A stretch of 64,000 bases of DNA from Methylovorus sp. MM2 (GTDB taxonomy: Bacteria > Pseudomonadota > Gammaproteobacteria > Burkholderiales > Methylophilaceae): positions 434,001 through 498,000 of the forward strand of contig NZ_LXUF01000001.1 in NCBI RefSeq assembly GCF_001648895.1, in the 5' to 3' direction. The translations under genes and the position numbers were made by a program. Shown here piece after piece: positions 1 to 64,000 of this stretch (positions are counted from its first letter, which is position 1; each line of letters opens with the position of its first letter). Below the pieces are notes generated by a model. That model was not told where the DNA came from. It searched no databases and was given only the letters and a program-made list of their open reading frames with translations.

Positions 1-1
1 C

Positions 2-685
2 GTACTTAACCAGAAACCATTCATTCTCGAGTTAAGTCTCGATGGCCGCGTGTTACGTAAAATCAAAGTAAATGGTGTTACCGATATGGAAGGGATTACC
101 CATATTGGTGAAAATCAATATGTAATCATTGATGAAAAAGCTAACCGTATTAGTCTTCTTGAGTTGAATGATGATGCAACAGAAATCGATGTTACTAATG
201 CTCCCCATTTGGTTCTAAAAGTCGAGAGCAGCGGTAATAAAAATTACGAAGGTATCGTTTGGGATGCCCTGCATAAGCGCTTACTGCTTGTGAAAGAGCG
301 TGACCCAAAACACCTGATATCCATTACTGGATTTGTTAAAGGCGCTTTTGATCGGCACGGCAGTGTGACTTCTATTGTTAATACCCAAGATAGTACAAAG
401 ATAGAGGAAATTGAGCATGCGGAAGACTCGATTCTACAATTGCGTGATTTATCTGCCCTGACTATTTACACAAAGACAGGCCATTTACTTTTGCTTAGTG
501 ATGAGTCGCGTATGTTGATCGAGTTAGATAAACATGGGAGATTGATCGGGTCATTAGCGCTATGGATGGGCTTTCACGGCTTGAGTAACAATGTGCCGCA
601 TGCTGAAGGTGTCGCTATTGGGGCTGATAAAAAGGTCTATGTGATTAGTGAGCCCAACCTTTTTTATGTGTTTAGCCCTATATAA
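2..685 (+). CDS. SdiA-regulated (YjiK-like) protein, 5' end cut by window
   Basis: The reading frame is open from base 2, so the gene begins before the window; a GTG at 50 is only an internal possible start. The protein carries the pattern of the SdiA-regulated/YjiK family: an Asp-Met-Glu-Gly-Ile-Thr stretch followed by a glycine-rich turn and an Asp-Glu pair, repeated beta-strand segments, and a late His-Ala-Glu-Gly-Val-Ala motif typical of its beta-propeller blades. Members are exported or envelope-associated propellers of unknown substrate. The N-terminal signal is outside the window. Nothing nearby points to a partner. The family call is fairly firm; the function is unknown. Confidence 0.75.
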   Translation, partial: VLNQKPFILELSLDGRVLRKIKVNGVTDMEGITHIGENQYVIIDEKANRISLLELNDDATEIDVTNAPHLVLKVESSGNKNYEGIVWDALHKRLLLVKERDPKHLISITGFVKGAFDRHGSVTSIVNTQDSTKIEEIEHAEDSILQLRDLSALTIYTKTGHLLLLSDESRMLIELDKHGRLIGSLALWMGFHGLSNNVPHAEGVAIGADKKVYVISEPNLFYVFSPI

Positions 686-702
686 AACCAATCATGCAGT
701 AA

Positions 703-885
703 TTAACTGTTGTCTTCCATTTGTATTGAGTGATTTACGTCTTTAAAATTAGGGTAAGTCTGTGACTTTTGAGATGAGCTAATTGATGCGGTCGGGGTAT
801 ACGGAGTAAGTTGTCCAAATGAATATGCTAGTGTGATCGGGCCAAAAACCAAGGCTATGATGAGTAGATTTAGTAGTTTATGCAT
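703..885 (-). CDS. Small putative secreted protein
   Basis: A 60-residue reading frame with a hydrophobic N-terminus (about residues 4-22) that looks like a signal peptide or a single membrane segment, followed by a polar Ser/Thr/Gln-rich tail. No clear ribosome-binding site precedes the ATG and I recognise no family, so it may be a chance frame. It fills the gap between two better supported genes and does not overlap either. Confidence 0.3.
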   Translation of the reverse strand: MHKLLNLLIIALVFGPITLAYSFGQLTPYTPTASISSSQKSQTYPNFKDVNHSIQMEDNS

Positions 886-1000
886 GATGTTTTATGGTAT
901 TGACTGATTGGTATTTCAGTTTAATAAAACCTCTTTTACCAAAGCATCCGTTCTGTTCTTATAAGCATGTAGGAAATTTCTGAGACTGGCTAACCGATAT

Positions 1001-1030
1001 GAAAAAGCCCAGTATTTACTGGGCTTTTTC
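1001..1030 (-). terminator. Rho-independent terminator of the zinc-ribbon membrane gene
   Basis: A perfect inverted repeat with arms GAAAAAGCCCAGT and ACTGGGCTTTTTC around a four-base loop, directly after the stop codon of the minus-strand gene at 1032. The A/T-rich arms supply a U-tract on either strand, so it could work in both directions. Confidence 0.8.
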
Positions 1031-1031
1031 A

Positions 1032-1565
1032 TTACAGGTAGTTGTTTCTTATTTTTTGTTTGATGAGATTACGTATCGTCTGCAGATAGTTTTCATAACT
1101 ACCAAAGAACCGCGCACCTTGTGTGTTACAACTCGGACAAACAATAATTTTCTCAGGGTATTCACCATCAGTTACTTTTAAGTCATGTTTGCATTTGAGG
1201 CAAAATGGCTGCAGCTCTTCAATAGCTTCATAGTCGCTACCATATTTCCATGACCATTCAGCACCATGGAATTGATCTGAGAGATAGCTTAACCATTTGG
1301 GTGTGTTGTCGCCGAAATGTTCGTAAAGCAGCTTTGATGCGATGGCAATAAGCCCTAGGGTACCTATCGTGACTAATACAACATATCCGTTATTATAATT
1401 ACTGCTTTGGATTAGCCAGACCACAAATGCACGTAGGAGGGTATGTTCAAGAATTGCGACAATAAGTACAACGCTGATAACAGTGACGATAATCCAGTGT
1501 TGCGACACTTTGCGCACTAGATTCTCCAATAGTTTTTCAAGTTTGGAAATAATGGATTCCATCAT
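1032..1565 (-). CDS. Membrane protein with C-terminal zinc ribbon
   Basis: A 177-residue protein. After a short amphipathic N-terminus it has two hydrophobic segments (about residues 24-50 and 60-82). A soluble tail follows with two Cys-x-x-Cys knuckles about 20 residues apart (Cys-Leu-Lys-Cys and Cys-Pro-Ser-Cys), the layout of a small zinc ribbon. The start is supported by AGGAG eight bases before a double ATG. I do not recognise a named family. The arrangement suggests a membrane-anchored zinc ribbon facing the cytoplasm, possibly a protein-interaction or nucleic-acid-binding module; that is inference. It ends at its own terminator and appears to be a single-gene unit. Confidence 0.65.
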   Translation of the reverse strand: MMESIISKLEKLLENLVRKVSQHWIIVTVISVVLIVAILEHTLLRAFVVWLIQSSNYNNGYVVLVTIGTLGLIAIASKLLYEHFGDNTPKWLSYLSDQFHGAEWSWKYGSDYEAIEELQPFCLKCKHDLKVTDGEYPEKIIVCPSCNTQGARFFGSYENYLQTIRNLIKQKIRNNYL

Positions 1566-1704
1566 CTTGATATTCTCCTGTTTTATGATTTTTTATGGCT
1601 ATCGTTTTTCGGCATCAGGCACTTAGCTACTCGTCAATGCCAACCCAAAATAGTACTGTATTTTTGAGTTCTTGTAAGAATTAAAGATGCTTCAACAATC
1701 GATG

Positions 1705-2634
1705 CTAATTGCGCTTGATGTTGGCATTGTCTCCAATGTGTGTTTCGCCACGTTTCTTTGCTAACTCAATCTGCTTTTGCCGTTCGGTAATACTGGCACG
1801 CTTCTCTGCCGATAATTGATTAAAGCAATGGGGGCATGAAATGCCTTTAACATATTGAGATGATGCCATTTCATCTGGGGATATAGGGTGGCGACATGCA
1901 TAACATTGGTCATAATCCCCTAATTCCAATCCATGCCTGACTGCAACCCGTTGGTCGAATACAAAGCATTCACCTTCCCACAAACTTTCTTCAGCAGGCA
2001 CGTTCTCCAGATATTTTAATATGCCCCCCTGTAGATGGAATACCTCTTCAAACCCTTGCTCCATCATGTACGAGCTCGCTTTCTCACACCGAATACCGCC
2101 TGTGCAGAACATCGCTATTTTCTTATGTTTATTCGGGTCGAGATTCTTGCTTACGTAATCGGGAAATTCGCGAAATGTTGTAGTGTGTGGATCAACTGCA
2201 CCCTGAAATGTACCAATGTCATACTCATAGTCATTGCGTGTATCAATCAATATGACATCCGGGTCAGAGATAAGTGCATTCCAATCTTCAGGTTTAACGT
2301 AAGTGCCAACCTTTTTATTTGGGTCTATCCCCGGCACACCCAGCGTGACAATTTCTTTTTTCAGGCGCACTTTCATGCGGTAAAACGGCATGGTATCGGC
2401 AAATGACTCTTTATGGTCAAGGTCTGCAAGCCTAGGGTCTGAATGCAAGTGCTCAATCAGTGTATCTATAGCTGTTCTGGTGCCTGCAACGGTACCATTG
2501 ATGCCTTCCTCCGCAAGTAGCAGGGTGCCTTTTATGCCTTGGTTAATGCATAACGCTAGCAGGCTCGGTTGCATCTCCTTGTAATTCGGCAAACTGGCAA
2601 ATTTATATAAAGCGGCAACGATAATATTCGACAC
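1705..2634 (-). CDS. trhO: tRNA uridine(34) hydroxylase TrhO (rhodanese-type)
   Basis: TrhO hydroxylates uridine 34 of certain tRNAs to 5-hydroxyuridine, the oxygen-dependent route to cmo5U/mo5U wobble bases. The 309-residue protein has the family's N-terminal acylphosphatase-like domain (with the Glu-Gly-Ile-Asn-Gly-Thr stretch), a central rhodanese domain with the active-site loop Cys177-Thr-Gly-Gly-Ile-Arg-Cys182, and a C-terminal cysteine-rich zinc-binding segment (Cys-Tyr-Ala-Cys ... Cys-Pro-His-Cys). The start is GTG at 2634, placed by AAAGGAG nine to ten bases upstream; no better ATG exists. It is a stand-alone gene, divergent from the siderophore receptor. The family is very well conserved, so the call is firm. 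Confidence 0.93.
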
Positions 2635-2816
2635 GACTGGTTACTCCTTTCAACACCCGACATGATAAATCAATCGACTGATAAACATAATGGAATTAAT
2701 GGTTTTGTGATTTAAAACGGGTACTGGATTTTTGAAGCTGTGCTATTGAGGTAGATTTTTCGTAATTAACAACTGTTGCAAATAAGCAACGAATGTTAAT
2801 TCATGTAAATATTTTA

Positions 2817-2852
2817 TTGAAATGAGAACGTTTCTCATTTATATTCTCATTC
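2817..2852 (+). promoter_or_regulatory. Promoter with embedded Fur box upstream of the siderophore receptor
   Basis: A sigma-70-like promoter TTGAAA (2817-2822), 17-bp spacer, TATATT (2840-2845). The spacer is filled by AATGAGAACGTTTCTCATT (2821-2839), an inverted repeat with eight-base arms around three bases that matches the Fur consensus of GAGAAT-type half sites. A further half site (ATTCTCATT) follows to 2852, so two overlapping Fur dimers could bind. Binding would block RNA polymerase when iron is plentiful. The rest of the 2635-2938 gap is AT-rich and shows no other feature. Confidence 0.8.
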
Positions 2853-2938
2853 CTAAATTTAGCGCTTTTAAAGTCACTGTCCATTAGAACGACTTGAGCT
2901 GTAAACGAATTGAGTAATTATTATAAGGGGTAGTATCA

Positions 2939-5158
2939 ATGGCAAATGCCGAGCGTAGTAAAGATGTTTTTAATGTAAGGTCAAGTCTTGCCTTGATGGC
3001 GATGGCAGTAAGTGGAACTGTCTATGCGGCAGATGAAGCTGCAACCTTGCCTGAGGTGAAGGTGAGCGCACCAAAAGATAAAGAAAAAACTGACGGATAT
3101 AAAGCTGAAAAAGCATCGTCATCAAAATTTACCGCACCGCTTCTTGATACACCAAAGTCAATCACTGTGATTACCGCAGATGTAATTAAAGATACTGGCT
3201 CTGTTACTTTGGAAGACGCATTGCGTACAGTGCCTGGAATCACTTTCGGTACTGCTGAAGGTGGTGGTTCAATCGGCGATCGCCCATTTATTCGTGGTTT
3301 TGATTCTCAGTCTGCGATGTATGTTGATGGCGTGCGTAGTGTAGGTGGGCAGAGCCGTGAAGTATTTGCTGTAGATAGCATTGAGGTGCTCAAGGGCCCT
3401 AGTGGCGCTTACGATGGTCGAGGTTCAGCAGGTGGCAGTATCAATATGGTCACTAAGCAACCAAAGGCCGAGAACTTTATTGGGGGTAGTGTTGGGTTGG
3501 GAACTGATAGTTATCGCAGAGTAACTATTGATGGTAATTATGTAATTAATGAAGATATTGCTATTCGACTCGCGGCTTTAAGCCATGATGCTAATACTCC
3601 AGGTCGTGACGAAGTTGATATGAATAAATTCGGTTTCGCTCCTTCCATTACATTTGGCATGAGTTCACCCACATCATTGAATTTAAGTTACTACCATCTG
3701 AAATCAGACGATACGCCTGATTTTGGTCTGCCTTTTACTTTGGCTGGACGTAGTAAAGCAAATCCTAGTAGTCCTGCGAGTGTAGATAAAGATAATTTCT
3801 ATGGTTATTCTAGCCGCGATTTTCGCAAGACGCAGGTGGATTCAGGAACCGCAACTTTTAAACATGTTTTCAATGATGATGTCGCCTTTAAAAATGTTAC
3901 GCGTTACGATGTTTCAGCAAATGATTATATTGTGACTGTTCCTGATGATAGTGTAGGGAACGTAGCGAATGGCACGGTATTTCGAGCACCTAAGTCTAGA
4001 AATGCAACGACAAAGACTGTCTCAAATGTGTCGGACTTAAGTGTTGCATTTGATGCGTTTGGATTCAAGAATAAGGCTAATACCGGAATAGAGTTTTCTC
4101 ATGAACGGACACATAATCGACCATATGCCTTCAATCCAAATATTACTGGCGCAGCTAGAGTTTGTACTGCAGCCATGTTAGCTAGCAATCAGTGTACGAC
4201 TTTAGAAAATCCAGATCCTGATGATGCATATACTGGTGTTGTTGGTGTTAGCCCAACTTTAACAACAACAAGAACGATTACTAAGTCAGCATACGTATTT
4301 GACAGTATTGAGCTTACCAAGCAGTGGATAGCAAACTTGGGGGTGCGTTATGATGATTATGAAACTCAATCTGGAAGTTTTAATCGTGCCACAAATTTGG
4401 CTGGTGCATCGTTTGAGAATAAGAGTCATTTTTGGAATTATCAGGCAGGTTTGGTTTATAAAATTCAACCAAATGCAAGTGTCTATACATCTTGGGGAAC
4501 ATCATCGACACCTAGTGGATCCACTGTTGGTAATGGGTCTGATACTTTAGGGGTAAATAATGACTTGACTCCAGAGCGTAGCAGAAGCGCAGAACTGGGT
4601 GTTAAATGGGATGTGTTAGAGGATTTGGCACTTACTGCTGCAATTTTCCGTATCGAGAAAACGAATGCGCGAGTAACAGATGCTCTTGGTCTTCCCGTAA
4701 ATGCTGGCGATATGCAAGTCAAAGGCTTTGAAGTGGGTGCGGCAGGCAAGATAACATCGCAATGGCAAGTCTTTACTGGATACACCTATTTGGATAGCGA
4801 AGTTGTTGATGGCGGCGGAAATGCTGCTGGGCTGGCTAATAAGGGCAATCGGTTCGCTAATACACCTAAAGATAGCGCTAGTATATGGACTACTTACGCT
4901 GTAACTCCGAAGTGGACCGTTGGTGGAGGGGCGTTTTATGGGGATAAACAGTTCGGTAACGTTGCTAATACCGTTGAAATCCCATCGTATACGCGCCTTG
5001 ATGCAATGGCTAGTTACAAAATCGATAAGAATTTGGATTTAAGGTTAAATGTTCAGAATCTGACGGATGAGCGCTATTTCAGCTCGACTTATTCGACACA
5101 CTATGCCGTTGTTGCACCAGGACGTCTTGCATTCTTAACATTAAACTTTAAATACTAA
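2939..5158 (+). CDS. TonB-dependent catecholate siderophore receptor (Fiu-like)
   Basis: An outer-membrane gated barrel that imports ferric siderophores. The 739-residue protein starts with a signal peptide ending near Val-Tyr-Ala-Ala-Asp (about residue 30) and a TonB-box-like Leu-Pro-Glu-Val-Lys-Val segment. A plug domain follows (about 60-175) with the Pro-Lys-Ser-Ile-Thr-Val and Glu-Val-Leu-Lys-Gly-Pro signatures, then a barrel ending in Phe-Lys-Tyr with a terminal aromatic residue. The start ATG is preceded by AAGGGG. The plug most resembles the Fiu/catecholate subgroup. A Fur-box promoter lies about 90 bases upstream, and the next gene, piuC, is the usual companion of such receptors. The exact siderophore cannot be read from sequence. 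Confidence 0.88.
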   Translation: MANAERSKDVFNVRSSLALMAMAVSGTVYAADEAATLPEVKVSAPKDKEKTDGYKAEKASSSKFTAPLLDTPKSITVITADVIKDTGSVTLEDALRTVPGITFGTAEGGGSIGDRPFIRGFDSQSAMYVDGVRSVGGQSREVFAVDSIEVLKGPSGAYDGRGSAGGSINMVTKQPKAENFIGGSVGLGTDSYRRVTIDGNYVINEDIAIRLAALSHDANTPGRDEVDMNKFGFAPSITFGMSSPTSLNLSYYHLKSDDTPDFGLPFTLAGRSKANPSSPASVDKDNFYGYSSRDFRKTQVDSGTATFKHVFNDDVAFKNVTRYDVSANDYIVTVPDDSVGNVANGTVFRAPKSRNATTKTVSNVSDLSVAFDAFGFKNKANTGIEFSHERTHNRPYAFNPNITGAARVCTAAMLASNQCTTLENPDPDDAYTGVVGVSPTLTTTRTITKSAYVFDSIELTKQWIANLGVRYDDYETQSGSFNRATNLAGASFENKSHFWNYQAGLVYKIQPNASVYTSWGTSSTPSGSTVGNGSDTLGVNNDLTPERSRSAELGVKWDVLEDLALTAAIFRIEKTNARVTDALGLPVNAGDMQVKGFEVGAAGKITSQWQVFTGYTYLDSEVVDGGGNAAGLANKGNRFANTPKDSASIWTTYAVTPKWTVGGGAFYGDKQFGNVANTVEIPSYTRLDAMASYKIDKNLDLRLNVQNLTDERYFSSTYSTHYAVVAPGRLAFLTLNFKY

Positions 5159-5213
5159 TTTTCTGGTATAGCAAGTCTTTAAATTTAAGACTGGGGAAAT
5201 CCTGTCAAGACTT

Positions 5214-5250
5214 CCCTGCAAAAGTGATATGCTTTTGCAGGGATTTTTTT
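5214..5250 (+). terminator. Terminator after the siderophore receptor
   Basis: An 11-bp perfect stem CCCTGCAAAAG / CTTTTGCAGGG with a seven-base loop, followed by ATTTTTTTA. It lies between the receptor and piuC, so the two genes are either separately transcribed or linked by read-through. Confidence 0.85.
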
Positions 5251-5270
5251 ATTTATAAGTTGATTGATTT

Positions 5271-5954
5271 ATGTTGATAGAGATACCGAACGTACTAAGC
5301 AAGGTGCAGGTTGCCGAGTGTCGGCAATTGATGGATTCTGCCGAGTGGGTAGATGGAAATGTTACTTCCGGATACCAATCTGCACAGGTGAAAAACAATA
5401 TGCAGCTGCCCGAGGGCTCGCCTGTTGCGCGCCAAATCGGCGATTTGATACAAGATGTTCTGGGGGCAAGCCCCTTATTTATTTCTGCAGCCTTGCCATT
5501 AAAGGTGTTCCCCCCATTATTTAATCGCTATGAGAGTGGTCAGGCTTTTGGTACGCATGTCGATAATGCTATTCGGCATTTGCGTGGTACCAATTTTCGT
5601 CTTCGTAGTGACCTGTCAGCCACCTTATTCTTTTCGGAGCCTGATGAATATGATGGCGGGGAGTTGACGATTGAAGATACTTTTGGAGAGCAGAAGGTAA
5701 AGCTGTCTGCCGGTTCTATGGTGTTATACCCATCTAGCAGTTTGCATCATGTTACACCGGTGACGCGCGGTAGCAGAGTTTCTTCTTTCTTCTGGATGCA
5801 AAGTATGGTGCGGGATGATGGGCAGCGTACTTTACTCTTCCAACTTGATACTGCTATACAAAAACTTACGGCTGATCGGGGTGCTAAAGACTTAGAGGTC
5901 ATTAGCCTCACTGGCGTTTACCATAACCTTTTAAGGCGTTGGGCGGATAGTTAG
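5271..5954 (+). CDS. piuC: Fe(II)/2-oxoglutarate-dependent PKHD-type hydroxylase (PiuC/YbiX)
   Basis: A cytoplasmic iron- and 2-oxoglutarate-dependent dioxygenase of the PKHD-type hydroxylase family. The 227-residue length matches YbiX/PiuC. The double-stranded beta-helix core shows the iron ligands His96-x-Asp98 (Gly-Thr-His-Val-Asp) and His159 in a Leu-His-His-Val motif, followed by the Thr-Arg-Gly-Ser-Arg segment whose arginine binds 2-oxoglutarate. These genes nearly always sit beside Fiu/PiuA-type siderophore receptors, as here, and are induced by iron shortage. The physiological substrate is not established. It begins 21 bases after the receptor terminator. No strong ribosome-binding site is visible, but the N-terminus fits the family. 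Confidence 0.88.
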
Positions 5955-5961
5955 TATTGGT

Positions 5962-7248
5962 TTAAACCGGTGTCTGGATATGGCTTTTTTGCAGCCTGAG
6001 CGCCATCTGTTTTAAAAAGCCCATGGTCACTTTGGAGTCACTTAGAAGTAGTATGTGAATGTTCTCGGCACTAATCACGATGATCTCGGCGCTATCTGAT
6101 ATGACTTTTGCGTCGGCGATTCTAGAGGTTTCTGTGAGTAAGGCCATCTCGCCAAAACTATCTCCTGCCTGTAGTTCTCGTAATATCCTGCCATCGTAGA
6201 TCAGCTCAATCTTACCGCTCACCACATAATAAAGGTCATGGTTATTCTCGCCTTGCCTAAATATATAGTCACTTTGCTGAAATATCTTCCCGTAGCGCTC
6301 CATTAATTCTCGCAGGTAATTTAACTTGTCTTCTGGCATCTCGCCAAAGAGGTTCTTCAGCAGTAATACGTCTTTTTTGTGTAGGGTGGAAATGAGTTCA
6401 GTGCCCAGTAAAAATACGATAAATGTGAAATACAGCCATGCAATCGAAATAAAGATGTTTTTCATCCCGCCGAATACGTCGCTGTAGGATTGATTAAGCG
6501 ATAAGAAAAGACTGAATGCCGGTTGCATCGCGACCCATACGATCCCTGTAGCAAATGCGCCGATGAGGATATGCTTAAAGGCGATTCGTGCAGGGAAAAA
6601 TATACGATAGAAAATCGTAATGAGTAGCGTACTAAAGATAATCGAACTTGATGAGTTGATTAAGTGTTTGTAAGTGGCTGAAGGCTCTATAAAGGCGATG
6701 ACTTTTTCTAAAATCAGCCCTAGAAACGTAAAAAGAAAAAACAGACAGAGCATCCCTAGTACAGAAAAAACGTCTTTTATTTTTCCTTTGATATAAGACG
6801 GTGCCTCAGCGATACCTGCGATCGTGTGAAAGGCTGAGCGTAATGCACCTGCTAGCGGCGTCACAATCCAAAACAGGATGAACATACCGAATGCACCCCA
6901 TGCCGCTTTCTGATGTGCAGCGTTATAGACTTCAATCATGATGCGGTTACTAAACTTTGGAACCAGATTGCTGGTAAGTATCGCCAGCTTTACTAAAGCA
7001 TAGTTTGATGAGACAACCAAATGGCTCAGCATGAAGAACATCAATACAGCCATAGGGATAAGCGCAAACAAAGCATAGAAAGACAAAGATGCGGCGATGC
7101 TGAAGTCATGATGACGATGAAATGCACCAAACGTCTCACGTGCAACAAAAAGAGGGGTGCTATAGCGATGCTTGGCATAAGCATCGCGTGGTTTTGTGAT
7201 CGCAGGGTGATTGCTGAGGTCTTTTACTTGATCGAAATTAATAGCCAA
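5962..7248 (-). CDS. YihY-family inner-membrane protein fused to a cyclic-nucleotide-binding domain
   Basis: The N-terminal ~290 residues form a YihY/BrkB (UPF0761, once called RNase BN-like) membrane domain: six hydrophobic helices and the conserved Ala-Ala-Ser-Leu-Ser-Phe-Tyr-Ala-Leu-Phe-Ala-Leu-Ile-Pro stretch near residue 52. From about residue 310 to the end lies a cyclic-nucleotide-binding domain of the CRP/cNMP type, with Asp-Leu-Tyr-Tyr-Val-Val-Ser-Gly-Lys-Ile-Glu and the phosphate-cassette-like Gly-Asp-Ser-Phe-Gly-Glu-Met-Ala-Leu-Leu followed by Arg in Ser-Arg-Ile-Ala-Asp. The fusion suggests a membrane transporter or regulator gated by cAMP, cGMP or a similar ligand. The start at 7248 is TTG with a weak upstream signal, so the true start is uncertain by some residues. 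The gene is convergent with piuC, eight bases apart. Confidence 0.85.
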   Translation of the reverse strand: MAINFDQVKDLSNHPAITKPRDAYAKHRYSTPLFVARETFGAFHRHHDFSIAASLSFYALFALIPMAVLMFFMLSHLVVSSNYALVKLAILTSNLVPKFSNRIMIEVYNAAHQKAAWGAFGMFILFWIVTPLAGALRSAFHTIAGIAEAPSYIKGKIKDVFSVLGMLCLFFLFTFLGLILEKVIAFIEPSATYKHLINSSSSIIFSTLLITIFYRIFFPARIAFKHILIGAFATGIVWVAMQPAFSLFLSLNQSYSDVFGGMKNIFISIAWLYFTFIVFLLGTELISTLHKKDVLLLKNLFGEMPEDKLNYLRELMERYGKIFQQSDYIFRQGENNHDLYYVVSGKIELIYDGRILRELQAGDSFGEMALLTETSRIADAKVISDSAEIIVISAENIHILLLSDSKVTMGFLKQMALRLQKSHIQTPV

Positions 7249-7316
7249 AGCTTGAATGCCTGAATAAAGGCCCTAAGTTAAATGTCGTCAGTACAGTGGT
7301 TGAATTATTGTGCCAA

Positions 7317-8276
7317 TTAAACATATTGCTTGAATGCCTCAGTGGCCGCTACTAAGCCTGATACAGTGCCCGGTTCCATGCCGGAATGCCCTGCATCTGG
7401 CACCATGGTGAATATAGCATGTGGCATTACCTGTTTAAGCTCCCAAGCCGTGATCGGTGGGCACACCATATCGTAGCGCCCTTGAACAATCCAAGTCGGA
7501 ATATTACTTAGCTTTTCTACTTCCTTAAGCATATCTCTGTTGCCGACAAAGCAATCGTTTAATAAATAGTGCAGCTGTACTCTTGCGCGCGCCAGTTGGA
7601 TATCATCTGGCGTCGGTGCGCCATTCGATGGTTGATAAGGCAGTAATGTCATGATGCTGCCTTCATAAGCATTCCAGTTCGTCGCTGCTGGAATGCTTAT
7701 AGAGAGATCTTCTGAGAATATTCTTCTGGCGTAATTTTCTATTAGTTTGTCTTGCTCGCATAACGGTAAGAAAGAAGTAAGTGCGCTCCATTCTGCTGGA
7801 TAAAAATGCTTTGCATCATTCAAAAACCAGTTTAATTCGGTGGATCGACTTAGAAATATGCCTCGTAATATCAACCCTGCAACCTTTTCAGGGTGTGCGG
7901 TTGCATAGGCTAATGCCAATGTACTACCCCATGAGCCGCCAAAGACTAACCATTTTTCGATTTTTAACAGGCCACGTAATTTTTCAATGTCGTTTACTAA
8001 ATGGTCGGTTGTATTTTCCTCTGTACTACCAAGCGGTTTGCTGCGCCCGCAACCGCGTTGATCGAGCAAAATGATGCGGTAATAGGCAGGATCAAAAAAA
8101 CGGCGTTGCCCGGGGTTGCAGCCACTACCCGGCCCGCCATGCAGAAACACTACGGGATATCCATCAGGATTGCCAGACTCTTCATAATACATTTGGTGTG
8201 AGTGCGATACATCGAGCCAGTCGCTGTGGTATGGCGTGATTTCAGGGTAGAGATTGTAAGGGTATGGGCTATTCAT
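7317..8276 (-). CDS. pip: Proline iminopeptidase (alpha/beta hydrolase)
   Basis: Removes N-terminal proline from peptides in the cytoplasm. The 319-residue alpha/beta hydrolase has the oxyanion-hole motif His-Gly-Gly-Pro-Gly, the Asp-Gln-Arg-Gly-Cys-Gly-Arg-Ser strand typical of the S33 family, the nucleophile elbow Gly-Gly-Ser-Trp-Gly-Ser, and late acid and histidine segments (Gly-Arg-Tyr-Asp and Ala-Gly-His-Ser). Length and order match bacterial Pip. It is divergent from xoxF across a 300-base gap and has no operon partner visible. The call is firm. Confidence 0.93.
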   Translation of the reverse strand: MNSPYPYNLYPEITPYHSDWLDVSHSHQMYYEESGNPDGYPVVFLHGGPGSGCNPGQRRFFDPAYYRIILLDQRGCGRSKPLGSTEENTTDHLVNDIEKLRGLLKIEKWLVFGGSWGSTLALAYATAHPEKVAGLILRGIFLSRSTELNWFLNDAKHFYPAEWSALTSFLPLCEQDKLIENYARRIFSEDLSISIPAATNWNAYEGSIMTLLPYQPSNGAPTPDDIQLARARVQLHYLLNDCFVGNRDMLKEVEKLSNIPTWIVQGRYDMVCPPITAWELKQVMPHAIFTMVPDAGHSGMEPGTVSGLVAATEAFKQYV

Positions 8277-8576
8277 TTTTTGAGCTGGCTATCATTGTAT
8301 TTGGCATTTCATTTCGCATTTTATTCGTTAGCGAAGTTGAATGCGAAATTGAGTGAATTTATCCTAGTGTATTTTAAGAAAAGTTAAATTGTAAATAAAA
8401 TGTAAATGGAGTATTGCAAAACATTTTAGACTGTTCTAAGATGCCCGTAACTCGCTTATTGTGAGTGGAAAGCCAAATTCTAAATATGCCGTAAAAATCC
8501 TTAAATATAAATGGGTGGCGGTAATAAAAGTTTTTGCTTTGTTAACCCTTAGTAATAACAACTATGGAGATTCAAA
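8277..8576. other. Intergenic region between pip and xoxF with a long palindrome
   Basis: A 300-base AT-rich gap between divergent genes. It holds a perfect 10-bp inverted repeat (ATTTCGCATT at 8311-8320 and AATGCGAAAT at 8340-8349) whose 19-base interior contains a second small palindrome (TTCG TTAG CGAA at 8324-8335). A likely xoxF promoter lies at 8414-8442. The remaining bases up to xoxF form an untranslated leader of roughly 130 bases with no recognised riboswitch. Confidence 0.6.
8414..8442 (+). promoter_or_regulatory. Putative xoxF promoter
   Basis: TTGCAA (8414-8419), exactly 17 bases, TAAGAT (8437-8442), giving a predicted start near 8449 and a long leader before the ATG at 8577. 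This is a pattern match only. Other weak AT-rich -10 candidates exist closer to the gene. Confidence 0.4.
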
Positions 8577-10454
8577 ATGGAGATGAGCAAACTAAAAGTA
8601 GCTCTTGGTGTTGCAGTTGGTATGACCATGGCGCTGCCAATGGTTGCATCAGCAGCAGCTGATCAAGAAACTGCTATGGCTAACCCAGCTAACTGGGCAC
8701 ACCCACGTGGTCAACACAATAACCAAGGTTATAGCGCATTAGCTGAGATCAACAAGAGCAATGTTAAGAACCTTAAAACTGCATGGACATTCGCTACTGG
8801 TGTAAACCGTGGTCATGAAGGTTCACCAGTCGTCGTTAACGGTGTTATGTATGTTCACACAGCATTCCCAAACAACGTTTACGCGCTTGATCTAAACGAC
8901 AACCAAAAAATTATCTGGTCTTACTTCCCTAAACAAGATCCATCAGTTCAAGCAGTATTGTGCTGTGACAACGTAAGCCGTGGTCTTGGTTTTGGCGATG
9001 GCAAGATTTTCTTGCAACAGAACGATGGTGTTTTAATCGCTCTTGATGCTAAGACAGGTGCTAAAGTTTGGGACGTTAAAGTTAACGATCCTAAAGTTGG
9101 TGCTACTAACACAAACGCTCCACACGTAATCAAAGACAAAGTTCTGACTGGTTGCTCTGGTGCTGAATTCGGTGTTCGTTGCTTTATCGCTGCTTATAAC
9201 CTGAAAGATGGTTCATTGGCATGGAAAGCATACAGCACAGGCCCTGACGCTGAAGTATTGATCGGTGCTGACTTCAACAAAGAAAATCCACAATACAGCG
9301 CGCTTTCAGTATATGAAGACGTAAACGGTGGTAACAAAGAAGGTGGCTCTTTCAAACCTATCGCTAACGACAAGTTAGTTATTGGTCAAAAAGAACTGGG
9401 CACACGTACATGGCTCAAGCCACAAGCTGTTAAAAATGGCTGGGAACACGGTGGTGGTTCTGTATGGGGCTGGTGGCCGTATGATCCTAAGTTGAACCTT
9501 GTGTACTACGGAACTGGTAACCCATCTGTTTGGAACCCAGACGTACGTCCAGGCGACAACAAATGGTCTATGACAATTTTTGCACGTGACTTGGATACAG
9601 GTATTGCAAAATGGGGTATGCAAATGACTCCACATGACGAATGGGATTACGACGGTATCAATGAAGTCGTTCTATTCGAAAAAGGTGGTAAGAAATATGC
9701 ATTCCACACTGATCGTAACGGTTTCAACTACACTTTCGATGCTGTTAACGGTTCATTGTTAGTTGCTGAAAAAGCACACCCATTCATTAACTGGGCTACT
9801 AAAGTTGATCTGAAGACTGGTGTTCCAACTAAAGATGCTAAGTACTCAACTCACCAAGACTACAATGCTAAGGGTATCTGCCCAGCTGCGTTGGGTGTAA
9901 AAGACCAACAACCAATGGCCTACTCACCACGTACTGGTAACATGTACATTCCTCTTAACCACGTTTGCATGACATACGAGCCAGTTGAGTCTAAGTATGT
10001 TGCTGGTCAACCATGGGTTGGTGCTACTCTGACCATGTTTGCTGGTCCTGACGGTGTTATGGGTGGTTTCGAAGCTTGGGATCCAATCAAGGGTAAAGCA
10101 GTTTGGTACAACAAAGAGAAGTTCTCTGCATGGGGTGGCGTATTGGCTACTGCATCAGACCTAGTGTTCTACGGAACACTTGAGCGTGACTTCAAGGCTG
10201 TTGATGCTCAAACTGGTAAATTGCTCTGGAAACAACAAGTTGGTTCAGGCGTGATCGGTAATGCATTCACATACAGCAACAAGGGTAAACAATACGTTGG
10301 CGTACTGTCCGGTATCGGCGGTTGGGCTGGTGTAGCGATGAACTTGGGTCTGGATAATGATACCGACGCTCTTGGTGCCGCTGGTGGTTACAAAGAGTTA
10401 ACTAAGTGGAACGCTGCTCCTGGCGGCGGTGCTCTGAACATATTTAGTCTGTAA
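8577..10454 (+). CDS. xoxF: Lanthanide-dependent PQQ methanol dehydrogenase XoxF
   Basis: Periplasmic quinoprotein that oxidises methanol, and in some forms formaldehyde, using PQQ and a lanthanide ion. The 625-residue protein has a signal peptide ending near Ala-Ser-Ala-Ala-Ala, eight tryptophan-docking propeller blades, and the adjacent-cysteine disulfide Cys129-Cys130 that stacks on PQQ. The decisive motif is Asp357-Tyr-Asp359: the catalytic Asp is followed two residues later by the extra Asp that marks XoxF enzymes; calcium-type MxaF has Ala there. Family residence suggests the XoxF4 type of Methylophilales. GGAG lies before the start. Codons are strongly biased to AAC, GGT, GCT, CGT and CCA, a sign of very high expression. 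No mxaI small subunit is nearby. A strong terminator follows. Confidence 0.96.
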   Translation: MEMSKLKVALGVAVGMTMALPMVASAAADQETAMANPANWAHPRGQHNNQGYSALAEINKSNVKNLKTAWTFATGVNRGHEGSPVVVNGVMYVHTAFPNNVYALDLNDNQKIIWSYFPKQDPSVQAVLCCDNVSRGLGFGDGKIFLQQNDGVLIALDAKTGAKVWDVKVNDPKVGATNTNAPHVIKDKVLTGCSGAEFGVRCFIAAYNLKDGSLAWKAYSTGPDAEVLIGADFNKENPQYSALSVYEDVNGGNKEGGSFKPIANDKLVIGQKELGTRTWLKPQAVKNGWEHGGGSVWGWWPYDPKLNLVYYGTGNPSVWNPDVRPGDNKWSMTIFARDLDTGIAKWGMQMTPHDEWDYDGINEVVLFEKGGKKYAFHTDRNGFNYTFDAVNGSLLVAEKAHPFINWATKVDLKTGVPTKDAKYSTHQDYNAKGICPAALGVKDQQPMAYSPRTGNMYIPLNHVCMTYEPVESKYVAGQPWVGATLTMFAGPDGVMGGFEAWDPIKGKAVWYNKEKFSAWGGVLATASDLVFYGTLERDFKAVDAQTGKLLWKQQVGSGVIGNAFTYSNKGKQYVGVLSGIGGWAGVAMNLGLDNDTDALGAAGGYKELTKWNAAPGGGALNIFSL

Positions 10455-10540
10455 GCTTACAAATAAATGCAAATCACCGCATTTTGATGTAAAAAGACTA
10501 CATATCTAAGAACTATCCAGTAGTTTGCAAGTCATATAAA

Positions 10541-10568
10541 CACCCCGCTTCGGCGGGGTGTTTTTTAT
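10541..10568 (+). terminator. Terminator after xoxF
   Basis: GC-rich hairpin CACCCCGC-TTCG-GCGGGGTG followed by TTTTTTAT, with a stable UUCG-type tetraloop. It separates xoxF from xoxJ, which would give far more xoxF than xoxJ transcript. Confidence 0.92.
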
Positions 10569-10609
10569 GTGGGCGTGTATAATCACTAACGGATTAAAGA
10601 GGAAGAGTA

Positions 10610-11503
10610 ATGTTCAAAAAACTGTCGATGTATATACTCCTTGGGGGAGTTCTTACTAGTACCTCTTTGTTTGCGGAGACGCTAGAAATTCCAACCATTA
10701 ACCCTGATGAAGGACGTGTCGGGGAGGTCAGGCGAGTTGCCGACCCTACAGAATTCAAGGTATGTGCAGACCCTGACAACCTGCCATATTCCAATGTCAA
10801 GCAAGAAGGTTTTGAAGACAAGATTGCTGCGCTGATTGCAGACGATATGGGTAAGAAGCTCTCATTTGCATATGCCTACTATCGCCAAGGTTTCTTAAGA
10901 AACACGATCAACGCATATCGCTGTGATGTCATCATGAGTACAACATCAGATAATGATGCTCTGCTAACCTCGAAGCCTTATTACAGATCTACGCATGTAT
11001 TCGTGTACCGCAAAGACAGCGGTTACAATATTAAAGATTGGGATGCGCCAGATTTGCATCAAGCCGTTATCGGTATTGTGGGTGAAGGTCCCGCTAGCAG
11101 ACCGCTGGCTGACCATGGTCTAATGGGTAACGCAAGGCCATATCGTCTACAGCGCGACTTGAATTTTCCACCTGGATATATGATCGATGACTTGGTCAAA
11201 GGTGACATCGATGTTGCCATTATGTGGGGACCTATTGCAGGATATTATGCAAAACAGGCTAAAATACCGCTCGTTGTCGTGCCGATTCCTGAGTACGAAG
11301 ATGTGAATGTGCATGGTAAAGAGAGTTGGAATATCTCGTTGGCTGTACGTAAAAAAGATAAAGAGCGCTTGGTTGCTATTCAGGAAGTGTTAGATCGTCG
11401 CCAAGATGATATCCTGAAAATATTAGATGAGTATGGCGTTCCTCACATGCCCGTTGTTGTTGGAGACAGCATCGAGAAAAAAGCACGAGAAAACCGCAAG
11501 TAA
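10610..11503 (+). CDS. xoxJ: XoxJ, quinoprotein-associated periplasmic binding protein
   Basis: A periplasmic solute-binding-fold protein always found beside methanol dehydrogenases. Proposed roles are activation of XoxF or help with PQQ/metal loading; no transporter partner is known. The 297-residue protein has a signal peptide (cleavage near Leu-Phe-Ala-Glu, about residue 22) followed by a two-lobed extracellular SBP domain with the family's early Lys-Val-Cys-Ala-Asp-Pro-Asp-Asn-Leu-Pro-Tyr-Ser-Asn motif and a single interior Cys in Tyr-Arg-Cys-Asp-Val. An AGAGGAAGAG stretch lies before the ATG. It follows xoxF after a terminator and precedes xoxG by 136 bases, the standard xoxFJG order of this family. 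Confidence 0.92.
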   Translation: MFKKLSMYILLGGVLTSTSLFAETLEIPTINPDEGRVGEVRRVADPTEFKVCADPDNLPYSNVKQEGFEDKIAALIADDMGKKLSFAYAYYRQGFLRNTINAYRCDVIMSTTSDNDALLTSKPYYRSTHVFVYRKDSGYNIKDWDAPDLHQAVIGIVGEGPASRPLADHGLMGNARPYRLQRDLNFPPGYMIDDLVKGDIDVAIMWGPIAGYYAKQAKIPLVVVPIPEYEDVNVHGKESWNISLAVRKKDKERLVAIQEVLDRRQDDILKILDEYGVPHMPVVVGDSIEKKARENRK

Positions 11504-11639
11504 GTAGCTGTCTTGTGTTGATTAATGTTTGTAAGTCGTCAACTAACAAACTGGTGAGTCGTTATATGTAATATAGACTGGTCATGTGGTTTGGCATGAT
11601 CAGCTAAAGCTTAATTTTTTACAAACCTTAGGAGATGAC

Positions 11640-12173
11640 ATGTTAGGCAATAAAGCAGTAAAAATGACGTTATTAGCTTCAATGCTCGCTTTGGGGAGTT
11701 TGACTCTTTCAACGCAAGCAAGTGCTGAATGTAAGTTCGTTTCAACGAAAGACGGTAGCCCATTGCCGATCCATGCGGTTGATACTGATACCCCAGAAGC
11801 AAAATCTTTTCTGGAAACCTGCGTAAATCCATACACTAAGTTATATGCAGATAATCCAGATCAGGCAAAAGCTGGTAAAAAGAAATTCGGTTATTACTCA
11901 TGTACACAATGCCATGGTGCTAATGCAGGTGGTCAAGTAGGTCCAAGCATTACCGATGAGCGCTGGCAGTATGCAAAGCACATTACGGACAAAGGTATGT
12001 TTGAGACGATTGCTGGTGGTAGTAACGGTGGTATGTTCGCATGGCACCAACAAGTTTCAGGTAACCCTGACCTTGTACCAACAGATGATATCTTGAAGAT
12101 CATTGGCTGGTTGCGTACAGAGTACAAGGGCGGTGGCGACACTCCTTGGTTGAATGAGCAGCCTGTTAAGTAA
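11640..12173 (+). CDS. xoxG: XoxG, cytochrome c electron acceptor of XoxF
   Basis: A periplasmic single-heme cytochrome c (cL-like) that takes electrons from the PQQ of XoxF. I chose the ATG at 11640 because TTAGGAG sits just upstream and the protein then begins with a proper signal peptide (cleavage near Ala-Ser-Ala-Glu, about residue 29); a longer in-frame start at 11586 has no ribosome-binding site. The mature protein carries one heme motif Cys88-Thr-Gln-Cys-His92, and Met in the Gly-Gly-Met-Phe-Ala-Trp-His segment is a plausible sixth ligand. At 177 residues it fits the XoxG group. It ends at a terminator. Confidence 0.92.
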   Translation: MLGNKAVKMTLLASMLALGSLTLSTQASAECKFVSTKDGSPLPIHAVDTDTPEAKSFLETCVNPYTKLYADNPDQAKAGKKKFGYYSCTQCHGANAGGQVGPSITDERWQYAKHITDKGMFETIAGGSNGGMFAWHQQVSGNPDLVPTDDILKIIGWLRTEYKGGGDTPWLNEQPVK

Positions 12174-12199
12174 TTAAGTTTTTAATTACTGATTAAGAA

Positions 12200-12236
12200 A
12201 GCGGTCATTGTGTAAACAGTGACCGCTTTTTTTATA
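12200..12236 (+). terminator. Terminator after xoxG
   Basis: Stem AAGCGGTCA / TGACCGCTT with extra pairing toward the loop, followed by a run of seven T. It ends the xoxJ-xoxG unit. Confidence 0.9.
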
Positions 12237-12314
12237 TGGGTTTCACCTGTGGATTAGAGTAAAATCAAGATCAGGAAAATGGTAAATCAGTTTTAATATT
12301 GGAGACGTTTAGTT

Positions 12315-13649
12315 ATGCAATCGCAATCAGAAGCCGGTTCTGAACTTCACCACATTGTGATCGTGGGTGGAGGAGCTGGAGGGCTGGAGCTTGCTACGCG
12401 CCTTGGGAATTCCCTCGGCCGTAAAGGTAAGGCGGCAATTACGCTTATTGACCGTAACAGAACACACGTATGGAAACCCTTGCTGCATGAGATCGCCGCT
12501 GGGAGCATGAACCCTGATAAACATGAGCTTGAGTATATCGCTCAGGCGCATTGGCATAATTTCCGCTACCGTTTAGGTAGTATGGATGGTATCGACCGTG
12601 CTAAAAAAGAAGTCTACGTCACGCCTTATCATGATGAAGATGGTCATGAAATCATTCCGCGTCGGGTATTCAAATACGATACCTTGATTATCGCAGTGGG
12701 CAGCACGACCAATGATTTTGGTATTGCTGGCGCAAAAGAACATTCGATCGCGCTTGATACACAAGTGCAGGCCGAACGTTTCCATCGTCGTTTGCATAAT
12801 GCCGTTGTGCGCGCGCAGACGCAGGTTGACCCGATTCAGGCGGGCCAGCTTGAGGTGGCAATCGTCGGTGCAGGCGCAACAGGCGTTGAGCTTGCTGCTG
12901 AGTTGCACAATACAACGCGTGAACTGACTGCGTATGGCATGGATAAAATCGATGCTGAAAAAGATATCAAGATATCCATCATTGAAGCGAGTGACCGTGT
13001 ATTACCGGCGTTGCCACCAAGGCTTTCATTGGCAGTAGAAGAAGAGTTGAAGAAGCTTCATGTGCATGTCTATACCGGCGAGCGAGTGACTGAGGTAACT
13101 GAAAAAGGCGTCTATACGCATAGCGGACGTTTTATTCCGTCTGAATTAGTGGTTTGGGCGGCTGGTATCAAAGCGCCAGATTTCTTGAGCAATCTGGATG
13201 GATTGGAAGCGAATCGTATCAATCAGCTCGTCGTCAAAGGCACCTTACAGACGACGGTGGATGATAACGTATTTGCCTTCGGCGATTGTGCGGCATGCCC
13301 ATGGCCTGGCCATGATAGCAACGTACCGCCAAGAGCACAATCTGCTCACCAGCAGTCATCGCTCTTGGTTAAGTCCATGAAGCGTCGATTGGCGGGGAAA
13401 AGTCTGCCAGAGTTTGTTTATCGGGACTATGGTTCATTAGTAAATCTGGGTGAATATACGACCGTTGGCAACCTGATGGGGTCTGTCAGCGGAGGCAGTC
13501 TCTTTATCGAGGGCTTCTTCGCACGCTTTATGTATCAGTCTTTATACAAGATGCACCTGATGGCATTGCATGGTTTTTTTGTGATGGTGTTGCAGACGCT
13601 TGCAAGGCTGATTACTCGTAGAACGGAAGCCAAGATCAAGCTGCATTAA
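12315..13649 (+). CDS. ndh: Type II NADH:quinone oxidoreductase (NDH-2)
   Basis: A membrane-attached flavoenzyme that passes electrons from NADH to quinone without pumping protons. The 444-residue protein has two Rossmann folds: the FAD-binding Gly-Gly-Gly-Ala-Gly-Gly near residue 19 and the NADH-binding Gly-Ala-Gly-Ala-Thr-Gly near residue 182. It also has the C-terminal FAD motif Val-Phe-Ala-Phe-Gly-Asp-Cys-Ala near 319, and a hydrophobic amphipathic C-terminus for membrane attachment. In methylotrophs, NADH from formate and the dissimilatory routes enters respiration through such enzymes. It lies after the xoxG terminator with its own GGAGACG ribosome-binding site, so it is probably a separate unit. 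Confidence 0.88.
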   Translation: MQSQSEAGSELHHIVIVGGGAGGLELATRLGNSLGRKGKAAITLIDRNRTHVWKPLLHEIAAGSMNPDKHELEYIAQAHWHNFRYRLGSMDGIDRAKKEVYVTPYHDEDGHEIIPRRVFKYDTLIIAVGSTTNDFGIAGAKEHSIALDTQVQAERFHRRLHNAVVRAQTQVDPIQAGQLEVAIVGAGATGVELAAELHNTTRELTAYGMDKIDAEKDIKISIIEASDRVLPALPPRLSLAVEEELKKLHVHVYTGERVTEVTEKGVYTHSGRFIPSELVVWAAGIKAPDFLSNLDGLEANRINQLVVKGTLQTTVDDNVFAFGDCAACPWPGHDSNVPPRAQSAHQQSSLLVKSMKRRLAGKSLPEFVYRDYGSLVNLGEYTTVGNLMGSVSGGSLFIEGFFARFMYQSLYKMHLMALHGFFVMVLQTLARLITRRTEAKIKLH

Positions 13650-13683
13650 ATATTTCCTCGATATATCAGTATTTTCTTAAGCT

Positions 13684-13726
13684 AAAAAAACAAGCCCAAC
13701 TAAAAAGTTGGGCTTGTTTTTTTTGG
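13684..13726. terminator. Bidirectional terminator between ndh and lplT
   Basis: Long stem AAAAACAAGCCCAACT / AGTTGGGCTTGTTTTT with a short A-rich loop, flanked by A-run and T-run, so it can end the convergent ndh and lplT transcripts. Confidence 0.9.
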
Positions 13727-13766
13727 ATTGCCGATTTAGCTAAGCGCTTGTTACCTATGCGCGGAT

Positions 13767-14942
13767 TTATGCACTAGGCGCATTGATTTGCTTGCGATAA
13801 ATCCTATAGATGCCAGCCATGCTGATGCTGACAAACAAACCAAAGGCAATGACGATGACATGAATATGTAGCTCAGCTTTTACCATCAATGTATAAGCGC
13901 TGATCAATATCGCGATACCGAGGTTTTCATTGAAGTTCTGCACGGCGATTGAGTGGCCAGCCCCTATCAATATGTGGCCACGATGTTGTAGCAATGCATT
14001 GAGTGGTACCACCAGATAGCCACTGAACATACCGATCAGGAAAAGCAGGATGCATGCGATATGCCATTCGGTCACAAATACCATCAAGATAACAAGTACG
14101 CCCATGAGAATACCCACCGGGATGACTTTTGCGGACTCTTCTAGCTTGATCATCTTGGCGGCGAATACAGAGCCGACGGCGATGCCTAACGCGACGACGA
14201 CCATCAGGTAAGTAGATTGTTCCTGGCTAAAATTGAGCGCAAAGCCTGCCCAAGCGAGAACAACGAATCTTAGGGTAGCTCCTGCCCCCCAGAATAAAGT
14301 CGTGACAGCGAGTGAGACCTGGCCTTGCGCATCGTTCCATAATGCATTGAATGAGTGCCAGAAATCTTTGAGGATAAAGAATGGATTCTTTTTGGCAGGT
14401 TTATGGATAACGGCTAGCCGTGGAATATACATATTGAAACCAGCTGCCATGAGGTAAAGCACCGTGATGACGATCATGGAGACTTCGATATTGATACTTG
14501 GCAGAATCGCGCCGAGCACGGTGCCTAATACAATCGCCATGACGGTGGAGCCTTCCATCCATCCATTGGCTTTAACTAACATGTGGGGTGGTAATAATTC
14601 AGTGAGGATGCCGTATTTTGCAGGGGAGTAAGCGGCGGCTCCTATGCCTACAATGCCATATGCATAAAGGGGTGGCATGCCTAATGCCATTGCCATGCTG
14701 CCTATAAATTTGATGGCATTGGATACGAACATGACGCGTCCTTTGGGAAACGCATCTGCAATGGAGCCCACAAATGGGGCGAGAACAATATAAGAAACGA
14801 CGAAGAACCATTGCAATAAGGGATCATGCCAATCAGGCGCATCAAGATCACGAAGTAAGGCGATTGCGGTGAATAGCAATGCGTTATCAGCTAGCGCAGA
14901 CACGAATTGCGCTACTAATATGATGTAAAAACCTGATTTCAT
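13767..14942 (-). CDS. lplT: Lysophospholipid transporter LplT (MFS)
   Basis: An inner-membrane major facilitator that flips lysophospholipids inward for re-acylation. The 391-residue protein has about twelve hydrophobic segments. It begins with the LplT-typical Phe-Tyr-Ile-Ile-Leu-Val-Ala-Gln-Phe-Val-Ser-Ala-Leu-Ala-Asp-Asn-Ala-Leu, and has Asp-Ala-Phe-Pro-Lys-Gly-Arg in the loop between helices 2 and 3. In enterobacteria lplT is joined to the acyltransferase gene aas; no aas is next to it here, so the acylation partner must be elsewhere. The identification rests on the N-terminus and length and is good. Confidence 0.87.
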   Translation of the reverse strand: MKSGFYIILVAQFVSALADNALLFTAIALLRDLDAPDWHDPLLQWFFVVSYIVLAPFVGSIADAFPKGRVMFVSNAIKFIGSMAMALGMPPLYAYGIVGIGAAAYSPAKYGILTELLPPHMLVKANGWMEGSTVMAIVLGTVLGAILPSINIEVSMIVITVLYLMAAGFNMYIPRLAVIHKPAKKNPFFILKDFWHSFNALWNDAQGQVSLAVTTLFWGAGATLRFVVLAWAGFALNFSQEQSTYLMVVVALGIAVGSVFAAKMIKLEESAKVIPVGILMGVLVILMVFVTEWHIACILLFLIGMFSGYLVVPLNALLQHRGHILIGAGHSIAVQNFNENLGIAILISAYTLMVKAELHIHVIVIAFGLFVSISMAGIYRIYRKQINAPSA

Positions 14943-15031
14943 TATTATGTTGAACGCCAGAGCACTGCTCTGGCGCTTATCTCTTCCCGATTAAGCAAGC
15001 GCTACTATACGCTTATTATATGATGCCGTTG

Positions 15032-16429
15032 TTACAATGCCTCTGCTGCATAATCTGCAAGACGTGAACGTTCGCCACGAAGCAGTGTGACATGCCCGTT
15101 ATGTCCCCAGCCCTTAAAGCGGTCAACCACATACGTGAGGCCAGAACTGCCTTCAGTCAGGTAAGGGGTATCGATCTGCGCGATATTGCCTAGGCATACT
15201 ACTTTTGTTCCCGGGCCTGCGCGCGTGATCAATGTCTTCATCTGCTTTGGCGTCAAGTTCTGCGCCTCATCGATGATGAGGAATTTATGTAAGAAAGTAC
15301 GACCGCGCATGAAGTTCAAAGATTTGATCTTGATGCGGGTGCGGATGAGGTCTTGCGTGGCAGCACGGCCCCACTCGCCAGCATCATCATCTGACTTGTT
15401 GAGCACATCGAGATTGTCTTCGAGCGCCCCCATCCATGGTGCCATTTTCTCTTCTTCTGTACCTGGCAGGAAGCCGATGTCTTCACCGACTGGCACGGTG
15501 ACACGGGTCATGATAATTTCGCTGTAGATCTTTTTATCAAGCGTTTGCGTCAATGCAGATGCCAGCGTGAGTAACGTCTTGCCTGTACCTGCTTGGCCAA
15601 GCAGGGTGATGAAATCCACTTCAGGGTCCATGAGCAGATTAAGCGCAAAATTCTGTTCACGATTACGCGCGGTGATGCCCCAGATATTATGTTTTGGCTG
15701 CGAGTAGTCTTTGATCACTTCAAGTACGGCTGTGTTGCCTTTTTGTTCACGCACGATGGCATGAAACGGTTTTTCATACTCGTAATGAGCGAATTCATTG
15801 ATGATGAAGCTCTTGCACAACGGGCCGGTGATGCGATAGAACATGCGGCCAGCATCCTGCCATGACTCCATCTCCTTGCTGTGTTTCTCCCAGAAATTTG
15901 CCGGTAATTCTTTCATGCCGGTATAGAGCAGATCGGTGTCTTCTAGTACCTTGTCATTGAAGTAGTCTTCAGCAGCCACACCGATCGCACGCGCTTTGAT
16001 GCGGATGTTGATATCTTTACTGACAAGAATCACTTGGCGGTCAGTATGTTTCTTTTGTTGATCCAGAACCACACCCAGAATCTGGTTATCTGCTTTGCTG
16101 CCAGCAAGACCAGGTAGCTCTACACTTACTTCAGTAGTTTGTAGAAACAGGCGTCCATTGAGGTGCTTATTGCCATTGATTGCGAGCGGGCAGCCTTCTT
16201 CCAGTTTTGTCAGGTTGGTGCCAACGATCTCTTCAAGATTACGGCTGGCCTGACGTGCGTTTCTTGCAACTTCGGTCATGCCTTTTTTATTGTTGTCCAG
16301 CTCTTCCAAGGTCACCATTGGCAGGTATATATCGTGCTCTTCAAACCTGAACAGGCTTGATGGGTCATGCATGAGTACGTTTGTATCAAGTACAAATAGC
16401 TTGGTAGGGGAGGTGCTCTTTTTCGTCAT
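15032..16429 (-). CDS. PhoH family protein with PIN domain (PhoH2-type)
   Basis: A cytoplasmic ATPase/RNase fusion. The N-terminal ~150 residues form a PIN nuclease domain, starting Phe-Val-Leu-Asp-Thr-Asn-Val-Leu-Met-His-Asp and with the acidic Glu-Glu-Leu-Asp. The C-terminal half (about 245-465) is a PhoH/RecA-like ATPase with Walker A Gly-Gln-Ala-Gly-Thr-Gly-Lys-Thr, Walker B Leu-Ile-Ile-Asp-Glu-Ala-Gln-Asn, and a late Arg-Gly-Glu-Arg-Ser. PhoH2-type proteins studied in other bacteria are RNA helicases and ribonucleases. At 465 residues it matches the usual length. It lies 49 bases downstream of prxQ on the same strand and is likely co-transcribed. Confidence 0.9.
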   Translation of the reverse strand: MTKKSTSPTKLFVLDTNVLMHDPSSLFRFEEHDIYLPMVTLEELDNNKKGMTEVARNARQASRNLEEIVGTNLTKLEEGCPLAINGNKHLNGRLFLQTTEVSVELPGLAGSKADNQILGVVLDQQKKHTDRQVILVSKDINIRIKARAIGVAAEDYFNDKVLEDTDLLYTGMKELPANFWEKHSKEMESWQDAGRMFYRITGPLCKSFIINEFAHYEYEKPFHAIVREQKGNTAVLEVIKDYSQPKHNIWGITARNREQNFALNLLMDPEVDFITLLGQAGTGKTLLTLASALTQTLDKKIYSEIIMTRVTVPVGEDIGFLPGTEEEKMAPWMGALEDNLDVLNKSDDDAGEWGRAATQDLIRTRIKIKSLNFMRGRTFLHKFLIIDEAQNLTPKQMKTLITRAGPGTKVVCLGNIAQIDTPYLTEGSSGLTYVVDRFKGWGHNGHVTLLRGERSRLADYAAEAL

Positions 16430-16478
16430 GAGGATAGGCTTTCCAAGTTAACTGCTAAGTAAAAAGATGTGAATGAAA

Positions 16479-16934
16479 TCAGAGTGATTTTATAAACTCT
16501 AGAACTTCTTGCGCATGACCATCGACTTTTACGCCGCGCCATTCGCGCACCAGAACGCCTTTTGCATCAATAATAAAAGTACTACGCTCGATCCCGCGCA
16601 CCTGTTTGCCATACATATTCTTCATCTTGATGACACCGAACAGATTGCAGGCGGTTTCATCTGCATCTGAAAGTAGCTCAAAAGGAAAAGTAAATTTGGC
16701 TTTGAAGTTTTCGTGGGATTTGATGCTGTCGCGCGAGATACCGAAGATTTCAGCATTGTTTGCCTGAAATTCAGGGTAGGCATCGCGAAACTGCATACCT
16801 TGCGTGGTACAGCCCGGGGTTGAATCTTTAGGATAAAAATAAAGGATGAGGATCTTGCCGTGATAGTCAGATAACTTAAATGTTTTTCCACTAGTGGAAG
16901 GAAGTTCGAACTCAGGAATTGTTTGATTCAGCAT
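16479..16934 (-). CDS. bcp: Thioredoxin-dependent peroxiredoxin (Bcp/PrxQ)
   Basis: Reduces hydrogen and organic peroxides in the cytoplasm using thioredoxin. The 151-residue protein has the peroxidatic cysteine Cys42 in Asp-Ser-Thr-Pro-Gly-Cys-Thr-Thr and the usual Pro/Arg active-site companions. The classical resolving cysteine five residues later is missing (Met47). Another cysteine (Thr-Ala-Cys-Asn, about residue 86) could resolve in its place, or the enzyme works in one-cysteine mode. It is followed by phoH. Confidence 0.92.
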   Translation of the reverse strand: MLNQTIPEFELPSTSGKTFKLSDYHGKILILYFYPKDSTPGCTTQGMQFRDAYPEFQANNAEIFGISRDSIKSHENFKAKFTFPFELLSDADETACNLFGVIKMKNMYGKQVRGIERSTFIIDAKGVLVREWRGVKVDGHAQEVLEFIKSL

Positions 16935-17052
16935 ATTTAAGTTTTGACCCTACACGCTACCATTGTTGTTAAAAATTGCGATTAAGGCAAGCCCGAAAAC
17001 GACTTTTTAATAAAAGATTTTAATTGCGATTTTTAATGGGGAATCTGGTTGA

Positions 17053-18513
17053 TTATTCAGTTTGGTGAAAGCGAGGTAATTCGAGTTCTATCAATGTGCC
17101 GCCGCCTTCGCGTGCTGAAAAAGAAATACTCCCGGATAGCGATTCGCATACCTTGAATGCAAAAGGAATCCCTAATCCTGTGCCAAAACGTTTGGTCGTA
17201 GGTCCCGGGCTGATCGCGTGTGGATCAGGGGTGAAGGGCATGCCGGGGCCTCGATCAGCGATCATGATGCGCACTGATTCTGGGGCTATATCCGCATGTA
17301 CTTCGAGTTTTGAGTAATTGGGTATCGCTTCTATAGCATTTAGCAGCAAGTTATACAGTGCTTGTTCTAACAGGCTTTCATCCGTGAGCATGTGGTCATC
17401 ATGTTTTTCCCACGCGGGTAATTCTAACTGTATGGATTTTTCCAGCAGTTTTTGCTGCAAGGGCACAAGGGCGCCATCGATAATGTGGCGTAGCGAAGTT
17501 TGGCTTGGCTGAGGTTTTAGGGGGTGCAGATAAGCTAGTAGAGAGCTTGTCCAGCGTTCAAGGCCATCTACAGAGCGCATGATGCCTTGTAGGGCTTCAC
17601 GCGTATCTTCATCTTGCTCTGTGCTGTCTGCGACTTGTGCAGTTGCGCGGATGCTGGCTAAGGGATTACGGATGTTGTGGGCGAGCATGGGAACCAGCAG
17701 GCCTAAGGCAGCTTGCTTCTCTGTCCGCACCAGTGCATCCTGGCTGCGAGCCAGTTCCCTTGCCATGTGGTTGATTGCACTTGATAGGGTCAGCAGTTCG
17801 GCGGCACCTTCTTCAGGCACGGTATGTTCAAGCCTGCCTGCACTGATCTCGTTGGTAGCGTGCAGTATGCGGTTGATCGGTTTGACGATGGCGCGCTTAA
17901 GAAAGATACGTGAGAATAGAAATAGCAAGGTCGCTAAAGCAATGGGAATCGATAAAACAAGAATAGAACGTTGTTTGGCTTCATCCAGTTTTTGTTTGAG
18001 TTCTTGCTGTTTGAGCGTCAGCAGCTTTTCTGCACGAGCCGAGATCGCTTCATAGCGGTTAAATACACCGGATTCCAAACCTGTATTTAAGGATTGTTGT
18101 AAGGCTTCCTTCGAAAGTTTTTGCTGGTTATGGAATATTGAGCTGGTTTCCATGACGAAGGCTAAATAGCTGGCCTTCAATTCGTTGACAGCATCGAGCT
18201 CCTCTTGACCGACTGCCAGTTCGGTCAAATTGTTAAAATGGTTACGGATTGATACGGTATACGCGTCATATTCATCTTCCGCATCAGCATCCTTAAGGAA
18301 GAATGCATCGAATAATTCTTTCATTTGGCGATATAAATCACCGCGTGTTTGTTGGATCTCTTGAATGAGTAGATTGATCCGTTGTGACTCATGCGATGCC
18401 CGATCCCACATCTGGATACCGATACCGCCTGCCGTCCCTGCAAGCGCTACCAGTAAGATAAACGCTAGCTCATGGATTAACAGCAGGTCTTTGAGGGATT
18501 TTCTAGGGCGCAA
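17053..18513 (-). CDS. Membrane sensor histidine kinase
   Basis: A 486-residue sensor kinase. It has one membrane helix (about 13-34), a helical periplasmic sensor region (about 35-185) rich in Gln/Glu heptads, a second helix (about 187-205), a HAMP linker (to about 258), a HisKA dimer helix with the phospho-acceptor His279 in Met-Leu-Ala-His-Asn-Ile-Arg-Asn-Pro-Leu-Ala-Ser, and an ATPase domain with N-, G1- (Asp-Arg-Gly-Pro-Gly-Met) and G2-like (Gly-Thr-Gly-Leu-Gly-Ile) boxes. The start is TTG at 18513, five bases after the tonB stop, so translation is probably coupled. No response regulator gene is in the window. What it senses is unknown; its place beside tonB and the quinoprotein genes suggests an envelope signal. 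Confidence 0.88.
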   Translation of the reverse strand: MRPRKSLKDLLLIHELAFILLVALAGTAGGIGIQMWDRASHESQRINLLIQEIQQTRGDLYRQMKELFDAFFLKDADAEDEYDAYTVSIRNHFNNLTELAVGQEELDAVNELKASYLAFVMETSSIFHNQQKLSKEALQQSLNTGLESGVFNRYEAISARAEKLLTLKQQELKQKLDEAKQRSILVLSIPIALATLLFLFSRIFLKRAIVKPINRILHATNEISAGRLEHTVPEEGAAELLTLSSAINHMARELARSQDALVRTEKQAALGLLVPMLAHNIRNPLASIRATAQVADSTEQDEDTREALQGIMRSVDGLERWTSSLLAYLHPLKPQPSQTSLRHIIDGALVPLQQKLLEKSIQLELPAWEKHDDHMLTDESLLEQALYNLLLNAIEAIPNYSKLEVHADIAPESVRIMIADRGPGMPFTPDPHAISPGPTTKRFGTGLGIPFAFKVCESLSGSISFSAREGGGTLIELELPRFHQTE

Positions 18514-18518
18514 CGGCT

Positions 18519-19286
18519 TTACTCTTCAAGTTTGAATGGTATAGGCACAATAATGGTAAACGCCCGTCCACGTAAAGTGTCCGGTGGCGGTGGCAAAGGT
18601 AGCGATTTTTTTACCATCTCTAATGCTTGCTGGTCTAGTACGGCATAGTTACTCGAATGTATCACTTTGGTTGAGATGATATCGCCATTGCCATTTATTT
18701 GTATCTCTATTGTGACTTCCCCTTCCCATCCTCGCATTTGTGCCATTCGGGGGTACTGCTTATATTTGGATATTGCATCGAATAAGAGGCTCCCGTAGCG
18801 ATTGCGGGCAGCCTCTATCTCATGGGTGCTGGGGCCTGTAGGCTTAGGTGGCTCAGGCGCTGTGACAGGCGTTGGCGACGCTGCGGGTGAGGCGGTTACG
18901 CTAGGCGCATCGGCTTTAGGTGCAGCTGTCATGACCGGTGGTGCAGCACTTTCGGCAGGAGGTTCCTGCGATTTCTGCGGCGATGGCGCAATGGTAGGTT
19001 TGAGCGTGGGCTTTGGTTCAGGGTTATCCGGCTTGAGCTTAGGTTTCGGGGTTTCAGGCAGTGGTTCCGGAGGCGCTTCTGTCTGTGGCTCTGACGTTGT
19101 GGCGGTCGATTCTGTTTGAGCCGATTGGGGCGCGGCTAGCTCCACTGTTAATATCTCAGGCGGCTTTTCCTCAAACTTGATATTGGGAACAAAGCACAAC
19201 ACCACGGCATGCAAGATGATGGAGATGATTAAGGGCTTGGTAAATCCGTGATTACCCGTGGTTTGATTGTTATTAAAAGGTGCCAA
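18519..19286 (-). CDS. tonB: TonB-family energy transducer
   Basis: Links the inner-membrane proton motive force (through ExbBD) to outer-membrane receptors. The 255-residue protein has one N-terminal membrane helix (about 18-36, with the Ser-x3-His pattern seen as Ser-Ile-Ile-Leu-His) and a Pro/Glu/Lys-rich periplasmic spacer (about 50-150, many Pro-Lys and Pro-Glu repeats). A C-terminal TonB fold (about 165-255) contains Tyr-Pro-Arg-Met-Ala-Gln-Met-Arg-Gly-Trp-Glu-Gly. No exbB or exbD is adjacent. It forms an operon with the sensor kinase and lies between two receptors in the window, the Fiu-like and the PqqU-like one, either of which it may power. Confidence 0.9.
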   Translation of the reverse strand: MAPFNNNQTTGNHGFTKPLIISIILHAVVLCFVPNIKFEEKPPEILTVELAAPQSAQTESTATTSEPQTEAPPEPLPETPKPKLKPDNPEPKPTLKPTIAPSPQKSQEPPAESAAPPVMTAAPKADAPSVTASPAASPTPVTAPEPPKPTGPSTHEIEAARNRYGSLLFDAISKYKQYPRMAQMRGWEGEVTIEIQINGNGDIISTKVIHSSNYAVLDQQALEMVKKSLPLPPPPDTLRGRAFTIIVPIPFKLEE

Positions 19287-19433
19287 AATTTAAAATAATT
19301 GAATAGGATGTTTTATGGTTTGAATCAGCTAGCTTTCCAGCAAGTCTGGTGCGGCATATTATACTGATGTGATATTGCTAGCCATTAGATATTGGTGGTT
19401 GTTAACAGCCGCTCATTGGCTGTTATCCTGCAA

Positions 19434-20357
19434 TTACTCCCATTCCAGCGCAGGGTATAGCATATTCACATTTCGCCGATTGACGATATCAAACAGCACC
19501 CATTTGCTCTTTTCTGAGGTAGCTGCTGTATCCATGGTTTTTTCCATCATCTCTCCTTTTTTAATGCTTGCGCGAATATCGTTCAGTAATATATTCAGGT
19601 ACTGCTGTTCTTTATCTAACGCTGCTTTGACATCCTTGGTTGGCGTACCATGCCCGGGTACGACTTGTTTTGCGTCTACTGACTTCAGCTGATCAATCAC
19701 GGATAGCCAACCTTTGATATCGCCATCAACGGATGGCGTGCGCTCGATAAAGAGTAGATCGCCAGTCCACAATGTCGCTGTTTTGCTATCCAGCACGGTG
19801 ATATCTGTATTCGTATGTGCGGTGACATAAGCCGTCAAAATAAGTGGCCTACCCCCCAAATCAAGCTTCAGTGTTTTTTCTACCGTTTGCGTAGGCTTAA
19901 CCACCTGATTGTTCTGTTCACTAGCAGCAAAATCTGCGCCTAGCCATTCTTTATTTAAGCGCAGATAAGCATCTTTGCGTAACTCCATCGCATTGGCTAA
20001 TTTTGTGTGACCGACAAATGCCGGATGGTCGTCCACAAATGCTTCATTGCCTAAGATGTGATCCGGATGGATATGGGTATTGATGACATAGAGGATGGGC
20101 AAAGGCGTGATGTTTTTAATGGCTGCGCGTAGCTGTTTGCCAGTCTGTAGGCTGCCGCCAGTATCGATGACTGCGACGCCTTTCTTGCCCACAATAAAAC
20201 CTATATTGCTGATATCGCCGTGATAGCCTTCTGACAGGTCTTCGTGCACACCTTGATGTACGTAGACCCCGCTCGCGATCTCATTGACCGAAAAGCTATC
20301 TGCAAGCGCTGAGGTTGATAACAGCAGCAGCGTAATAAAACGGATAATCAATGTCAT
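19434..20357 (-). CDS. Quinoprotein relay system zinc metallohydrolase 1 (MBL fold)
   Basis: A periplasmic metallo-beta-lactamase-fold hydrolase related to SoxH and found with PQQ dehydrogenases. The start is the ATG at 20357, preceded by AGAGGAG; a further in-frame start 30 bases upstream would put charged residues before the signal peptide. Cleavage is likely after Ser-Ala-Leu-Ala (about residue 19). The zinc-binding motif His95-Ile-His97-Pro-Asp99-His100 is complete, with a later His (Thr-Ala-His-Thr), an Asp in Trp-Thr-Gly-Asp, and His in Val-Pro-Gly-His-Gly. It is divergent from the beta-propeller gene, sharing a 220-base regulatory gap. Substrate unknown; the SoxH likeness suggests a thioester or sulfur adduct carried by the SoxYZ-like protein nearby. 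Confidence 0.9.
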   Translation of the reverse strand: MTLIIRFITLLLLSTSALADSFSVNEIASGVYVHQGVHEDLSEGYHGDISNIGFIVGKKGVAVIDTGGSLQTGKQLRAAIKNITPLPILYVINTHIHPDHILGNEAFVDDHPAFVGHTKLANAMELRKDAYLRLNKEWLGADFAASEQNNQVVKPTQTVEKTLKLDLGGRPLILTAYVTAHTNTDITVLDSKTATLWTGDLLFIERTPSVDGDIKGWLSVIDQLKSVDAKQVVPGHGTPTKDVKAALDKEQQYLNILLNDIRASIKKGEMMEKTMDTAATSEKSKWVLFDIVNRRNVNMLYPALEWE

Positions 20358-20400
20358 GATCGAGCTTCTCCTCTCGCCTCTTTGCAAGCAGGCATGTTTT

Positions 20401-20427
20401 TTGCGCTCTTGCTAAAATTCAGCGCAA
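20401..20427. promoter_or_regulatory. Inverted repeat in the divergent metallohydrolase/beta-propeller gap
   Basis: TTGCGCT (20401-20407) and AGCGCAA (20421-20427) are perfect seven-base arms 20 bases apart centre to centre, a spacing that suits a dimeric regulator on two helical turns. It lies 44-70 bases before the metallohydrolase start. Operator function is inference. Confidence 0.4.
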
Positions 20428-20577
20428 TTTCTTATCAGCCCATTATGACATTTTAATCTGCATGTTCAATGCGTTTTACCTTATACAATAATGGAACTTG
20501 AAACGGATGTGAGCGTCTGAACGATAGTCTTACTCAATTAAGATGATGTTCAATAAAAAATGATTGGAGAAGGAATA

Positions 20578-21531
20578 ATGCAAGAAAACCTAAAACTCAA
20601 ACTATTGGCGGCCTGTATCGGCGTGATGTTTTCCGCCCCCCTCTTGGCAGCGCCAATTGCTTATTCCACAAACGAAAAAGCAGGCACGCTTTCTGTGATC
20701 GATACACAAAAGGATGAAGTGATCGATACGTTTAAAGTCGGTGAGAAACCACGTGGTGCGGCTGTTAGCCATGATGGAAAGTTTATCTTTGTCAGTGACC
20801 AGCCAAAAAATGCATTGTTAGTCATTGATTTGGAAAATAAATCTGTCGTTGATACGATTAAATTAGAGGCCTCACCTGAAGGCGTGAGTATCTCCGCTGA
20901 CGGTAAATGGATTGGTGCCGCTAACGAAGAAGATAACAGTGTCTCAGTGATTGATACTACGACCCACAAACTAGCCTACAAAGTCAAAATGCAAGGGGAT
21001 AACCCGGAGCATGCGGAATTCAGCCCCAATGGTAAATGGATGTATGTGAGTGCTGAAGAATCAAAATATGTTGATGTCGTTGATCTGACAAAGCGTAAAT
21101 CGATCAAGCTAGTTGAAGTGGGTAACCGTCCACGCGGCATTGGTTTCTTGCCAGATAGCTCACGTGTCTATGTAGCAAACGAGCTTTCAAGCACAGTGTC
21201 TGTACTGGATACCAAAACGCATAAAGTGATTGCTAGTATTCCTGTCGGTTTGCGTTCTAATGGCGTAAAAGTGCTGCCTGATGGCAAAAAAGTGTATATT
21301 TCCAATGGTGGCGATGGTACTTTATCCGTGATCGATACCGCGACAAATAAAGTGACTTCAACCATCACTGTCGGTAAGCGCCCATGGAATATGGACATTA
21401 CCCCTGACGGCAAGAAATTGTATGTTGCCAATGGTAAATCCAACTCGGTCTCTGTCATTGATACAGCAACGGATACGGTGCTAAAAGAAGTGACGGTAGG
21501 TGATACGCCTTGGGGTGTGTTTGTACGTTAA
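20578..21531 (+). CDS. PQQ-dependent catabolism-associated YVTN beta-propeller protein
   Basis: A periplasmic seven-bladed propeller of the YVTN family found with PQQ alcohol dehydrogenases; its molecular role is unproven. The ATG at 20578 is preferred over one 18 bases upstream because GAGAAGGA sits just before it. The 317-residue protein has a signal peptide ending near Leu-Leu-Ala-Ala-Pro, followed by about seven repeats of Val-Ser-Val-Ile-Asp-Thr ... Val-Gly-x-x-Pro-x-Gly ... Asp-Gly-Lys. It is 65 bases upstream of the cytochrome b561 gene and probably in the same operon. Such propellers often serve as docking scaffolds for redox partners. Confidence 0.9.
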   Translation: MQENLKLKLLAACIGVMFSAPLLAAPIAYSTNEKAGTLSVIDTQKDEVIDTFKVGEKPRGAAVSHDGKFIFVSDQPKNALLVIDLENKSVVDTIKLEASPEGVSISADGKWIGAANEEDNSVSVIDTTTHKLAYKVKMQGDNPEHAEFSPNGKWMYVSAEESKYVDVVDLTKRKSIKLVEVGNRPRGIGFLPDSSRVYVANELSSTVSVLDTKTHKVIASIPVGLRSNGVKVLPDGKKVYISNGGDGTLSVIDTATNKVTSTITVGKRPWNMDITPDGKKLYVANGKSNSVSVIDTATDTVLKEVTVGDTPWGVFVR

Positions 21532-21596
21532 TTGAAATATCCGCAAAGTGTCACTTATAGTCACTACAATACTTTGCGGCTTGTTAAGGTAATTGC

Positions 21597-22196
21597 ATGA
21601 CAGCTACCAATCGCTATACCAACACTGCAATCGTGCTGCACTGGCTTATCGGCTTTGGCATACTGGCGATGTTTGCTTTAGGTTGGTACATGAGCGACCT
21701 ACCTAAAGAATCAGGCAAGCTCGCAAGTTATGACCTATTCGATCTTGGTGTCTATACCGTGCAATTGTCTGAGGCCATTTCTCCGCGCACCTTTTATTTC
21801 AATTTGCATAAATCAGTAGGTTTTAGCTTACTTTTTCTGATTATGTTCAGGTTGTATTGGCGATTCACGCATCAACCGCCTGCACTGTTGAGCAGTATGA
21901 AAAGTTGGGAGAAAACGCTTGCCCATGCCGGGCATCACACATTGTATTTGCTTATGCTGGTCATGCCTCTTACAGGGCTAATCATGACAATCTATAGTAA
22001 ATATGGTTTGAAATGGTTTGATATCCCTCTGATCGGTGGATTAGATAACGCACCATTGAGAGATCTTTTTAAAGAAGCGCATGAGCTTGTAGGCCTGATA
22101 TTTATTGCAGTGATTGCCTTGCACATTGCGGCTGCGTTAAAGCATAAGATCATCGATAAAGATGAGACCTTGAAGCGCATGTCATTGCATGGCTGA
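21597..22196 (+). CDS. Cytochrome b561-type membrane cytochrome
   Basis: A four-helix inner-membrane diheme cytochrome b that moves electrons between periplasmic donors and the quinone pool. The 199-residue protein has hydrophobic helices at about 10-30, 66-86, 107-127 and 160-182. Histidines suit heme ligation: His15 in helix 1, His in Asn-Leu-His-Lys in helix 2, His-His near the start of helix 3, and His in Ala-Leu-His-Ile-Ala-Ala in helix 4. It is about 20 residues longer than E. coli CybB because of a loop between helices 1 and 2. Its operon position after the PQQ-associated propeller makes it a likely electron-transfer partner of a quinoprotein route. Confidence 0.88.
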   Translation: MTATNRYTNTAIVLHWLIGFGILAMFALGWYMSDLPKESGKLASYDLFDLGVYTVQLSEAISPRTFYFNLHKSVGFSLLFLIMFRLYWRFTHQPPALLSSMKSWEKTLAHAGHHTLYLLMLVMPLTGLIMTIYSKYGLKWFDIPLIGGLDNAPLRDLFKEAHELVGLIFIAVIALHIAAALKHKIIDKDETLKRMSLHG

Positions 22197-22213
22197 TGCT
22201 AGAAAAGTATGAA

Positions 22214-22246
22214 AAAGAAAGGCGCCTGTTTGGCGCCTTTCTTTTT
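22214..22246. terminator. Bidirectional terminator between cytochrome b561 and the SoxYZ-like gene
   Basis: Perfect 13-bp stem AAAGAAAGGCGCC / GGCGCCTTTCTTT with a short loop, flanked by A-rich and T-rich ends. It ends both convergent transcripts. Confidence 0.92.
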
Positions 22247-22251
22247 GGGCG

Positions 22252-23055
22252 TTAATTCTTTATGTTTAATTCATGTGAAAATTTACCGCCCTCATTGTCT
22301 TCAGCTTTGGCTTCAAGTAAGCCGGGCTTTGCGGGAATAAAATCAAAACGCAAGTAAGGGTCTTCACTTGTACCGACACCAAAATCTACATCCATCAACG
22401 GCTGCTGGTTATAAGTGAAATTGACTTTATTGATATAAAAGGCAGGTTTGAAACCTTGCGAGACAAGGTCTCGTTGTAAGCCAGTAAACATCGGGTGTTT
22501 GATGATAAACGTAGCAGGGGTTATGTCACCGAATTTGACAGGTGATTCGACTTGCAGTTTGATCTTGCCCGCCGCCGCGCGTATCGCTGTGTCATCACCA
22601 TCTACTGCACCGCCACAGCCACCTGAAGCGCGTATCGTTGTCGAGGCCACATAGAGTTTGCCATCAGCTGTTTCGCCTACTACGTGAATGAAAGAGTCCG
22701 TTTCTAGGCGAATACGTGTAGAGAGTTGAAGTTTGCCTAGTGCCTCATGCAAATGATATGTCGCTGCTAGTGGAATAGGGTTGGCATCGACGATGACGTA
22801 AACGTTTTTGATCGCATCGGCATCTGTCTGCGATTTATCTATCGTGAGCGTGACAGGAACCTGCGCACCACTTTCTGCACGACGAGGGCCTGTGATTTTC
22901 ATGAAATCGGCATCTGCTATCGTGCGCTTGGCAAAGAATGCCTCTTTGACTACAGGCCAGAGTTTATCTGAAGCTTCTGCCGCAGCTCTATTGCTGAAGC
23001 ATGCCAGTAATACACTAACTATCAGCAACTGATAGATGAATGATCTTTTTTGCAT
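22252..23055 (-). CDS. Quinoprotein dehydrogenase-associated SoxYZ-like carrier (fused)
   Basis: A periplasmic fusion of SoxY-like and SoxZ-like domains. In sulfur oxidisers SoxYZ carries its substrate on a cysteine at the tip of a swinging Gly-Gly-Cys-Gly-Gly arm. Here the same Gly-Gly-Cys147-Gly-Gly motif ends the SoxY-like part (about 30-155) and runs on into a SoxZ-like domain (about 165-267). The start at 23055 is chosen by GAGGAG just upstream; the longer frame has a charged, non-signal extension. The signal region contains Leu-Leu-Ala-Cys, which is only a poor lipobox, and a better cleavage site follows (Ala-Ala-Ala). It lies downstream of the PqqU-like receptor on the same strand. The carried substrate is unknown. 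Confidence 0.9.
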   Translation of the reverse strand: MQKRSFIYQLLIVSVLLACFSNRAAAEASDKLWPVVKEAFFAKRTIADADFMKITGPRRAESGAQVPVTLTIDKSQTDADAIKNVYVIVDANPIPLAATYHLHEALGKLQLSTRIRLETDSFIHVVGETADGKLYVASTTIRASGGCGGAVDGDDTAIRAAAGKIKLQVESPVKFGDITPATFIIKHPMFTGLQRDLVSQGFKPAFYINKVNFTYNQQPLMDVDFGVGTSEDPYLRFDFIPAKPGLLEAKAEDNEGGKFSHELNIKN

Positions 23056-23208
23056 GATGCTCTTCTCCTCAATGCGGGCTGATTTTTTGATTTGCAGCTT
23101 TTTATTCTGAATATGATAAATCCAGCTGAGCCTTCTTGCTACCAATACTTATGTACTGTGTGGCTAATCAATAGAGATTAAGACATCATGGCGATTCACA
23201 TGTCCTAT

Positions 23209-25296
23209 TTAGAATCTGTAATTGGCATTTAAGCCAATGAGCCAGTTTCTGCCTGCGGCAGGTTCAAAGGAACGCCCATTTGTATAATCATTAAGTTTGA
23301 CTGAGCCGATGTAATCTTTATCGAATATGTTCTCAATGCGGGCATATTCACTAAAGCGCCAATTCGCAAGCTTCTGCTCAAAACCTGCTCGAATATTGAA
23401 TATCGTATATGAAGGGGCGGAGTCTGTATTTAAGTCATTCACATAAGACTTACTGTTGTGCCGTGCCTCGAAAGCTGTACGAAAACCTGTGGGCGTATGT
23501 TTCCATGCGGCCTCACCGTATATTTGAGTATGGTAAGTGCCTGGAATGACATTGCCAGCTTCAATCAAGCCCGAGTTGTTAGTGAAATCTGAGTCGAACT
23601 TTGCGTTCAGCAATGTATACGCGCCGAATAAGGTTATATTGTAGGGAAGCTTAGATTCAATCGAGGCCTCTGCACCGTTTCGCTTTGTTTTATTCGCATT
23701 GGTATAACTGGTAATGCCACTCGAAACATTGCTGACGATAATTTCATCATCGGTCAATGTTTTGAATATGCTTAGATTTGCAATAGTGTTATCGGAAAGA
23801 AACGCTTTTGCCCCAATTTCCATATTACGACTTTCGCTAGGCTTTAGACCTAAGTTGGGCGTGCTAGTCGCGGCTGCATTACGATAAGCTACTTCGACAA
23901 AAGTCGGTGTTTCAAAGCCTTTGCCATAGTTTGCATATAGGTTAAACAGGGGCGTGACTTTCCATATTGCACCAAATACGGGTGTAGTTTTTTGATAGGT
24001 AAGATTGCCGCTGTTATCACCGCCTACCGCCAACAGATTGTCATCAATTTCTAGACGTATTTTTGTGTGGCGTACACCTGCATGTAAATCAAGATTTTCC
24101 AATACTGACCATTTCGCTTGGGCATATTGATCAAAGTTCTTGGCAGTGTCTTTCTCGTTACGGTTTAATACATTAATTGGCGCACCTCCCAGCAGAATAT
24201 TCGTGTCTGTCCTGTCATCCGTTGATTTTCCGTAAGCTGTGCCTAGGCTGAAGGTATAGGGTTTTTCAAGGAAGCTACCTTTGTTATCCCAGCGGATATC
24301 CGTGCCATAAAACTCACGTGCAATCTTGCTCGCACGTGCATTCGTGCCAAGGGCATTGGTTGAAAGTATCTGCAGATTATCTCTTGTGCCTACATAACTA
24401 ATAAATGTGAGTGAATTATCGGAGTTAATGGCATGCTCAAGATTGAACCCCACTTGCGTATTAGATCGGCTAACGCGAGTATTAGCATTGATTGCAGCGG
24501 GAACCACACTTTTGGGGTTGCTAAAAGCCATTGCCCTTGTTGACCCTAGTGGGTCGTCCGCATCCTGATCAAACCAATTGACCAACGTAGTGAGCTTGGT
24601 ATCCTCATTTAGGTTGATCTTGAATTTTGCCGTGCCTTGTTCTTTCTGGTTTGCGCTGTGGTCACGGTAGCCATCTGACTTATAATTAGAATAGTTCACC
24701 AGATATTCAATTCCCTCAGATGTGCCAGCAGCACGAACTGATTCCTTTTGCGTACCATAACTACCAAACATGACGCCACCTGAAATCTCAGGGGTCTTTG
24801 GTGCATTCTCGGTTAGCATTTGTACGACACCACCGGAAGAGTTGCCGTAAAGTGCAGAGAAGGGGCCGCGCATCACTTCGATACCTCTCACAACATCAAG
24901 ATCGACATTGCCCGGTTGGCCTTGGCCATCAGGCATGGTGAGCGGGATGCCATCAACATATACACGTACACCACGTACACCAAATGCAGAACGGGCGCCA
25001 AAACCGCGAGTGGATATCTGTGGGTCTTGCGCCATTTGTGTTCGATTTTGTGCAGTGATGCCGGGAACGCGAATCAAGCTTTCAGATAAGGTCATGCCTA
25101 ATTGACCATCCTGAATCTGATCTTTTCTGACTAGATCGATTGCGACTGGGAGATCAAAACTCTTTTGCCCGATACGTGTGGCGGTGACGACCACTGGCGC
25201 GATGACTGATGTGTTTTCTTCATCGGCTGCAAAAGCATTATTTGCAACGCTAAAAGTACCCAATATTGCGATTGGTAAAAGTTTCTTGGCCAGCAT
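23209..25296 (-). CDS. pqqU: TonB-dependent receptor resembling the PQQ receptor PqqU (YncD)
   Basis: A 695-residue outer-membrane receptor with a signal peptide (cleavage near Ala-Phe-Ala-Ala), a TonB box (Ala-Pro-Val-Val-Val-Thr-Ala) and a plug. The plug holds a run characteristic of E. coli YncD, now named PqqU: an Arg-Gly-Phe-Gly-x-Arg-Ser segment, Val-Tyr-Val-Asp-Gly-Ile-Pro-x-Thr-Met-Pro-Asp-Gly-Gln-Gly-Gln, and Arg-Gly-Pro-Phe-Ser-Ala-Leu-Tyr-Gly-Asn. The barrel also matches (Gly-Arg-Gly/Gly-Lys-Gly-Phe-Glu-Thr-Pro-Thr, Thr-Asp-Asp-Glu-Ile, and the closing Gly-Arg-Asn motif). PqqU imports PQQ in E. coli. The neighbourhood of PQQ-associated proteins makes PQQ the best ligand guess here; lanthanophore or siderophore transport remains possible. 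Confidence 0.85.
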   Translation of the reverse strand: MLAKKLLPIAILGTFSVANNAFAADEENTSVIAPVVVTATRIGQKSFDLPVAIDLVRKDQIQDGQLGMTLSESLIRVPGITAQNRTQMAQDPQISTRGFGARSAFGVRGVRVYVDGIPLTMPDGQGQPGNVDLDVVRGIEVMRGPFSALYGNSSGGVVQMLTENAPKTPEISGGVMFGSYGTQKESVRAAGTSEGIEYLVNYSNYKSDGYRDHSANQKEQGTAKFKINLNEDTKLTTLVNWFDQDADDPLGSTRAMAFSNPKSVVPAAINANTRVSRSNTQVGFNLEHAINSDNSLTFISYVGTRDNLQILSTNALGTNARASKIAREFYGTDIRWDNKGSFLEKPYTFSLGTAYGKSTDDRTDTNILLGGAPINVLNRNEKDTAKNFDQYAQAKWSVLENLDLHAGVRHTKIRLEIDDNLLAVGGDNSGNLTYQKTTPVFGAIWKVTPLFNLYANYGKGFETPTFVEVAYRNAAATSTPNLGLKPSESRNMEIGAKAFLSDNTIANLSIFKTLTDDEIIVSNVSSGITSYTNANKTKRNGAEASIESKLPYNITLFGAYTLLNAKFDSDFTNNSGLIEAGNVIPGTYHTQIYGEAAWKHTPTGFRTAFEARHNSKSYVNDLNTDSAPSYTIFNIRAGFEQKLANWRFSEYARIENIFDKDYIGSVKLNDYTNGRSFEPAAGRNWLIGLNANYRF

Positions 25297-25301
25297 GTTG
25301 A

Positions 25302-25331
25302 TCTCCCTGCGTATCTGTACTTTGCAGATAC
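25302..25331 (-). promoter_or_regulatory. Hairpin/operator-like palindrome next to the pqqU ribosome-binding site
   Basis: GTATCTG (25311-25317) and CAGATAC (25325-25331) are perfect seven-base arms around seven bases, ending eight bases or fewer before the GGGAG ribosome-binding site of the receptor gene. It could act as an RNA hairpin in the leader or as a repressor site. No known motif was recognised. Confidence 0.45.
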
Positions 25332-25468
25332 AATTAGTTACATAAGGCCGCGAGCTTATTGGAAATGCGTTGAATTGAACATAGTGATTTTCATGAATTT
25401 ATTTGGTATTTTCGAGAATGTGACGATATCGATACAAACTGACGAGATGGTTATGCCGATTGTTTGTA

Positions 25469-26749
25469 CTAAATGATGCCTTCAAGAATCTGTACCTGAA
25501 CGGTGGCACCAGCTTCCAGATTACCCGTGTCTGCATGCAGTACGATAAAACAATTAGCCGTAGACATGGAACTGAGTATGCCAGAGCCTTGATTGCCGGT
25601 TGGTTTTACTTTCCAGATGCCGTCATCATCAGTAAATAATATGCCCCGCTGAAATTCTGTACGGCCTTTGAGTTTTCTGATCTCTTCGGTGCAACTTACA
25701 TTCAACAATGGAAGTGGGGTGGGCGATGGTTGCCCCATCAAGTAGAGCATGGCTTCCCGCACAAATTGGTAGAAAGTCACCATGACTGCGACAGGATTTC
25801 CGGGTAACCCAAAATAGTGGGCTTGACCTACTTTGCCATAGGCTAATGGTCGGCCAGGCTTCATGGCAATCTTCCAGAAAACGACTTGTCCCATTTTGGC
25901 GAGCAGCTCTTTCATGAAGTCAGCTGCACCTACAGATACGCCGCCACTGGTAATGATGACATCTGCTGCCGCTGCGGCATTCACCAAGGTTTGCTCTAGC
26001 ATCTCAGGGTTATCGCCGACAACGCCCATATCGATCACTTCAACGCCTAAGCGCGTTAACATGCCATAGAGTGTGTAGCGGTTACTGTCATACACTTGCC
26101 CTGTTTTTAACACTTGGCCAATGCTGACCAACTCATCGCCTGTAGAGAAAAAAGCGACCCGCAATTTACGATACACATTAATTTGACCTACCCCAAGCGA
26201 AGCAAGCAGGCCCAGATCAGCGGCTTTGATGACATGCCCAGCCCCCAATACCACTTGGCCGATCTTCAGGTCTTCACCTGCATACCGTACATTCATCCCT
26301 TGTTTTGGGTTTTCGCTAAAGCTGATAGATTCTTCTGATATGGTGACGCGCTCTTGCGCGATGACGGTATCTGCCCCTTTAGGCAGTACGGCACCAGTCA
26401 TGATACGAACACATTCACCCTGAGCAATTACACCTTCGAACGCATTGCCAGCAAAAGCGGTGCCGATGATGTGCAAACGGGATTCACCTGTTTTGGCGAC
26501 ATCATTTGCATTGAATGCATAACCATCCATCGCCGAGTTATCGTGGTTGGGTACGTTGGATTCGCTAATGATATCTTCTGCCAGTACACGGCCTAAAGCG
26601 CTATGTAAGGTGATATTTTCTTTTTCTGATACAGGGCTGAGATACTCGCGTATATATTTGCGTGCCTGATTCACCTGCATGGAGTTAGGATCGTAATCAT
26701 CCTGACAGCTGGCATTGTTTACGAGTTCGGAAATCGATTTTGTACTCAT
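25469..26749 (-). CDS. moeA: Molybdopterin molybdotransferase MoeA
   Basis: Inserts molybdate into adenylylated molybdopterin to form the molybdenum cofactor. The 426-residue protein has the MoeA domain order: an N-terminal linker with Ser-Ala-Met-Asp-Gly-Tyr-Ala (near residue 70), the central MoCF domain with Gly-Asp-Glu-Leu (near 207) and Thr-Ser-Gly-Gly-Val-Ser-Val-Gly (near 268), Lys-Pro-Gly-Arg-Pro-Leu-Ala-Tyr-Gly and Leu-Pro-Gly-Asn-Pro-Val-Ala, and a C-terminal beta domain. It is the last gene of moaA-mobA-mobB-moeA on the minus strand, with a nine-base gap to mobB. Confidence 0.95.
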   Translation of the reverse strand: MSTKSISELVNNASCQDDYDPNSMQVNQARKYIREYLSPVSEKENITLHSALGRVLAEDIISESNVPNHDNSAMDGYAFNANDVAKTGESRLHIIGTAFAGNAFEGVIAQGECVRIMTGAVLPKGADTVIAQERVTISEESISFSENPKQGMNVRYAGEDLKIGQVVLGAGHVIKAADLGLLASLGVGQINVYRKLRVAFFSTGDELVSIGQVLKTGQVYDSNRYTLYGMLTRLGVEVIDMGVVGDNPEMLEQTLVNAAAAADVIITSGGVSVGAADFMKELLAKMGQVVFWKIAMKPGRPLAYGKVGQAHYFGLPGNPVAVMVTFYQFVREAMLYLMGQPSPTPLPLLNVSCTEEIRKLKGRTEFQRGILFTDDDGIWKVKPTGNQGSGILSSMSTANCFIVLHADTGNLEAGATVQVQILEGII

Positions 26750-26758
26750 ATCTTTAGG

Positions 26759-27304
26759 TTAATTTTCTGCGTTCGATGTGTCTTTGAGCCAGTGCTGGAT
26801 AAAGTCAGCAACAATAGGGGGATCATTTAAGTCAAGTATTGGTAATGGAGTATGAATGGCATCATCACATGCAATAGCAATGATGTCTTGATCGGTGTTC
26901 GCAAGTAAGGGCATATTCAAGCTTGGGCGATGGATCTCTATCTTGGCGATATGCGCATACTTAAAACCTTCCACCAGTATCAAGTCTACCAAACTCATAT
27001 CTATATTCGCTATCAGTTCGGGCAGGTCTGGTTCATGGGCTGCATATTTTTCGGTTCGACTAAGCTCTGTCATTAGTGCCCAGCGTTGGCTTGAGGCTAC
27101 CAATGTTTGCACGGCACCTGCTTCGCGTAAGCGGTAGCTATCTTTACCCGGCTTATCGATATCAAAATTGTGATGCGCATGTTTAATGATGGATGTACGA
27201 ATCCCAAGTTTGGCGAGCTCGGGAATCAACTTGGTTAGTAGCGTAGTTTTCCCCATGCCGCTACTTGCGGCGCAAAAGCCGAGGATGGGTAGCGCATTAT
27301 TCAT
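26759..27304 (-). CDS. mobB: Molybdopterin-guanine dinucleotide biosynthesis protein MobB
   Basis: A GTP-binding helper of MobA in formation of the guanine dinucleotide cofactor. The 181-residue protein has a P-loop Ser-Gly-Met-Gly-Lys-Thr-Thr near residue 16, His-Ala-His-His-Asn-Phe-Asp-Ile-Asp-Lys-Pro-Gly-Lys-Asp (near 42), and Leu-Val-Glu-Gly-Phe-Lys, all standard for MobB. It lies between mobA (18 bases upstream) and moeA. Confidence 0.93.
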   Translation of the reverse strand: MNNALPILGFCAASSGMGKTTLLTKLIPELAKLGIRTSIIKHAHHNFDIDKPGKDSYRLREAGAVQTLVASSQRWALMTELSRTEKYAAHEPDLPELIANIDMSLVDLILVEGFKYAHIAKIEIHRPSLNMPLLANTDQDIIAIACDDAIHTPLPILDLNDPPIVADFIQHWLKDTSNAEN

Positions 27305-27322
27305 TCAGGGATATGGCTCGGC

Positions 27323-27898
27323 TTAAGTATTTTCTAGCACCGATAGCTCATCTTTTGTATTGATGTTGCTAAAGGCTCGTAGGTTATCGTCGAATGCAAC
27401 GGTGACATATTGCAGTGAGTTTTGCCAGGTTTCAACTTTACGTCCACCATTGTTGAGATAGGTTTCCAGGCTAGGTATCAAATGCCTACGATATAAACAG
27501 AATACAGGCTGTAACTGGTCGCCTGTTTTTGCAACGGCCAAGTCTGCATCATGTCTGGTTAATGCATCCATCAATCGATCAGCAAGATTGTTTGGCAGTA
27601 GTGGAGCGTCGCATGGCACAGTGAGAATATAGGCATCTTTACTGCTCAGCATGCCTTGATGCACGCCTGCCAAGGGGCCTGAAAAATCCGGCATGTCGTC
27701 TTCAATGACAGGGTAACCCAAAGTCTGATAGCGCTCTATCTCGCGGTTCGCGCTAATCATCACGTGATCTACCTGTACAGCCAGCCTTTGGATCACGTGC
27801 GCAATCATGGGTTTTTGGTTGAAGATAACCCAGCCTTTATCTACACCACCCATCCTGCTGCCTTTGCCGCCTGCTAGAATTAATCCGGTAATGCTCAT
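27323..27898 (-). CDS. mobA: Molybdenum cofactor guanylyltransferase MobA
   Basis: Transfers GMP from GTP to the molybdenum cofactor, giving the dinucleotide form used by DMSO-reductase-family enzymes such as formate dehydrogenases and nitrate reductases. The 191-residue protein has the nucleotidyltransferase start Leu-Ala-Gly-Gly-Lys-Gly-Ser-Arg-Met-Gly-Gly-Val-Asp-Lys-Gly, the metal-binding Asp in Val-Pro-Cys-Asp-Ala-Pro, and the usual length. It lies 38 bases after moaA in the cofactor operon. Confidence 0.95.
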   Translation of the reverse strand: MSITGLILAGGKGSRMGGVDKGWVIFNQKPMIAHVIQRLAVQVDHVMISANREIERYQTLGYPVIEDDMPDFSGPLAGVHQGMLSSKDAYILTVPCDAPLLPNNLADRLMDALTRHDADLAVAKTGDQLQPVFCLYRRHLIPSLETYLNNGGRKVETWQNSLQYVTVAFDDNLRAFSNINTKDELSVLENT

Positions 27899-27936
27899 GA
27901 CTTAAGCTTGAAATACGCAGCAAGGGGCATCAACAT

Positions 27937-29004
27937 TTAGCCGCCCGTCATCGACATAAAACGAATCACCGATGGGGTTGCCCGCTTGATATCAAAATCG
28001 TGACCTTTCGGTTTGATCGTCATGGAGTTAACAATCGCATCAATAAGCGGTTGATCATCATGCGGGTATTGCCTTAACAGCGGCATGAGGTCTATTTTGC
28101 TTTCTTGCCCCAAACACAGGTAGAGCTCGCCCTTGCAGGTGATGCGCACCCGATTGCATGACTCACAGAAATTATGGCTATGGGGCGATATAAACCCAAC
28201 GCGCGTATTTGTATGCGGTATGCGCCAATAGTGCGCCGGCCCACCTGTAGATTCGGTACTGCTGATCAGGTTGTGATGATCTTTTAATAACTTCAACGTG
28301 GCATCATTGCTGACATAGGTGCTATCTCTTGTATGGTCGACTTCTCCCAACGGCATCTCCTCTATGTAGGAGATATCGATTTCTTGCGCAATAGCAAAGT
28401 CTAATAACGCCAATGCCTCATCATCATTAATGCCGCGCATCAACACCGTATTGAGTTTGATATTCTCGAAGCCTGCTTGCTTTGCAGCTTCAATCCCCCG
28501 TAATACTTTAGAGAGTTCACCTACGCGTGTGATTTTACGAAAACGGGTTTCGTCTAGACTATCTAAGCTGATGTTGATACGTTTTACGCCCGCTTTTTTT
28601 AGCGCCTGCGCCTGATGTTCAAGTTGTGAGCCATTCGTCGTCACCACTAATTCACGCAACCCGGGTAGGTGACCAACCTCTTCAAATAACCATAATGCAT
28701 TCTTGCGCACGAGGGGCTCACCACCAGTGATCCTTACCTTGCTCACTCCCAAGTCTACAAATACTTTCACCAAGCGGGCCGATTCTTCAAGCGATAACAC
28801 TTCATCTCTCGGCAGAAATGTCATGTCTTCACTCATGCAATACACGCAACGGAAATCACAGCGATCAGTGATCGAGAGGCGAATGTAATCCACCTTGCGA
28901 CCAAAGCTGTCAATCAGTGTTGCTGGCGGCATTACATTTTTGCGCATGGCAAAGCGTTTATCATGTGAGTTAAGGCTTTCAATTTTATGACTTTCAACTT
29001 GCAT
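27937..29004 (-). CDS. moaA: GTP 3',8-cyclase MoaA
   Basis: The radical-SAM enzyme that starts molybdenum cofactor synthesis from GTP. The N-terminal cluster motif is Cys-Asp-Phe-Arg-Cys-Val-Tyr-Cys. A second iron-sulfur cluster is formed by Cys-Glu-Ser-Cys-Asn-Arg-Val-Arg and a later Cys, and the protein ends in the essential Gly-Gly. The start is uncertain: a TTG at 29010, the ATG at 29004 used here, and an ATG at 28947 are all in frame, with no strong ribosome-binding site at any. The gene is divergent from modE across about 98 bases. The other moa genes are not in the window. Confidence 0.93.
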   Translation of the reverse strand: MQVESHKIESLNSHDKRFAMRKNVMPPATLIDSFGRKVDYIRLSITDRCDFRCVYCMSEDMTFLPRDEVLSLEESARLVKVFVDLGVSKVRITGGEPLVRKNALWLFEEVGHLPGLRELVVTTNGSQLEHQAQALKKAGVKRINISLDSLDETRFRKITRVGELSKVLRGIEAAKQAGFENIKLNTVLMRGINDDEALALLDFAIAQEIDISYIEEMPLGEVDHTRDSTYVSNDATLKLLKDHHNLISSTESTGGPAHYWRIPHTNTRVGFISPHSHNFCESCNRVRITCKGELYLCLGQESKIDLMPLLRQYPHDDQPLIDAIVNSMTIKPKGHDFDIKRATPSVIRFMSMTGG

Positions 29005-29102
29005 GTACAATCAGAAATATACTTTTCTTGATGACTTGTTTATTTAAGACAGCTTGGATCGTATTTAATTTAATAACCTGATATTTTTCTTGGTGTGTAT
29101 TC

Positions 29103-29450
29103 ATGACTGCAAAGCTTAAGATTCGAATCTCGCATGGTAGTTTTACGGCAATCGGCCCTGGTAAAGCGGATTTGCTGGAAGCCATTAATGATTGCGGTTC
29201 TATTTCAGCTGCAGCCAAGAAAATGAACATGTCTTATCGGCGCGCTTGGGAACTAGTTGATGCCATGAACCGCTGTTTTCAAGAACCGCTAGTGGCCACA
29301 TCGTTGGGTGGCGCACATGGTGGCGGTGCACAGGTGACAACCTTTGGTTTCCACATTCTTAAATGTTACCGAGACCTGATTTCAAAAACGCTGGTCGCGG
29401 CTGAGTTTGAGCTGAACGAGATTAATGCACGTCTAGTACCTCTAGCGTAA
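29103..29450 (+). CDS. modE: ModE-type molybdate-responsive regulator, DNA-binding domain only
   Basis: A winged-helix regulator of the ModE N-terminal (LysR-like) family: Ser-Ile-Ser-Ala-Ala-Ala-Lys-Lys-Met-Asn-Met-Ser-Tyr-Arg-Arg-Ala-Trp lies in the helix-turn-helix (about residues 38-56), followed by the Gly-Gly-Ala-His-Gly-Gly-Gly-Ala wing. At 115 residues it lacks the two C-terminal Mop/TOBE domains that bind molybdate in E. coli ModE. Molybdate sensing must therefore be indirect, or reside in a separate Mop protein or the TOBE region of ModC. A ModE-like operator lies 100 bases downstream, before the porin gene. Confidence 0.88.
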   Translation: MTAKLKIRISHGSFTAIGPGKADLLEAINDCGSISAAAKKMNMSYRRAWELVDAMNRCFQEPLVATSLGGAHGGGAQVTTFGFHILKCYRDLISKTLVAAEFELNEINARLVPLA

Positions 29451-29541
29451 TTTATCCCTAGCTAGTCTGTTTGGGCTAGCCCATTTAAGTCACTCTGTTT
29501 AATCACGCTTAACCATAGAATTTAGAATCCTAGGATTCAGA

Positions 29542-29577
29542 TTGACATTTATCGTTATTCCCATTTAAATATAGCGA
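29542..29577 (+). promoter_or_regulatory. Promoter with ModE-like operator upstream of the porin-modABC genes
   Basis: TTGACA (29542-29547), 17 bases, TTAAAT (29565-29570) form a good sigma-70 promoter. TCGTTAT (29552-29558) and ATAGCGA (29571-29577) make an inverted repeat, six of seven matching, that resembles the TCGTTATAT half sites of ModE. The repeat covers the spacer and the -10 region, the expected place for repression when molybdate is plentiful. Confidence 0.6.
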
Positions 29578-29645
29578 AATTTCTGCCATAGGATTTCTAC
29601 ATGGCGAAACTGCATTTAAATAATAGATTGATTCAAGGGGATATT

Positions 29646-31151
29646 GTGAATAAAAACCAGCGTTTCTCGAAGTGTGCACTTGCTATAGCCGTAGCGTCTC
29701 TATTTCCAATCACTACATACGCAGCAGATTTAGACCCAGAAACGCGTATCAAGCAGCTGGAACAGATGATGCAGCAAATGCAACAGCAACGTGCCGAGCA
29801 AGACAAGCAGATCGAGTTGCTAACAAAAGAGCTGGTGGGTATCGAACAGCAAGTCAGCCAGTCCAAGATCGTTAAGTCTGAAGAGAAAGGCAAAAGCGAA
29901 GGTAGCCCTGTTTATGCAGCGTTCAAAGACGGCTTAGTTTTCGATGACGCGAGTGGCAATTGGAAATTGCAGATCAATGGTCGTATACAGGCAGACTATC
30001 GGGATTATGCAGATAGTGATTGGAGAAAGGATACTTTCAGCATTCGTCGCGCACGTTTTGGCGGCACATTTACGTTCCTCAAGGATTACGCGGTTCGTGT
30101 AGAGGGCGAGTACGCAAATGCGAATGACGGTTCCAAAGGTACTACTGCATTGACTTATGGATACCTCGATATCAATTGGTGGAAGCAGGCCAAGATTCGC
30201 ATCGGTCAATTTAAACCATTCTTTGGACTTGAGCGTCCGTTTAGCACCAACTTTACCGACTTTACTGAATTGTCACTTGCCACAAATAACGGTGCGATAT
30301 TTAACTCGACTTATGATCGCGGCATCATGGTATTTGGTGATCCATTGCCTTGGGTGAACTACAACGTTTATGCAGTGAACGGAACAGGTCAGAATAATGA
30401 TGAGTTAAACAATACAGCGACTAATGCTGGCGTGGTAACCAAAGTAGATAACACCAAAGACGTGGGCTTACGCGTGAATGCTAACTTGGCAAAGTTGCTG
30501 AGCATCGAGAATACAGTGATTCATGTCGGTGCCTCTTATAGTGACGGTAGCGTCGCTTACTCTTCTATGACAGGTACCGGTATTGCACAATCAACTGAGG
30601 CAAATGGCGTGTCATTCTTTAATGTGGCTGGTTTACAGAACGCTGATGCTGACCGTAAACGTCAAGGTATTGAAACTGCGCTTTCATATGGCCCTGTCAA
30701 ACTACAGTCCGAATATATTGTATCTAATCTAAAAGGGACGCGTACAGGTGTGGATTATGATAACGATATCAAGGCTTGGTACGTTAATCTTAACTGGATG
30801 CTTACTGGCGAATCCTATGCTGATAGTTACAAGAGCGGTGTATTCGGGCGCATGAAACCAAAAAACAATATGACCATGGCTAAAGATGGCTGGGGTGCGT
30901 GGGAGCTAGGTTTACGCTATAGCAAATTCGATGCTTCAGATTTTGAAAACATGTTACCCATTGCCAATGCCGGTACAGCATTTACAGCAAAAGCTGATGC
31001 ATGGACTGCTGGCGTGAAATGGATCATGAACCCCAATGCACGCATTATGCTGAACTACATCCGTACAGATTTCGATACGCCTATTACGGTTGCGGGTAAA
31101 CAGGATGACCGCGAAGATGCAATTGTGATGCGTGCGCAATACGATTTCTAA
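29646..31151 (+). CDS. OprO/OprP-type outer-membrane porin, candidate molybdate porin
   Basis: An outer-membrane anion porin of the phosphate-selective O/P family. I chose the GTG at 29646 because AAGGGG precedes it and it gives a clean signal peptide (cleavage near Thr-Tyr-Ala-Ala-Asp); an ATG at 29601 would add 15 residues before it. The mature protein starts with a Gln/Glu-rich coiled coil (about 25-75), then a beta barrel with Asn-Gly-Arg-Ile-Gln-Ala-Asp, Arg-Arg-Ala-Arg and Lys-Pro-Phe-Phe-Gly-Leu-Glu, ending in Asp-Phe with a terminal Phe. It sits between modE and modA behind a ModE-like operator, so an oxyanion such as molybdate is a reasonable substrate guess; phosphate or sulfate are alternatives. 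Confidence 0.85.
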   Translation: MNKNQRFSKCALAIAVASLFPITTYAADLDPETRIKQLEQMMQQMQQQRAEQDKQIELLTKELVGIEQQVSQSKIVKSEEKGKSEGSPVYAAFKDGLVFDDASGNWKLQINGRIQADYRDYADSDWRKDTFSIRRARFGGTFTFLKDYAVRVEGEYANANDGSKGTTALTYGYLDINWWKQAKIRIGQFKPFFGLERPFSTNFTDFTELSLATNNGAIFNSTYDRGIMVFGDPLPWVNYNVYAVNGTGQNNDELNNTATNAGVVTKVDNTKDVGLRVNANLAKLLSIENTVIHVGASYSDGSVAYSSMTGTGIAQSTEANGVSFFNVAGLQNADADRKRQGIETALSYGPVKLQSEYIVSNLKGTRTGVDYDNDIKAWYVNLNWMLTGESYADSYKSGVFGRMKPKNNMTMAKDGWGAWELGLRYSKFDASDFENMLPIANAGTAFTAKADAWTAGVKWIMNPNARIMLNYIRTDFDTPITVAGKQDDREDAIVMRAQYDF

Positions 31152-31226
31152 TTAGCGTAATTTTTGGTTACAGACTTATGCCGTTCTAGCGCGGCATTTC
31201 CTAACATAGTGAATCAGGAAGTGAAT

Positions 31227-31994
31227 ATGAATAATAAATTTTTAGCCTATTTATTGTCAGCAATGATGCTTTGTGCATCTTTTGGTGCGCATGCAGAAGA
31301 TAAAAAACTGACGGTGTTTGCAGCGGCTAGTTTAACGAATGTGTTATCAGAGATCACTGCGCAGTATGAGAAAGAAAAGTCCATCAAAGTGGTGAATTCT
31401 TTTGCAGCGTCTTCTGCTCTGGCAAAACAGATTGAAAACGGGGCTCCAGCAGATATCTTTATGTCTGCGGATACTAAATGGATGAATTACCTGCAAGATA
31501 AGAAACGTATCGAAATTGACACCCGTACCGATCTTTTAGGTAACCGTCTGGTGCTTATCGCCCCTAAAGGCAAAACATTCAAGGTTGATTTTACTAAGGT
31601 ATTCGATCTATCAAAAGCTTTCGATGGTCGTTTATGTACGGGGGAGCTTGATTCTGTGCCAGTAGGTATCTATGCCAAGAAAGCATTGAACAATCTGGGC
31701 TGGTGGGATGCCATCAAGACCCGCATCGTAGGCACTCAAGATGTGCGTGCCGCACTGGTGTTCGTTGAACGTGGTGAATGCACAGCAGGTATCGTGTATG
31801 AAACGGATGCCAAGGTATCGAGCAAAGTAGATATCGTGGGCGTGTTTCCTGAAAGTACGCACGACCCCATTATCTATCCGGTCGCGATGGTCATAAATGG
31901 CCAGCCAGCTAGCCTAGATTTTCTGCAATACCTTGTTTCGCCAGCGGTAGGTGAGATATTCTCTAAGTATGGATTCACTTTACTTAAAAAATAA
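31227..31994 (+). CDS. modA: Molybdate ABC transporter substrate-binding protein ModA
   Basis: Periplasmic molybdate/tungstate-binding protein. The ATG at 31227 is favoured by AGGAAG just upstream and gives a signal peptide ending at Ala-His-Ala-Glu (255 residues in all); a longer frame from 31164 has no such features. Family motifs are present: Thr-Val-Phe-Ala-Ala-Ala-Ser-Leu at the start of the mature protein, Gly-Ala-Pro-Ala-Asp-Ile-Phe-Met-Ser-Ala-Asp, and Tyr-Glu-Thr-Asp-Ala. Ligand-contacting Ser and Tyr positions look intact. It lies 75 bases after the porin, probably in the same transcript. Confidence 0.94.
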   Translation: MNNKFLAYLLSAMMLCASFGAHAEDKKLTVFAAASLTNVLSEITAQYEKEKSIKVVNSFAASSALAKQIENGAPADIFMSADTKWMNYLQDKKRIEIDTRTDLLGNRLVLIAPKGKTFKVDFTKVFDLSKAFDGRLCTGELDSVPVGIYAKKALNNLGWWDAIKTRIVGTQDVRAALVFVERGECTAGIVYETDAKVSSKVDIVGVFPESTHDPIIYPVAMVINGQPASLDFLQYLVSPAVGEIFSKYGFTLLKK

Positions 31995-32045
31995 TAGCGG
32001 TAGAAATAACTACGGCAAAATTAAGCACATCATAAAAGCTGTTAT

Positions 32046-32756
32046 ATGGAGCTCTTGAGCTTTACTGCAGAAGAAACCGCAGCGTTATTACTGTCAATCA
32101 AAGTAGCGCTGTGGTGTACTGCCGCCATCATTCTTCCCGGGATATTCGTCGCATGGTTGCTTGCCAGAAAATCGTTTTTTGGCAAAACCCTACTCGATAG
32201 CCTAGTGCATATGCCGCTGGTTTTGCCTCCTGTCGTACCGGGATTTTTGCTCCTGATTCTATTGGGAAATCAAGGCATGGTAGGAAAATGGCTTAACGAA
32301 GTGTTTGGCATCAGCATCGCATTCACTTGGATAGGTGCTGTAGTCGCGTCTGCCGTGATGGCGTTCCCTTTAATGGTGCGCTCAGCGCGGCTAGCGATCA
32401 CGCTGGTCGACCAGAAGTTGGAATATGCTGCCCAAACACTCGGGGCAAGACCTTTACGTGTATTTTTTACCATCACTTTGCCATTGGCTCTGCCTGGTAT
32501 ATTAACCGGGCTGATTCTTGCGTTTAGTCGTAGCCTTGGTGAGTTCGGTGCAACCATAACCTTTGTCGGCAATATTGAGGGCGAGACACGTACCCTACCT
32601 TTGGCTATTTATACTTATACGCAGGTTCCCGGTGGTGATGAGCCAGCCATCCGGCTTGTCATCCTGAGCATGGTCATCGCACTTTCCGCGCTGATCGCCA
32701 GCGAATTTCTTGAGCGCAAAATGACGCAACGTATCAGGGTCAACAGCAATGATTGA
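32046..32756 (+). CDS. modB: Molybdate ABC transporter permease ModB
   Basis: Inner-membrane permease of the molybdate importer. The 236-residue protein has five to six hydrophobic helices and the cytoplasmic EAA-like loop with Ala-Ala-Gln-Thr-Leu-Gly-Ala near residue 130 that docks to ModC, followed by Ser-Leu-Gly-Glu-Phe-Gly-Ala-Thr, typical of ModB/CysT permeases. Its end overlaps modC by eight bases, showing translational coupling. Confidence 0.95.
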   Translation: MELLSFTAEETAALLLSIKVALWCTAAIILPGIFVAWLLARKSFFGKTLLDSLVHMPLVLPPVVPGFLLLILLGNQGMVGKWLNEVFGISIAFTWIGAVVASAVMAFPLMVRSARLAITLVDQKLEYAAQTLGARPLRVFFTITLPLALPGILTGLILAFSRSLGEFGATITFVGNIEGETRTLPLAIYTYTQVPGGDEPAIRLVILSMVIALSALIASEFLERKMTQRIRVNSND

Positions 32757-33825
32757 TATCGATATGACGTTGCATCGGGGAGGATTCACGCTTGATGCCA
32801 AATTAAACCTTAGCGAATCTGTCGTTGGCTTATTTGGCCCCTCTGGTTCTGGCAAGAGTACGCTCTTGTCGTTGATGTCTGGACTGGTTAAGCCAAACAG
32901 CGGGCACTTTGTAATAGACGGCGAGCGCTTGTTCGACAGTCGCCTCGGTATAGATACTCCCATTCACCAGCGGCGAGTTGGGCTAGTGTTTCAAGAGAGC
33001 CGGTTATTTCCGCACATGTCTGTGCGGCATAACTTGTTATATGGCTTTAATCTACTCACCAAGAAAGAGCAGCGATTTGGCTTCGACCAGATTGTGGATT
33101 TGCTCGAACTCACTAGTTTGCTTGAACATAAGCCAGACCAGTTATCCGGGGGGCAAAAACAGCGTGTGGCGTTGGGGCGTACATTACTGACCTCACCAAG
33201 ATTATTGCTGTTAGATGAACCTTTAGTTGCACTGGATGTGAGGCTAAAAGATCAGATATTGCCTTTTCTCCGTCGCGTGAAAGAAGAGATTCAAATTCCG
33301 ATGGTATATGTCAGTCATTCCATCGATGAGATTCTTTACCTCACGCAATATATGGCGATTATCGATCAAGGAAAGATGCTTGGCGTCGGTAATTTTCATG
33401 AAGTTGTGCATGATCAGCGCGTGCTGTCACTAGCGCACTCGCTTGGACTTGAAAATGTTCTGCATGCAATCATTACCGAGCAACATGAAGCCTTAGGTTA
33501 TTCGATTGTGCAATATGGCTTACAGGAAATATGCATTCCACTAAGTCAAGGTGCGGTAGGTGGGGAGGTTTCATTGTCCGTTGCAGCTTCGAATGTCGCT
33601 TTATCGAATAAGAAGCTTGAGCATGTGACGATACAGAATCAAATTCTAGGTACCATCACTGCCATCGATACCATTAGCCATCGTGCACTAGTCTCAGTAG
33701 ATGTCGGGGGTAACACCATCATTGCAGAGATATCTGCAAAATCTATTCAAGACATAGACCTTAAAGTGGGTAACAAGACGTACTGCCTGATTAAGACACA
33801 GGCAATACGTTGTTATGATATTTAA
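32749..33825 (+). CDS. modC: Molybdate ABC transporter ATPase ModC
   Basis: ATPase of the molybdate importer. The 358-residue protein has Walker A Gly-Pro-Ser-Gly-Ser-Gly-Lys-Ser-Thr (near 31), a Q-loop Phe-Gln-Glu-Ser, the signature Leu-Ser-Gly-Gly-Gln-Lys-Gln-Arg (near 129), Walker B Leu-Leu-Leu-Leu-Asp-Glu-Pro, and an H-loop His in Val-Ser-His-Ser. The C-terminal region (about 290-355) is a TOBE/Mop-like molybdate-binding domain with Ile-Leu-Gly-Thr-Ile-Thr and Ala-Glu-Ile-Ser-Ala-Lys-Ser, which may gate transport by internal molybdate. It ends three bases before the convergent glycosyltransferase. Confidence 0.95.
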   Translation: MIDIDMTLHRGGFTLDAKLNLSESVVGLFGPSGSGKSTLLSLMSGLVKPNSGHFVIDGERLFDSRLGIDTPIHQRRVGLVFQESRLFPHMSVRHNLLYGFNLLTKKEQRFGFDQIVDLLELTSLLEHKPDQLSGGQKQRVALGRTLLTSPRLLLLDEPLVALDVRLKDQILPFLRRVKEEIQIPMVYVSHSIDEILYLTQYMAIIDQGKMLGVGNFHEVVHDQRVLSLAHSLGLENVLHAIITEQHEALGYSIVQYGLQEICIPLSQGAVGGEVSLSVAASNVALSNKKLEHVTIQNQILGTITAIDTISHRALVSVDVGGNTIIAEISAKSIQDIDLKVGNKTYCLIKTQAIRCYDI

Positions 33826-33828
33826 TAT

Positions 33829-35493
33829 TTATTCGGTTTGCGTGTTTTCAGTACGCTGATAGAGTCGGAAATTCTCACGTCTATCGGCCGCACGTTTGCC
33901 TTGCCAGATGAGTTTCCAATCATCGCCAAGTTGCAGCCTGTTTCTGCCACGCTCATCCTGAATCAGGTAGATATCGCAACGGGTCTGTTGTGCAGATTCA
34001 GCTTTTGCTCGGAGATTCGCATGGTAATGCAGTAGGGCATGCTGTGCACTGCCTAAACCATTGCTTGCTATGCAGGTGTAATGCGCAGGGAGCGTGCTTT
34101 CGATTTTCGCCATGACAGGCGCATAGCTTTTGGCGGAATCGATCCATGGCAGCCATAGCGTCATTAATAACGTCCATGCCATTGTGATTCCTACGGCCCA
34201 GTCGGTTACGGCTGCCCGATTAGAGCGCTTGGCCTTTACTACTACTAATAGCCAGATCATGGTCACGATCAATGCAGCAGCCAGGCTTGCCCAGTGAACG
34301 CTTGTATCTTGGGAGGCCGAAAGCACTTTCATGCGTTCAGCAAGCTTTGCCGGGTAATTGGTCAGCATCGCGATCCAGCCTAACCAGATCAGGAATCCAA
34401 TTATCCCGAAAAGTATCAGCCCGAACCAATTGAGCGCACCTGCGGCACCACGTTTTAATGTTTCCACACTACCACCAGCCAATACGGCAAGTGGCAGTAG
34501 CAATGGTAATGCAAATATCTCCCGCGAATCGGCCCCAAACCCGATCACAATAAGATTTATGGCAAAGAAAATGATCAATAATTGAAATCTTGGTTTTTGC
34601 AGCAAGTTTGTACGGTATCGCCACAGGCCCCAAAGGGCCAGTGGCAATGCTGGCCATGAGAACCATGCCAATGTCTTAATAAAATACAGATGGTTGAATT
34701 GATTGAATTGCGCCCAGCTGGCATACCACCAGTGAGTGAATGCTTCGGGTGAGAAATACCAGCACAGGGCTGGCCAAATCAATAACCAGGGCGTTGCTGC
34801 TATTGCACTTAACCCCAATACAATAGCATAGCTTTTGCTGCGCCATTCAGTGAATAACACAGGTAATAATAGCGCCGTTGCCACTATGCTTAGTGAGCTG
34901 ATCAAGCCTGTTGATAGAAAGCTGATGCCGATCCCTGTACCCAGTAAAACACTGGCGCGAAATGGCCGTCGTTTCGCCAGTGCCAATGCATATAAGCCCA
35001 TCGCAGCGCCTGTCAGGTCTGCAACCTCGGGCATCAATAAATGTGCAGATACGACTAAGCCAAGTGAGCTAATGAATATGAAGGTGGTTTGGCGCCCTGT
35101 ACCTTTTCCCCATAACTCTCGCCCCAACATGCCTACCATCAGCAATGTGATCGCCATCCAGAAGCCCGAGGCGATGCGCGCAGCATCATGCATAGGTAGA
35201 ATAGGTGAAAGCAGTTTTGCAAAACCCGCAGCACTTAAATAGTAGAGGGGCGGGTTCTCTATGGATGTTTGACCGGCTGCAATCGGGGTGAGCAAACCAC
35301 TGCCATGCGCCATGGATTTGATAATGCTAATCGATTGAGATTCGTCGGGTTTCCATGGGCTATGGCCAATTAAGCCCAAGCAGACCCAGACGATACACAA
35401 CATGATCAGTAAGCGCGTTTTTGCGTTCTCGCCGATCTTGGCGCGTGGAGTAGATAACTGGCCTTGCCAGTCGTGTTCAAGTTCAAATGCCAT
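33829..35493 (-). CDS. Family 39-type membrane glycosyltransferase (ArnT/PMT-like)
   Basis: An integral membrane glycosyltransferase of the GT-C fold that uses polyprenyl-phosphate sugars. The 554-residue protein has about eleven hydrophobic helices and the early acidic motif Trp-Lys-Pro-Asp-Glu-Ser (near residue 48), matching the catalytic Asp-Glu of ArnT and protein mannosyltransferases. Glu-Asn-Pro-Pro-Leu-Tyr-Tyr follows in the first periplasmic loop. A soluble periplasmic tail follows the last helix at about residue 450. The acceptor could be lipid A, another glycolipid or a protein. No sugar-lipid synthesis genes are beside it. Confidence 0.85.
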   Translation of the reverse strand: MAFELEHDWQGQLSTPRAKIGENAKTRLLIMLCIVWVCLGLIGHSPWKPDESQSISIIKSMAHGSGLLTPIAAGQTSIENPPLYYLSAAGFAKLLSPILPMHDAARIASGFWMAITLLMVGMLGRELWGKGTGRQTTFIFISSLGLVVSAHLLMPEVADLTGAAMGLYALALAKRRPFRASVLLGTGIGISFLSTGLISSLSIVATALLLPVLFTEWRSKSYAIVLGLSAIAATPWLLIWPALCWYFSPEAFTHWWYASWAQFNQFNHLYFIKTLAWFSWPALPLALWGLWRYRTNLLQKPRFQLLIIFFAINLIVIGFGADSREIFALPLLLPLAVLAGGSVETLKRGAAGALNWFGLILFGIIGFLIWLGWIAMLTNYPAKLAERMKVLSASQDTSVHWASLAAALIVTMIWLLVVVKAKRSNRAAVTDWAVGITMAWTLLMTLWLPWIDSAKSYAPVMAKIESTLPAHYTCIASNGLGSAQHALLHYHANLRAKAESAQQTRCDIYLIQDERGRNRLQLGDDWKLIWQGKRAADRRENFRLYQRTENTQTE

Positions 35494-35620
35494 TTTTTGC
35501 CTTATCGTTCAGCGTGGCAGACATCAAGATGGTGTACATAGGTAAATCTGCTTGTTCAAGCAATGCACTATTGCCGATGCACATGGCGTTATTTTAGACG
35601 ACCTTCTTAATCAGTAAAAT

Positions 35621-35650
35621 AAAAAAGGCAGCCATGCTGCCTTTTTTACC
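35621..35650 (-). terminator. Terminator of rpmE2
   Basis: Perfect 12-bp stem AAAAAAGGCAGC / GCTGCCTTTTTT around CAT, about 30 bases beyond the rpmE2 stop; on the minus strand the stem runs straight into a U-tract. The surrounding 35494-35678 stretch holds no other feature. Confidence 0.88.
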
Positions 35651-35678
35651 ATACTCATCATGAAGACGAGCATCAAAA

Positions 35679-35921
35679 TTACATACCGTATTTTTGGCGG
35701 AATTTCTCAACGCGACCAGCAGTATCCAGAATCTTCTGTTTGCCTGTATAGAACGGGTGAGATTGTGATGAAACTTCAATCTTTACCAAAGGATATTCAT
35801 TGCCATCAGTCCACTTGATTTTGTGGTTAGTTTGAATGGTTGAACGTGTAACGAACGTGAAGTCAGCGCTTACGTCTTGGAATACCACTTCGCGATATTC
35901 TGGGTGAATGTTTGGTTTCAT
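35679..35921 (-). CDS. rpmE2: Ribosomal protein L31 type B
   Basis: Structural protein of the large ribosomal subunit. The 80-residue length, the start [14 protein letters not shown] and the Ser-His-Pro-Phe-Tyr-Thr-Gly-Lys motif identify the type B (zinc-free) form; the Cys ligands of type A L31 are absent. It has its own promoter and leader and lies downstream of rho on the same strand. Confidence 0.96.
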
Positions 35922-35963
35922 AATTTTTACCTTAGTCTAGCCGGATTGTGCGGCAAATATTGG

Positions 35964-36021
35964 TTCGCAACTGTAATTTGCGAAAAGCCGAGATTATATT
36001 GATTTAATTGCGCTTTTGCAA
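35964..36021 (-). promoter_or_regulatory. rpmE2 promoter and 5'-end leader hairpin
   Basis: On the minus strand TTGCAA (36021-36016), a 17-base spacer and TATAAT (35998-35993) form a near-consensus promoter. The predicted start near 35986 puts a perfect seven-base hairpin (TTCGCAA ... TTGCGAA, 35984-35964) at the very 5' end of a roughly 65-base leader, where it may protect the mRNA or serve as an L31 autoregulation site. Confidence 0.65.
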
Positions 36022-36073
36022 ATCACGATTGATGCATCATTAAAATTTCAGTGATTCAATTGTGCGTTCTAAA

Positions 36074-37333
36074 TTAACCGCGGCGCATTGAGTCAAAGAA
36101 ATCCGCATTGTTCTTGGTTGCCTTGATCTTGTCGAGCAGAAACTCCATGGCTTCCAAGTCGTCCATCGGGTAGAGTAACTTACGCAGTACCCAGATTTTT
36201 TGCAGGATATCTTTTTCTATCAATAGCTCTTCGCGGCGTGTACCGGATTTATTGACGTGAATAGCCGGGTAGATACGTTTTTCAGCCATGCGGCGGTCAA
36301 GATGGATTTCCATGTTGCCTGTACCCTTGAACTCTTCATAGATCACATCATCCATGCGTGAGCCGGTATCGACCAATGCAGTAGCGATAATAGTCAGTGA
36401 ACCGCCTTCTTCGATATTACGTGCGGCACCGAAGAAACGTTTTGGGCGTTGTAGCGCGTTTGCATCCACACCACCCGTCAACACCTTGCCTGAGGCTGGT
36501 ACGACGGTATTGTATGCACGAGCGAGGCGGGTAATCGAGTCAAGCAAAATAACAACATCTTTTTTGTGCTCAACCAAGCGTTTGGCTTTTTCCAATACCA
36601 TTTCAGCTACTTGTACGTGACGCGTTGCCGGTTCATCGAACGTAGATGCAACGACCTCCCCTTTTACTGAGCGTGTCATTTCAGTGACCTCTTCAGGACG
36701 TTCATCAATCAATAGTACGATGAGGATAACGTCTGGGTGATTCGCTGTGATCGCATGCGCAATGTGCTGCATCATGACGGTTTTGCCGCTTTTTGGGCTC
36801 GCAACGAGTAGTCCGCGCTGGCCTTTGCCGATTGGGGCGATCATATCGATCACGCGGCCTGTAATATTTTCTTCACCACGAATGTCGCGTTCCAATACCA
36901 AAGGCTTGGTCGGGAATAATGGTGTCAGGTTTTCGAACAGTATCTTGTGTTTGGTATTCTCTGGCGGTTCGCCGTTAACGCTATCTACTTTTACTAAGGC
37001 AAAGTAACGTTCGCCATCTTTTGGCGTTCTGATCTCGCCCTTGATCGAATCACCTGTATGCAGGTTAAAACGACGAATCTGGGATGGAGATACATAGATG
37101 TCATCAGGCCCGGCAAGGTAAGAGGTATCGGGCGAGCGTAAGAATCCAAAGCCATCCTGCAATACTTCCAGCGTACCGTCGCCAAAGATGCTATCGCCTT
37201 TTTTGGCCTTGTTCTTCAACAAGGCAAAAATCAGGTCCTGTTTGCGGATCCGGCTTGCGCCTTCGATCTCGTTGGCAATGGCCATTTCGACTAATTCGGT
37301 TACGGGAAGGTGCTTTAGGTCTGATAGATGCAT
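36074..37333 (-). CDS. rho: Transcription termination factor Rho
   Basis: Hexameric RNA-dependent ATPase that ends transcription. The 419-residue protein has the N-terminal helical Rho domain beginning Met-His-Leu-Ser-Asp-Leu-Lys, the RNA-binding cold-shock-like domain (Gly-Phe-Gly-Phe-Leu-Arg), Walker A with Ala-Ser-Pro-Lys-Ser-Gly-Lys-Thr, Walker B with [10 protein letters not shown], the Q-loop region and the C-terminal Arg-Arg-Gly. Length equals that of E. coli Rho (419). It lies downstream of trxA, the common trxA-rho order. Confidence 0.97.
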
Positions 37334-37488
37334 AGAGAGGACTCGCTGAAAATCGAAGCTGCTAAGGGATTGGGTGAATTACTTGAAGAATTTGAGGGTT
37401 TGACTGCTTGTGCGCTATGTTTATTTTGCGCCTGATGACTTGTTCTTAGTATTTATAACTAGAGTAATCAGGCGCAAGCGTAACGGTA

Positions 37489-37815
37489 TTAAATGTTGCT
37501 GTCAATAAATGCAGTCAATTGGGATTTTGAAAGTGCACCGACTTTAGTTGCTTCAACATTACCATTCTTGAACAACATCAGGGTTGGAATGCCACGAATG
37601 CCGTATTTGGGAGGTGTTTGTTGATTCTCATCAATATTTAATTTAGCAACCTTAAGGCGTCCATCATATTCCTTTGCGATTTCGTCTAGAATAGGTGCAA
37701 TCATTTTGCATGGTCCGCACCACTCAGCCCAGTAGTCGACAATGACTGGGGTTGATGATTGCAAGACTTCCTGTTCAAAGCTCTCGTCGCTGATATGCGT
37801 AATATGTTCGCTCAT
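37489..37815 (-). CDS. trxA: Thioredoxin 1
   Basis: Small cytoplasmic disulfide reductase that serves ribonucleotide reductase, peroxiredoxins and others. The 108-residue protein contains the active site Trp-Cys-Gly-Pro-Cys-Lys, the buried Asp before it and the cis-proline in Arg-Gly-Ile-Pro-Thr. GAGG precedes the ATG. It is upstream of rho and divergent from the EAL gene. Confidence 0.97.
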
Positions 37816-37874
37816 TGTGGACCTCTAAATTTGAAAAAATGGTAACCCCGACATTGGGGAGGGTGCAATTGCTA

Positions 37875-37913
37875 TTTCGCTATCCTAGCGAAAAAAAATG
37901 CTTTAGTGAAGCA
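37875..37913. promoter_or_regulatory. 19-bp palindrome and second hairpin between trxA and the EAL gene
   Basis: TTTCGCTATCCTAGCGAAA (37875-37893) is a perfect inverted repeat, eight-base arms around three bases, followed by an A-run and by TGCTT-TAGTG-AAGCA (37899-37913). In the trxA direction it could be a leader stem-loop or operator. Function is not known. Confidence 0.4.
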
Positions 37914-37997
37914 CTCATCTAGGCATAGATATTGCTGCGATGATATAAGTTTCAATTTTGTGACATGTTTTTCATTGAAGGAACGCTGCTTTAAAGT

Positions 37998-39254
37998 ATG
38001 GGCAAGAATATTACAGAGATACTTAATCTCATGCAGAAGAATACGTTTGACGCGAGCGCAGGGGGCGATAGCCATGTGCATGCGTCATATAAGGGCATGC
38101 GATTAAGTAGTGCATTCCAGCCTATCTATAGCTTGTCGCATTGTCGTATCGTTGGTTATGAGGGCTTGCTCCGAGCCACCATAGGTGAGGCTGAAACAAT
38201 TGTGCCTACTGAAGTATTTGGTAGCGCACGTAGTGAGGTCGAGATTGTGCAACTGGATCGCCTATCACGCGCCTTGCATATGCATAATTTTGCCAGTCAG
38301 CATGATGATATGAATTGGCTGTTCTTGAATATCGACCCTAAAGTCATCGTGCAGGGTAAATATTACGGTTCCTTCTTTAAAGACCTGCTGGACTATTACG
38401 AGATGCCGCCTTCTCGTGTCGTCGTCGAGATCATTGAAGGCGCGATCTCTGATGAGTCGCAACTGTCGGAGTCTGTCGAGTTTTACAAAAAATTGGGTTG
38501 TCTTGTTGCGATTGATGACTTTGGTGCCGGACATTCCAATTTTGAACGCATATGGCGCCTCGCCCCTAATATCGTCAAACTTGATCGATCCATGATCGCG
38601 CAAGCCGTCGATAATCGTACCGCACGGCGAGTATTACCCGGTATCGTTTCACTGATCCACGAGGTTGGTAGTCTGGTATTGATTGAAGGCGTGGAAACGC
38701 TGGAAGAGGCCATGATCGCAATTGAGACGGACGTGGATTTTGTTCAGGGTTTCTATTTTGGTATGCCTGAAGCCAATGTTCTACAGGAAAAACAATCGAA
38801 GCAGATCGCTGATTTATTCAGGGATTACCATGACACCATGCCGCAGGAGATGCATTATAAAAAGCTGAGCAAACATATTGCCGCTTTTGCTGAAGTCGTC
38901 AGTAAGATGCAGTCTGGCTTTGCCATGGAGCAAGCTTGTCAGGGCTTGCTGGAAATCCGCGGTGTGGATCGATGTTACCTACTTAATCAATATGGTATCC
39001 AGATCGGAACGAGCATTGTGGTGCCATCCAGACAAGGTGTGGCAGATATACGCTACCATCCTCTAGCTGATGGTAATGGGGCAAACTGGATTCGACGGCC
39101 TTATTTAAGACGGGCATTGAATCGCCCTAAGGAATTACAGCTAACGCGCCCATATCTGTCAATCGCTAACGGGAAATTATGCGTGACAATCTCTATTGCG
39201 ATTACAGTGCTGAATCAGATTCAGGTGTTTTGTTGTGATGTCGATTGGGAGTAA
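37998..39254 (+). CDS. EAL-domain cyclic-di-GMP phosphodiesterase with C-terminal sensor-like domain
   Basis: The EAL domain (about residues 30-275) keeps the catalytic set: Tyr-Glu-Gly-Leu-Leu-Arg in place of the EAL triplet, Asn in Asn-Ile-Asp, Glu in Glu-Ile-Ile-Glu, Asp-Asp-Phe-Gly-Ala-Gly-His-Ser-Asn, Lys in Val-Lys-Leu-Asp-Arg, Glu in Glu-Gly-Val-Glu-Thr and Gln in Gln-Gly-Phe-Tyr-Phe-Gly. It should therefore hydrolyse cyclic-di-GMP. The last ~130 residues look like a Cache/PDC-like ligand domain (Leu-Leu-Asn-Gln-Tyr-Gly-Ile-Gln-Ile-Gly, Tyr-Leu-Ser-Ile-Ala-Asn-Gly-Lys) without membrane helices, suggesting cytoplasmic sensing. It is convergent with the PilZ-like gene, nine bases apart. 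Confidence 0.9.
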   Translation: MGKNITEILNLMQKNTFDASAGGDSHVHASYKGMRLSSAFQPIYSLSHCRIVGYEGLLRATIGEAETIVPTEVFGSARSEVEIVQLDRLSRALHMHNFASQHDDMNWLFLNIDPKVIVQGKYYGSFFKDLLDYYEMPPSRVVVEIIEGAISDESQLSESVEFYKKLGCLVAIDDFGAGHSNFERIWRLAPNIVKLDRSMIAQAVDNRTARRVLPGIVSLIHEVGSLVLIEGVETLEEAMIAIETDVDFVQGFYFGMPEANVLQEKQSKQIADLFRDYHDTMPQEMHYKKLSKHIAAFAEVVSKMQSGFAMEQACQGLLEIRGVDRCYLLNQYGIQIGTSIVVPSRQGVADIRYHPLADGNGANWIRRPYLRRALNRPKELQLTRPYLSIANGKLCVTISIAITVLNQIQVFCCDVDWE

Positions 39255-39263
39255 ATCGACTTC

Positions 39264-40850
39264 CTACAGGTAGCTGAAACCGAATCGCTCAAAACTGGTG
39301 GTGCGTTCAATCAGTTTGGTAATCATGATGCGCGAGATTTTGCCGTCTTCATCTAAATCAAGAACGCGTGCCGGACTATATATGCCGCTTGGTGCGATCA
39401 TCGAAGCAGATTGCTTGAGGGTGTGAACGCTCGGTAAAAGAATCACTTTCTCGAAAATACGTCTATCCGATTTGCATACACCCGCAGCTTTAGCTGCCGG
39501 TGCAATCAGATGGGCGCCAATATCAAGCTGCTCTTGTTCGTCGTTGGATACCCAGCGCACCACACCTAATGCCCATGACTGTGCTTTATCATCTTTAACG
39601 GCAAGCAGGTCACCTACTCGGATACTATCTTTAGGGTTTGCCAATTTTCTCAGGGCCATGCCGCCTGCGCTGATATTCGTCACCAACCAGCGTGAGGGTA
39701 TGATCTCTTCAGGTGTTGTCGTTTGTGCGTTCCCTAACGAATATGTTGATAATTCGTCTGTGTTTTCTTCATTAGCTGGGCCAGTGTAATGTTTTTCGCC
39801 ATGAATAAAGTAATGCACGGCATTGATCCCGACGGCGAGCCTTATTCCGTCACTTTTACGTGAGCGATTGAATATACGTTTTGGCGATGCACCCCAGTGC
39901 TTGATGAGGTAAGTCAGCGTGTCAATGTAACGTGGGTCTTTTGCATCGATAGGTAATTCATCAGGTGGGATAGGATTGCCGGATTGAATCAGCTGGATGT
40001 GTTTGTGCACCAGCCTTGCCAAGTCAATCGTGATAAGAATGACATCTCCCGGGCCAAGCGGATCCTTGGCATTTTTAATATAGGAGATGGGCGGGTTGTC
40101 TGAATTTAGGCTGACCAAAAATATGCCGGCAGGGTTCTCAAGCAACCCTGCATCTTGTAATCGTACATATTTCGCATTGCGTACGACATAATCTTCGACA
40201 CGTCTGATATCGATAGGGGCTAAGTGCCTAGGGTAGGCCAGAGACATCAGCAAGGCCTGCTTGAAGCTCAGGCTGGGCGTGCTTTTTGTATTTTCCCCTG
40301 TAGCCACTTCAATCTCATGTAGGGATTGTTGTACCGCATACAGGTAAAGCTGATTCAGGTCGCCCCATACGCTACTTGGGGTAGCGAAATAGGTCTTGTA
40401 GTAGACCATGGCAAGTTGCCCCATGGCTTCAATGGCGCGCTGTAGTATCAGTGCGTTTGTTTTATCGCTATTCAGGCTGAAGAGCTTGTTTTGTTCATCG
40501 ATCAGTGCAAGCTTATAGCCGTAACCTAACTCCAGCCAGAGTGATTCAGCAGCGCCAGCCAGTGTTTTTGCTTGGGGAGGTAGAGGCAGTGAGGCTTTGC
40601 TGTAACTATTCGCCAGCAGTTCGGATATTTGTTTGACCACTACCCGGTAGAGTTCCAGTGCTTTGACACGAGTATCGGGAGAGACTTTCTGGCGATTCAG
40701 GATCTCCATCTCTTCAAATAAGGTCGTAGCGGCTTCAAGAGGGTCTGCGATAGGGAGCTTCTCAATAAACTCACTGACTTTCTGCGGACGTGTCTCAGCT
40801 GAAATAAGCGGTTTATCTACTAAAGCAGGAATCTTAAGGCGCAACGGCAT
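39264..40850 (-). CDS. Large protein with C-terminal PilZ-like domain
   Basis: A 528-residue soluble protein. Most of it (about 1-380) is a helical region I cannot assign. The last ~150 residues hold a PilZ-like beta barrel, with Val-Thr-Asn-Ile-Ser-Ala-Gly-Gly-Met-Ala-Leu matching the Asn-x-Ser-x-x-Gly part of the PilZ signature and Gly-Val-Val-Arg-Trp-Val later. The upstream Arg-x-x-x-Arg half of the cyclic-di-GMP site is not clearly present, so binding is uncertain. Its position facing an EAL phosphodiesterase suggests a place in cyclic-di-GMP signalling. Confidence 0.7.
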   Translation of the reverse strand: MPLRLKIPALVDKPLISAETRPQKVSEFIEKLPIADPLEAATTLFEEMEILNRQKVSPDTRVKALELYRVVVKQISELLANSYSKASLPLPPQAKTLAGAAESLWLELGYGYKLALIDEQNKLFSLNSDKTNALILQRAIEAMGQLAMVYYKTYFATPSSVWGDLNQLYLYAVQQSLHEIEVATGENTKSTPSLSFKQALLMSLAYPRHLAPIDIRRVEDYVVRNAKYVRLQDAGLLENPAGIFLVSLNSDNPPISYIKNAKDPLGPGDVILITIDLARLVHKHIQLIQSGNPIPPDELPIDAKDPRYIDTLTYLIKHWGASPKRIFNRSRKSDGIRLAVGINAVHYFIHGEKHYTGPANEENTDELSTYSLGNAQTTTPEEIIPSRWLVTNISAGGMALRKLANPKDSIRVGDLLAVKDDKAQSWALGVVRWVSNDEQEQLDIGAHLIAPAAKAAGVCKSDRRIFEKVILLPSVHTLKQSASMIAPSGIYSPARVLDLDEDGKISRIMITKLIERTTSFERFGFSYL

Positions 40851-40983
40851 CAGGCATAGCCTCCAGTATGGATTGGAGAATAGTAAATACTCTCGCGATT
40901 TTTGTCACGGTGTATCCGTGCTCATTATTGAGATAATAAGTTGAATGTTAGAATGAACGCCAAGTTTATTTTGAGAATTTGTT

Positions 40984-41541
40984 ATGAAATGGATAGAAAA
41001 GTTATTTGAAAGTTTTTTGTGGAATAGCCGCTTTATCATCATTTTGGCTGTCGTAGCAAGCTTGGCCGCTGGTGTGGCGATATTTTACATCGCCACAGTC
41101 GATGTTTATTTTCTGCTGCAACATGTGGCGCACTATGCAGATTCAGACTTGACCAATGAAATGCGTAAAACATTGCATGATGATACCGTTTCGCATGTGG
41201 TCGAAGTAGTGGATGGATATTTACTGGCCACCATCATGCTGATATTTTCTTTAGGGTTATATGAGCTATTCATCAGTGATATCGACGCTGCACAAGGTAG
41301 TAAGGCATCAAGTCGTGTATTGGTGATTCACGATCTGGATGATTTGAAGAACCGATTGGCCAAAGTGATCGTAATGATCATGATCGTGTCTTTATTTGAG
41401 CATGCGCTCAAGATGCAAATGACCACCACCGCTGATTTGCTGCACTTTGGCGGCAGTATCGCCTTGATTGGCTTAGCCTTATTCCTGATGCATAAAGGGG
41501 AAGAGCATCCTACCGAGAAACCTGCCGTAGAAAAGCATTAG
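40984..41541 (+). CDS. YqhA family (UPF0114) membrane protein
   Basis: A 185-residue inner-membrane protein with four hydrophobic helices (about 17-38, 75-97, 127-145 and 152-172). Its conserved Trp-Asn-Ser-Arg-Phe start, Val-Glu-Val-Val-Asp-Gly-Tyr-Leu-Leu-Ala-Thr in helix 2, and the Gly-Leu-Tyr-Glu-Leu-Phe-Ile-Ser loop mark the UPF0114/YqhA family. The function of the family is unproven. It stands alone. Confidence 0.88.
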   Translation: MKWIEKLFESFLWNSRFIIILAVVASLAAGVAIFYIATVDVYFLLQHVAHYADSDLTNEMRKTLHDDTVSHVVEVVDGYLLATIMLIFSLGLYELFISDIDAAQGSKASSRVLVIHDLDDLKNRLAKVIVMIMIVSLFEHALKMQMTTTADLLHFGGSIALIGLALFLMHKGEEHPTEKPAVEKH

Positions 41542-41580
41542 CGGCAATTTAATTAGTGCAAGGCCTGACTTGATGAAAAC

Positions 41581-41883
41581 CTAGTTAGGGGTGGGGATGC
41601 TGTTACCATCGGCATCCAGAATGCTGAGCTGATTCTCGTCAGCAAAATGCATCAACTGGATATAGCCTTCCGGGTTCACATCCTTGAGTTTTAAATCAAC
41701 TGCAAGGCAGCGTACACCATTCACTACGCGTGGTTTGAGATAAGGGGAGTAACGCAACTTGCGATCAGCACCAAAGCTTGCATAAGTGCTGCACATACGG
41801 TCAACCCAGTCGCTGGGGCGGAATGGCTTCCCAGCGCGGGTCAGACCTTGAATAATGATTTCTTTAGGTAATGAACTCATCAC
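41581..41883 (-). CDS. DUF3579 family protein
   Basis: A small 100-residue soluble protein typical of betaproteobacteria, with Ile-Ile-Ile-Gln-Gly-Leu-Thr, Phe-Arg-Pro-Ser-Asp-Trp-Val-Asp-Arg and Pro-Tyr-Leu-Lys-Pro. No function is known. The first codon is GTG at 41883, directly followed by ATG at 41880, which may be the true start. It is on the same strand as the dolP-like gene, which lies upstream of it (44 bases). Confidence 0.8.
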   Translation of the reverse strand: MMSSLPKEIIIQGLTRAGKPFRPSDWVDRMCSTYASFGADRKLRYSPYLKPRVVNGVRCLAVDLKLKDVNPEGYIQLMHFADENQLSILDADGNSIPTPN

Positions 41884-41926
41884 AGTGCCAATAGGGGATT
41901 CAGATTGTGCGAATTATATCAGTAGC

Positions 41927-42499
41927 TTAATCGGTGTATTCAAAAACCTTGACGACTTTCTGCACATCACTGGTATTGCTAGCGATGTCTACTGCATCTG
42001 CCGCTTCTTGATGGCTAACGATACCCATCAGGTAAACGATACCGCCTTCTGTGATGACCTTAACGTAGTTGGTAGGAAAGCGGTTTTCCTTAACCATACG
42101 TGCTTTTACTTTTGAAGTGATGTAGGCATCATTATTGCGTTGTGGAAGCGTGCTTTTTTCTTCTACCGTCAATTCATTGGTGATACTTCTGACATTGTCG
42201 ATAGTTTTCACGACTTGCTCAGCTTTTGCTTTTATCGCTTCTGTTAATGCTTCACCAGTGATCAGCACATTGCGGTTGTAGCTGGTGACATTGACATGGA
42301 TATTGGCGATGCCGATGTTATCGTTAATGCTTTTTTCAGCCTTGATCTCAATGCCTTCATCTTCGATATAAGTGCCGGATGTCCGGCGGTCTGCGACCAT
42401 TGCGCCACCCGCTGCTGCACCGCCGACTACCACAGGGATACAAGCTGATAGTTGTGTGGCCAGCGCCGCAGTCAGTAATAGTTTTGTTGTTAAGCGCAT
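41927..42499 (-). CDS. Two-BON-domain outer-membrane lipoprotein (DolP/YraP-like)
   Basis: A 190-residue lipoprotein with signal peptide and lipobox Leu-Ser-Ala-Cys (Cys about residue 20). A Gly/Ala-rich turn (Gly-Gly-Ala-Ala-Ala-Gly-Gly-Ala) follows, then two BON domains (about 45-115 and 120-190), each with the Val-x-Ile-x-Gly core. In E. coli DolP binds anionic lipids at division sites and supports outer-membrane integrity. Gene order rsmI-lpoA-yraN-diaA-dolP is the same as in enterobacteria, which supports the assignment. It abuts the diaA-like gene. Confidence 0.88.
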   Translation of the reverse strand: MRLTTKLLLTAALATQLSACIPVVVGGAAAGGAMVADRRTSGTYIEDEGIEIKAEKSINDNIGIANIHVNVTSYNRNVLITGEALTEAIKAKAEQVVKTIDNVRSITNELTVEEKSTLPQRNNDAYITSKVKARMVKENRFPTNYVKVITEGGIVYLMGIVSHQEAADAVDIASNTSDVQKVVKVFEYTD

Positions 42500-43090
42500 T
42501 TAATTCACTCCTAATAAAATACAATCGATTGCATCGCATAAGCAATGCAAGGTAAGCATATAGACTTCTTTAACGCGTGATGCGTTGTCATGAGGGACAC
42601 CAATATGGATATCTGCATCGCCGAGAAGTTCAACTAAGGCGCCGCCATCGCCACCGCTAAAAGCAATTACAGCGATGTCTCGCTCTTTTGCCGCTTGAAT
42701 GGCTTTGAGGATATTCTTGGAATTGCCGCTAGAGCTAATGACCAGCAGGATATCACCTGCATGCCCGAGTGCCGTGATTTGTTTTGAGAAGACTTTTTCA
42801 AAGTCGCCTTGGTTGGCGATGGATGTCAGTGTGGCGTTATCTGCACTCAAGGCAACAGCTGCAAGCCCCGGGCGCTCCAACTCATACTGATGCAACATGC
42901 GCGAGGCAAAATATTGCGCCAGTGTCGCAGCACCGCCATTCCCGCATACTAAGACTTTCTTTTCATTGAGCTGTGCTTGTGCGATCAAATCCGCTGCTTT
43001 TGCAATGGGGCCTGCGAGCAAGTCAGCCAGCTCTAGTTTTAAACGTCCACTCTCTTCAAAGTGAGTGGCTATGCGAGTGGTTAACTCCAT
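42500..43090 (-). CDS. SIS-domain protein, DiaA / phosphoheptose isomerase type
   Basis: A 196-residue SIS-domain protein with Val-Cys-Gly-Asn-Gly-Gly-Ala-Ala-Thr, Leu-Val-Ile-Ser-Ser-Ser-Gly-Asn-Ser, and a Gly-rich Ala-Phe-Ser-Gly-Gly-Asp-Gly-Gly loop. DiaA (a DnaA-binding initiation factor) and GmhA (sedoheptulose-7-phosphate isomerase) are close relatives. The order with yraN and dolP favours DiaA, while several betaproteobacterial homologues are labelled GmhA. Some GmhA zinc ligands cannot be confirmed by eye, so the activity is left open. Confidence 0.85.
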   Translation of the reverse strand: MELTTRIATHFEESGRLKLELADLLAGPIAKAADLIAQAQLNEKKVLVCGNGGAATLAQYFASRMLHQYELERPGLAAVALSADNATLTSIANQGDFEKVFSKQITALGHAGDILLVISSSGNSKNILKAIQAAKERDIAVIAFSGGDGGALVELLGDADIHIGVPHDNASRVKEVYMLTLHCLCDAIDCILLGVN

Positions 43091-43114
43091 AATCTGAGTA
43101 TCTTCTTGATTAGA

Positions 43115-43474
43115 TCAGGCATCGAACGCATTACGTATCCATTCAATATCGTGTAGGTCAAAGTTTTTCATCAGGATGGCATCAAAGCGACATGCACTAT
43201 CACCATGTTGTTGTAAATAATGGGTGGCGGTGAGGATCAGTTTCTTTTGTTTTGCTGGTGTAATGCTATAAGCAGCGCCGCCAAAGTCAGTATTTTTGCG
43301 TAAGCGTACTTCAACGAATACGATGGTTTTGCCTTCCCGCATAATGAGGTCGATTTCGCCAAATCTGCATCGGTAATTCGTGCTAACGAGTATCAACCCA
43401 TGTTGTTGCAAATGAATGGCAGCGAGTTTTTCTGCTTCGGCGCCGGATGATGATGTCTTGTCCTGCGCAATCAC
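43115..43474 (-). CDS. yraN: YraN family (UPF0102) endonuclease-like protein
   Basis: A 119-residue protein with a restriction-endonuclease-like fold: Gly-Ala-Glu-Ala-Glu-Lys-Leu-Ala at the start, Arg-Phe-Gly-Glu-Ile-Asp-Leu-Ile carrying the metal-binding Glu/Asp, and Val-Phe-Val-Glu-Val-Arg. The activity in the cell is not settled. It begins 12 bases after the lpoA stop, consistent with one operon lpoA-yraN-diaA-dolP. Confidence 0.93.
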   Translation of the reverse strand: MIAQDKTSSSGAEAEKLAAIHLQQHGLILVSTNYRCRFGEIDLIMREGKTIVFVEVRLRKNTDFGGAAYSITPAKQKKLILTATHYLQQHGDSACRFDAILMKNFDLHDIEWIRNAFDA

Positions 43475-43486
43475 TTAGTATTTAGC

Positions 43487-45157
43487 TTATGGTAGTTTTT
43501 CAAGGATCACGCCATTTTTGCCAAAGCTCGCTAATGCAAGTTCACGTGATATCTCACCAGAGGTATTTAGCCGGATCTTGCCCGTAAGGCCAGTAAACGA
43601 TGCTGCCTGATTCGGATGTTGGGCAATGATGGTCAATAGTTTGTAAGCATCAACGCCTAATGCAAACCAGCGTTGCATCTCACCTGGCGGCAGATTGGCT
43701 GATTCAGTCTCATATGCCGTGACCGCCGTACTGCTGTCTTCAAGTAACCAAGGCATATCCACGAACCTGATAGCGGTTAAAGGCACATCGTCCGGATTTT
43801 GCAGAATCCCGCCAAAAATGTGTGATAAACCGAATGTCGGGGTCGCTGGGTCAAGGTAAGGCCGTAATGTGCGTGCTCCATCAGCATTGGCTGCCATGAA
43901 TATCATATCAGAAGGGGTATTGCCGATATCTGTTTTGATGGTGCCCAAGTCGCTGGTTGGCGTCACGGCTATTTGTAATTTTATCTGACCGCCATCAGCT
44001 ACCCATGCTTCACTGAATGTCTTTGCCATGCGATTTTCCAACGGGCCATCTACCATGACGATGGTGGCTGATTGCATGCCTAATCCGCGCGCTATTCTTA
44101 CAATCTGTTGCGCTTCATTGTCTATGGATAATCCATAGGTATAAAGGTTGGGGGTTGGGGGTATGCCATCGGGATTATTCAGGGCAAGTGTCGGGATATT
44201 GATCTTGCCTTGCGCGAGCGCTGTGACTTCATCTCTGGTCAATGGGCCGACGATCAACTGAGCGCCTTCATTGACTGCGCGTTGGTAGATTGTAGCGATC
44301 TCATCAGGGGCGCCATTGCTGGCATATATTTTCACTTCAGCAGTATCTTTTTGGGTTGCTTGGGCGGCCATGAAGCCACGCTCAATCGCATCTGACGCCG
44401 CATAAAAAGACTCAACCAGATAAGGCAGAATAAGTGCGATATGGTTGCCAGATGTAGCTGTCTCCGGCGTGTTCACGGGCGCTTCTTTACTAGCGAGTTG
44501 TTCCAGTAAAGGCTGCGCTATAAATGCGATGGCAGGGTGATCGGGATAAGCCACTTGCCAGCTCTTAATCGCCTGAGCATTTAGCGTGGGAGATTTGATC
44601 ACGATTGCAAGGTCTATCCAGCCTTGCATGGTGGTATTCACGCTATCGCCGCGCATATCCACCAGTATGTCCTTGGATATACGTGTTAATGCTTGCCATG
44701 ATGTGGTCTGTAATGCCCTGATATCATCTTCATTAGTCAAATAGCGCTCCGCAAGCAGGCGTTCCTGTAATGCACGCGATCCATCCGTCTGATTGTCATA
44801 GGCTAGTGCCAAGCTTGCATGTAAACTTGCGTTTGCTGTTGGCGAAAGCGTTTTATCCGCCTGCAAGGGTAAGAGTAGAATGAAGGTCTGATTGTAATCT
44901 TGCGTACTCGCAGCGATATTGCCTGCTAGTAATTTTGCATAGGGTGAGTTGCTGGGGATATTGGCTAAAGCGACTTGAGCGCAGGCGATGTCAGGTTTTT
45001 TCAGGCAGGCCAAACCATCCATAAAATAAGATTCAGCATTGGGTCTGGTTTGTTCCTGCGGTGATGCTGGGTTATTGCTGGAGGCTGGTGCGGCCATCAG
45101 CAAGCTGATTCCGAATAACCATTGAATAACAATGAAAGTAAGTAAACGTTGAGTCAT
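43487..45157 (-). CDS. lpoA: Penicillin-binding protein activator LpoA-like, without lipobox
   Basis: An envelope protein that in E. coli activates PBP1A from the outer membrane. The 556-residue protein has an N-terminal signal sequence, a TPR-like helical part (about 35-230) and a C-terminal periplasmic-binding-protein fold (about 245-556) with Val-Gly-Pro-Leu-Thr-Arg-Asp-Glu-Val and Gly-Leu-Ser-His-Ile-Phe-Gly-Gly. Unlike E. coli LpoA there is no cysteine at the signal cleavage site, so it is probably a soluble periplasmic protein. Its ATG overlaps the start region of rsmI by nine bases, head to head. Confidence 0.88.
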   Translation of the reverse strand: MTQRLLTFIVIQWLFGISLLMAAPASSNNPASPQEQTRPNAESYFMDGLACLKKPDIACAQVALANIPSNSPYAKLLAGNIAASTQDYNQTFILLLPLQADKTLSPTANASLHASLALAYDNQTDGSRALQERLLAERYLTNEDDIRALQTTSWQALTRISKDILVDMRGDSVNTTMQGWIDLAIVIKSPTLNAQAIKSWQVAYPDHPAIAFIAQPLLEQLASKEAPVNTPETATSGNHIALILPYLVESFYAASDAIERGFMAAQATQKDTAEVKIYASNGAPDEIATIYQRAVNEGAQLIVGPLTRDEVTALAQGKINIPTLALNNPDGIPPTPNLYTYGLSIDNEAQQIVRIARGLGMQSATIVMVDGPLENRMAKTFSEAWVADGGQIKLQIAVTPTSDLGTIKTDIGNTPSDMIFMAANADGARTLRPYLDPATPTFGLSHIFGGILQNPDDVPLTAIRFVDMPWLLEDSSTAVTAYETESANLPPGEMQRWFALGVDAYKLLTIIAQHPNQAASFTGLTGKIRLNTSGEISRELALASFGKNGVILEKLP

Positions 45158-46003
45158 AGCGGTACATTATATGTTGTAGCCACGCCGATTGGAAATCTAC
45201 AGGATATTACCTTGCGCGCGCTTGATATTCTGAAGACGGTAGATGTTGTGGCTGCTGAAGACACGCGCCATACCGCTGGCTTACTCTCGCATTTTGCGAT
45301 TCAGAAAAAGCTGGTTGCGGTGCACGAACATAACGAGCACAAATCGGCTCTTCAACTTCTTGAAAGACTGCAATCGGGCGAATCCATTGCTTTGGTGACC
45401 GATGCTGGTACGCCAGGCATTAGCGACCCCGGCGCTGTCGTTGTCGATATCCTGCGGGATGCCGGTATTACCGTTGTGCCAATTCCGGGCGCAAGTGCTG
45501 TTATCGCTGCATTGTCAGCTTCCGGTATTACAGCGAATGGCTTCACTTTTTACGGATTTTTACCCGCAAGTGGAGCACAACGCCGACGCGTGCTTGAGGA
45601 GCTAAAGCCGCAAACTAACACTTTGGTATTCTACGAAGCACCTCACCGCATATTGGATAGCATTGCTGATATGGCAACGGTGTTAGGTGCCCAGCGTAGA
45701 GTGACGATAGCACGGGAATTGACTAAGACATTTGAGACGTTTCATCGATGTGCGCTAGGTAAAGCCCTTGCCTGGCTTGAAAGTGACACCAATCAGCAGC
45801 GTGGTGAGTTTGTGATCTTGGTTGAGGCAGAAGCCGCGAAAGAGGTTGCGGATATCAGCGAAGAAACGGAACGTGTATTAAAATTACTTTTGGTCGACCT
45901 GCCTTTAAAACAGGCGGTCAAGCTGGCGACAGAAATCACGGGTGCAAAGAAAAATGCACTTTACGAATATGCACTTCAATTACAGACAAAAAACAAAGCA
46001 TGA
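45149..46003 (+). CDS. rsmI: 16S rRNA (cytidine1402-2'-O)-methyltransferase RsmI
   Basis: Methylates the ribose of C1402 in the ribosomal P site, using SAM. The 284-residue protein opens with [11 protein letters not shown], has Ala-Glu-Asp-Thr-Arg and [12 protein letters not shown], and Phe-Tyr-Glu-Ala-Pro-His-Arg, all RsmI hallmarks. The only usable start is TTG at 45149, because a stop lies two codons upstream and no other start precedes the conserved N-terminus. The promoter must therefore lie within lpoA coding DNA. The stop overlaps pyrC by four bases (ATGA). Confidence 0.95.
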
Positions 46004-47031
46004 ATAAACTAACTTTGACCCGCCCAGACGATTGGCATCTTCACCTGCGAGATGCCGCTGCGCTTGCTGCCGTCTTGCCCGATGCAGTGCGACAATTCGC
46101 ACGGGCGATCGTGATGCCCAATTTGCGCCCACCGATCACAACGGCTGATCTGGCGATCACCTATCGTGAACGTATATTGGCGGCGTTGCCAGAAGGTGCC
46201 GATTTCAAGCCATTGATGACTTTGTATCTGACTGATAAGACCTCGCCTGAAGAGATCATTCGTGCGAAAGCGAGTGGCATCGTTCATGGGATTAAACTCT
46301 ATCCAGCCGGGGCTACGACTAATTCGGATTCTGGTGTTACCAATTTGGGGCATTGCGTCAGGGCTATTGAAATGATGGAGAAACTCGGTATGCCGTTGTT
46401 AGTGCATGCTGAAGTAACAGACGCGAATATTGATGTATTCGATAGGGAAAAAGTATTTATCGACCGAAATATGCAACCTCTATTGGAGCGCTTTCCAGCA
46501 TTACGTGTCGTGTTTGAGCATATCACGACAAAAGATGCGGCAGATTTCGTCACCTCAGCCTCGGCAAATGTCGCGGCGACCATCACGGCACATCATTTAT
46601 TGATGAACCGTAACGATCTATTTACAGGCGGTATTCGCCCACATCATTATTGTTTGCCAGTGCTTAAGCGAGAAGAACATCGTTTGGCTTTGGTTGAGGC
46701 TGCTACTTCGGGTAATCCTAAATTCTTTTTAGGCACCGACAGTGCGCCCCATGCAAAATCTGCAAAAGAAACCGATTGCGGCTGTGCCGGTATGTACACA
46801 GCCCATGCCGCTATTGAGCTATATGCGGAGGCATTTGATAACGCAGGGGCACTGGATAAACTCGAGGCTTTTGCTAGTTTTTATGGGGCGGATTTTTACG
46901 GATTAGAGCGTAATCAGGACAAGATCACGATCACTAAACAGCCGTGGACTGTGCCTGAAAGCATTCCATTCGCTGGCGATGTACTGGTACCGTTGCGCGC
47001 AGGTGAGAAGATCGAGTGGCGTATCGTGTGA
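46000..47031 (+). CDS. pyrC: Dihydroorotase PyrC
   Basis: Third step of pyrimidine synthesis, closing carbamoyl-aspartate to dihydroorotate. The 343-residue protein is the type II form, with the zinc motif Asp-Trp-His-Leu-His-Leu-Arg-Asp, carboxylated-lysine context Gly-Ile-Lys-Leu-Tyr-Pro-Ala-Gly, His in Leu-Val-His-Ala-Glu-Val, His-Ile-Thr-Thr, and Asp in Leu-Gly-Thr-Asp-Ser-Ala-Pro-His. It overlaps rsmI by four bases and is convergent with cyoE. Confidence 0.97.
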
Positions 47032-47114
47032 GACGAGACGGACGCGCTGGATTAGAGCGCTGGTGTAATACTTTTAAAATTTAGATCTGCTCGGCATTTA
47101 ATTTTCCAAGCACA

Positions 47115-48065
47115 TCAGATTTGCCAAGCAATAGTGCAGAAGTGATCTTTAGGCTGCCCAGCTTTTGAAAAAAAGCTGTTGGAGGTCAGAAATATCTCAT
47201 GATTAGGTGCCGGATTCTTAAAGTCCACAGACATCATCACGCTTAAAGCGGTGATCGTCACTATTGAAAAAGCGAATAGCTTTTTCGCCCATCGTTGATC
47301 ATTGCTTGTCTTATAACCTGACAATGCCATACCTAGCCAGTAAATGCCAATCACTGCAGCAACAGCAAGATAACTGTTGCCCGCGTATCCACTGAAAGTC
47401 AGCATTAATGTGGCGATGACGAAGGCTACGATATAAAGCACAATATGCTTTTTCGTCGTTAAAATCCCTTTTTCTACAGGGAGTACAGGTATCGAAGCCG
47501 CACGGTAATCATTCAGGCGGAAGATGGCGATGGCGTATGAATGTGGCATTTGCCACAAGCTGAATATCACCAATAAAATCGCAGCGCCCATGTCGAACTG
47601 ATTGCTTACTGCGCAATAGCCGATCACTGGCGGTGCCGCGCCAGATAGACTGCCAATTAATGTGCCATAGACAGAATTACGTTTGAGGTAAAGGCTGTAA
47701 AGCCCGACATAGATTAGAAAGCCGCCCAGCGAGAACATGACGGTCAGCAGATTGGTGGTTGCGTATAAGAGGGCGATGCCTGCGATACCAAGCGCACAAC
47801 CGTAAATGATCGCGGCTGTGGGAGAGATCAATCCAAGAACGAGGACGCGGTTCTTGGTTCTCTCCATCTTCTTATCGATATCACGGTCGATGTAGTTATT
47901 CAATACACAGCCAGATGCGATCACAAGCGATATGCCGAGTGCAGTCGCAATGAATAAACTGAAATCGATATTGCCTTGAGAAGCAAGAAAGAATCCGCCG
48001 GCAACCGAAACCAGGTTGCCGAAGATGATCCCTGGTTTCGTAAGAAGTAGGTATTGCTTAAACAT
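47115..48065 (-). CDS. cyoE: Protoheme IX farnesyltransferase (heme O synthase) CyoE
   Basis: Adds a farnesyl group to heme B, giving the heme O used by the bo3 oxidase encoded upstream. The 316-residue membrane protein has about eight helices and the polyprenyl-binding motif [12 protein letters not shown]. The C-terminal ~25 residues extend beyond the typical end. It is the last gene of cyoABCDE, 11 bases after cyoD. Confidence 0.95.
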
Positions 48066-48076
48066 CAGATGGGCTT

Positions 48077-48409
48077 TTAGTGCCTCATCATATTGTGATT
48101 AAGGTGGAACATGATCCATAGAGAACCAATCACCACGATTGCGATAATCAAAATAGTAAACACAAAAGCCAGCACGTTCCAACGCTGCTCTGATGAGTTA
48201 TTCATGTGCAGGAAGTAAACCAGATGTACTAATATCTGCACCACAGCGAATAGTACGACAGCAATTAGTGTCGCCTGCGGGGTGAAGCTTGGATGCATCA
48301 CCAATGCGAAGGGGATAACCGTCAGAATGATCGATAATACAAAGCCTATGATGTAAGACTTAAGACTGCCGTGGCTTGCGCCTGCATTGTCAGTATGCCC
48401 GTGTGCCAT
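48077..48409 (-). CDS. cyoD: Cytochrome bo3 quinol oxidase subunit IV (CyoD)
   Basis: Small assembly subunit of the quinol oxidase. The 110-residue protein has three membrane helices and the [13 protein letters not shown] and Val-His-Leu-Val-Tyr-Phe-Leu-His-Met segments of the family. It abuts cyoC directly. Confidence 0.95.
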
Positions 48410-49024
48410 TTACATCACTCCCATCAAATAAACTACAGTAAATACGCAGATCCACACAATATCCAAGAAGTGCCAGAACAGGCTCAGGCACATCAGGCGA
48501 GTATTGTTCGTTGGTGTCAGGCCGTTCTTCCAAACCTGCGCCATCATCAAGAGCATCCAGATCAGGCCGCAAGTTACGTGCAAGCCGTGAGTGCCTACTA
48601 ATGTAAAGAAGGCTGAAAGGAATGCACTGCGATCAGGGCCGTGACCAGCTGCGATCATGTGATGAAATTCATTGATTTCCATGCCCACGAAACCCAGACC
48701 AAACAGGAAGGTAACCGCCAGCCATGCGATGACACGCTGTTTGTTGCCTTTGTGCTGCGCCAACATCGCCATGCCGTAAGTGATACTACTGAATAGCAAG
48801 AGGAACGTCTCGATCAGTACATAGTCCAGTTCGAAGATGTCTTTGCCTGTAGGGCCACCCGCGAAGCTTGTGCTGAGTACAGCAAAAGCCGCGAAGATCG
48901 ACGCGAACAAAATACAGTCGGTCATCAGGTAGATCCAGAAGCCGAAGACTTTCATTTCACCAGCATCATGATGCCCATGCTCTGCGGCATGTGCGTGATT
49001 GTTACTTAAGGTTTCGCTCGACAT
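48410..49024 (-). CDS. cyoC: Cytochrome bo3 quinol oxidase subunit III (CyoC)
   Basis: Membrane subunit III of the heme-copper quinol oxidase. The 204-residue protein has five helices, a His-rich N-terminus, Gly-Phe-Trp-Ile-Tyr-Leu-Met-Thr-Asp at the first helix and Thr-His-Gly-Leu-His-Val near the fourth. It lies four bases after cyoB. Confidence 0.96.
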
Positions 49025-49027
49025 AAT

Positions 49028-51004
49028 TTACGCCTGACTCGCTTTTGCTTGAATATGTTGATTTTCGATCTTCTCGATCTCTTTCACTGGCACGTAGTAA
49101 TCAATGTCAGTGTTATAGCTGCGCACAATGACAGTGACTAGCATACCGATAGTGCCAACGATTGCCAGCCACCAGATATGCCAGATTAATGCAAAGCCGA
49201 ACACAAGGCTGAATGCGCTGATCACCAAACCTGCAGCCGCGTTTCTTGGCATATGAATCTCTTCATATGGCGCAGGTTTTTGATTAACAGTGCCGTCAGC
49301 TTTCATTGCCCAGTAAGCATCCAGCTCTTTTATAACTGGTGTGTGCGCAAAGTTATAGAAAGGTGGTGGTGATGAGGTCGACCACTCGAGTGTACGTCCA
49401 CCCCATGGATCGCCTGTGATGTCGCGGTTTTTCTCGCGATCACGAATACTGACGAATATCTGTAGCAACTGGAATGCGATACCAAGTGCAACGATGAATG
49501 CCCCAGCTAGTGCGACCAATAATAACGGATGCCATGCCGGATTGTCGTAATGGTTCAGACGACGTGTCATGCCCATAAAACCGAGGATATAAAGTGGCAC
49601 GAATGCAACGAAGAAACCGCTGATCCAGCAGTAAGCAGCATAACGACCAAGTTTTTCGTTCAGCTTGAAGCCGAATGCTTTCGGGAACCAGTAGGCAAAG
49701 CCTGCCAAGTAACCAAATACAACACCGCCGATGATCACGTTATGGAAGTGAGCGATCAGGAACAAGCTGTTATGCAATACAAAGTCTGCACCTGGTACGG
49801 CAAGCAGAACACCTGTCATACCACCGATGGTGAATGTGATCAGGAAGCCAAGCGTCCATATGATAGGTGTTGTGAATTCAACGCGGCCACGATACATGGT
49901 GAATAACCAGTTGAATATCTTCACGCCCGTCGGGATGGAAATGATCATCGTGGCGATACCGAAGAATGCATTGACGTTAGCGCCAGCGCCCATCGTAAAG
50001 AAGTGATGCAACCATACGATGAATGACAACACGGTAATGACGATGGTCGCCCACACGAGTGAGGTGTAGCCGAATAGTTTCTTCTTGGAGAACGTCGCGA
50101 CGACTTCTGAGAAGATACCGAAGGCTGGCAGAATCAGAATATACACTTCAGGGTGACCCCACGCCCAGATCAGGTTGACGTACATCATCTGATTGCCGCC
50201 AAGCTCATTGGTGAAGAAGTGCATGCCCAAATATCGATCCAGTGTCAGTAATGCGATGGTGACTGTCAGGATAGGGAATGAGGCGAGAATCAATACGTTA
50301 GTACAGAGTGCTGTCCAAGTGAATACGGGCATTTTCATCAGTGACATGCCCGGCGCGCGCATCTTCATGATGGTGACGAAGAAGTTGACCCCCGTCAGTA
50401 GTGTCCCTATCCCCGATATCTGCAATGCCCATATCCAGTAATCAACACCTACCCCCGGACTGTACTCAAGCCCTGATAAAGGTGGGTAAGCCAACCAACC
50501 GGTTTGCGCGAACTCACCAACTCCAAGAGAGATGTTGATCAGCGCGACACCGACAACGAACAGCCAAAAGCTTAGCGAGTTCAGGAATGGGAATGCAACG
50601 TCACGCGCACCAATTTGCAGTGGCACAACGATGTTCATCAAGCCCACCATGAAAGGCATGGCCATGAAGAAGATCATGATCACACCATGTGCTGTAAATA
50701 TCTGGTCATAGTGATGTGGCGGTAAAAAGCCTTCAGAGCCACCTGATGCCACAGCCAATTGTGTACGCATCATGATGGCATCGGCAAAACCGCGAATCAG
50801 CATCACAAGTGCGACGACGATATACATTACACCGATCTTTTTGTGATCCACAGAAGTGAGCCATTCAGACCACAGGTAATTCCATTTCTTGAAATAAGTG
50901 ATCAAAGCCGTTAAGCCTAAACCACCAAGGAATATACCCAGTAGTGTGACTACAATAATCGGCTCGTGATAAGGAACCGCGTCTAAAGTTAATTTACCGA
51001 ACAT
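49028..51004 (-). CDS. cyoB: Cytochrome bo3 quinol oxidase subunit I (CyoB)
   Basis: Catalytic subunit that reduces oxygen to water and pumps protons. The 658-residue protein has about fifteen helices. Heme-copper ligands are visible: His in the Phe-Thr-Ala-His-Gly-Val helix, Trp-Gly-His-Pro-Glu-Val-Tyr with the cross-linked His/Tyr, the His-His pair in Trp-Leu-His-His-Phe-Phe, and the late Ile-Ala-His-Phe-His-Asn helix for the two hemes. Length matches E. coli CyoB (663). Confidence 0.97.
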
Positions 51005-51006
51005 GA

Positions 51007-51891
51007 TTACTCCTTGCTCTCTGTATGTGAGGGCATTTCCATGCCAGCATGTGTATATTTAGCGACGATGTCTTCATACAGATCAGGTTTGACTGTAGCG
51101 AATAGCTCGACTGGGTTGTCTTGAGATTTAACTTCTAGCGCGGCGTATTTTTCTGCGCTTAAAGTTTCTGAAGAAGCTTTGACTTTGCTTACCCAAGCAT
51201 CGAAATCTTCTTGTGGCGTCACCAAAGTATCGAATTTCATGCCAGAAAAGCCGTGACCGCTATAGTTGGCTGAGATGCCTTTGTATGTGCCAGATTCATT
51301 GGCGATGAGGTGCAGTGTATTCTTCATGCCTGCCATGGCATAGATCTGACTACCAAGTTGCGGAATGAAGAATGAATTCATCACCGTACCTGAAGTGATC
51401 TGGAACTCAACTGGCACATTGACCGGGAAAGCAAGTTGGTTGACTGTCGCGATGCCTTGTTCAGGGTAGATGAACAGCCATTTCCAATCCAGAGAGACTA
51501 CTTGAATCACGATTGGTTTTGCGTCCGAAACGATAGGCTTGCGTGGATCAAGGGAGTGCGTGGTCTCCCAAGTAATCGTGCCGAGTACCAGAATAATCAG
51601 TAGCGGCACTGTCCAAACGATGGCCTCAATCTTGTTTGAGTGTGACCAGTCCGGGGTGTAAGTTGCATCTTTATTCGATGCGCGATATCGCCATGCGAAT
51701 ACGACTGTCATGATGATGACCGGAATCACCACGATTAGCATGAGTAAGGTCGCCGTGATGATGAGGTTCTTCTCATCTACACCAATCTGGCCTTTAGGAT
51801 CCAGTAGTGCCATGTCACAGCCGCTAAGCATAAGCGTGGCGTACAGGGATGACAGTAGGCCAAAAAGTTTGGGGTATCGCTTTTTAATCAT
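51007..51891 (-). CDS. cyoA: Cytochrome bo3 quinol oxidase subunit II (CyoA)
   Basis: Subunit II of the quinol oxidase. The 294-residue protein starts with a lipoprotein signal (Leu-Ser-Gly-Cys, about residue 25), two membrane helices and a periplasmic cupredoxin domain. The copper-binding cysteines of cytochrome c oxidases are absent, as expected for a quinol oxidase. First gene of cyoABCDE. Confidence 0.96.
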
Positions 51892-52189
51892 TTCACCATC
51901 TCGAAGTTGAGGAGTTTGCGTTGCGCATGAGTTTAATCAATGCCGTCCATGTGCGATGGGGAACTGAATACCCCGCATGCATGAATGGTGAGCGGAGTAA
52001 AGGGAGTGTGTGACTTGAAGATGACATCCCGTAACTTGATAAACCCTAAAGATAACCAGCCTATTATATATGAACAAGCAGCTAGTTCTCAATCACGCCA
52101 TCTACTTTAGCTGAATTTATTTAGCTTGCATTCTGGCCTGTGAATATGCGTGCAGGATGCGCATCGGCATGCCGTGTTAGAATGGCATC
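51892..52189. other. Divergent promoter region between cyoA and rnpB
   Basis: A 298-base gap. On the minus strand TATAAT (52068-52063) is a possible cyoA -10 with only a weak TGAGAA 17 bases before it. On the plus strand TAGAAT (52178-52183) sits seven bases before the RNase P RNA and is its probable -10. No repeats or open frames worth naming. Confidence 0.5.
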
Positions 52190-52519
52190 GGAAGCTGGCT
52201 AGGCAGTCGCCGCTTGCGCAAGCAGGGGGAGGAAAGTCCGGGCTCCATAGAGCGGGATGACGGCTAACGGCCGTACGCAGCAACTTTTATATCGCAAGAT
52301 ATAAAGGCCAAGGCGAGGAATAGGGCCACAGAGACGAGCGTATTTAGTTACGGTGAAACGCGGTAACCTCCATCCGGAGCAAGGCCAAATAGGGTAGTAA
52401 TGGCGTGGCTCGCGCTGCTACCGGGTAGGCTGCTTGAGCGCATGAGTAATTGTGCGCCTAGATGAATGACTGCTATCCGCAGAAATGCGGCACAGAACCC
52501 GGCTTATCGGCCAGCTTCC
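52190..52519 (+). ncRNA. rnpB: RNase P RNA (class A)
   Basis: Catalytic RNA that trims the 5' ends of tRNA precursors. The ends pair (GGAAGCTGGC with GCCAGCTTCC). Near the 5' end is the conserved GAGGAAAGTCCGGGCTCC stretch; the centre has AGGGCCACAGAGACGAG and GGTGAAACGCGGTAACCTCC, and the 3' side has CAGAACCCGGCTTATCGGCC. These are the universal core elements, in order. Length about 330 bases. Confidence 0.96.
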
Positions 52520-52598
52520 TTCTTTATATTCAAACTCCGCACGACAAAATCAAGCGCTTCGCTAATAGTCCTGATAAAGCACTTTCACTTAAAACGCT

Positions 52599-52628
52599 AT
52601 CCCATTAATTATTAAGGGATTATTTTTT
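52599..52628 (+). terminator. Putative rnpB terminator
   Basis: ATCCC-A-TTAA / TTAA-GGGAT stem with one bulge and a TTA loop, then TATTTTTT. Moderate stability, about 80 bases after the mature RNase P RNA end. Confidence 0.5.
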
Positions 52629-52682
52629 CGAGCAATTCTCGCTAAGTCATTGTCCCGTAAAGGAAAAATCATAAAAAAGGGC

Positions 52683-52749
52683 TTGCATCGCCCATTTTTT
52701 TTAACTATAGTGATCGGAAGTGGGGAAAAGTGGGTTTTTGTGGGAATTC
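52683..52749 (+). promoter_or_regulatory. dcw promoter with triple MraZ operator
   Basis: TTGCAT (52683-52688), 17 bases, TATAGT (52706-52711) is a likely promoter. Starting at 52720 the pentamer GTGGG occurs three times at exact ten-base steps (52720, 52730, 52740), the known MraZ binding pattern of TGGGN repeats separated by five bases. It implies autorepression by MraZ at the head of the division cluster. Confidence 0.8.
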
Positions 52750-52845
52750 TGGTCGGATTGTGAAGCTCATCTCCAAGTTTAGTTGATAGTCCGGCCAGGA
52801 CTTCTTGCGGTTAAAACGCTTCGCTTCTGTCATTAAAGGGGTTTC

Positions 52846-53292
52846 ATGTTTCGCGGTGCTACATCTTTAAATCTTGATGCAAAAGGTCGGCTTGCTGTGC
52901 CAGCTAAGCATCGCGACGCCCTGCAAGTGCAGTGTGCCGGCAACCTTGTGCTCACCGCGCATCCGCACCGTTGCCTGCTTTTATATCCTCAACCCGCATG
53001 GGAGCCTATTCAGGCGAAGATGATGTCCCTTTCCAGTTTCGATAAGCAATCCAGTGCGTTGCAACGCTTATTGGTTGGTTTTGCTGAGGATATCGATATG
53101 GATAACGCAGGCAGGATTCTGGTTTCCCCCGTGTTGCGGGAATTCGCTAGCCTTGAGAAGCAGGCGATGCTAGTCGGGCAAGGCAGTCATTTCGAATTGT
53201 GGAGTATGGATGCATGGCGTGCGCAATTGGAGCGCGCTATCGCGAATGAAGATATGGCGTTGCCCGCCGAGCTTGAAGGATTCTCCCTGTGA
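52846..53292 (+). CDS. mraZ: Transcriptional regulator MraZ
   Basis: DNA-binding regulator of the division and cell-wall cluster. The 148-residue protein has two SpoVT/AbrB-like swapped-hairpin repeats, each with the Asp-x-x-Gly-Arg motif (Leu-Asp-Ala-Lys-Gly-Arg-Leu at residue ~10 and Met-Asp-Asn-Ala-Gly-Arg-Ile at ~85). Three operator repeats lie 100 bases upstream. Its stop overlaps the rsmH start. Confidence 0.96.
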
Positions 53293-54254
53293 GCGCGCAT
53301 GCTCACACCGCCCCTGATCTGTCTGTATCGCAACATATCCCGGTTTTATTGGATGAGGCAATCGACGCGTTGGCTATCAAGCCAGCGGGTACTTATGTGG
53401 ATGGCACATTTGGCCGTGGTGGGCATAGCCGCAAGATTCTTTCAGCGCTTGGGGCGAATGGCCGTTTGATTGCGCTTGATCGGGATTTGTCTGCGATCAA
53501 GTCTGCTGAGGCGATTAAAGATGAGCGCTTTCAGATAAAGCATAGCCACTTTGCATCGATTAAAAAGGCTTTGCTGGAGGCGGGTATTGAGCAGGTGGAT
53601 GGCATTCTGCTGGATATCGGCATCTCTTCGCCGCAGATCGACGAGGGTGAGCGTGGGTTTAGTTTTAGGTTCGATGGTCCATTGGATATGCGTATGGACC
53701 AGAGTCGCGGACAAACAGCGGCCGAATTCCTGGGGGTGGTGTCCGAGCAACAACTTATAGGGGTGATAAAAGATTATGGTGAAGAACGGTTTGCTAAGCA
53801 GATTGCAAGGGCGATTATTGCGGCGCGCACAGGGGGGGATGGCATCACCACTACAGGACAACTTGCCAAGGTCGTGGCAGGGGCGGTCCCAAAAATCGAA
53901 CCTGGGCAAGACCCGGCGACGCGCACCTTTCAAGCTTTACGGATTTTCATCAATCAGGAGCTTGAAGAGTTGTCGTTAGTTTTACCTCAATGCTTGGACT
54001 TGCTGGCGCCTGAAGGGCGCTTGGCTGTCATTAGCTTTCATTCGCTGGAAGATCGCATCGTGAAAAGATTCGTCAAAAGTGAGCAGGATAGGGACGACCT
54101 GCCTGCAAACTTTCCGGTGCGTGCAAAAGACTTGCCGCAACCGCGCATGGTGGCTGTGGGGCGTGCGGTTAAACCGAGCGCTGCCGAGATCAAGCGTAAC
54201 CCACGTTCACGTAGTGCTGTATTGCGCGTGGCGGAGCGAACTCATGTTGCGTAA
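53289..54254 (+). CDS. rsmH: 16S rRNA (cytosine1402-N4)-methyltransferase RsmH
   Basis: Methylates N4 of C1402 in 16S rRNA; together with RsmI in this window it makes m4Cm1402. The 321-residue protein begins His-Ile-Pro-Val-Leu-Leu-Asp-Glu and has the SAM motif [10 protein letters not shown]. It also has Leu-Asp-Ile-Gly-Ile-Ser-Ser-Pro-Gln and Ser-Phe-His-Ser-Leu-Glu-Asp-Arg. The start is GTG inside the mraZ stop (four-base overlap). Confidence 0.96.
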
Positions 54255-54278
54255 TCACGTGGTGAGTGGGTTAATCAG

Positions 54279-54554
54279 ATGACAAGACTTAACTTGATCT
54301 TGTTCTTTGTGTTGATCGTTACCGCGCTCGGTACGATCACGGCTCAGCATAAGTCGCGCAAACTATATATAGAGTTGCAACAACATGAAGATGCGGCCAA
54401 GCAATACGATGTTGAATGGGGGCAATTGCAGCTAGAGCAAAGTACTTGGGCGATGCATGCTCGTATTGAGCAGATTGCCAGCCAGTCTTTACATATGCAG
54501 GTGCCTGATCCTAAGCGTGTGCAAGTCGTGCTACCCAATCAGGTGAATCGATGA
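54279..54554 (+). CDS. ftsL: Cell division protein FtsL
   Basis: Small bitopic division protein of the FtsQLB complex that helps activate FtsWI. The 91-residue protein has one N-terminal membrane helix (about 4-22) and a periplasmic coiled coil, the betaproteobacterial form. It lies 24 bases after rsmH and overlaps ftsI by four bases. Confidence 0.9.
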   Translation: MTRLNLILFFVLIVTALGTITAQHKSRKLYIELQQHEDAAKQYDVEWGQLQLEQSTWAMHARIEQIASQSLHMQVPDPKRVQVVLPNQVNR

Positions 54555-56281
54555 GAACTGGGACGCTACCGCAACATATCATCCGATTGCCGGCTTGGCG
54601 TCGTCGGGTGCTATTGATCATTGTGCTGAGCGGATTCGCTGTGTTAGTCGGCAGGGGCGTGTATTTGCAAAGCCTGCATAAGGGATTTTTGCAAAAAGAG
54701 GGCGATGCGAGATATAGCCGGGCGATCAAACTTTCCGCGCATCGTGGCATGATTACAGACCGTTATGGTGAGCCTCTGGCGATCAGTACGCCTGTTGAAT
54801 CCATTTGGGCGAATCCAACAGACGTCAACGCGACGACTGAACAGATTGGTAAATTGAGTAAATTACTCGACCTGAAACCGGCAGAGTTGAGCAAGAAGCT
54901 TGCTAATAATCAACGCGAATTTGTCTATGTAAAACGCAGGGTATCGCCAGAGCTTGCGCAACAGGTCATGCGCTTGAATATCGCCGGTGTATTTATGCAG
55001 CGCGAATATCGCCGTTATTATCCAGGCGGTGAAGTAACTACTCACTTGGTCGGTTTTACCGGTATTGATGAGAATGGACAGGAAGGCTACGAGCTGCAAT
55101 ATCAGGATTGGCTGTCAGGTAAGCCAGGTAGTCGCCGTGTCATCAAGGATCGCCAAGGTCATATCATTGAAGATTTAGAAGCAGTTAAGGTGCCGCAGGA
55201 TGGGCATGATCTTGCCTTGTCGATCGACCGTAAGATCCAATATCTGGCCTATCGTGAATTGGCGCATGCCGTTGAAATAAATAAAGCGAAGGCTGGTTCT
55301 GCCATTGTGCTGGATGCCAAAACCGGTGAAGTGCTGGCAATGGTGAATTTGCCGACGTATAACCCGAATAATCCGGTGAATATGGCGGGTAGGTCACGTA
55401 ATCGTGCGATTGTTGATACCTTTGAACCGGGCTCAACACTTAAACCGGTATCTGTTGGTGCTGCGCTAGAGTCGGGGCATTTTAAGCCGGATAGTCTGGT
55501 ACAGACTGCGCCTGGTAGCTTTAAAATCGGCCCGGCCACTATTCATGATGCGCACACTGAGGGTCTGCTTACAGTGTCTCAGGTGATACAAAAGTCCTCC
55601 AATGTAGGTTCGGCCAAAATGGCCCTTACGCTTGAGCCGCAATATTTATGGAGTGTGTTTAACCGAATCGGTTTTGGTACACCTACCCATATCGGTTTCC
55701 CCGGTGAGGCTTCTGGCCGTTTGCGTAATTACAAGACATGGCGCCCTATTGAGCAGGCGACTATGTCTTTTGGGCATGGGATCAGTCTGACTTTATTACA
55801 GTTGGCACGTGCTTACACTGTATTTGCGAATGATGGCGAGTTGCGCCCGGTATCTTTGCTCAAACTGAAAGATGTGCCGGTGGGGCAGCAGGTATTCTCT
55901 GCGCAAACCGCGCACCAAATCAAGGATATGTTGGAGTTGGTGGTGCAGCCGGGCGGCACTGCGCCACGTGCGCAAGTGCTTGGTTATCGCGTGGCTGGTA
56001 AAACCGGAACTGCGCATAAGCTCGGCCCGGGTGGATACTTGGCGGATAAATATGTGGCTTCGTTTGTTGGCATGGCACCTGCGTCTAATCCGCGCTTGAT
56101 TATCGCGGTGATGATCGATGAACCGAGTAACGGTAGTTATTACGGTGGTGCAGTTGCGGCACCCGTATTTAGCTCTGTAATGGCGGGTGCCTTGCGTATG
56201 TTGGCAATACCGCAAGATGCGCCAAACAACAATATCGTAATACCGCCTGAGAATGCGCCAGAGATCAAGGAGGTGGTATGA
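54551..56281 (+). CDS. ftsI: Septal peptidoglycan transpeptidase FtsI (PBP3)
   Basis: Cross-links septal peptidoglycan with FtsW. The 576-residue protein has an N-terminal membrane helix (about 20-38), a pedestal domain, and a transpeptidase domain with the active-site Ser295 in Gly-Ser-Thr-Leu-Lys, Ser349-Ser-Asn351, and Lys484-Thr-Gly-Thr. It overlaps both ftsL and murE by four bases. Confidence 0.97.
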   Translation: MRTGTLPQHIIRLPAWRRRVLLIIVLSGFAVLVGRGVYLQSLHKGFLQKEGDARYSRAIKLSAHRGMITDRYGEPLAISTPVESIWANPTDVNATTEQIGKLSKLLDLKPAELSKKLANNQREFVYVKRRVSPELAQQVMRLNIAGVFMQREYRRYYPGGEVTTHLVGFTGIDENGQEGYELQYQDWLSGKPGSRRVIKDRQGHIIEDLEAVKVPQDGHDLALSIDRKIQYLAYRELAHAVEINKAKAGSAIVLDAKTGEVLAMVNLPTYNPNNPVNMAGRSRNRAIVDTFEPGSTLKPVSVGAALESGHFKPDSLVQTAPGSFKIGPATIHDAHTEGLLTVSQVIQKSSNVGSAKMALTLEPQYLWSVFNRIGFGTPTHIGFPGEASGRLRNYKTWRPIEQATMSFGHGISLTLLQLARAYTVFANDGELRPVSLLKLKDVPVGQQVFSAQTAHQIKDMLELVVQPGGTAPRAQVLGYRVAGKTGTAHKLGPGGYLADKYVASFVGMAPASNPRLIIAVMIDEPSNGSYYGGAVAAPVFSSVMAGALRMLAIPQDAPNNNIVIPPENAPEIKEVV

Positions 56282-57717
56282 CGACCTCTCTTTCTGAAGT
56301 ACTTCAGGCTGCAAACGGCTTGACCTCTGATAGTCGTAAAGTCAAAGCCGGTGACGTTTTTGTGGCCTACTCGGGCGATAGCCATGATGGCCGTCATTTC
56401 ATACCGCAAGCGATAGCCCAGGGCGCTGCTGCCGTGGTGTGGGAGCCGCAAGGATTTAGCTGGAATAACGAGTGGCGGCTTAAGCATGTTGCGGTTCCGG
56501 GTTTGCGGAAAACTGTAGGCAATATCGCAGATACGTTCTATGGCGAGCCATCGCAAAAGATGTGGGTGATTGGAGTAACTGGCACGAATGGCAAAACCTC
56601 ATGCAGCCACTGGCTAGCGCAGGCATTGAATATCCTGAATCGTAAAACTGCCGTTGTTGGTACTCTTGGCAATGGGTTTATCAATGCCTTGTCTACTGCG
56701 ATCAACACAACACCAGACCCGATACTTTTACATGGCATGTTGGCCGAATATTTGAAGCAAGGTGCACAGGCCATCGCGATGGAAGTCTCATCCCACGGAT
56801 TGGATCAGGGGCGTGTCAGCGGTGTGCACTTTAATGTGGCTGTGCTTACAAATCTATCTCGTGACCATTTGGATTATCACGGGGATATGAATGCTTATGC
56901 CGCTGCTAAAAGATCACTATTTGCATGGGATGGCTTGGCGTGTGCTGTACTAAATGCCGATGATGTATTTGGTCGTGAGATCGCCCAAGAAATGCTGCAA
57001 CGAGGTAAGCGTGTGCTTACTTATGGGTTGGATGCGGGAAATGTTCGCGGTACAGCATTACGTTTTAATGAGCATGGATTGAGCATGCATGTAGAGACGC
57101 CATTCGGTGGTGCAGATATTCAGGTTGGCGTGGTTGGGCGCTTCAATGCCTACAACGTATTGGCTGTGCTAACCGGCTTGCTGGTGTCTGATGTGGGCTT
57201 AAGTGATGCTGTCAATGCGATTGGTCAGTTAAAACCGGTGGCTGGCCGTATGCAGCAATATGGCGGCCAAGGTAAACCAGTAGTGGTGATCGATTATGCG
57301 CACACTCCAGATGCGCTTGAGAAAGTGCTAGCGGCACTGCGCGAGCAAGTGAGCGGCAAACTCGTGTGTGTGTTCGGGTGCGGTGGCGATCGTGATGCAG
57401 GTAAACGTCCCTTGATGGGCGCTGTTGCTGCGCAGTTGGCAGATGAAGTGGTAGTGACTACTGATAACCCTCGCCATGAAAAACCTGCGGAGATCATTAG
57501 CCAGATTCTTGGAGGCATAGATCAAGTCCCTTATGTCGAGATCGATAGAGAAACTGCGATCAACTTTGCTATCAGTAATGCCCAGCAGGGTGATGTTGTA
57601 TTGGTTGCCGGTAAGGGGCATGAAGATTATCAGGATATCGCCGGCACGAAACATCCATTCAGCGATGAAGCCGTTGTAAAAGCAGCGCTTAATCAATATA
57701 TAGGGCGGCCATCATGA
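56278..57717 (+). CDS. murE: UDP-MurNAc-tripeptide synthetase MurE
   Basis: Adds the third residue, meso-diaminopimelate in Gram-negatives, to the peptidoglycan precursor. The 479-residue protein has the Mur ligase P-loop Thr-Gly-Thr-Asn-Gly-Lys-Thr-Ser, Glu-Val-Ser-Ser-His-Gly-Leu, and the diaminopimelate-selective Asp-Asn-Pro-Arg motif (Thr-Thr-Asp-Asn-Pro-Arg). Overlaps ftsI and murF by four bases. Confidence 0.97.
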   Translation: MTTSLSEVLQAANGLTSDSRKVKAGDVFVAYSGDSHDGRHFIPQAIAQGAAAVVWEPQGFSWNNEWRLKHVAVPGLRKTVGNIADTFYGEPSQKMWVIGVTGTNGKTSCSHWLAQALNILNRKTAVVGTLGNGFINALSTAINTTPDPILLHGMLAEYLKQGAQAIAMEVSSHGLDQGRVSGVHFNVAVLTNLSRDHLDYHGDMNAYAAAKRSLFAWDGLACAVLNADDVFGREIAQEMLQRGKRVLTYGLDAGNVRGTALRFNEHGLSMHVETPFGGADIQVGVVGRFNAYNVLAVLTGLLVSDVGLSDAVNAIGQLKPVAGRMQQYGGQGKPVVVIDYAHTPDALEKVLAALREQVSGKLVCVFGCGGDRDAGKRPLMGAVAAQLADEVVVTTDNPRHEKPAEIISQILGGIDQVPYVEIDRETAINFAISNAQQGDVVLVAGKGHEDYQDIAGTKHPFSDEAVVKAALNQYIGRPS

Positions 57718-59102
57718 TGCGCCTATCTGAAGCGGCAAAAGCGCTTAATGGAAAGCTTATTGGTGAGGATGTCTTGTTCACTAGCATAGGTACCGATAGC
57801 CGCGCGATTGTAAAAGACCAATTGTTTGTGGCGCTCCGTGGTGAGCATTTCGATGGCAATGTCTATGCGCAAGAATCTATAGAAAAAGGCGCAGCAGCAG
57901 CGATGGTCTCGGACGACGCCCTCGATTTATCTGCTGGCTTGCAAGTGAGCGATACGCGATTGGCTTTGGGGCAGTTAGCAGCTTATTGGCGTAATAAATT
58001 TGATATTCCTTTAGCGGCTATCACCGGTAGCAATGGCAAGACTACCGTCAAAGAGATGCTGGCATCTATCTTACATGCGGCTGAAAGCGAATCTGCTGTG
58101 TTGTCGACCAAAGGCAACTTTAATAACGATATCGGTTTGCCACTGACCTTGCTGAAATTACGGAGCGAGCATCGCTATGCCGTGGCTGAGATGGGCATGA
58201 ATCATTTGGGCGAGATTAGCTATCTGACCAAGATTGGCCGCCCGACAGTTGCGCTGATTAACAATGCGACTACGGCTCATGTGGGCGAGCTTGGTTCAGT
58301 CGAGATGATTGCACATGCCAAAGGCGAGATATTTGAAGGTCTCGCAGATGATGGCACGGCCATTATTAATGCCGATGATACGTTTGCGCCTTTATGGAAG
58401 ACACTTGCAGGCAAGCGCCATATCACGACATTTGGCGTGGATGCGGTTGCTGATGTGAGTGCCGACTATCAGTTGGATAGTGATGGCAGTAGCTTGCATG
58501 TGCGGACACCATCCGGTGATATTGCTATCCGCTTACCTGTTGCAGGCTTGCACAATGTACGTAACGCACTGGCTGCGACTGCGGCAGCGCTTGCAATGGG
58601 CGTGAACCTAGCGAAGGTGAAGCAAGGTCTTGAGTCATTTGGTGGCGTTAAAGGCCGCTTGCAGCATAAAGCTGGCATCAATGGCGCCTTGGTGATCGAT
58701 GATACTTATAACGCAAACCCTGCTTCTATGCGTGCCGCAATCGATGTCTTGGCAGCACGGAGTGGTAATAAGTTGCTCGTCCTTGGTGATATGGGTGAAT
58801 TAGGTGATGACGCCTCGGCCATGCATACCAGCATCGGCCAGTATGCCAAACAATCTGGCATCTCCACTTTATATACGTTAGGTGAGTTAAGTCGTGACAT
58901 GGCTGCGGCTTTTGGGGCGAATGCGCAACATTTTGATACTCCTGAGACGCTCGCAGCAAGTGTCGCGAAATCAATGACTACTCATTCGACTGTGCTGGTG
59001 AAGGGTTCGCGCTTTATGCGGATGGAACGTGTCGTTGGCTTGTTGGTTCAAGCAGATGAACAAAATATAAAAGCAAATATAAAAGATGGAGGAGCCCACT
59101 AA
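57714..59102 (+). CDS. murF: UDP-MurNAc-pentapeptide synthetase MurF
   Basis: Adds D-Ala-D-Ala to the precursor. The 462-residue protein has [12 protein letters not shown], Asn-Phe-Asn-Asn-Asp-Ile-Gly-Leu-Pro, Glu-Met-Gly-Met-Asn, and Asp-Asp-Thr-Tyr-Asn-Ala-Asn-Pro. Its start overlaps the murE stop by four bases and its stop shares a base with the mraY start. Confidence 0.97.
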
Positions 59103-60205
59103 TGTTGTTGGAACTCGCACGTTGGTTAGCCCACGATATACGTGGATTTAATGTATTCAACTACATCACATTGCGCGCGGTGATGGCTACTCTTACCGCA
59201 TTGGGTATCTCGTTTCTGGTCGGGCCTGTGCTGATTCGTAAGCTTACTCAATATAAAGTAGGGCAATCGGTACGTGATGATGGCCCGCAGACGCATCTGG
59301 TGAAAGCAGGTACACCAACCATGGGCGGTACGCTGATTCTGGTAGCGATTGCGATATCGACCTTGTTGTGGGCCGATCTGGAAAATCGTTTCGTCTGGGT
59401 CGTGCTGATCGTGACCTTGGGTTTTGGTATTATTGGTTTCGTCGATGACTGGCGCAAGGTGGTCTACCGTAACCCTAAAGGTTTATCTGCTAAAGAAAAG
59501 TATTTCTGGCAAACCGTATTAGGCTTTGGTGCCGCTGCCTATCTTTGGTCTACCGCTACGACGTCTGCTGAGACGACTTTAATCATTCCATTCTTCAAAA
59601 CAGTCGTGTTACCTCTTGGAGCAGTTGGCTTCATCGTGCTGACCTATCTGGTGATCGTTGGTAGCAGCAATGCGGTGAATCTGACAGATGGTTTGGATGG
59701 TCTTGCCATCATGCCAACTGTACTGGTAAGCAGTGCGCTAGCAGTATTTGCTTATGTGGCAGGTCACCTGTATTTCTCAAAATACCTCGGCATCCCATAT
59801 GTGCCGGGCGCAGGCGAGCTGGCGGTGTTCTGCGCTGCGATGGCGGGCGCTGGTCTTGGTTTCTTGTGGTTCAACGCTTACCCGGCAGAGGTTTTCATGG
59901 GCGATGTTGGCGCGCTTGCCTTGGGTGCTGCGCTTGGTGTCGTTGCCGTCATCGTCAGGCAAGAAATCGTACTTTTTATCATGGGTGGCGTGTTCGTGAT
60001 GGAGACACTATCGGTCGCCACACAGGTGACTTATTTCAAGTACACGAAAAAACGCTATGGAGAAGGGCGGCGCATATTCCTCATGGCCCCCTTGCATCAC
60101 CATTATGAACAAAAAGGCTGGAAAGAGACGCAGGTCGTCGTCCGGTTCTGGATCATCACCATGATGCTGGTATTGGTTGGCCTTTCTACATTGAAGTTGA
60201 GATAG
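59102..60205 (+). CDS. mraY: Phospho-MurNAc-pentapeptide transferase MraY
   Basis: Inner-membrane enzyme that forms lipid I on undecaprenyl phosphate. The 367-residue protein has ten helices, Gly-Thr-Pro-Thr-Met-Gly-Gly, the Asp-Asp pair in Phe-Val-Asp-Asp-Trp, [12 protein letters not shown], and the His motif Pro-Leu-His-His-His-Tyr-Glu. Directly after murF. Confidence 0.97.
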
Positions 60206-60213
60206 CAGAAACG

Positions 60214-61611
60214 ATGAAACTGACGTTAACAGATAAACAGGTGCTGGTGCTGGGGCTGGGTGATACCGGTCTTTCAGCACTGCGCTGGCTTCATGGCCAG
60301 GGTGCGCGCCTGTCTGTTGCGGATTCTCGTACTGCTCCGCCTAACCTTGATTTGTTGGCAGTAGAGTTTCCAGCGTTACGTATATATGTTGGGCCATTCA
60401 AGCCAAAGATATTCGATGCGATAGACCTTGTAGTGATTAGTCCGGGTGTTGCCTTGGCTGAGCCTGAAGTACAGGCAGCAATCAAGCGCGGTATTCCTGT
60501 TGTTGGGGATGTCGAGTTGTTTGCACAGTATCGCCCACAATCTGCCAAGGTGATTGCCATTACTGGCGCCAATGGCAAGACTACGGTCACGACATTGGTC
60601 GGCGAGATGTGCAAAACGGCAGGCTTGAAAACCATCGTGGCTGGTAACATCGGCTTGCCAGTGCTTGATGCACTCGTGCTGCCAACGCCAGATGTCTATG
60701 TGTTGGAGCTTTCAAGTTTTCAACTTGAAACGACAAGCTCACTTAATGCCGATGCGGCAACGGTACTTAACGTGACTGAAGATCATATGGATCGCTATAC
60801 AGGCATGATGGAATACGCGGCGGCAAAAGCCAAAGTATTCAATGGTGCCGGTGTGCAGGTGTTGAATCGTCAGGACAGCTTCAGCATTGGTATGGTGATC
60901 GATGGTCGCCAACAAGTGACCTTTGGTATGGATGCCAGCGATAAAGAATATGGTTTGGTCAATCAGGCAGGGCAACTGGCATTAGCCCACGGTAATACCG
61001 CCCTGCTAAAAACATCAGATCTTCACGTCACGGGTTTGCATAATGCAACGAATGCGCTTGCCGCCCTAGCTTTATGCCGCGCAATTGATATTGATTGGCA
61101 ACCGCTCATTCAAGCTTTGCGTGATTTTAAAGGCTTGCCTCACCGTGTCGAGTGGGTGGCTGACATAGCGCAAATTGCATTTTTTGATGATTCTAAAGGA
61201 ACGAATGTTGGCGCTACTTGCGCAGCATTGGCAGGTCTCAATAAACCGGGACAACCACAAAAAGTCGTCCTGATCGCAGGTGGCGATGGTAAAGGGCAAG
61301 ACTTCTCACCCTTACGTGAGCCAGTGCAGACTAATGCGCGTGCAGTGGTGTTGATTGGCCGCGATGCACCGGTGATTTCTTCAGTATTAGCTGATACCGG
61401 CGTGACATTGATCAACGCAAGCACTTTGGAAGATGCGGTAGAGAAAGCATTCGCTGCTGCCAAGCCGCAAGATTCCGTTTTGCTTTCCCCCGCTTGTGCG
61501 AGTTTCGATATGTTCCGCAATTATGTGCATCGCGCGGAAGTATTCGTGAGCGCTGTACGGGCTTTAGCCAGCCGTTTGGCTGCTGCCCCTAAGTTAGGGG
61601 GAGCGCAATGA
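60214..61611 (+). CDS. murD: UDP-MurNAc-L-Ala:D-Glu ligase MurD
   Basis: Adds D-glutamate to the precursor. The 465-residue protein has an N-terminal Rossmann-like UDP domain (Val-Leu-Gly-Leu-Gly-Asp-Thr-Gly), the P-loop Ile-Thr-Gly-Ala-Asn-Gly-Lys-Thr-Thr, Glu-Leu-Ser-Ser-Phe-Gln-Leu-Glu, and Asp-Asp-Ser-Lys-Gly-Thr-Asn. Overlaps ftsW by four bases. Confidence 0.97.
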
Positions 61612-62771
61612 TGTACATGCTAGGCGGACGTGAAAAAATCAGCTCACCCACTTATGACCAAGCCTTGTTATGGGTGACATTGATCTTGCTCGGTATCGGT
61701 CTTGTGATGGTGTATTCGGCCTCTATTGCGCTTGCCGAGGCGGATAGGGCTACAGGCCACCAGACGACTTATTTTCTGGTGCGTCAGGCAATCTATATCG
61801 CGATCAGCATTGCTGGTGGTTTTGTCGCCTTCCAAGTACCGACCGAGACATGGCAGAAGATCGCGCCTTATCTTTTCATCATGGGCATCGTGTCGCTTAT
61901 ATTGGTATTGATTCCCGGTGTTGGGCGCAATGTGAATGGTAGTCAACGCTGGTTATCGCTATTCGTGATCAATCTCCAGCCATCAGAATTCATGAAGTTG
62001 TTTGCCGCTATCTATGTCGCCGATTATGCGATCAGGAAATCAGCAGTGATGGATAGCTTTACGCGTGGTTTCCTGCCTATTGTCGTGGTCATGATGCTGA
62101 TCGGCTGGTTGTTATTACGTGAGCCGGATTTCGGCGCATTCGCAGTGATCGCCTCTATCTCGATGGCGATTTTATGGCTTGGTGGTATCAATGCCCGCAT
62201 CTTTGGTGGTTTGCTGGCTTTATTGCCTATCGCGATCGCAGGGTTGATCTGGAGCTCGCCATATCGTTTGCAGCGTGTGGTCGGTTTTATGGATCCTTGG
62301 GCAGACCCTTTCGGTAAAGGCTATCAGTTGTCGCACGCACTGATCGCGTTTGGTCGTGGAGAATGGTTTGGTGTCGGTCTTGGCGCCAGCGTTGAAAAAC
62401 TGCTTTATTTGCCGGAAGCGCATACCGACTTCCTGCTTGCTGTGATTGCAGAAGAGCTTGGATTTGTCGGTGTCATCACTGTGATTGGCCTGTTCTCTTG
62501 GCTGGTATTGCGTGCCTTTGGTATTGGTAAAGAAGCCGTAGCCAATGAACGCTATTTCTCTGCTCTCTTGGCTCAAGGCATCGGTGTATGGATGGGCGTA
62601 CAGGGCATTATCAATATGGGCGTGAATATGGGGTTGTTGCCTACTAAAGGCCTGACGTTGCCACTGCTCTCTTTTGGCGGCAGCGGTGTGTTGGCCAATT
62701 GCATCGGCTTGGCTTTGCTCTTACGAATCGATTGGGAAAACCGTCGTTTGCAAAAGGGCTTGCCGGTATGA
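61608..62771 (+). CDS. ftsW: Septal peptidoglycan glycosyltransferase FtsW
   Basis: SEDS-family polymerase that works with FtsI at the septum. The 387-residue protein has ten helices, an early Val-Met-Val-Tyr-Ser-Ala-Ser, Asn-Gly-Ser-Gln-Arg-Trp-Leu, Leu-Gln-Pro-Ser-Glu-Phe-Met-Lys and the late Pro-Leu-Leu-Ser-Phe-Gly-Gly-Ser. The ftsW and murG stop/start overlap by four bases. Confidence 0.97.
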
Positions 62772-63853
62772 GTAAGACACTCCTTATCATGGCGGCAGGC
62801 ACAGGCGGGCACGTGATGCCGGGTCTGGCTGTGGCGGAAGCCATGCGCAATCGTGGATGGAATATCCATTGGCTAGGCACGCAGCATGGCATGGAAGGTC
62901 GTTTGGTGCCGCCGCACAATATCCCGATGACAGGTCTCAATTTCTCTGGCCTGCGTGGCAAAGGGTGGATGCACACGGTCAAAGGTATTTTCAAGCTTGT
63001 GGGTGCCACTCTCCAGTCATGGTCGCTTATGGGCACGTTACAGCCTAAGGTCGTGCTTGGCATGGGTGGTTACGTCACTGTGCCGGGTGGCTGGGCGGCG
63101 AGCTTGCGTAAATTGCCACTTGCCGTGGTGAATGCCGATGCAGCGCTATTGATGTCGAATCGTGCATTGGCGAATGCAGCGACTACTGTCCTGTTTGGCT
63201 TTAATGGCGGCGCTGAGTCGCTCGGTAAGCTAGCGGCAAAAGCCCATGTGACAGGCAATCCGGTTCGTAAAGAGATTACTGCATTAGCGGTACCAGAATC
63301 CAGATTCGATAAACGCAGTGGCCCGCTGAGATTATTAGTTGTGGGGGGCAGCCTAGGTGCCAGAGTATTGAACGAAACCTTGCCTCAGGCGCTTGCGATG
63401 CTCCCTGCTGAGAATCGCCCAATCGTGATGCATCAGTCAGGCGCGCAGCATGTAGAGGCTTTACAGGCTGCTTACGATGACGCAGGTGTTAGCGCCACAG
63501 TGTTGCCATTTATCGATGACATGGCAAAAGCCTATGCCGAAGCTGACCTACTGGTTTGCCGTGCAGGTGCGGTGACGGTGAGTGAGCTGGCGGTGGCTGG
63601 TGTGGCGAGTGTATTGGTGCCCTTGATCGTTTCCACAACTTCGCATCAGCAAGATAACGCACGTTGGATGGTAGAGCATGGTGCTGCGATCCACTTGCCA
63701 CAGACCGAGTTGTCGCCAGAAAGCCTGGCAGAGCTATTACGTCACACCACACGTGAACAGTTATTAGGTATGGCACTTGCCGCCCGCAAACTCGGTCGAC
63801 CAAGTGCTACGGAAGCTATCGCAGATGAGTTGGAGAGGATAGCCCTGCCATGA
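62768..63853 (+). CDS. murG: UDP-GlcNAc:lipid I N-acetylglucosaminyltransferase MurG
   Basis: Converts lipid I to lipid II on the inner face of the membrane. I use the ATG at 62768, overlapping the ftsW stop, rather than the in-frame ATG at 62699 inside ftsW, because the protein then begins like other MurG (Met-Ala-Ala-Gly-Thr-Gly-Gly-His-Val near residue 8). The 361-residue protein also has Leu-Gly-Met-Gly-Gly-Tyr-Val, Gly-Gly-Ser-Leu-Gly-Ala and the Cys-Arg-Ala-Gly-Ala nucleotide-sugar motif. Confidence 0.97.
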
Positions 63854-63887
63854 AGAATGTGAAGGTCACAAATGATGAAATCAGATC

Positions 63888-64000
63888 ATGAAACATAAAG
63901 TCAAACAGGTACATTTCGTCGGTATCGGCGGCTCGGGCATGAGCGGTATTGCTGAGGTGCTGCTAAATCTTGGGTTTAGCATCAGTGGTTCAGACTTGGC
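63888..64000 (+). CDS. murC: UDP-MurNAc:L-Ala ligase MurC, cut by window end
   Basis: The first 37 residues show the MurC start: [18 protein letters not shown] and Ile-Ser-Gly-Ser-Asp. The ATG at 63888 is the first in-frame start; earlier ATGs near 63857 and 63872 are in another frame and run into stops. The rest lies beyond the window. Confidence 0.93.

Follow-up and report, generated by a model that had tools for sequence, protein, structure and literature searches.

A SoxYZ-like carrier and a zinc metallohydrolase accompany PQQ alcohol dehydrogenases and may form an auxiliary aldehyde-thiol relay

Results

Genes at the locus

The DNA analyzed, here called the window, is a stretch of 64,000 nucleotides from Methylovorus sp. 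MM2. The genes between 19434 and 25296, together with relevant genes upstream, are as follows.

8577-10454, plus strand: XoxF, rare-earth-type methanol dehydrogenase (DEWDYDG Ln-Asp motif, vicinal Cys-Cys)
10610-11503, plus strand: XoxJ periplasmic binding protein (read from the ORF and its position between xoxF and the cytochrome gene)
11586-12173, plus strand: cytochrome cL-like protein (XoxG; TIGR03872 86.6 bits, below the cut-off of 147.8)
17053-18513, minus strand: membrane histidine kinase (the ORF shows a kinase core and membrane segments)
18519-19286, minus strand: TonB energiser (TonB C-terminal domain)
19434-20387, minus strand: SoxH-like dinuclear-zinc MBL hydrolase, "quinoprotein relay system zinc metallohydrolase 2" (TIGR04559)
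20560-21531, plus strand: exported YVTN beta-propeller, accessory (TIGR03866-related)
21597-22196, plus strand: b561-type membrane cytochrome (PF01292, 115.9 bits)
22252-23145, minus strand: fused SoxY-SoxZ-like carrier (TIGR04557, Pfam SoxY and SoxZ; arm Cys in GGCGG)
23209-25296, minus strand: PqqU-type TonB-dependent receptor for PQQ uptake, outer membrane (similarity to E. coli PqqU)

An earlier note had described five neighboring genes here as a periplasmic relay. Family and Pfam scores bear out the four identities it gave (hydrolase, YVTN propeller, b561-type cytochrome and SoxYZ-like carrier), and the genes do adjoin, but they lie on both strands, with receptor, carrier and hydrolase on the minus and propeller and b561 on the plus strand. 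What stands of the relay is the carrier-hydrolase pair, a two-protein periplasmic module that forms its functional core; the propeller does not belong to the core and the fifth gene encodes the outer-membrane PqqU-type receptor. The conserved neighborhood also extends beyond 19434-25296, since the TonB gene is conserved beside the hydrolase in 16 Methylophilaceae loci and the histidine kinase family is a conserved neighbor in 11.

The b561 gene is the direct divergent neighbor of the hydrolase gene, at a distance of at most 400 bp, in 15 + 28 other loci, and its six His residues are invariant (50/50 sequences). The propeller scored 234 bits against TIGR03866 (PQQ-associated, PedA2 kind), below the curated cut-off of 287, and was found between hydrolase and b561 only in the window and in loci L090 and L222. 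Its absence from that position in most relatives ruled it out as a core component. The best solved relative of XoxF is the XoxF structure 6dam (E=6e-206), and XoxJ homologues were found in module loci.

The carrier and the hydrolase

Both proteins are already known by family name and are full members of their NCBI families: the NCBI family search gave 244.8 bits for the carrier against TIGR04557 (curated cut-off 140) and 403.6 bits for the hydrolase against TIGR04559 (280). No published function for either family was found in the literature.

The carrier is a single chain with Pfam SoxY at residues 68-177 and SoxZ at 203-292, and fold comparison matched the two halves to solved SoxY and SoxZ structures. 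The arm Cys is Cys147, as numbered in the earlier note, when counted from the internal ATG at 23055, and residue 177 when the TTG-started ORF is used; the GGC motif around it is invariant in all 64 carriers compared. The swinging-arm GGCGG Cys on SoxY and SoxZ folds and the adjoining metallohydrolase recall Sox thiosulfate oxidation (SoxYZ, SoxB, SoxXA, SoxCD). However, the carrier is fused and stays below the true-Sox cut-offs (SoxY_true 79.8 versus 125 bits, SoxZ_true 63.1 versus 76), and an MBL hydrolase takes the place of SoxB. A separate, unfused SoxYZ pair is encoded elsewhere in the genome; SoxXA, SoxB and SoxCD were not recognised among the genes scanned beside it.

The hydrolase, which likely starts at the ATG at 20357, carries the complete dinuclear MBL ligand set in its sequence (HxHxDH / H / D / H). 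The residues H105, H107, D109, H110, H191, D210 and H246 are kept in 39-40 of 40 homologues, and the AlphaFold model (pLDDT 92) has an MBL fold. Its nearest folds (8d2z, chlorothalonil dehalogenase, B2 and B1 lactamases, alkylsulfatases) point to no substrate, and neither glyoxalase II nor persulfide dioxygenase is among the fold matches listed. Types 1 and 2 of the hydrolase are told apart by just two residue positions in the few sequences compared.

The PQQ receptor beside the carrier

The receptor gene lies upstream of the carrier gene on the same strand with a gap of 67 bp, and its product matches the E. coli PqqU (YncD) structures 6v81/9c4o with E of about 1e-132. F105/R305/R362 correspond to Y99/R304/R365 of PqqU and agree with the published PQQ-binding signature of an aromatic residue at 99 and R304/R365 (PMC12124388); in 25 receptors F is present in 24 (one gap) and both R in all. 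In the alignment K274 and R536 of PqqU are replaced by V and I in the window receptor. The score against the equivalog family NF041535 was 539 bits, below the cut-off of 1200, which no Methylophilaceae receptor reached.

This neighborhood raises the possibility that the module carries or repairs PQQ adducts: the arm Cys would bind the C5 carbonyl of PQQ, and hydrolase or b561 would recover usable PQQ from cofactor that is damaged or was imported by PqqU. PQQ does react with thiols, and 22 of the 25 locus records scored, some of which represent a genome a second time, have a PqqU-type receptor no more than 250 bp from the carrier (on the same strand in 19). We consider this reading improbable: PqqU adjoins the module only in Methylophilaceae, and even there it was not found in 17 of 60 genomes, whereas the carrier exceeded the TIGR04557 cut-off in 53/60. 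Moreover, the genome makes its own PQQ, as PqqE was found, and the reading does not account for the tracking of alcohol dehydrogenase class by hydrolase subtype described below.

Co-occurrence with PQQ alcohol dehydrogenases

Public genomes were scanned with the hydrolase for module loci, and co-occurrence was determined in a sample of 200 genomes of the phylum. Of these, 23 had both the carrier and a hydrolase of type 1 or type 2, and 177 had neither protein. PQQ alcohol dehydrogenases (PQQ-ADHs) were found in 41/200 genomes, namely in all 23 with the module and in 18 of the 177 without it. In this sample the pair is confined to bacteria with PQQ alcohol dehydrogenases, and the tie to quinoprotein alcohol dehydrogenases that the earlier note had proposed holds: the module occurred without one in 0/23 genomes. 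The carrier's own genome encodes four TIGR03075 genes above the cut-off, including the XoxF of the window. Counts based on the TIGR04557 cut-off alone were dropped, as the 11 loci fetched among the weak matches above it all turned out to have separate SoxY and SoxZ frames.

Ln-type enzymes are present in 22/23 module genomes versus 9/18 other PQQ-ADH genomes (p=0.001). This enrichment, and the strict company of a PQQ-ADH, would suit a proposal made in PMC12997753, by which the module matures the dehydrogenase or maintains its redox state, acting on the vicinal disulfide or inserting metal or PQQ; the carrier Cys and a CXXCW protein would then be the thiol partners. Yet the vicinal Cys pair is found in nearly all PQQ-ADHs compared, including those of module-less genomes, nine genomes have Ln-type enzymes without the module, and the hydrolase would have no obvious role. 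A further argument comes from M. extorquens, which is reported to have the module homologues META1p1703-1705 (PMC12997753). These are not listed in the AM1 screen of more than 600 mutants for loss of XoxF-dependent formaldehyde production, in which 28 genes were hit at least four times (PMC7391723). This argues against maturation, which we regard as quite unlikely, and fits a step after alcohol oxidation.

Hydrolase subtype follows dehydrogenase class

All seven module genomes that encode an ethanol-type (PCCDV) ADH have type-1 hydrolase, and the 16 that encode none have type 2 alone (Fisher p=4e-6). Conversely, MDH/XoxF-type enzymes were found in 16/17 type-2 genomes versus 0/6 type-1-only genomes; since the latter come mostly from one family, the subtype counts are not independent. 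Genome G202 encodes two separate pairs of carrier and hydrolase, unrelated at 26% and 29% mutual identity; its type-1 pair adjoins an ethanol-type ADH and has its closest relatives among the type-1 pairs of family f10. Carrier and hydrolase distances correlate with r=0.88, a value confounded by common descent and given no weight here. The tracking of ADH class is as expected if the hydrolase acts on an alcohol-derived acyl group, but it could also reflect a protein partner rather than a substrate.

A rhodanese-like CXXCW partner was detected in 21/23 module genomes, which hints at sulfur or thiol-redox chemistry and counts against an aldehyde relay. Together with the SoxYZ ancestry and the invariant arm Cys it favors a scavenging of reactive sulfur, in which the arm would bind sulfite, thiosulfate or persulfide, and CXXCW or b561 with the hydrolase would clear it, shielding PQQ from sulfur nucleophiles. 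The idea was taken from PMC12997753, which also reports that thiosulfate inhibits growth of Hyphomicrobium on methanol. Against it, the CXXCW partner is missing from the Methylophilaceae (0/60 genomes; the same search does match in other genomes), 18 PQQ-ADH genomes manage without the module, and in Hyphomicrobium thiosulfate elicits no response of pmpAB, the genes next to the Sox(YZ) fusion and SoxH (PMC11582611). As it also gives no reason for the subtype tracking, we judge sulfur scavenging unlikely, with somewhat more in its favor than maturation.

Discussion

The reading that best fits the evidence, and that we hold tentatively, is an auxiliary aldehyde-thiol relay in which carrier and hydrolase handle the aldehyde made by the alcohol dehydrogenase. 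The invariant arm Cys, the full set of metal ligands, the joint occurrence of the pair within PQQ-ADH genomes and the subtype matching speak for it. We infer the following steps. Aldehyde would leave the periplasmic PQQ alcohol dehydrogenase, as formaldehyde from XoxF and as acetaldehyde or others in ethanol-type versions, and would form a thiohemiacetal with the thiol of the arm. The dehydrogenase, able to oxidise aldehyde hydrates, may oxidise this adduct to a thioester, which the hydrolase would cleave to the acid (here formate) and the free thiol. The b561 protein would exchange electrons between module and quinone pool, and PqqU with TonB may recapture the PQQ cofactor.

If this scheme is right, the module shares thiol adduct, thioester oxidation and hydrolysis with the glutathione formaldehyde route (Gfa, AdhI/FlhA, FghA), which is, however, cytosolic, NAD-linked and based on a small thiol, whereas a periplasmic protein thiol and a quinoprotein would serve here. 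That the module is a periplasmic protein-thiol analogue of this route, the ADH oxidising the arm-held aldehyde to a thioester and a subtype-matched zinc hydrolase freeing the acid, we propose with slightly more reserve than the relay in general.

Two parts of the earlier proposal have to be changed. Formaldehyde as the substrate is too narrow, because the carrier also accompanies ethanol-type enzymes, and should be read as aldehyde. A main periplasmic formaldehyde route is contradicted by the AM1 fae mutant, which does not grow on methanol with La and accumulates formaldehyde while toxicity persists (PMC6414531); any such route is therefore minor, and the relay would be a safety valve instead of the main C1 route. 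Several observations count against the relay itself: besides the persisting formaldehyde toxicity in AM1 fae mutants, formaldehyde oxidation was not seen in extracts of AM1 cells grown on methanol and La (PMC6414531), RB-TnSeq of Pseudomonas putida without lanthanide gave minimal phenotypes (PMC12997753), and in four streamlined Methylophilaceae (genus g14) a diverged carrier persists without the hydrolase.

The locus resembles the NCBIfam "quinoprotein relay system" (TIGR04557/TIGR04558/TIGR04559, with TIGR03865 CXXCW and TIGR03866 propeller) in having carrier and hydrolase above the cut-offs and a PQQ-ADH, but the Methylophilaceae version differs in its missing CXXCW protein and its fixed divergent b561, with PqqU and TonB, and the propeller of the window stays below the cut-off. 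In the P. putida ped cluster a carrier and a SoxH-like hydrolase (PP_2677, PP_2678) likewise stand beside a PQQ-ADH (PMC12997753); there the enzymes are the ethanol-type PedE/PedH, with type-1 hydrolase in similar loci of family f10, whereas type 2 and XoxF are found here.

Almost all members of one major methylotroph family have the carrier-hydrolase pair, which also occurs in methanotrophs, in further methylotrophs and in ethanol oxidisers of the pseudomonad type. With the subtype matching and the published screen, the problem comes down to what occupies Cys147 while cells grow on alcohol. A sulfur role, if true, would explain how PQQ enzymes survive under reactive sulfur; an aldehyde-thiol relay, if true, would change the view of how formaldehyde is controlled in periplasmic alcohol oxidation.

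The locus and its PqqU-type receptor

Five genes occupy positions 19434-25296 of the window:

19434-20387, minus strand, SoxH-like hydrolase, full member of TIGR04559
plus strand, YVTN propeller
plus strand, b561 cytochrome
22252-23145, minus strand, fused SoxY-SoxZ carrier, full member of TIGR04557
minus strand, TonB-dependent receptor

XoxF (of the rare-earth type), XoxJ and a cL-like cytochrome are encoded 7 kb upstream, and four PQQ alcohol dehydrogenases (PQQ-ADH) score above the family cut-off in the surrounding 2.42 Mb genome, whose closest named relatives are Methylophilaceae. The predicted carrier fold joins SoxY to SoxZ and places the cysteine, correctly numbered Cys147 in the earlier note, in a lower-confidence loop; the hydrolase is predicted to be an MBL protein with the full ligand set for a dinuclear site. 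An unfused SoxY and SoxZ pair lies elsewhere in the genome (L091:10006-10793, contig C11) next to bepA and moaC, and neither soxB nor soxXA was recognised adjoining it.

The identity of the fifth gene had been missed: among solved structures its product is nearest to the PQQ importer PqqU of E. coli (6v81/9c4o, E ~1e-132). The published PqqU signature, an aromatic residue at 99, R304 and R365 (PMC12124388), is present as F105, R305 and R362; both arginines are invariant in 25 receptors, and the phenylalanine is found in 24, the remaining one having a gap. The receptor lies less than 250 bp from the carrier in most scored loci, and TonB adjoins the hydrolase. Since PqqE is also encoded in the genome, PqqU would serve PQQ recapture or scavenging and not be the sole source. 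Because PqqU is found at the locus we also considered that the carrier might hold a PQQ adduct, which seems very unlikely. Outside Methylophilaceae no PqqU turned up next to the module (carrier and hydrolase).

Directly past the pqqU gene, a molybdenum cofactor and molybdate uptake cluster was read from ORFs:

25469-33825, moeA, mobB, mobA, moaA, modE-like, porin, modA, modB, modC

Its cofactor genes are kept in about 16 relatives. ORF reading also gave a second, siderophore-type TonB receptor followed by a PiuC/PKHD-type hydroxylase at 2939-5954.

Gene order in Methylophilaceae

The recurrent order is pqqU, carrier, b561, hydrolase, TonB, kinase, then xoxGJF. The carrier scores above the cut-off in 53 of 60 genomes and the hydrolase is present in 56; the four lacking it belong to a single genus with 1.3-Mb genomes and have carriers below the cut-off (cysteine kept in the one inspected). 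The b561 gene lies right next to the hydrolase and divergent from it in 15/18 and 28/31 of the loci that have one, also at loci with a relocated carrier. The earlier note had taken the five genes as one system, which is not supported for the propeller: the window, L090 and L222 are the only loci in which it lies between b561 and the hydrolase, the latter two probably one and the same genome. The b561-propeller pair recurs outside the family, as the two genes are adjacent close to xoxJ-xoxF-hydrolase-carrier at L258:365-2025 and L267:713-2248, in Pollutimonas and Candidimonas.

Co-occurrence with PQQ alcohol dehydrogenases

Among 200 genomes sampled across the phylum, 23 encode a true fused carrier, scoring at least 195 bits. 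As the earlier note had supposed in tying the module to quinoprotein dehydrogenases, a PQQ-ADH above cut-off was present in 23/23 of these vs 18/177 others. Hydrolases of type 2 (the TIGR04559 kind) scored above cut-off in 17 genomes and of type 1 in seven, with both in one; combined, these are exactly the same 23 genomes. A CXXCW rhodanese-like protein scored above cut-off in 21 genomes, all within the 23, and was not found in the 60 Methylophilaceae genomes. Carrier-profile matches that passed the cut-off with 150-180 bits where PQQ-ADH is absent proved to be separate SoxY and SoxZ frames in the 11 loci fetched.

The hydrolase subtype follows the dehydrogenase class, which was read from vicinal-Cys and metal motifs; the labels 'ethanol-type' and 'methanol-type' reflect motif and XoxF similarity, not activity. 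The ethanol-type (PCCDV) enzyme is present in 7/7 type-1 genomes vs 0/16 with type 2 only (Fisher p=4e-6, overstating independence because sampled genomes share kinship), and the methanol-type enzyme in 16/17 type-2 genomes vs 0/6 with type 1 only. An Ln-type dehydrogenase occurs in 22/23 module genomes vs 9/18 PQQ-ADH genomes without the module (p=0.001, likewise overstated). One module genome (G113) showed Ca-type enzymes only, and lanthanide use is therefore a tendency, not a rule.

The genome with both modules (G202) is from a different family than the type-1-only genomes. Its type-1 carrier and hydrolase, beside an ethanol-type ADH, are closest to loci of family f10 (~40%), whereas the type-2 pair most resembles type-2 pairs of other genomes (65-74%). 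The two carriers share just 26% identity. Carrier-hydrolase pairs thus move together as units.

Variants at other loci

An exported protein of ~115 residues with four conserved cysteines (..YVFACM..NG....LEKCSCSID...RCF) is encoded near the carrier, mostly convergently, in 28 loci outside Methylophilaceae (L283:11871-12230, minus strand, and 27 others). It is a candidate further component of the module; the one member tested had no Pfam or NCBIfam match. In Caballeronia and Paraburkholderia, two SoxH-like hydrolases flank the carrier (L246:9854-12716; also L249, L254, L265 and L272), the second scoring ~202 bits to both types, under both cut-offs, in the one tested. Several Burkholderiales loci have the module near methanopterin formaldehyde pathway genes (beta-RFAP synthase). 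At L086, L087 and L088 another carrier type (GGGCGGG or GGGCGGA) has two propellers, xoxJ and a second xoxF as neighbours and no hydrolase adjoining it.

Possible function of the module

By analogy with the SoxYZ/SoxB system, an arm-bound substrate would be processed and then removed by hydrolysis. The match between hydrolase subtype and alcohol class points to a group derived from the alcohol on the carrier arm: an aldehyde would be held as a thiohemiacetal, which could be oxidised to a thioester and hydrolysed to the acid. The earlier note had formaldehyde bound to Cys147, oxidised by a quinoprotein and released as formate. Formaldehyde still accumulates in fae mutants on methanol and La (PMC6414531), so that the module is no main formaldehyde route; in softened form this thiol-relay chemistry is plausible.

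Two other roles have been proposed in the literature (PMC12997753). Sulfur scavenging that protects PQQ we regard as rather unlikely. A disulfide or maturation role appears unlikely: a screen of M. extorquens AM1 for lost XoxF-dependent formaldehyde production (over 600 mutants, 28 genes struck at least four times) recovered pqq, ccm, lut and xoxFGJ genes (PMC7391723), and the module homologues META1p1703-1705 (named in PMC12997753) are absent from its list, which disfavours this role within the limits of the screen.

The carrier-hydrolase pair is real, widespread and already named, and the window holds a further member of it in a family-specific setting.
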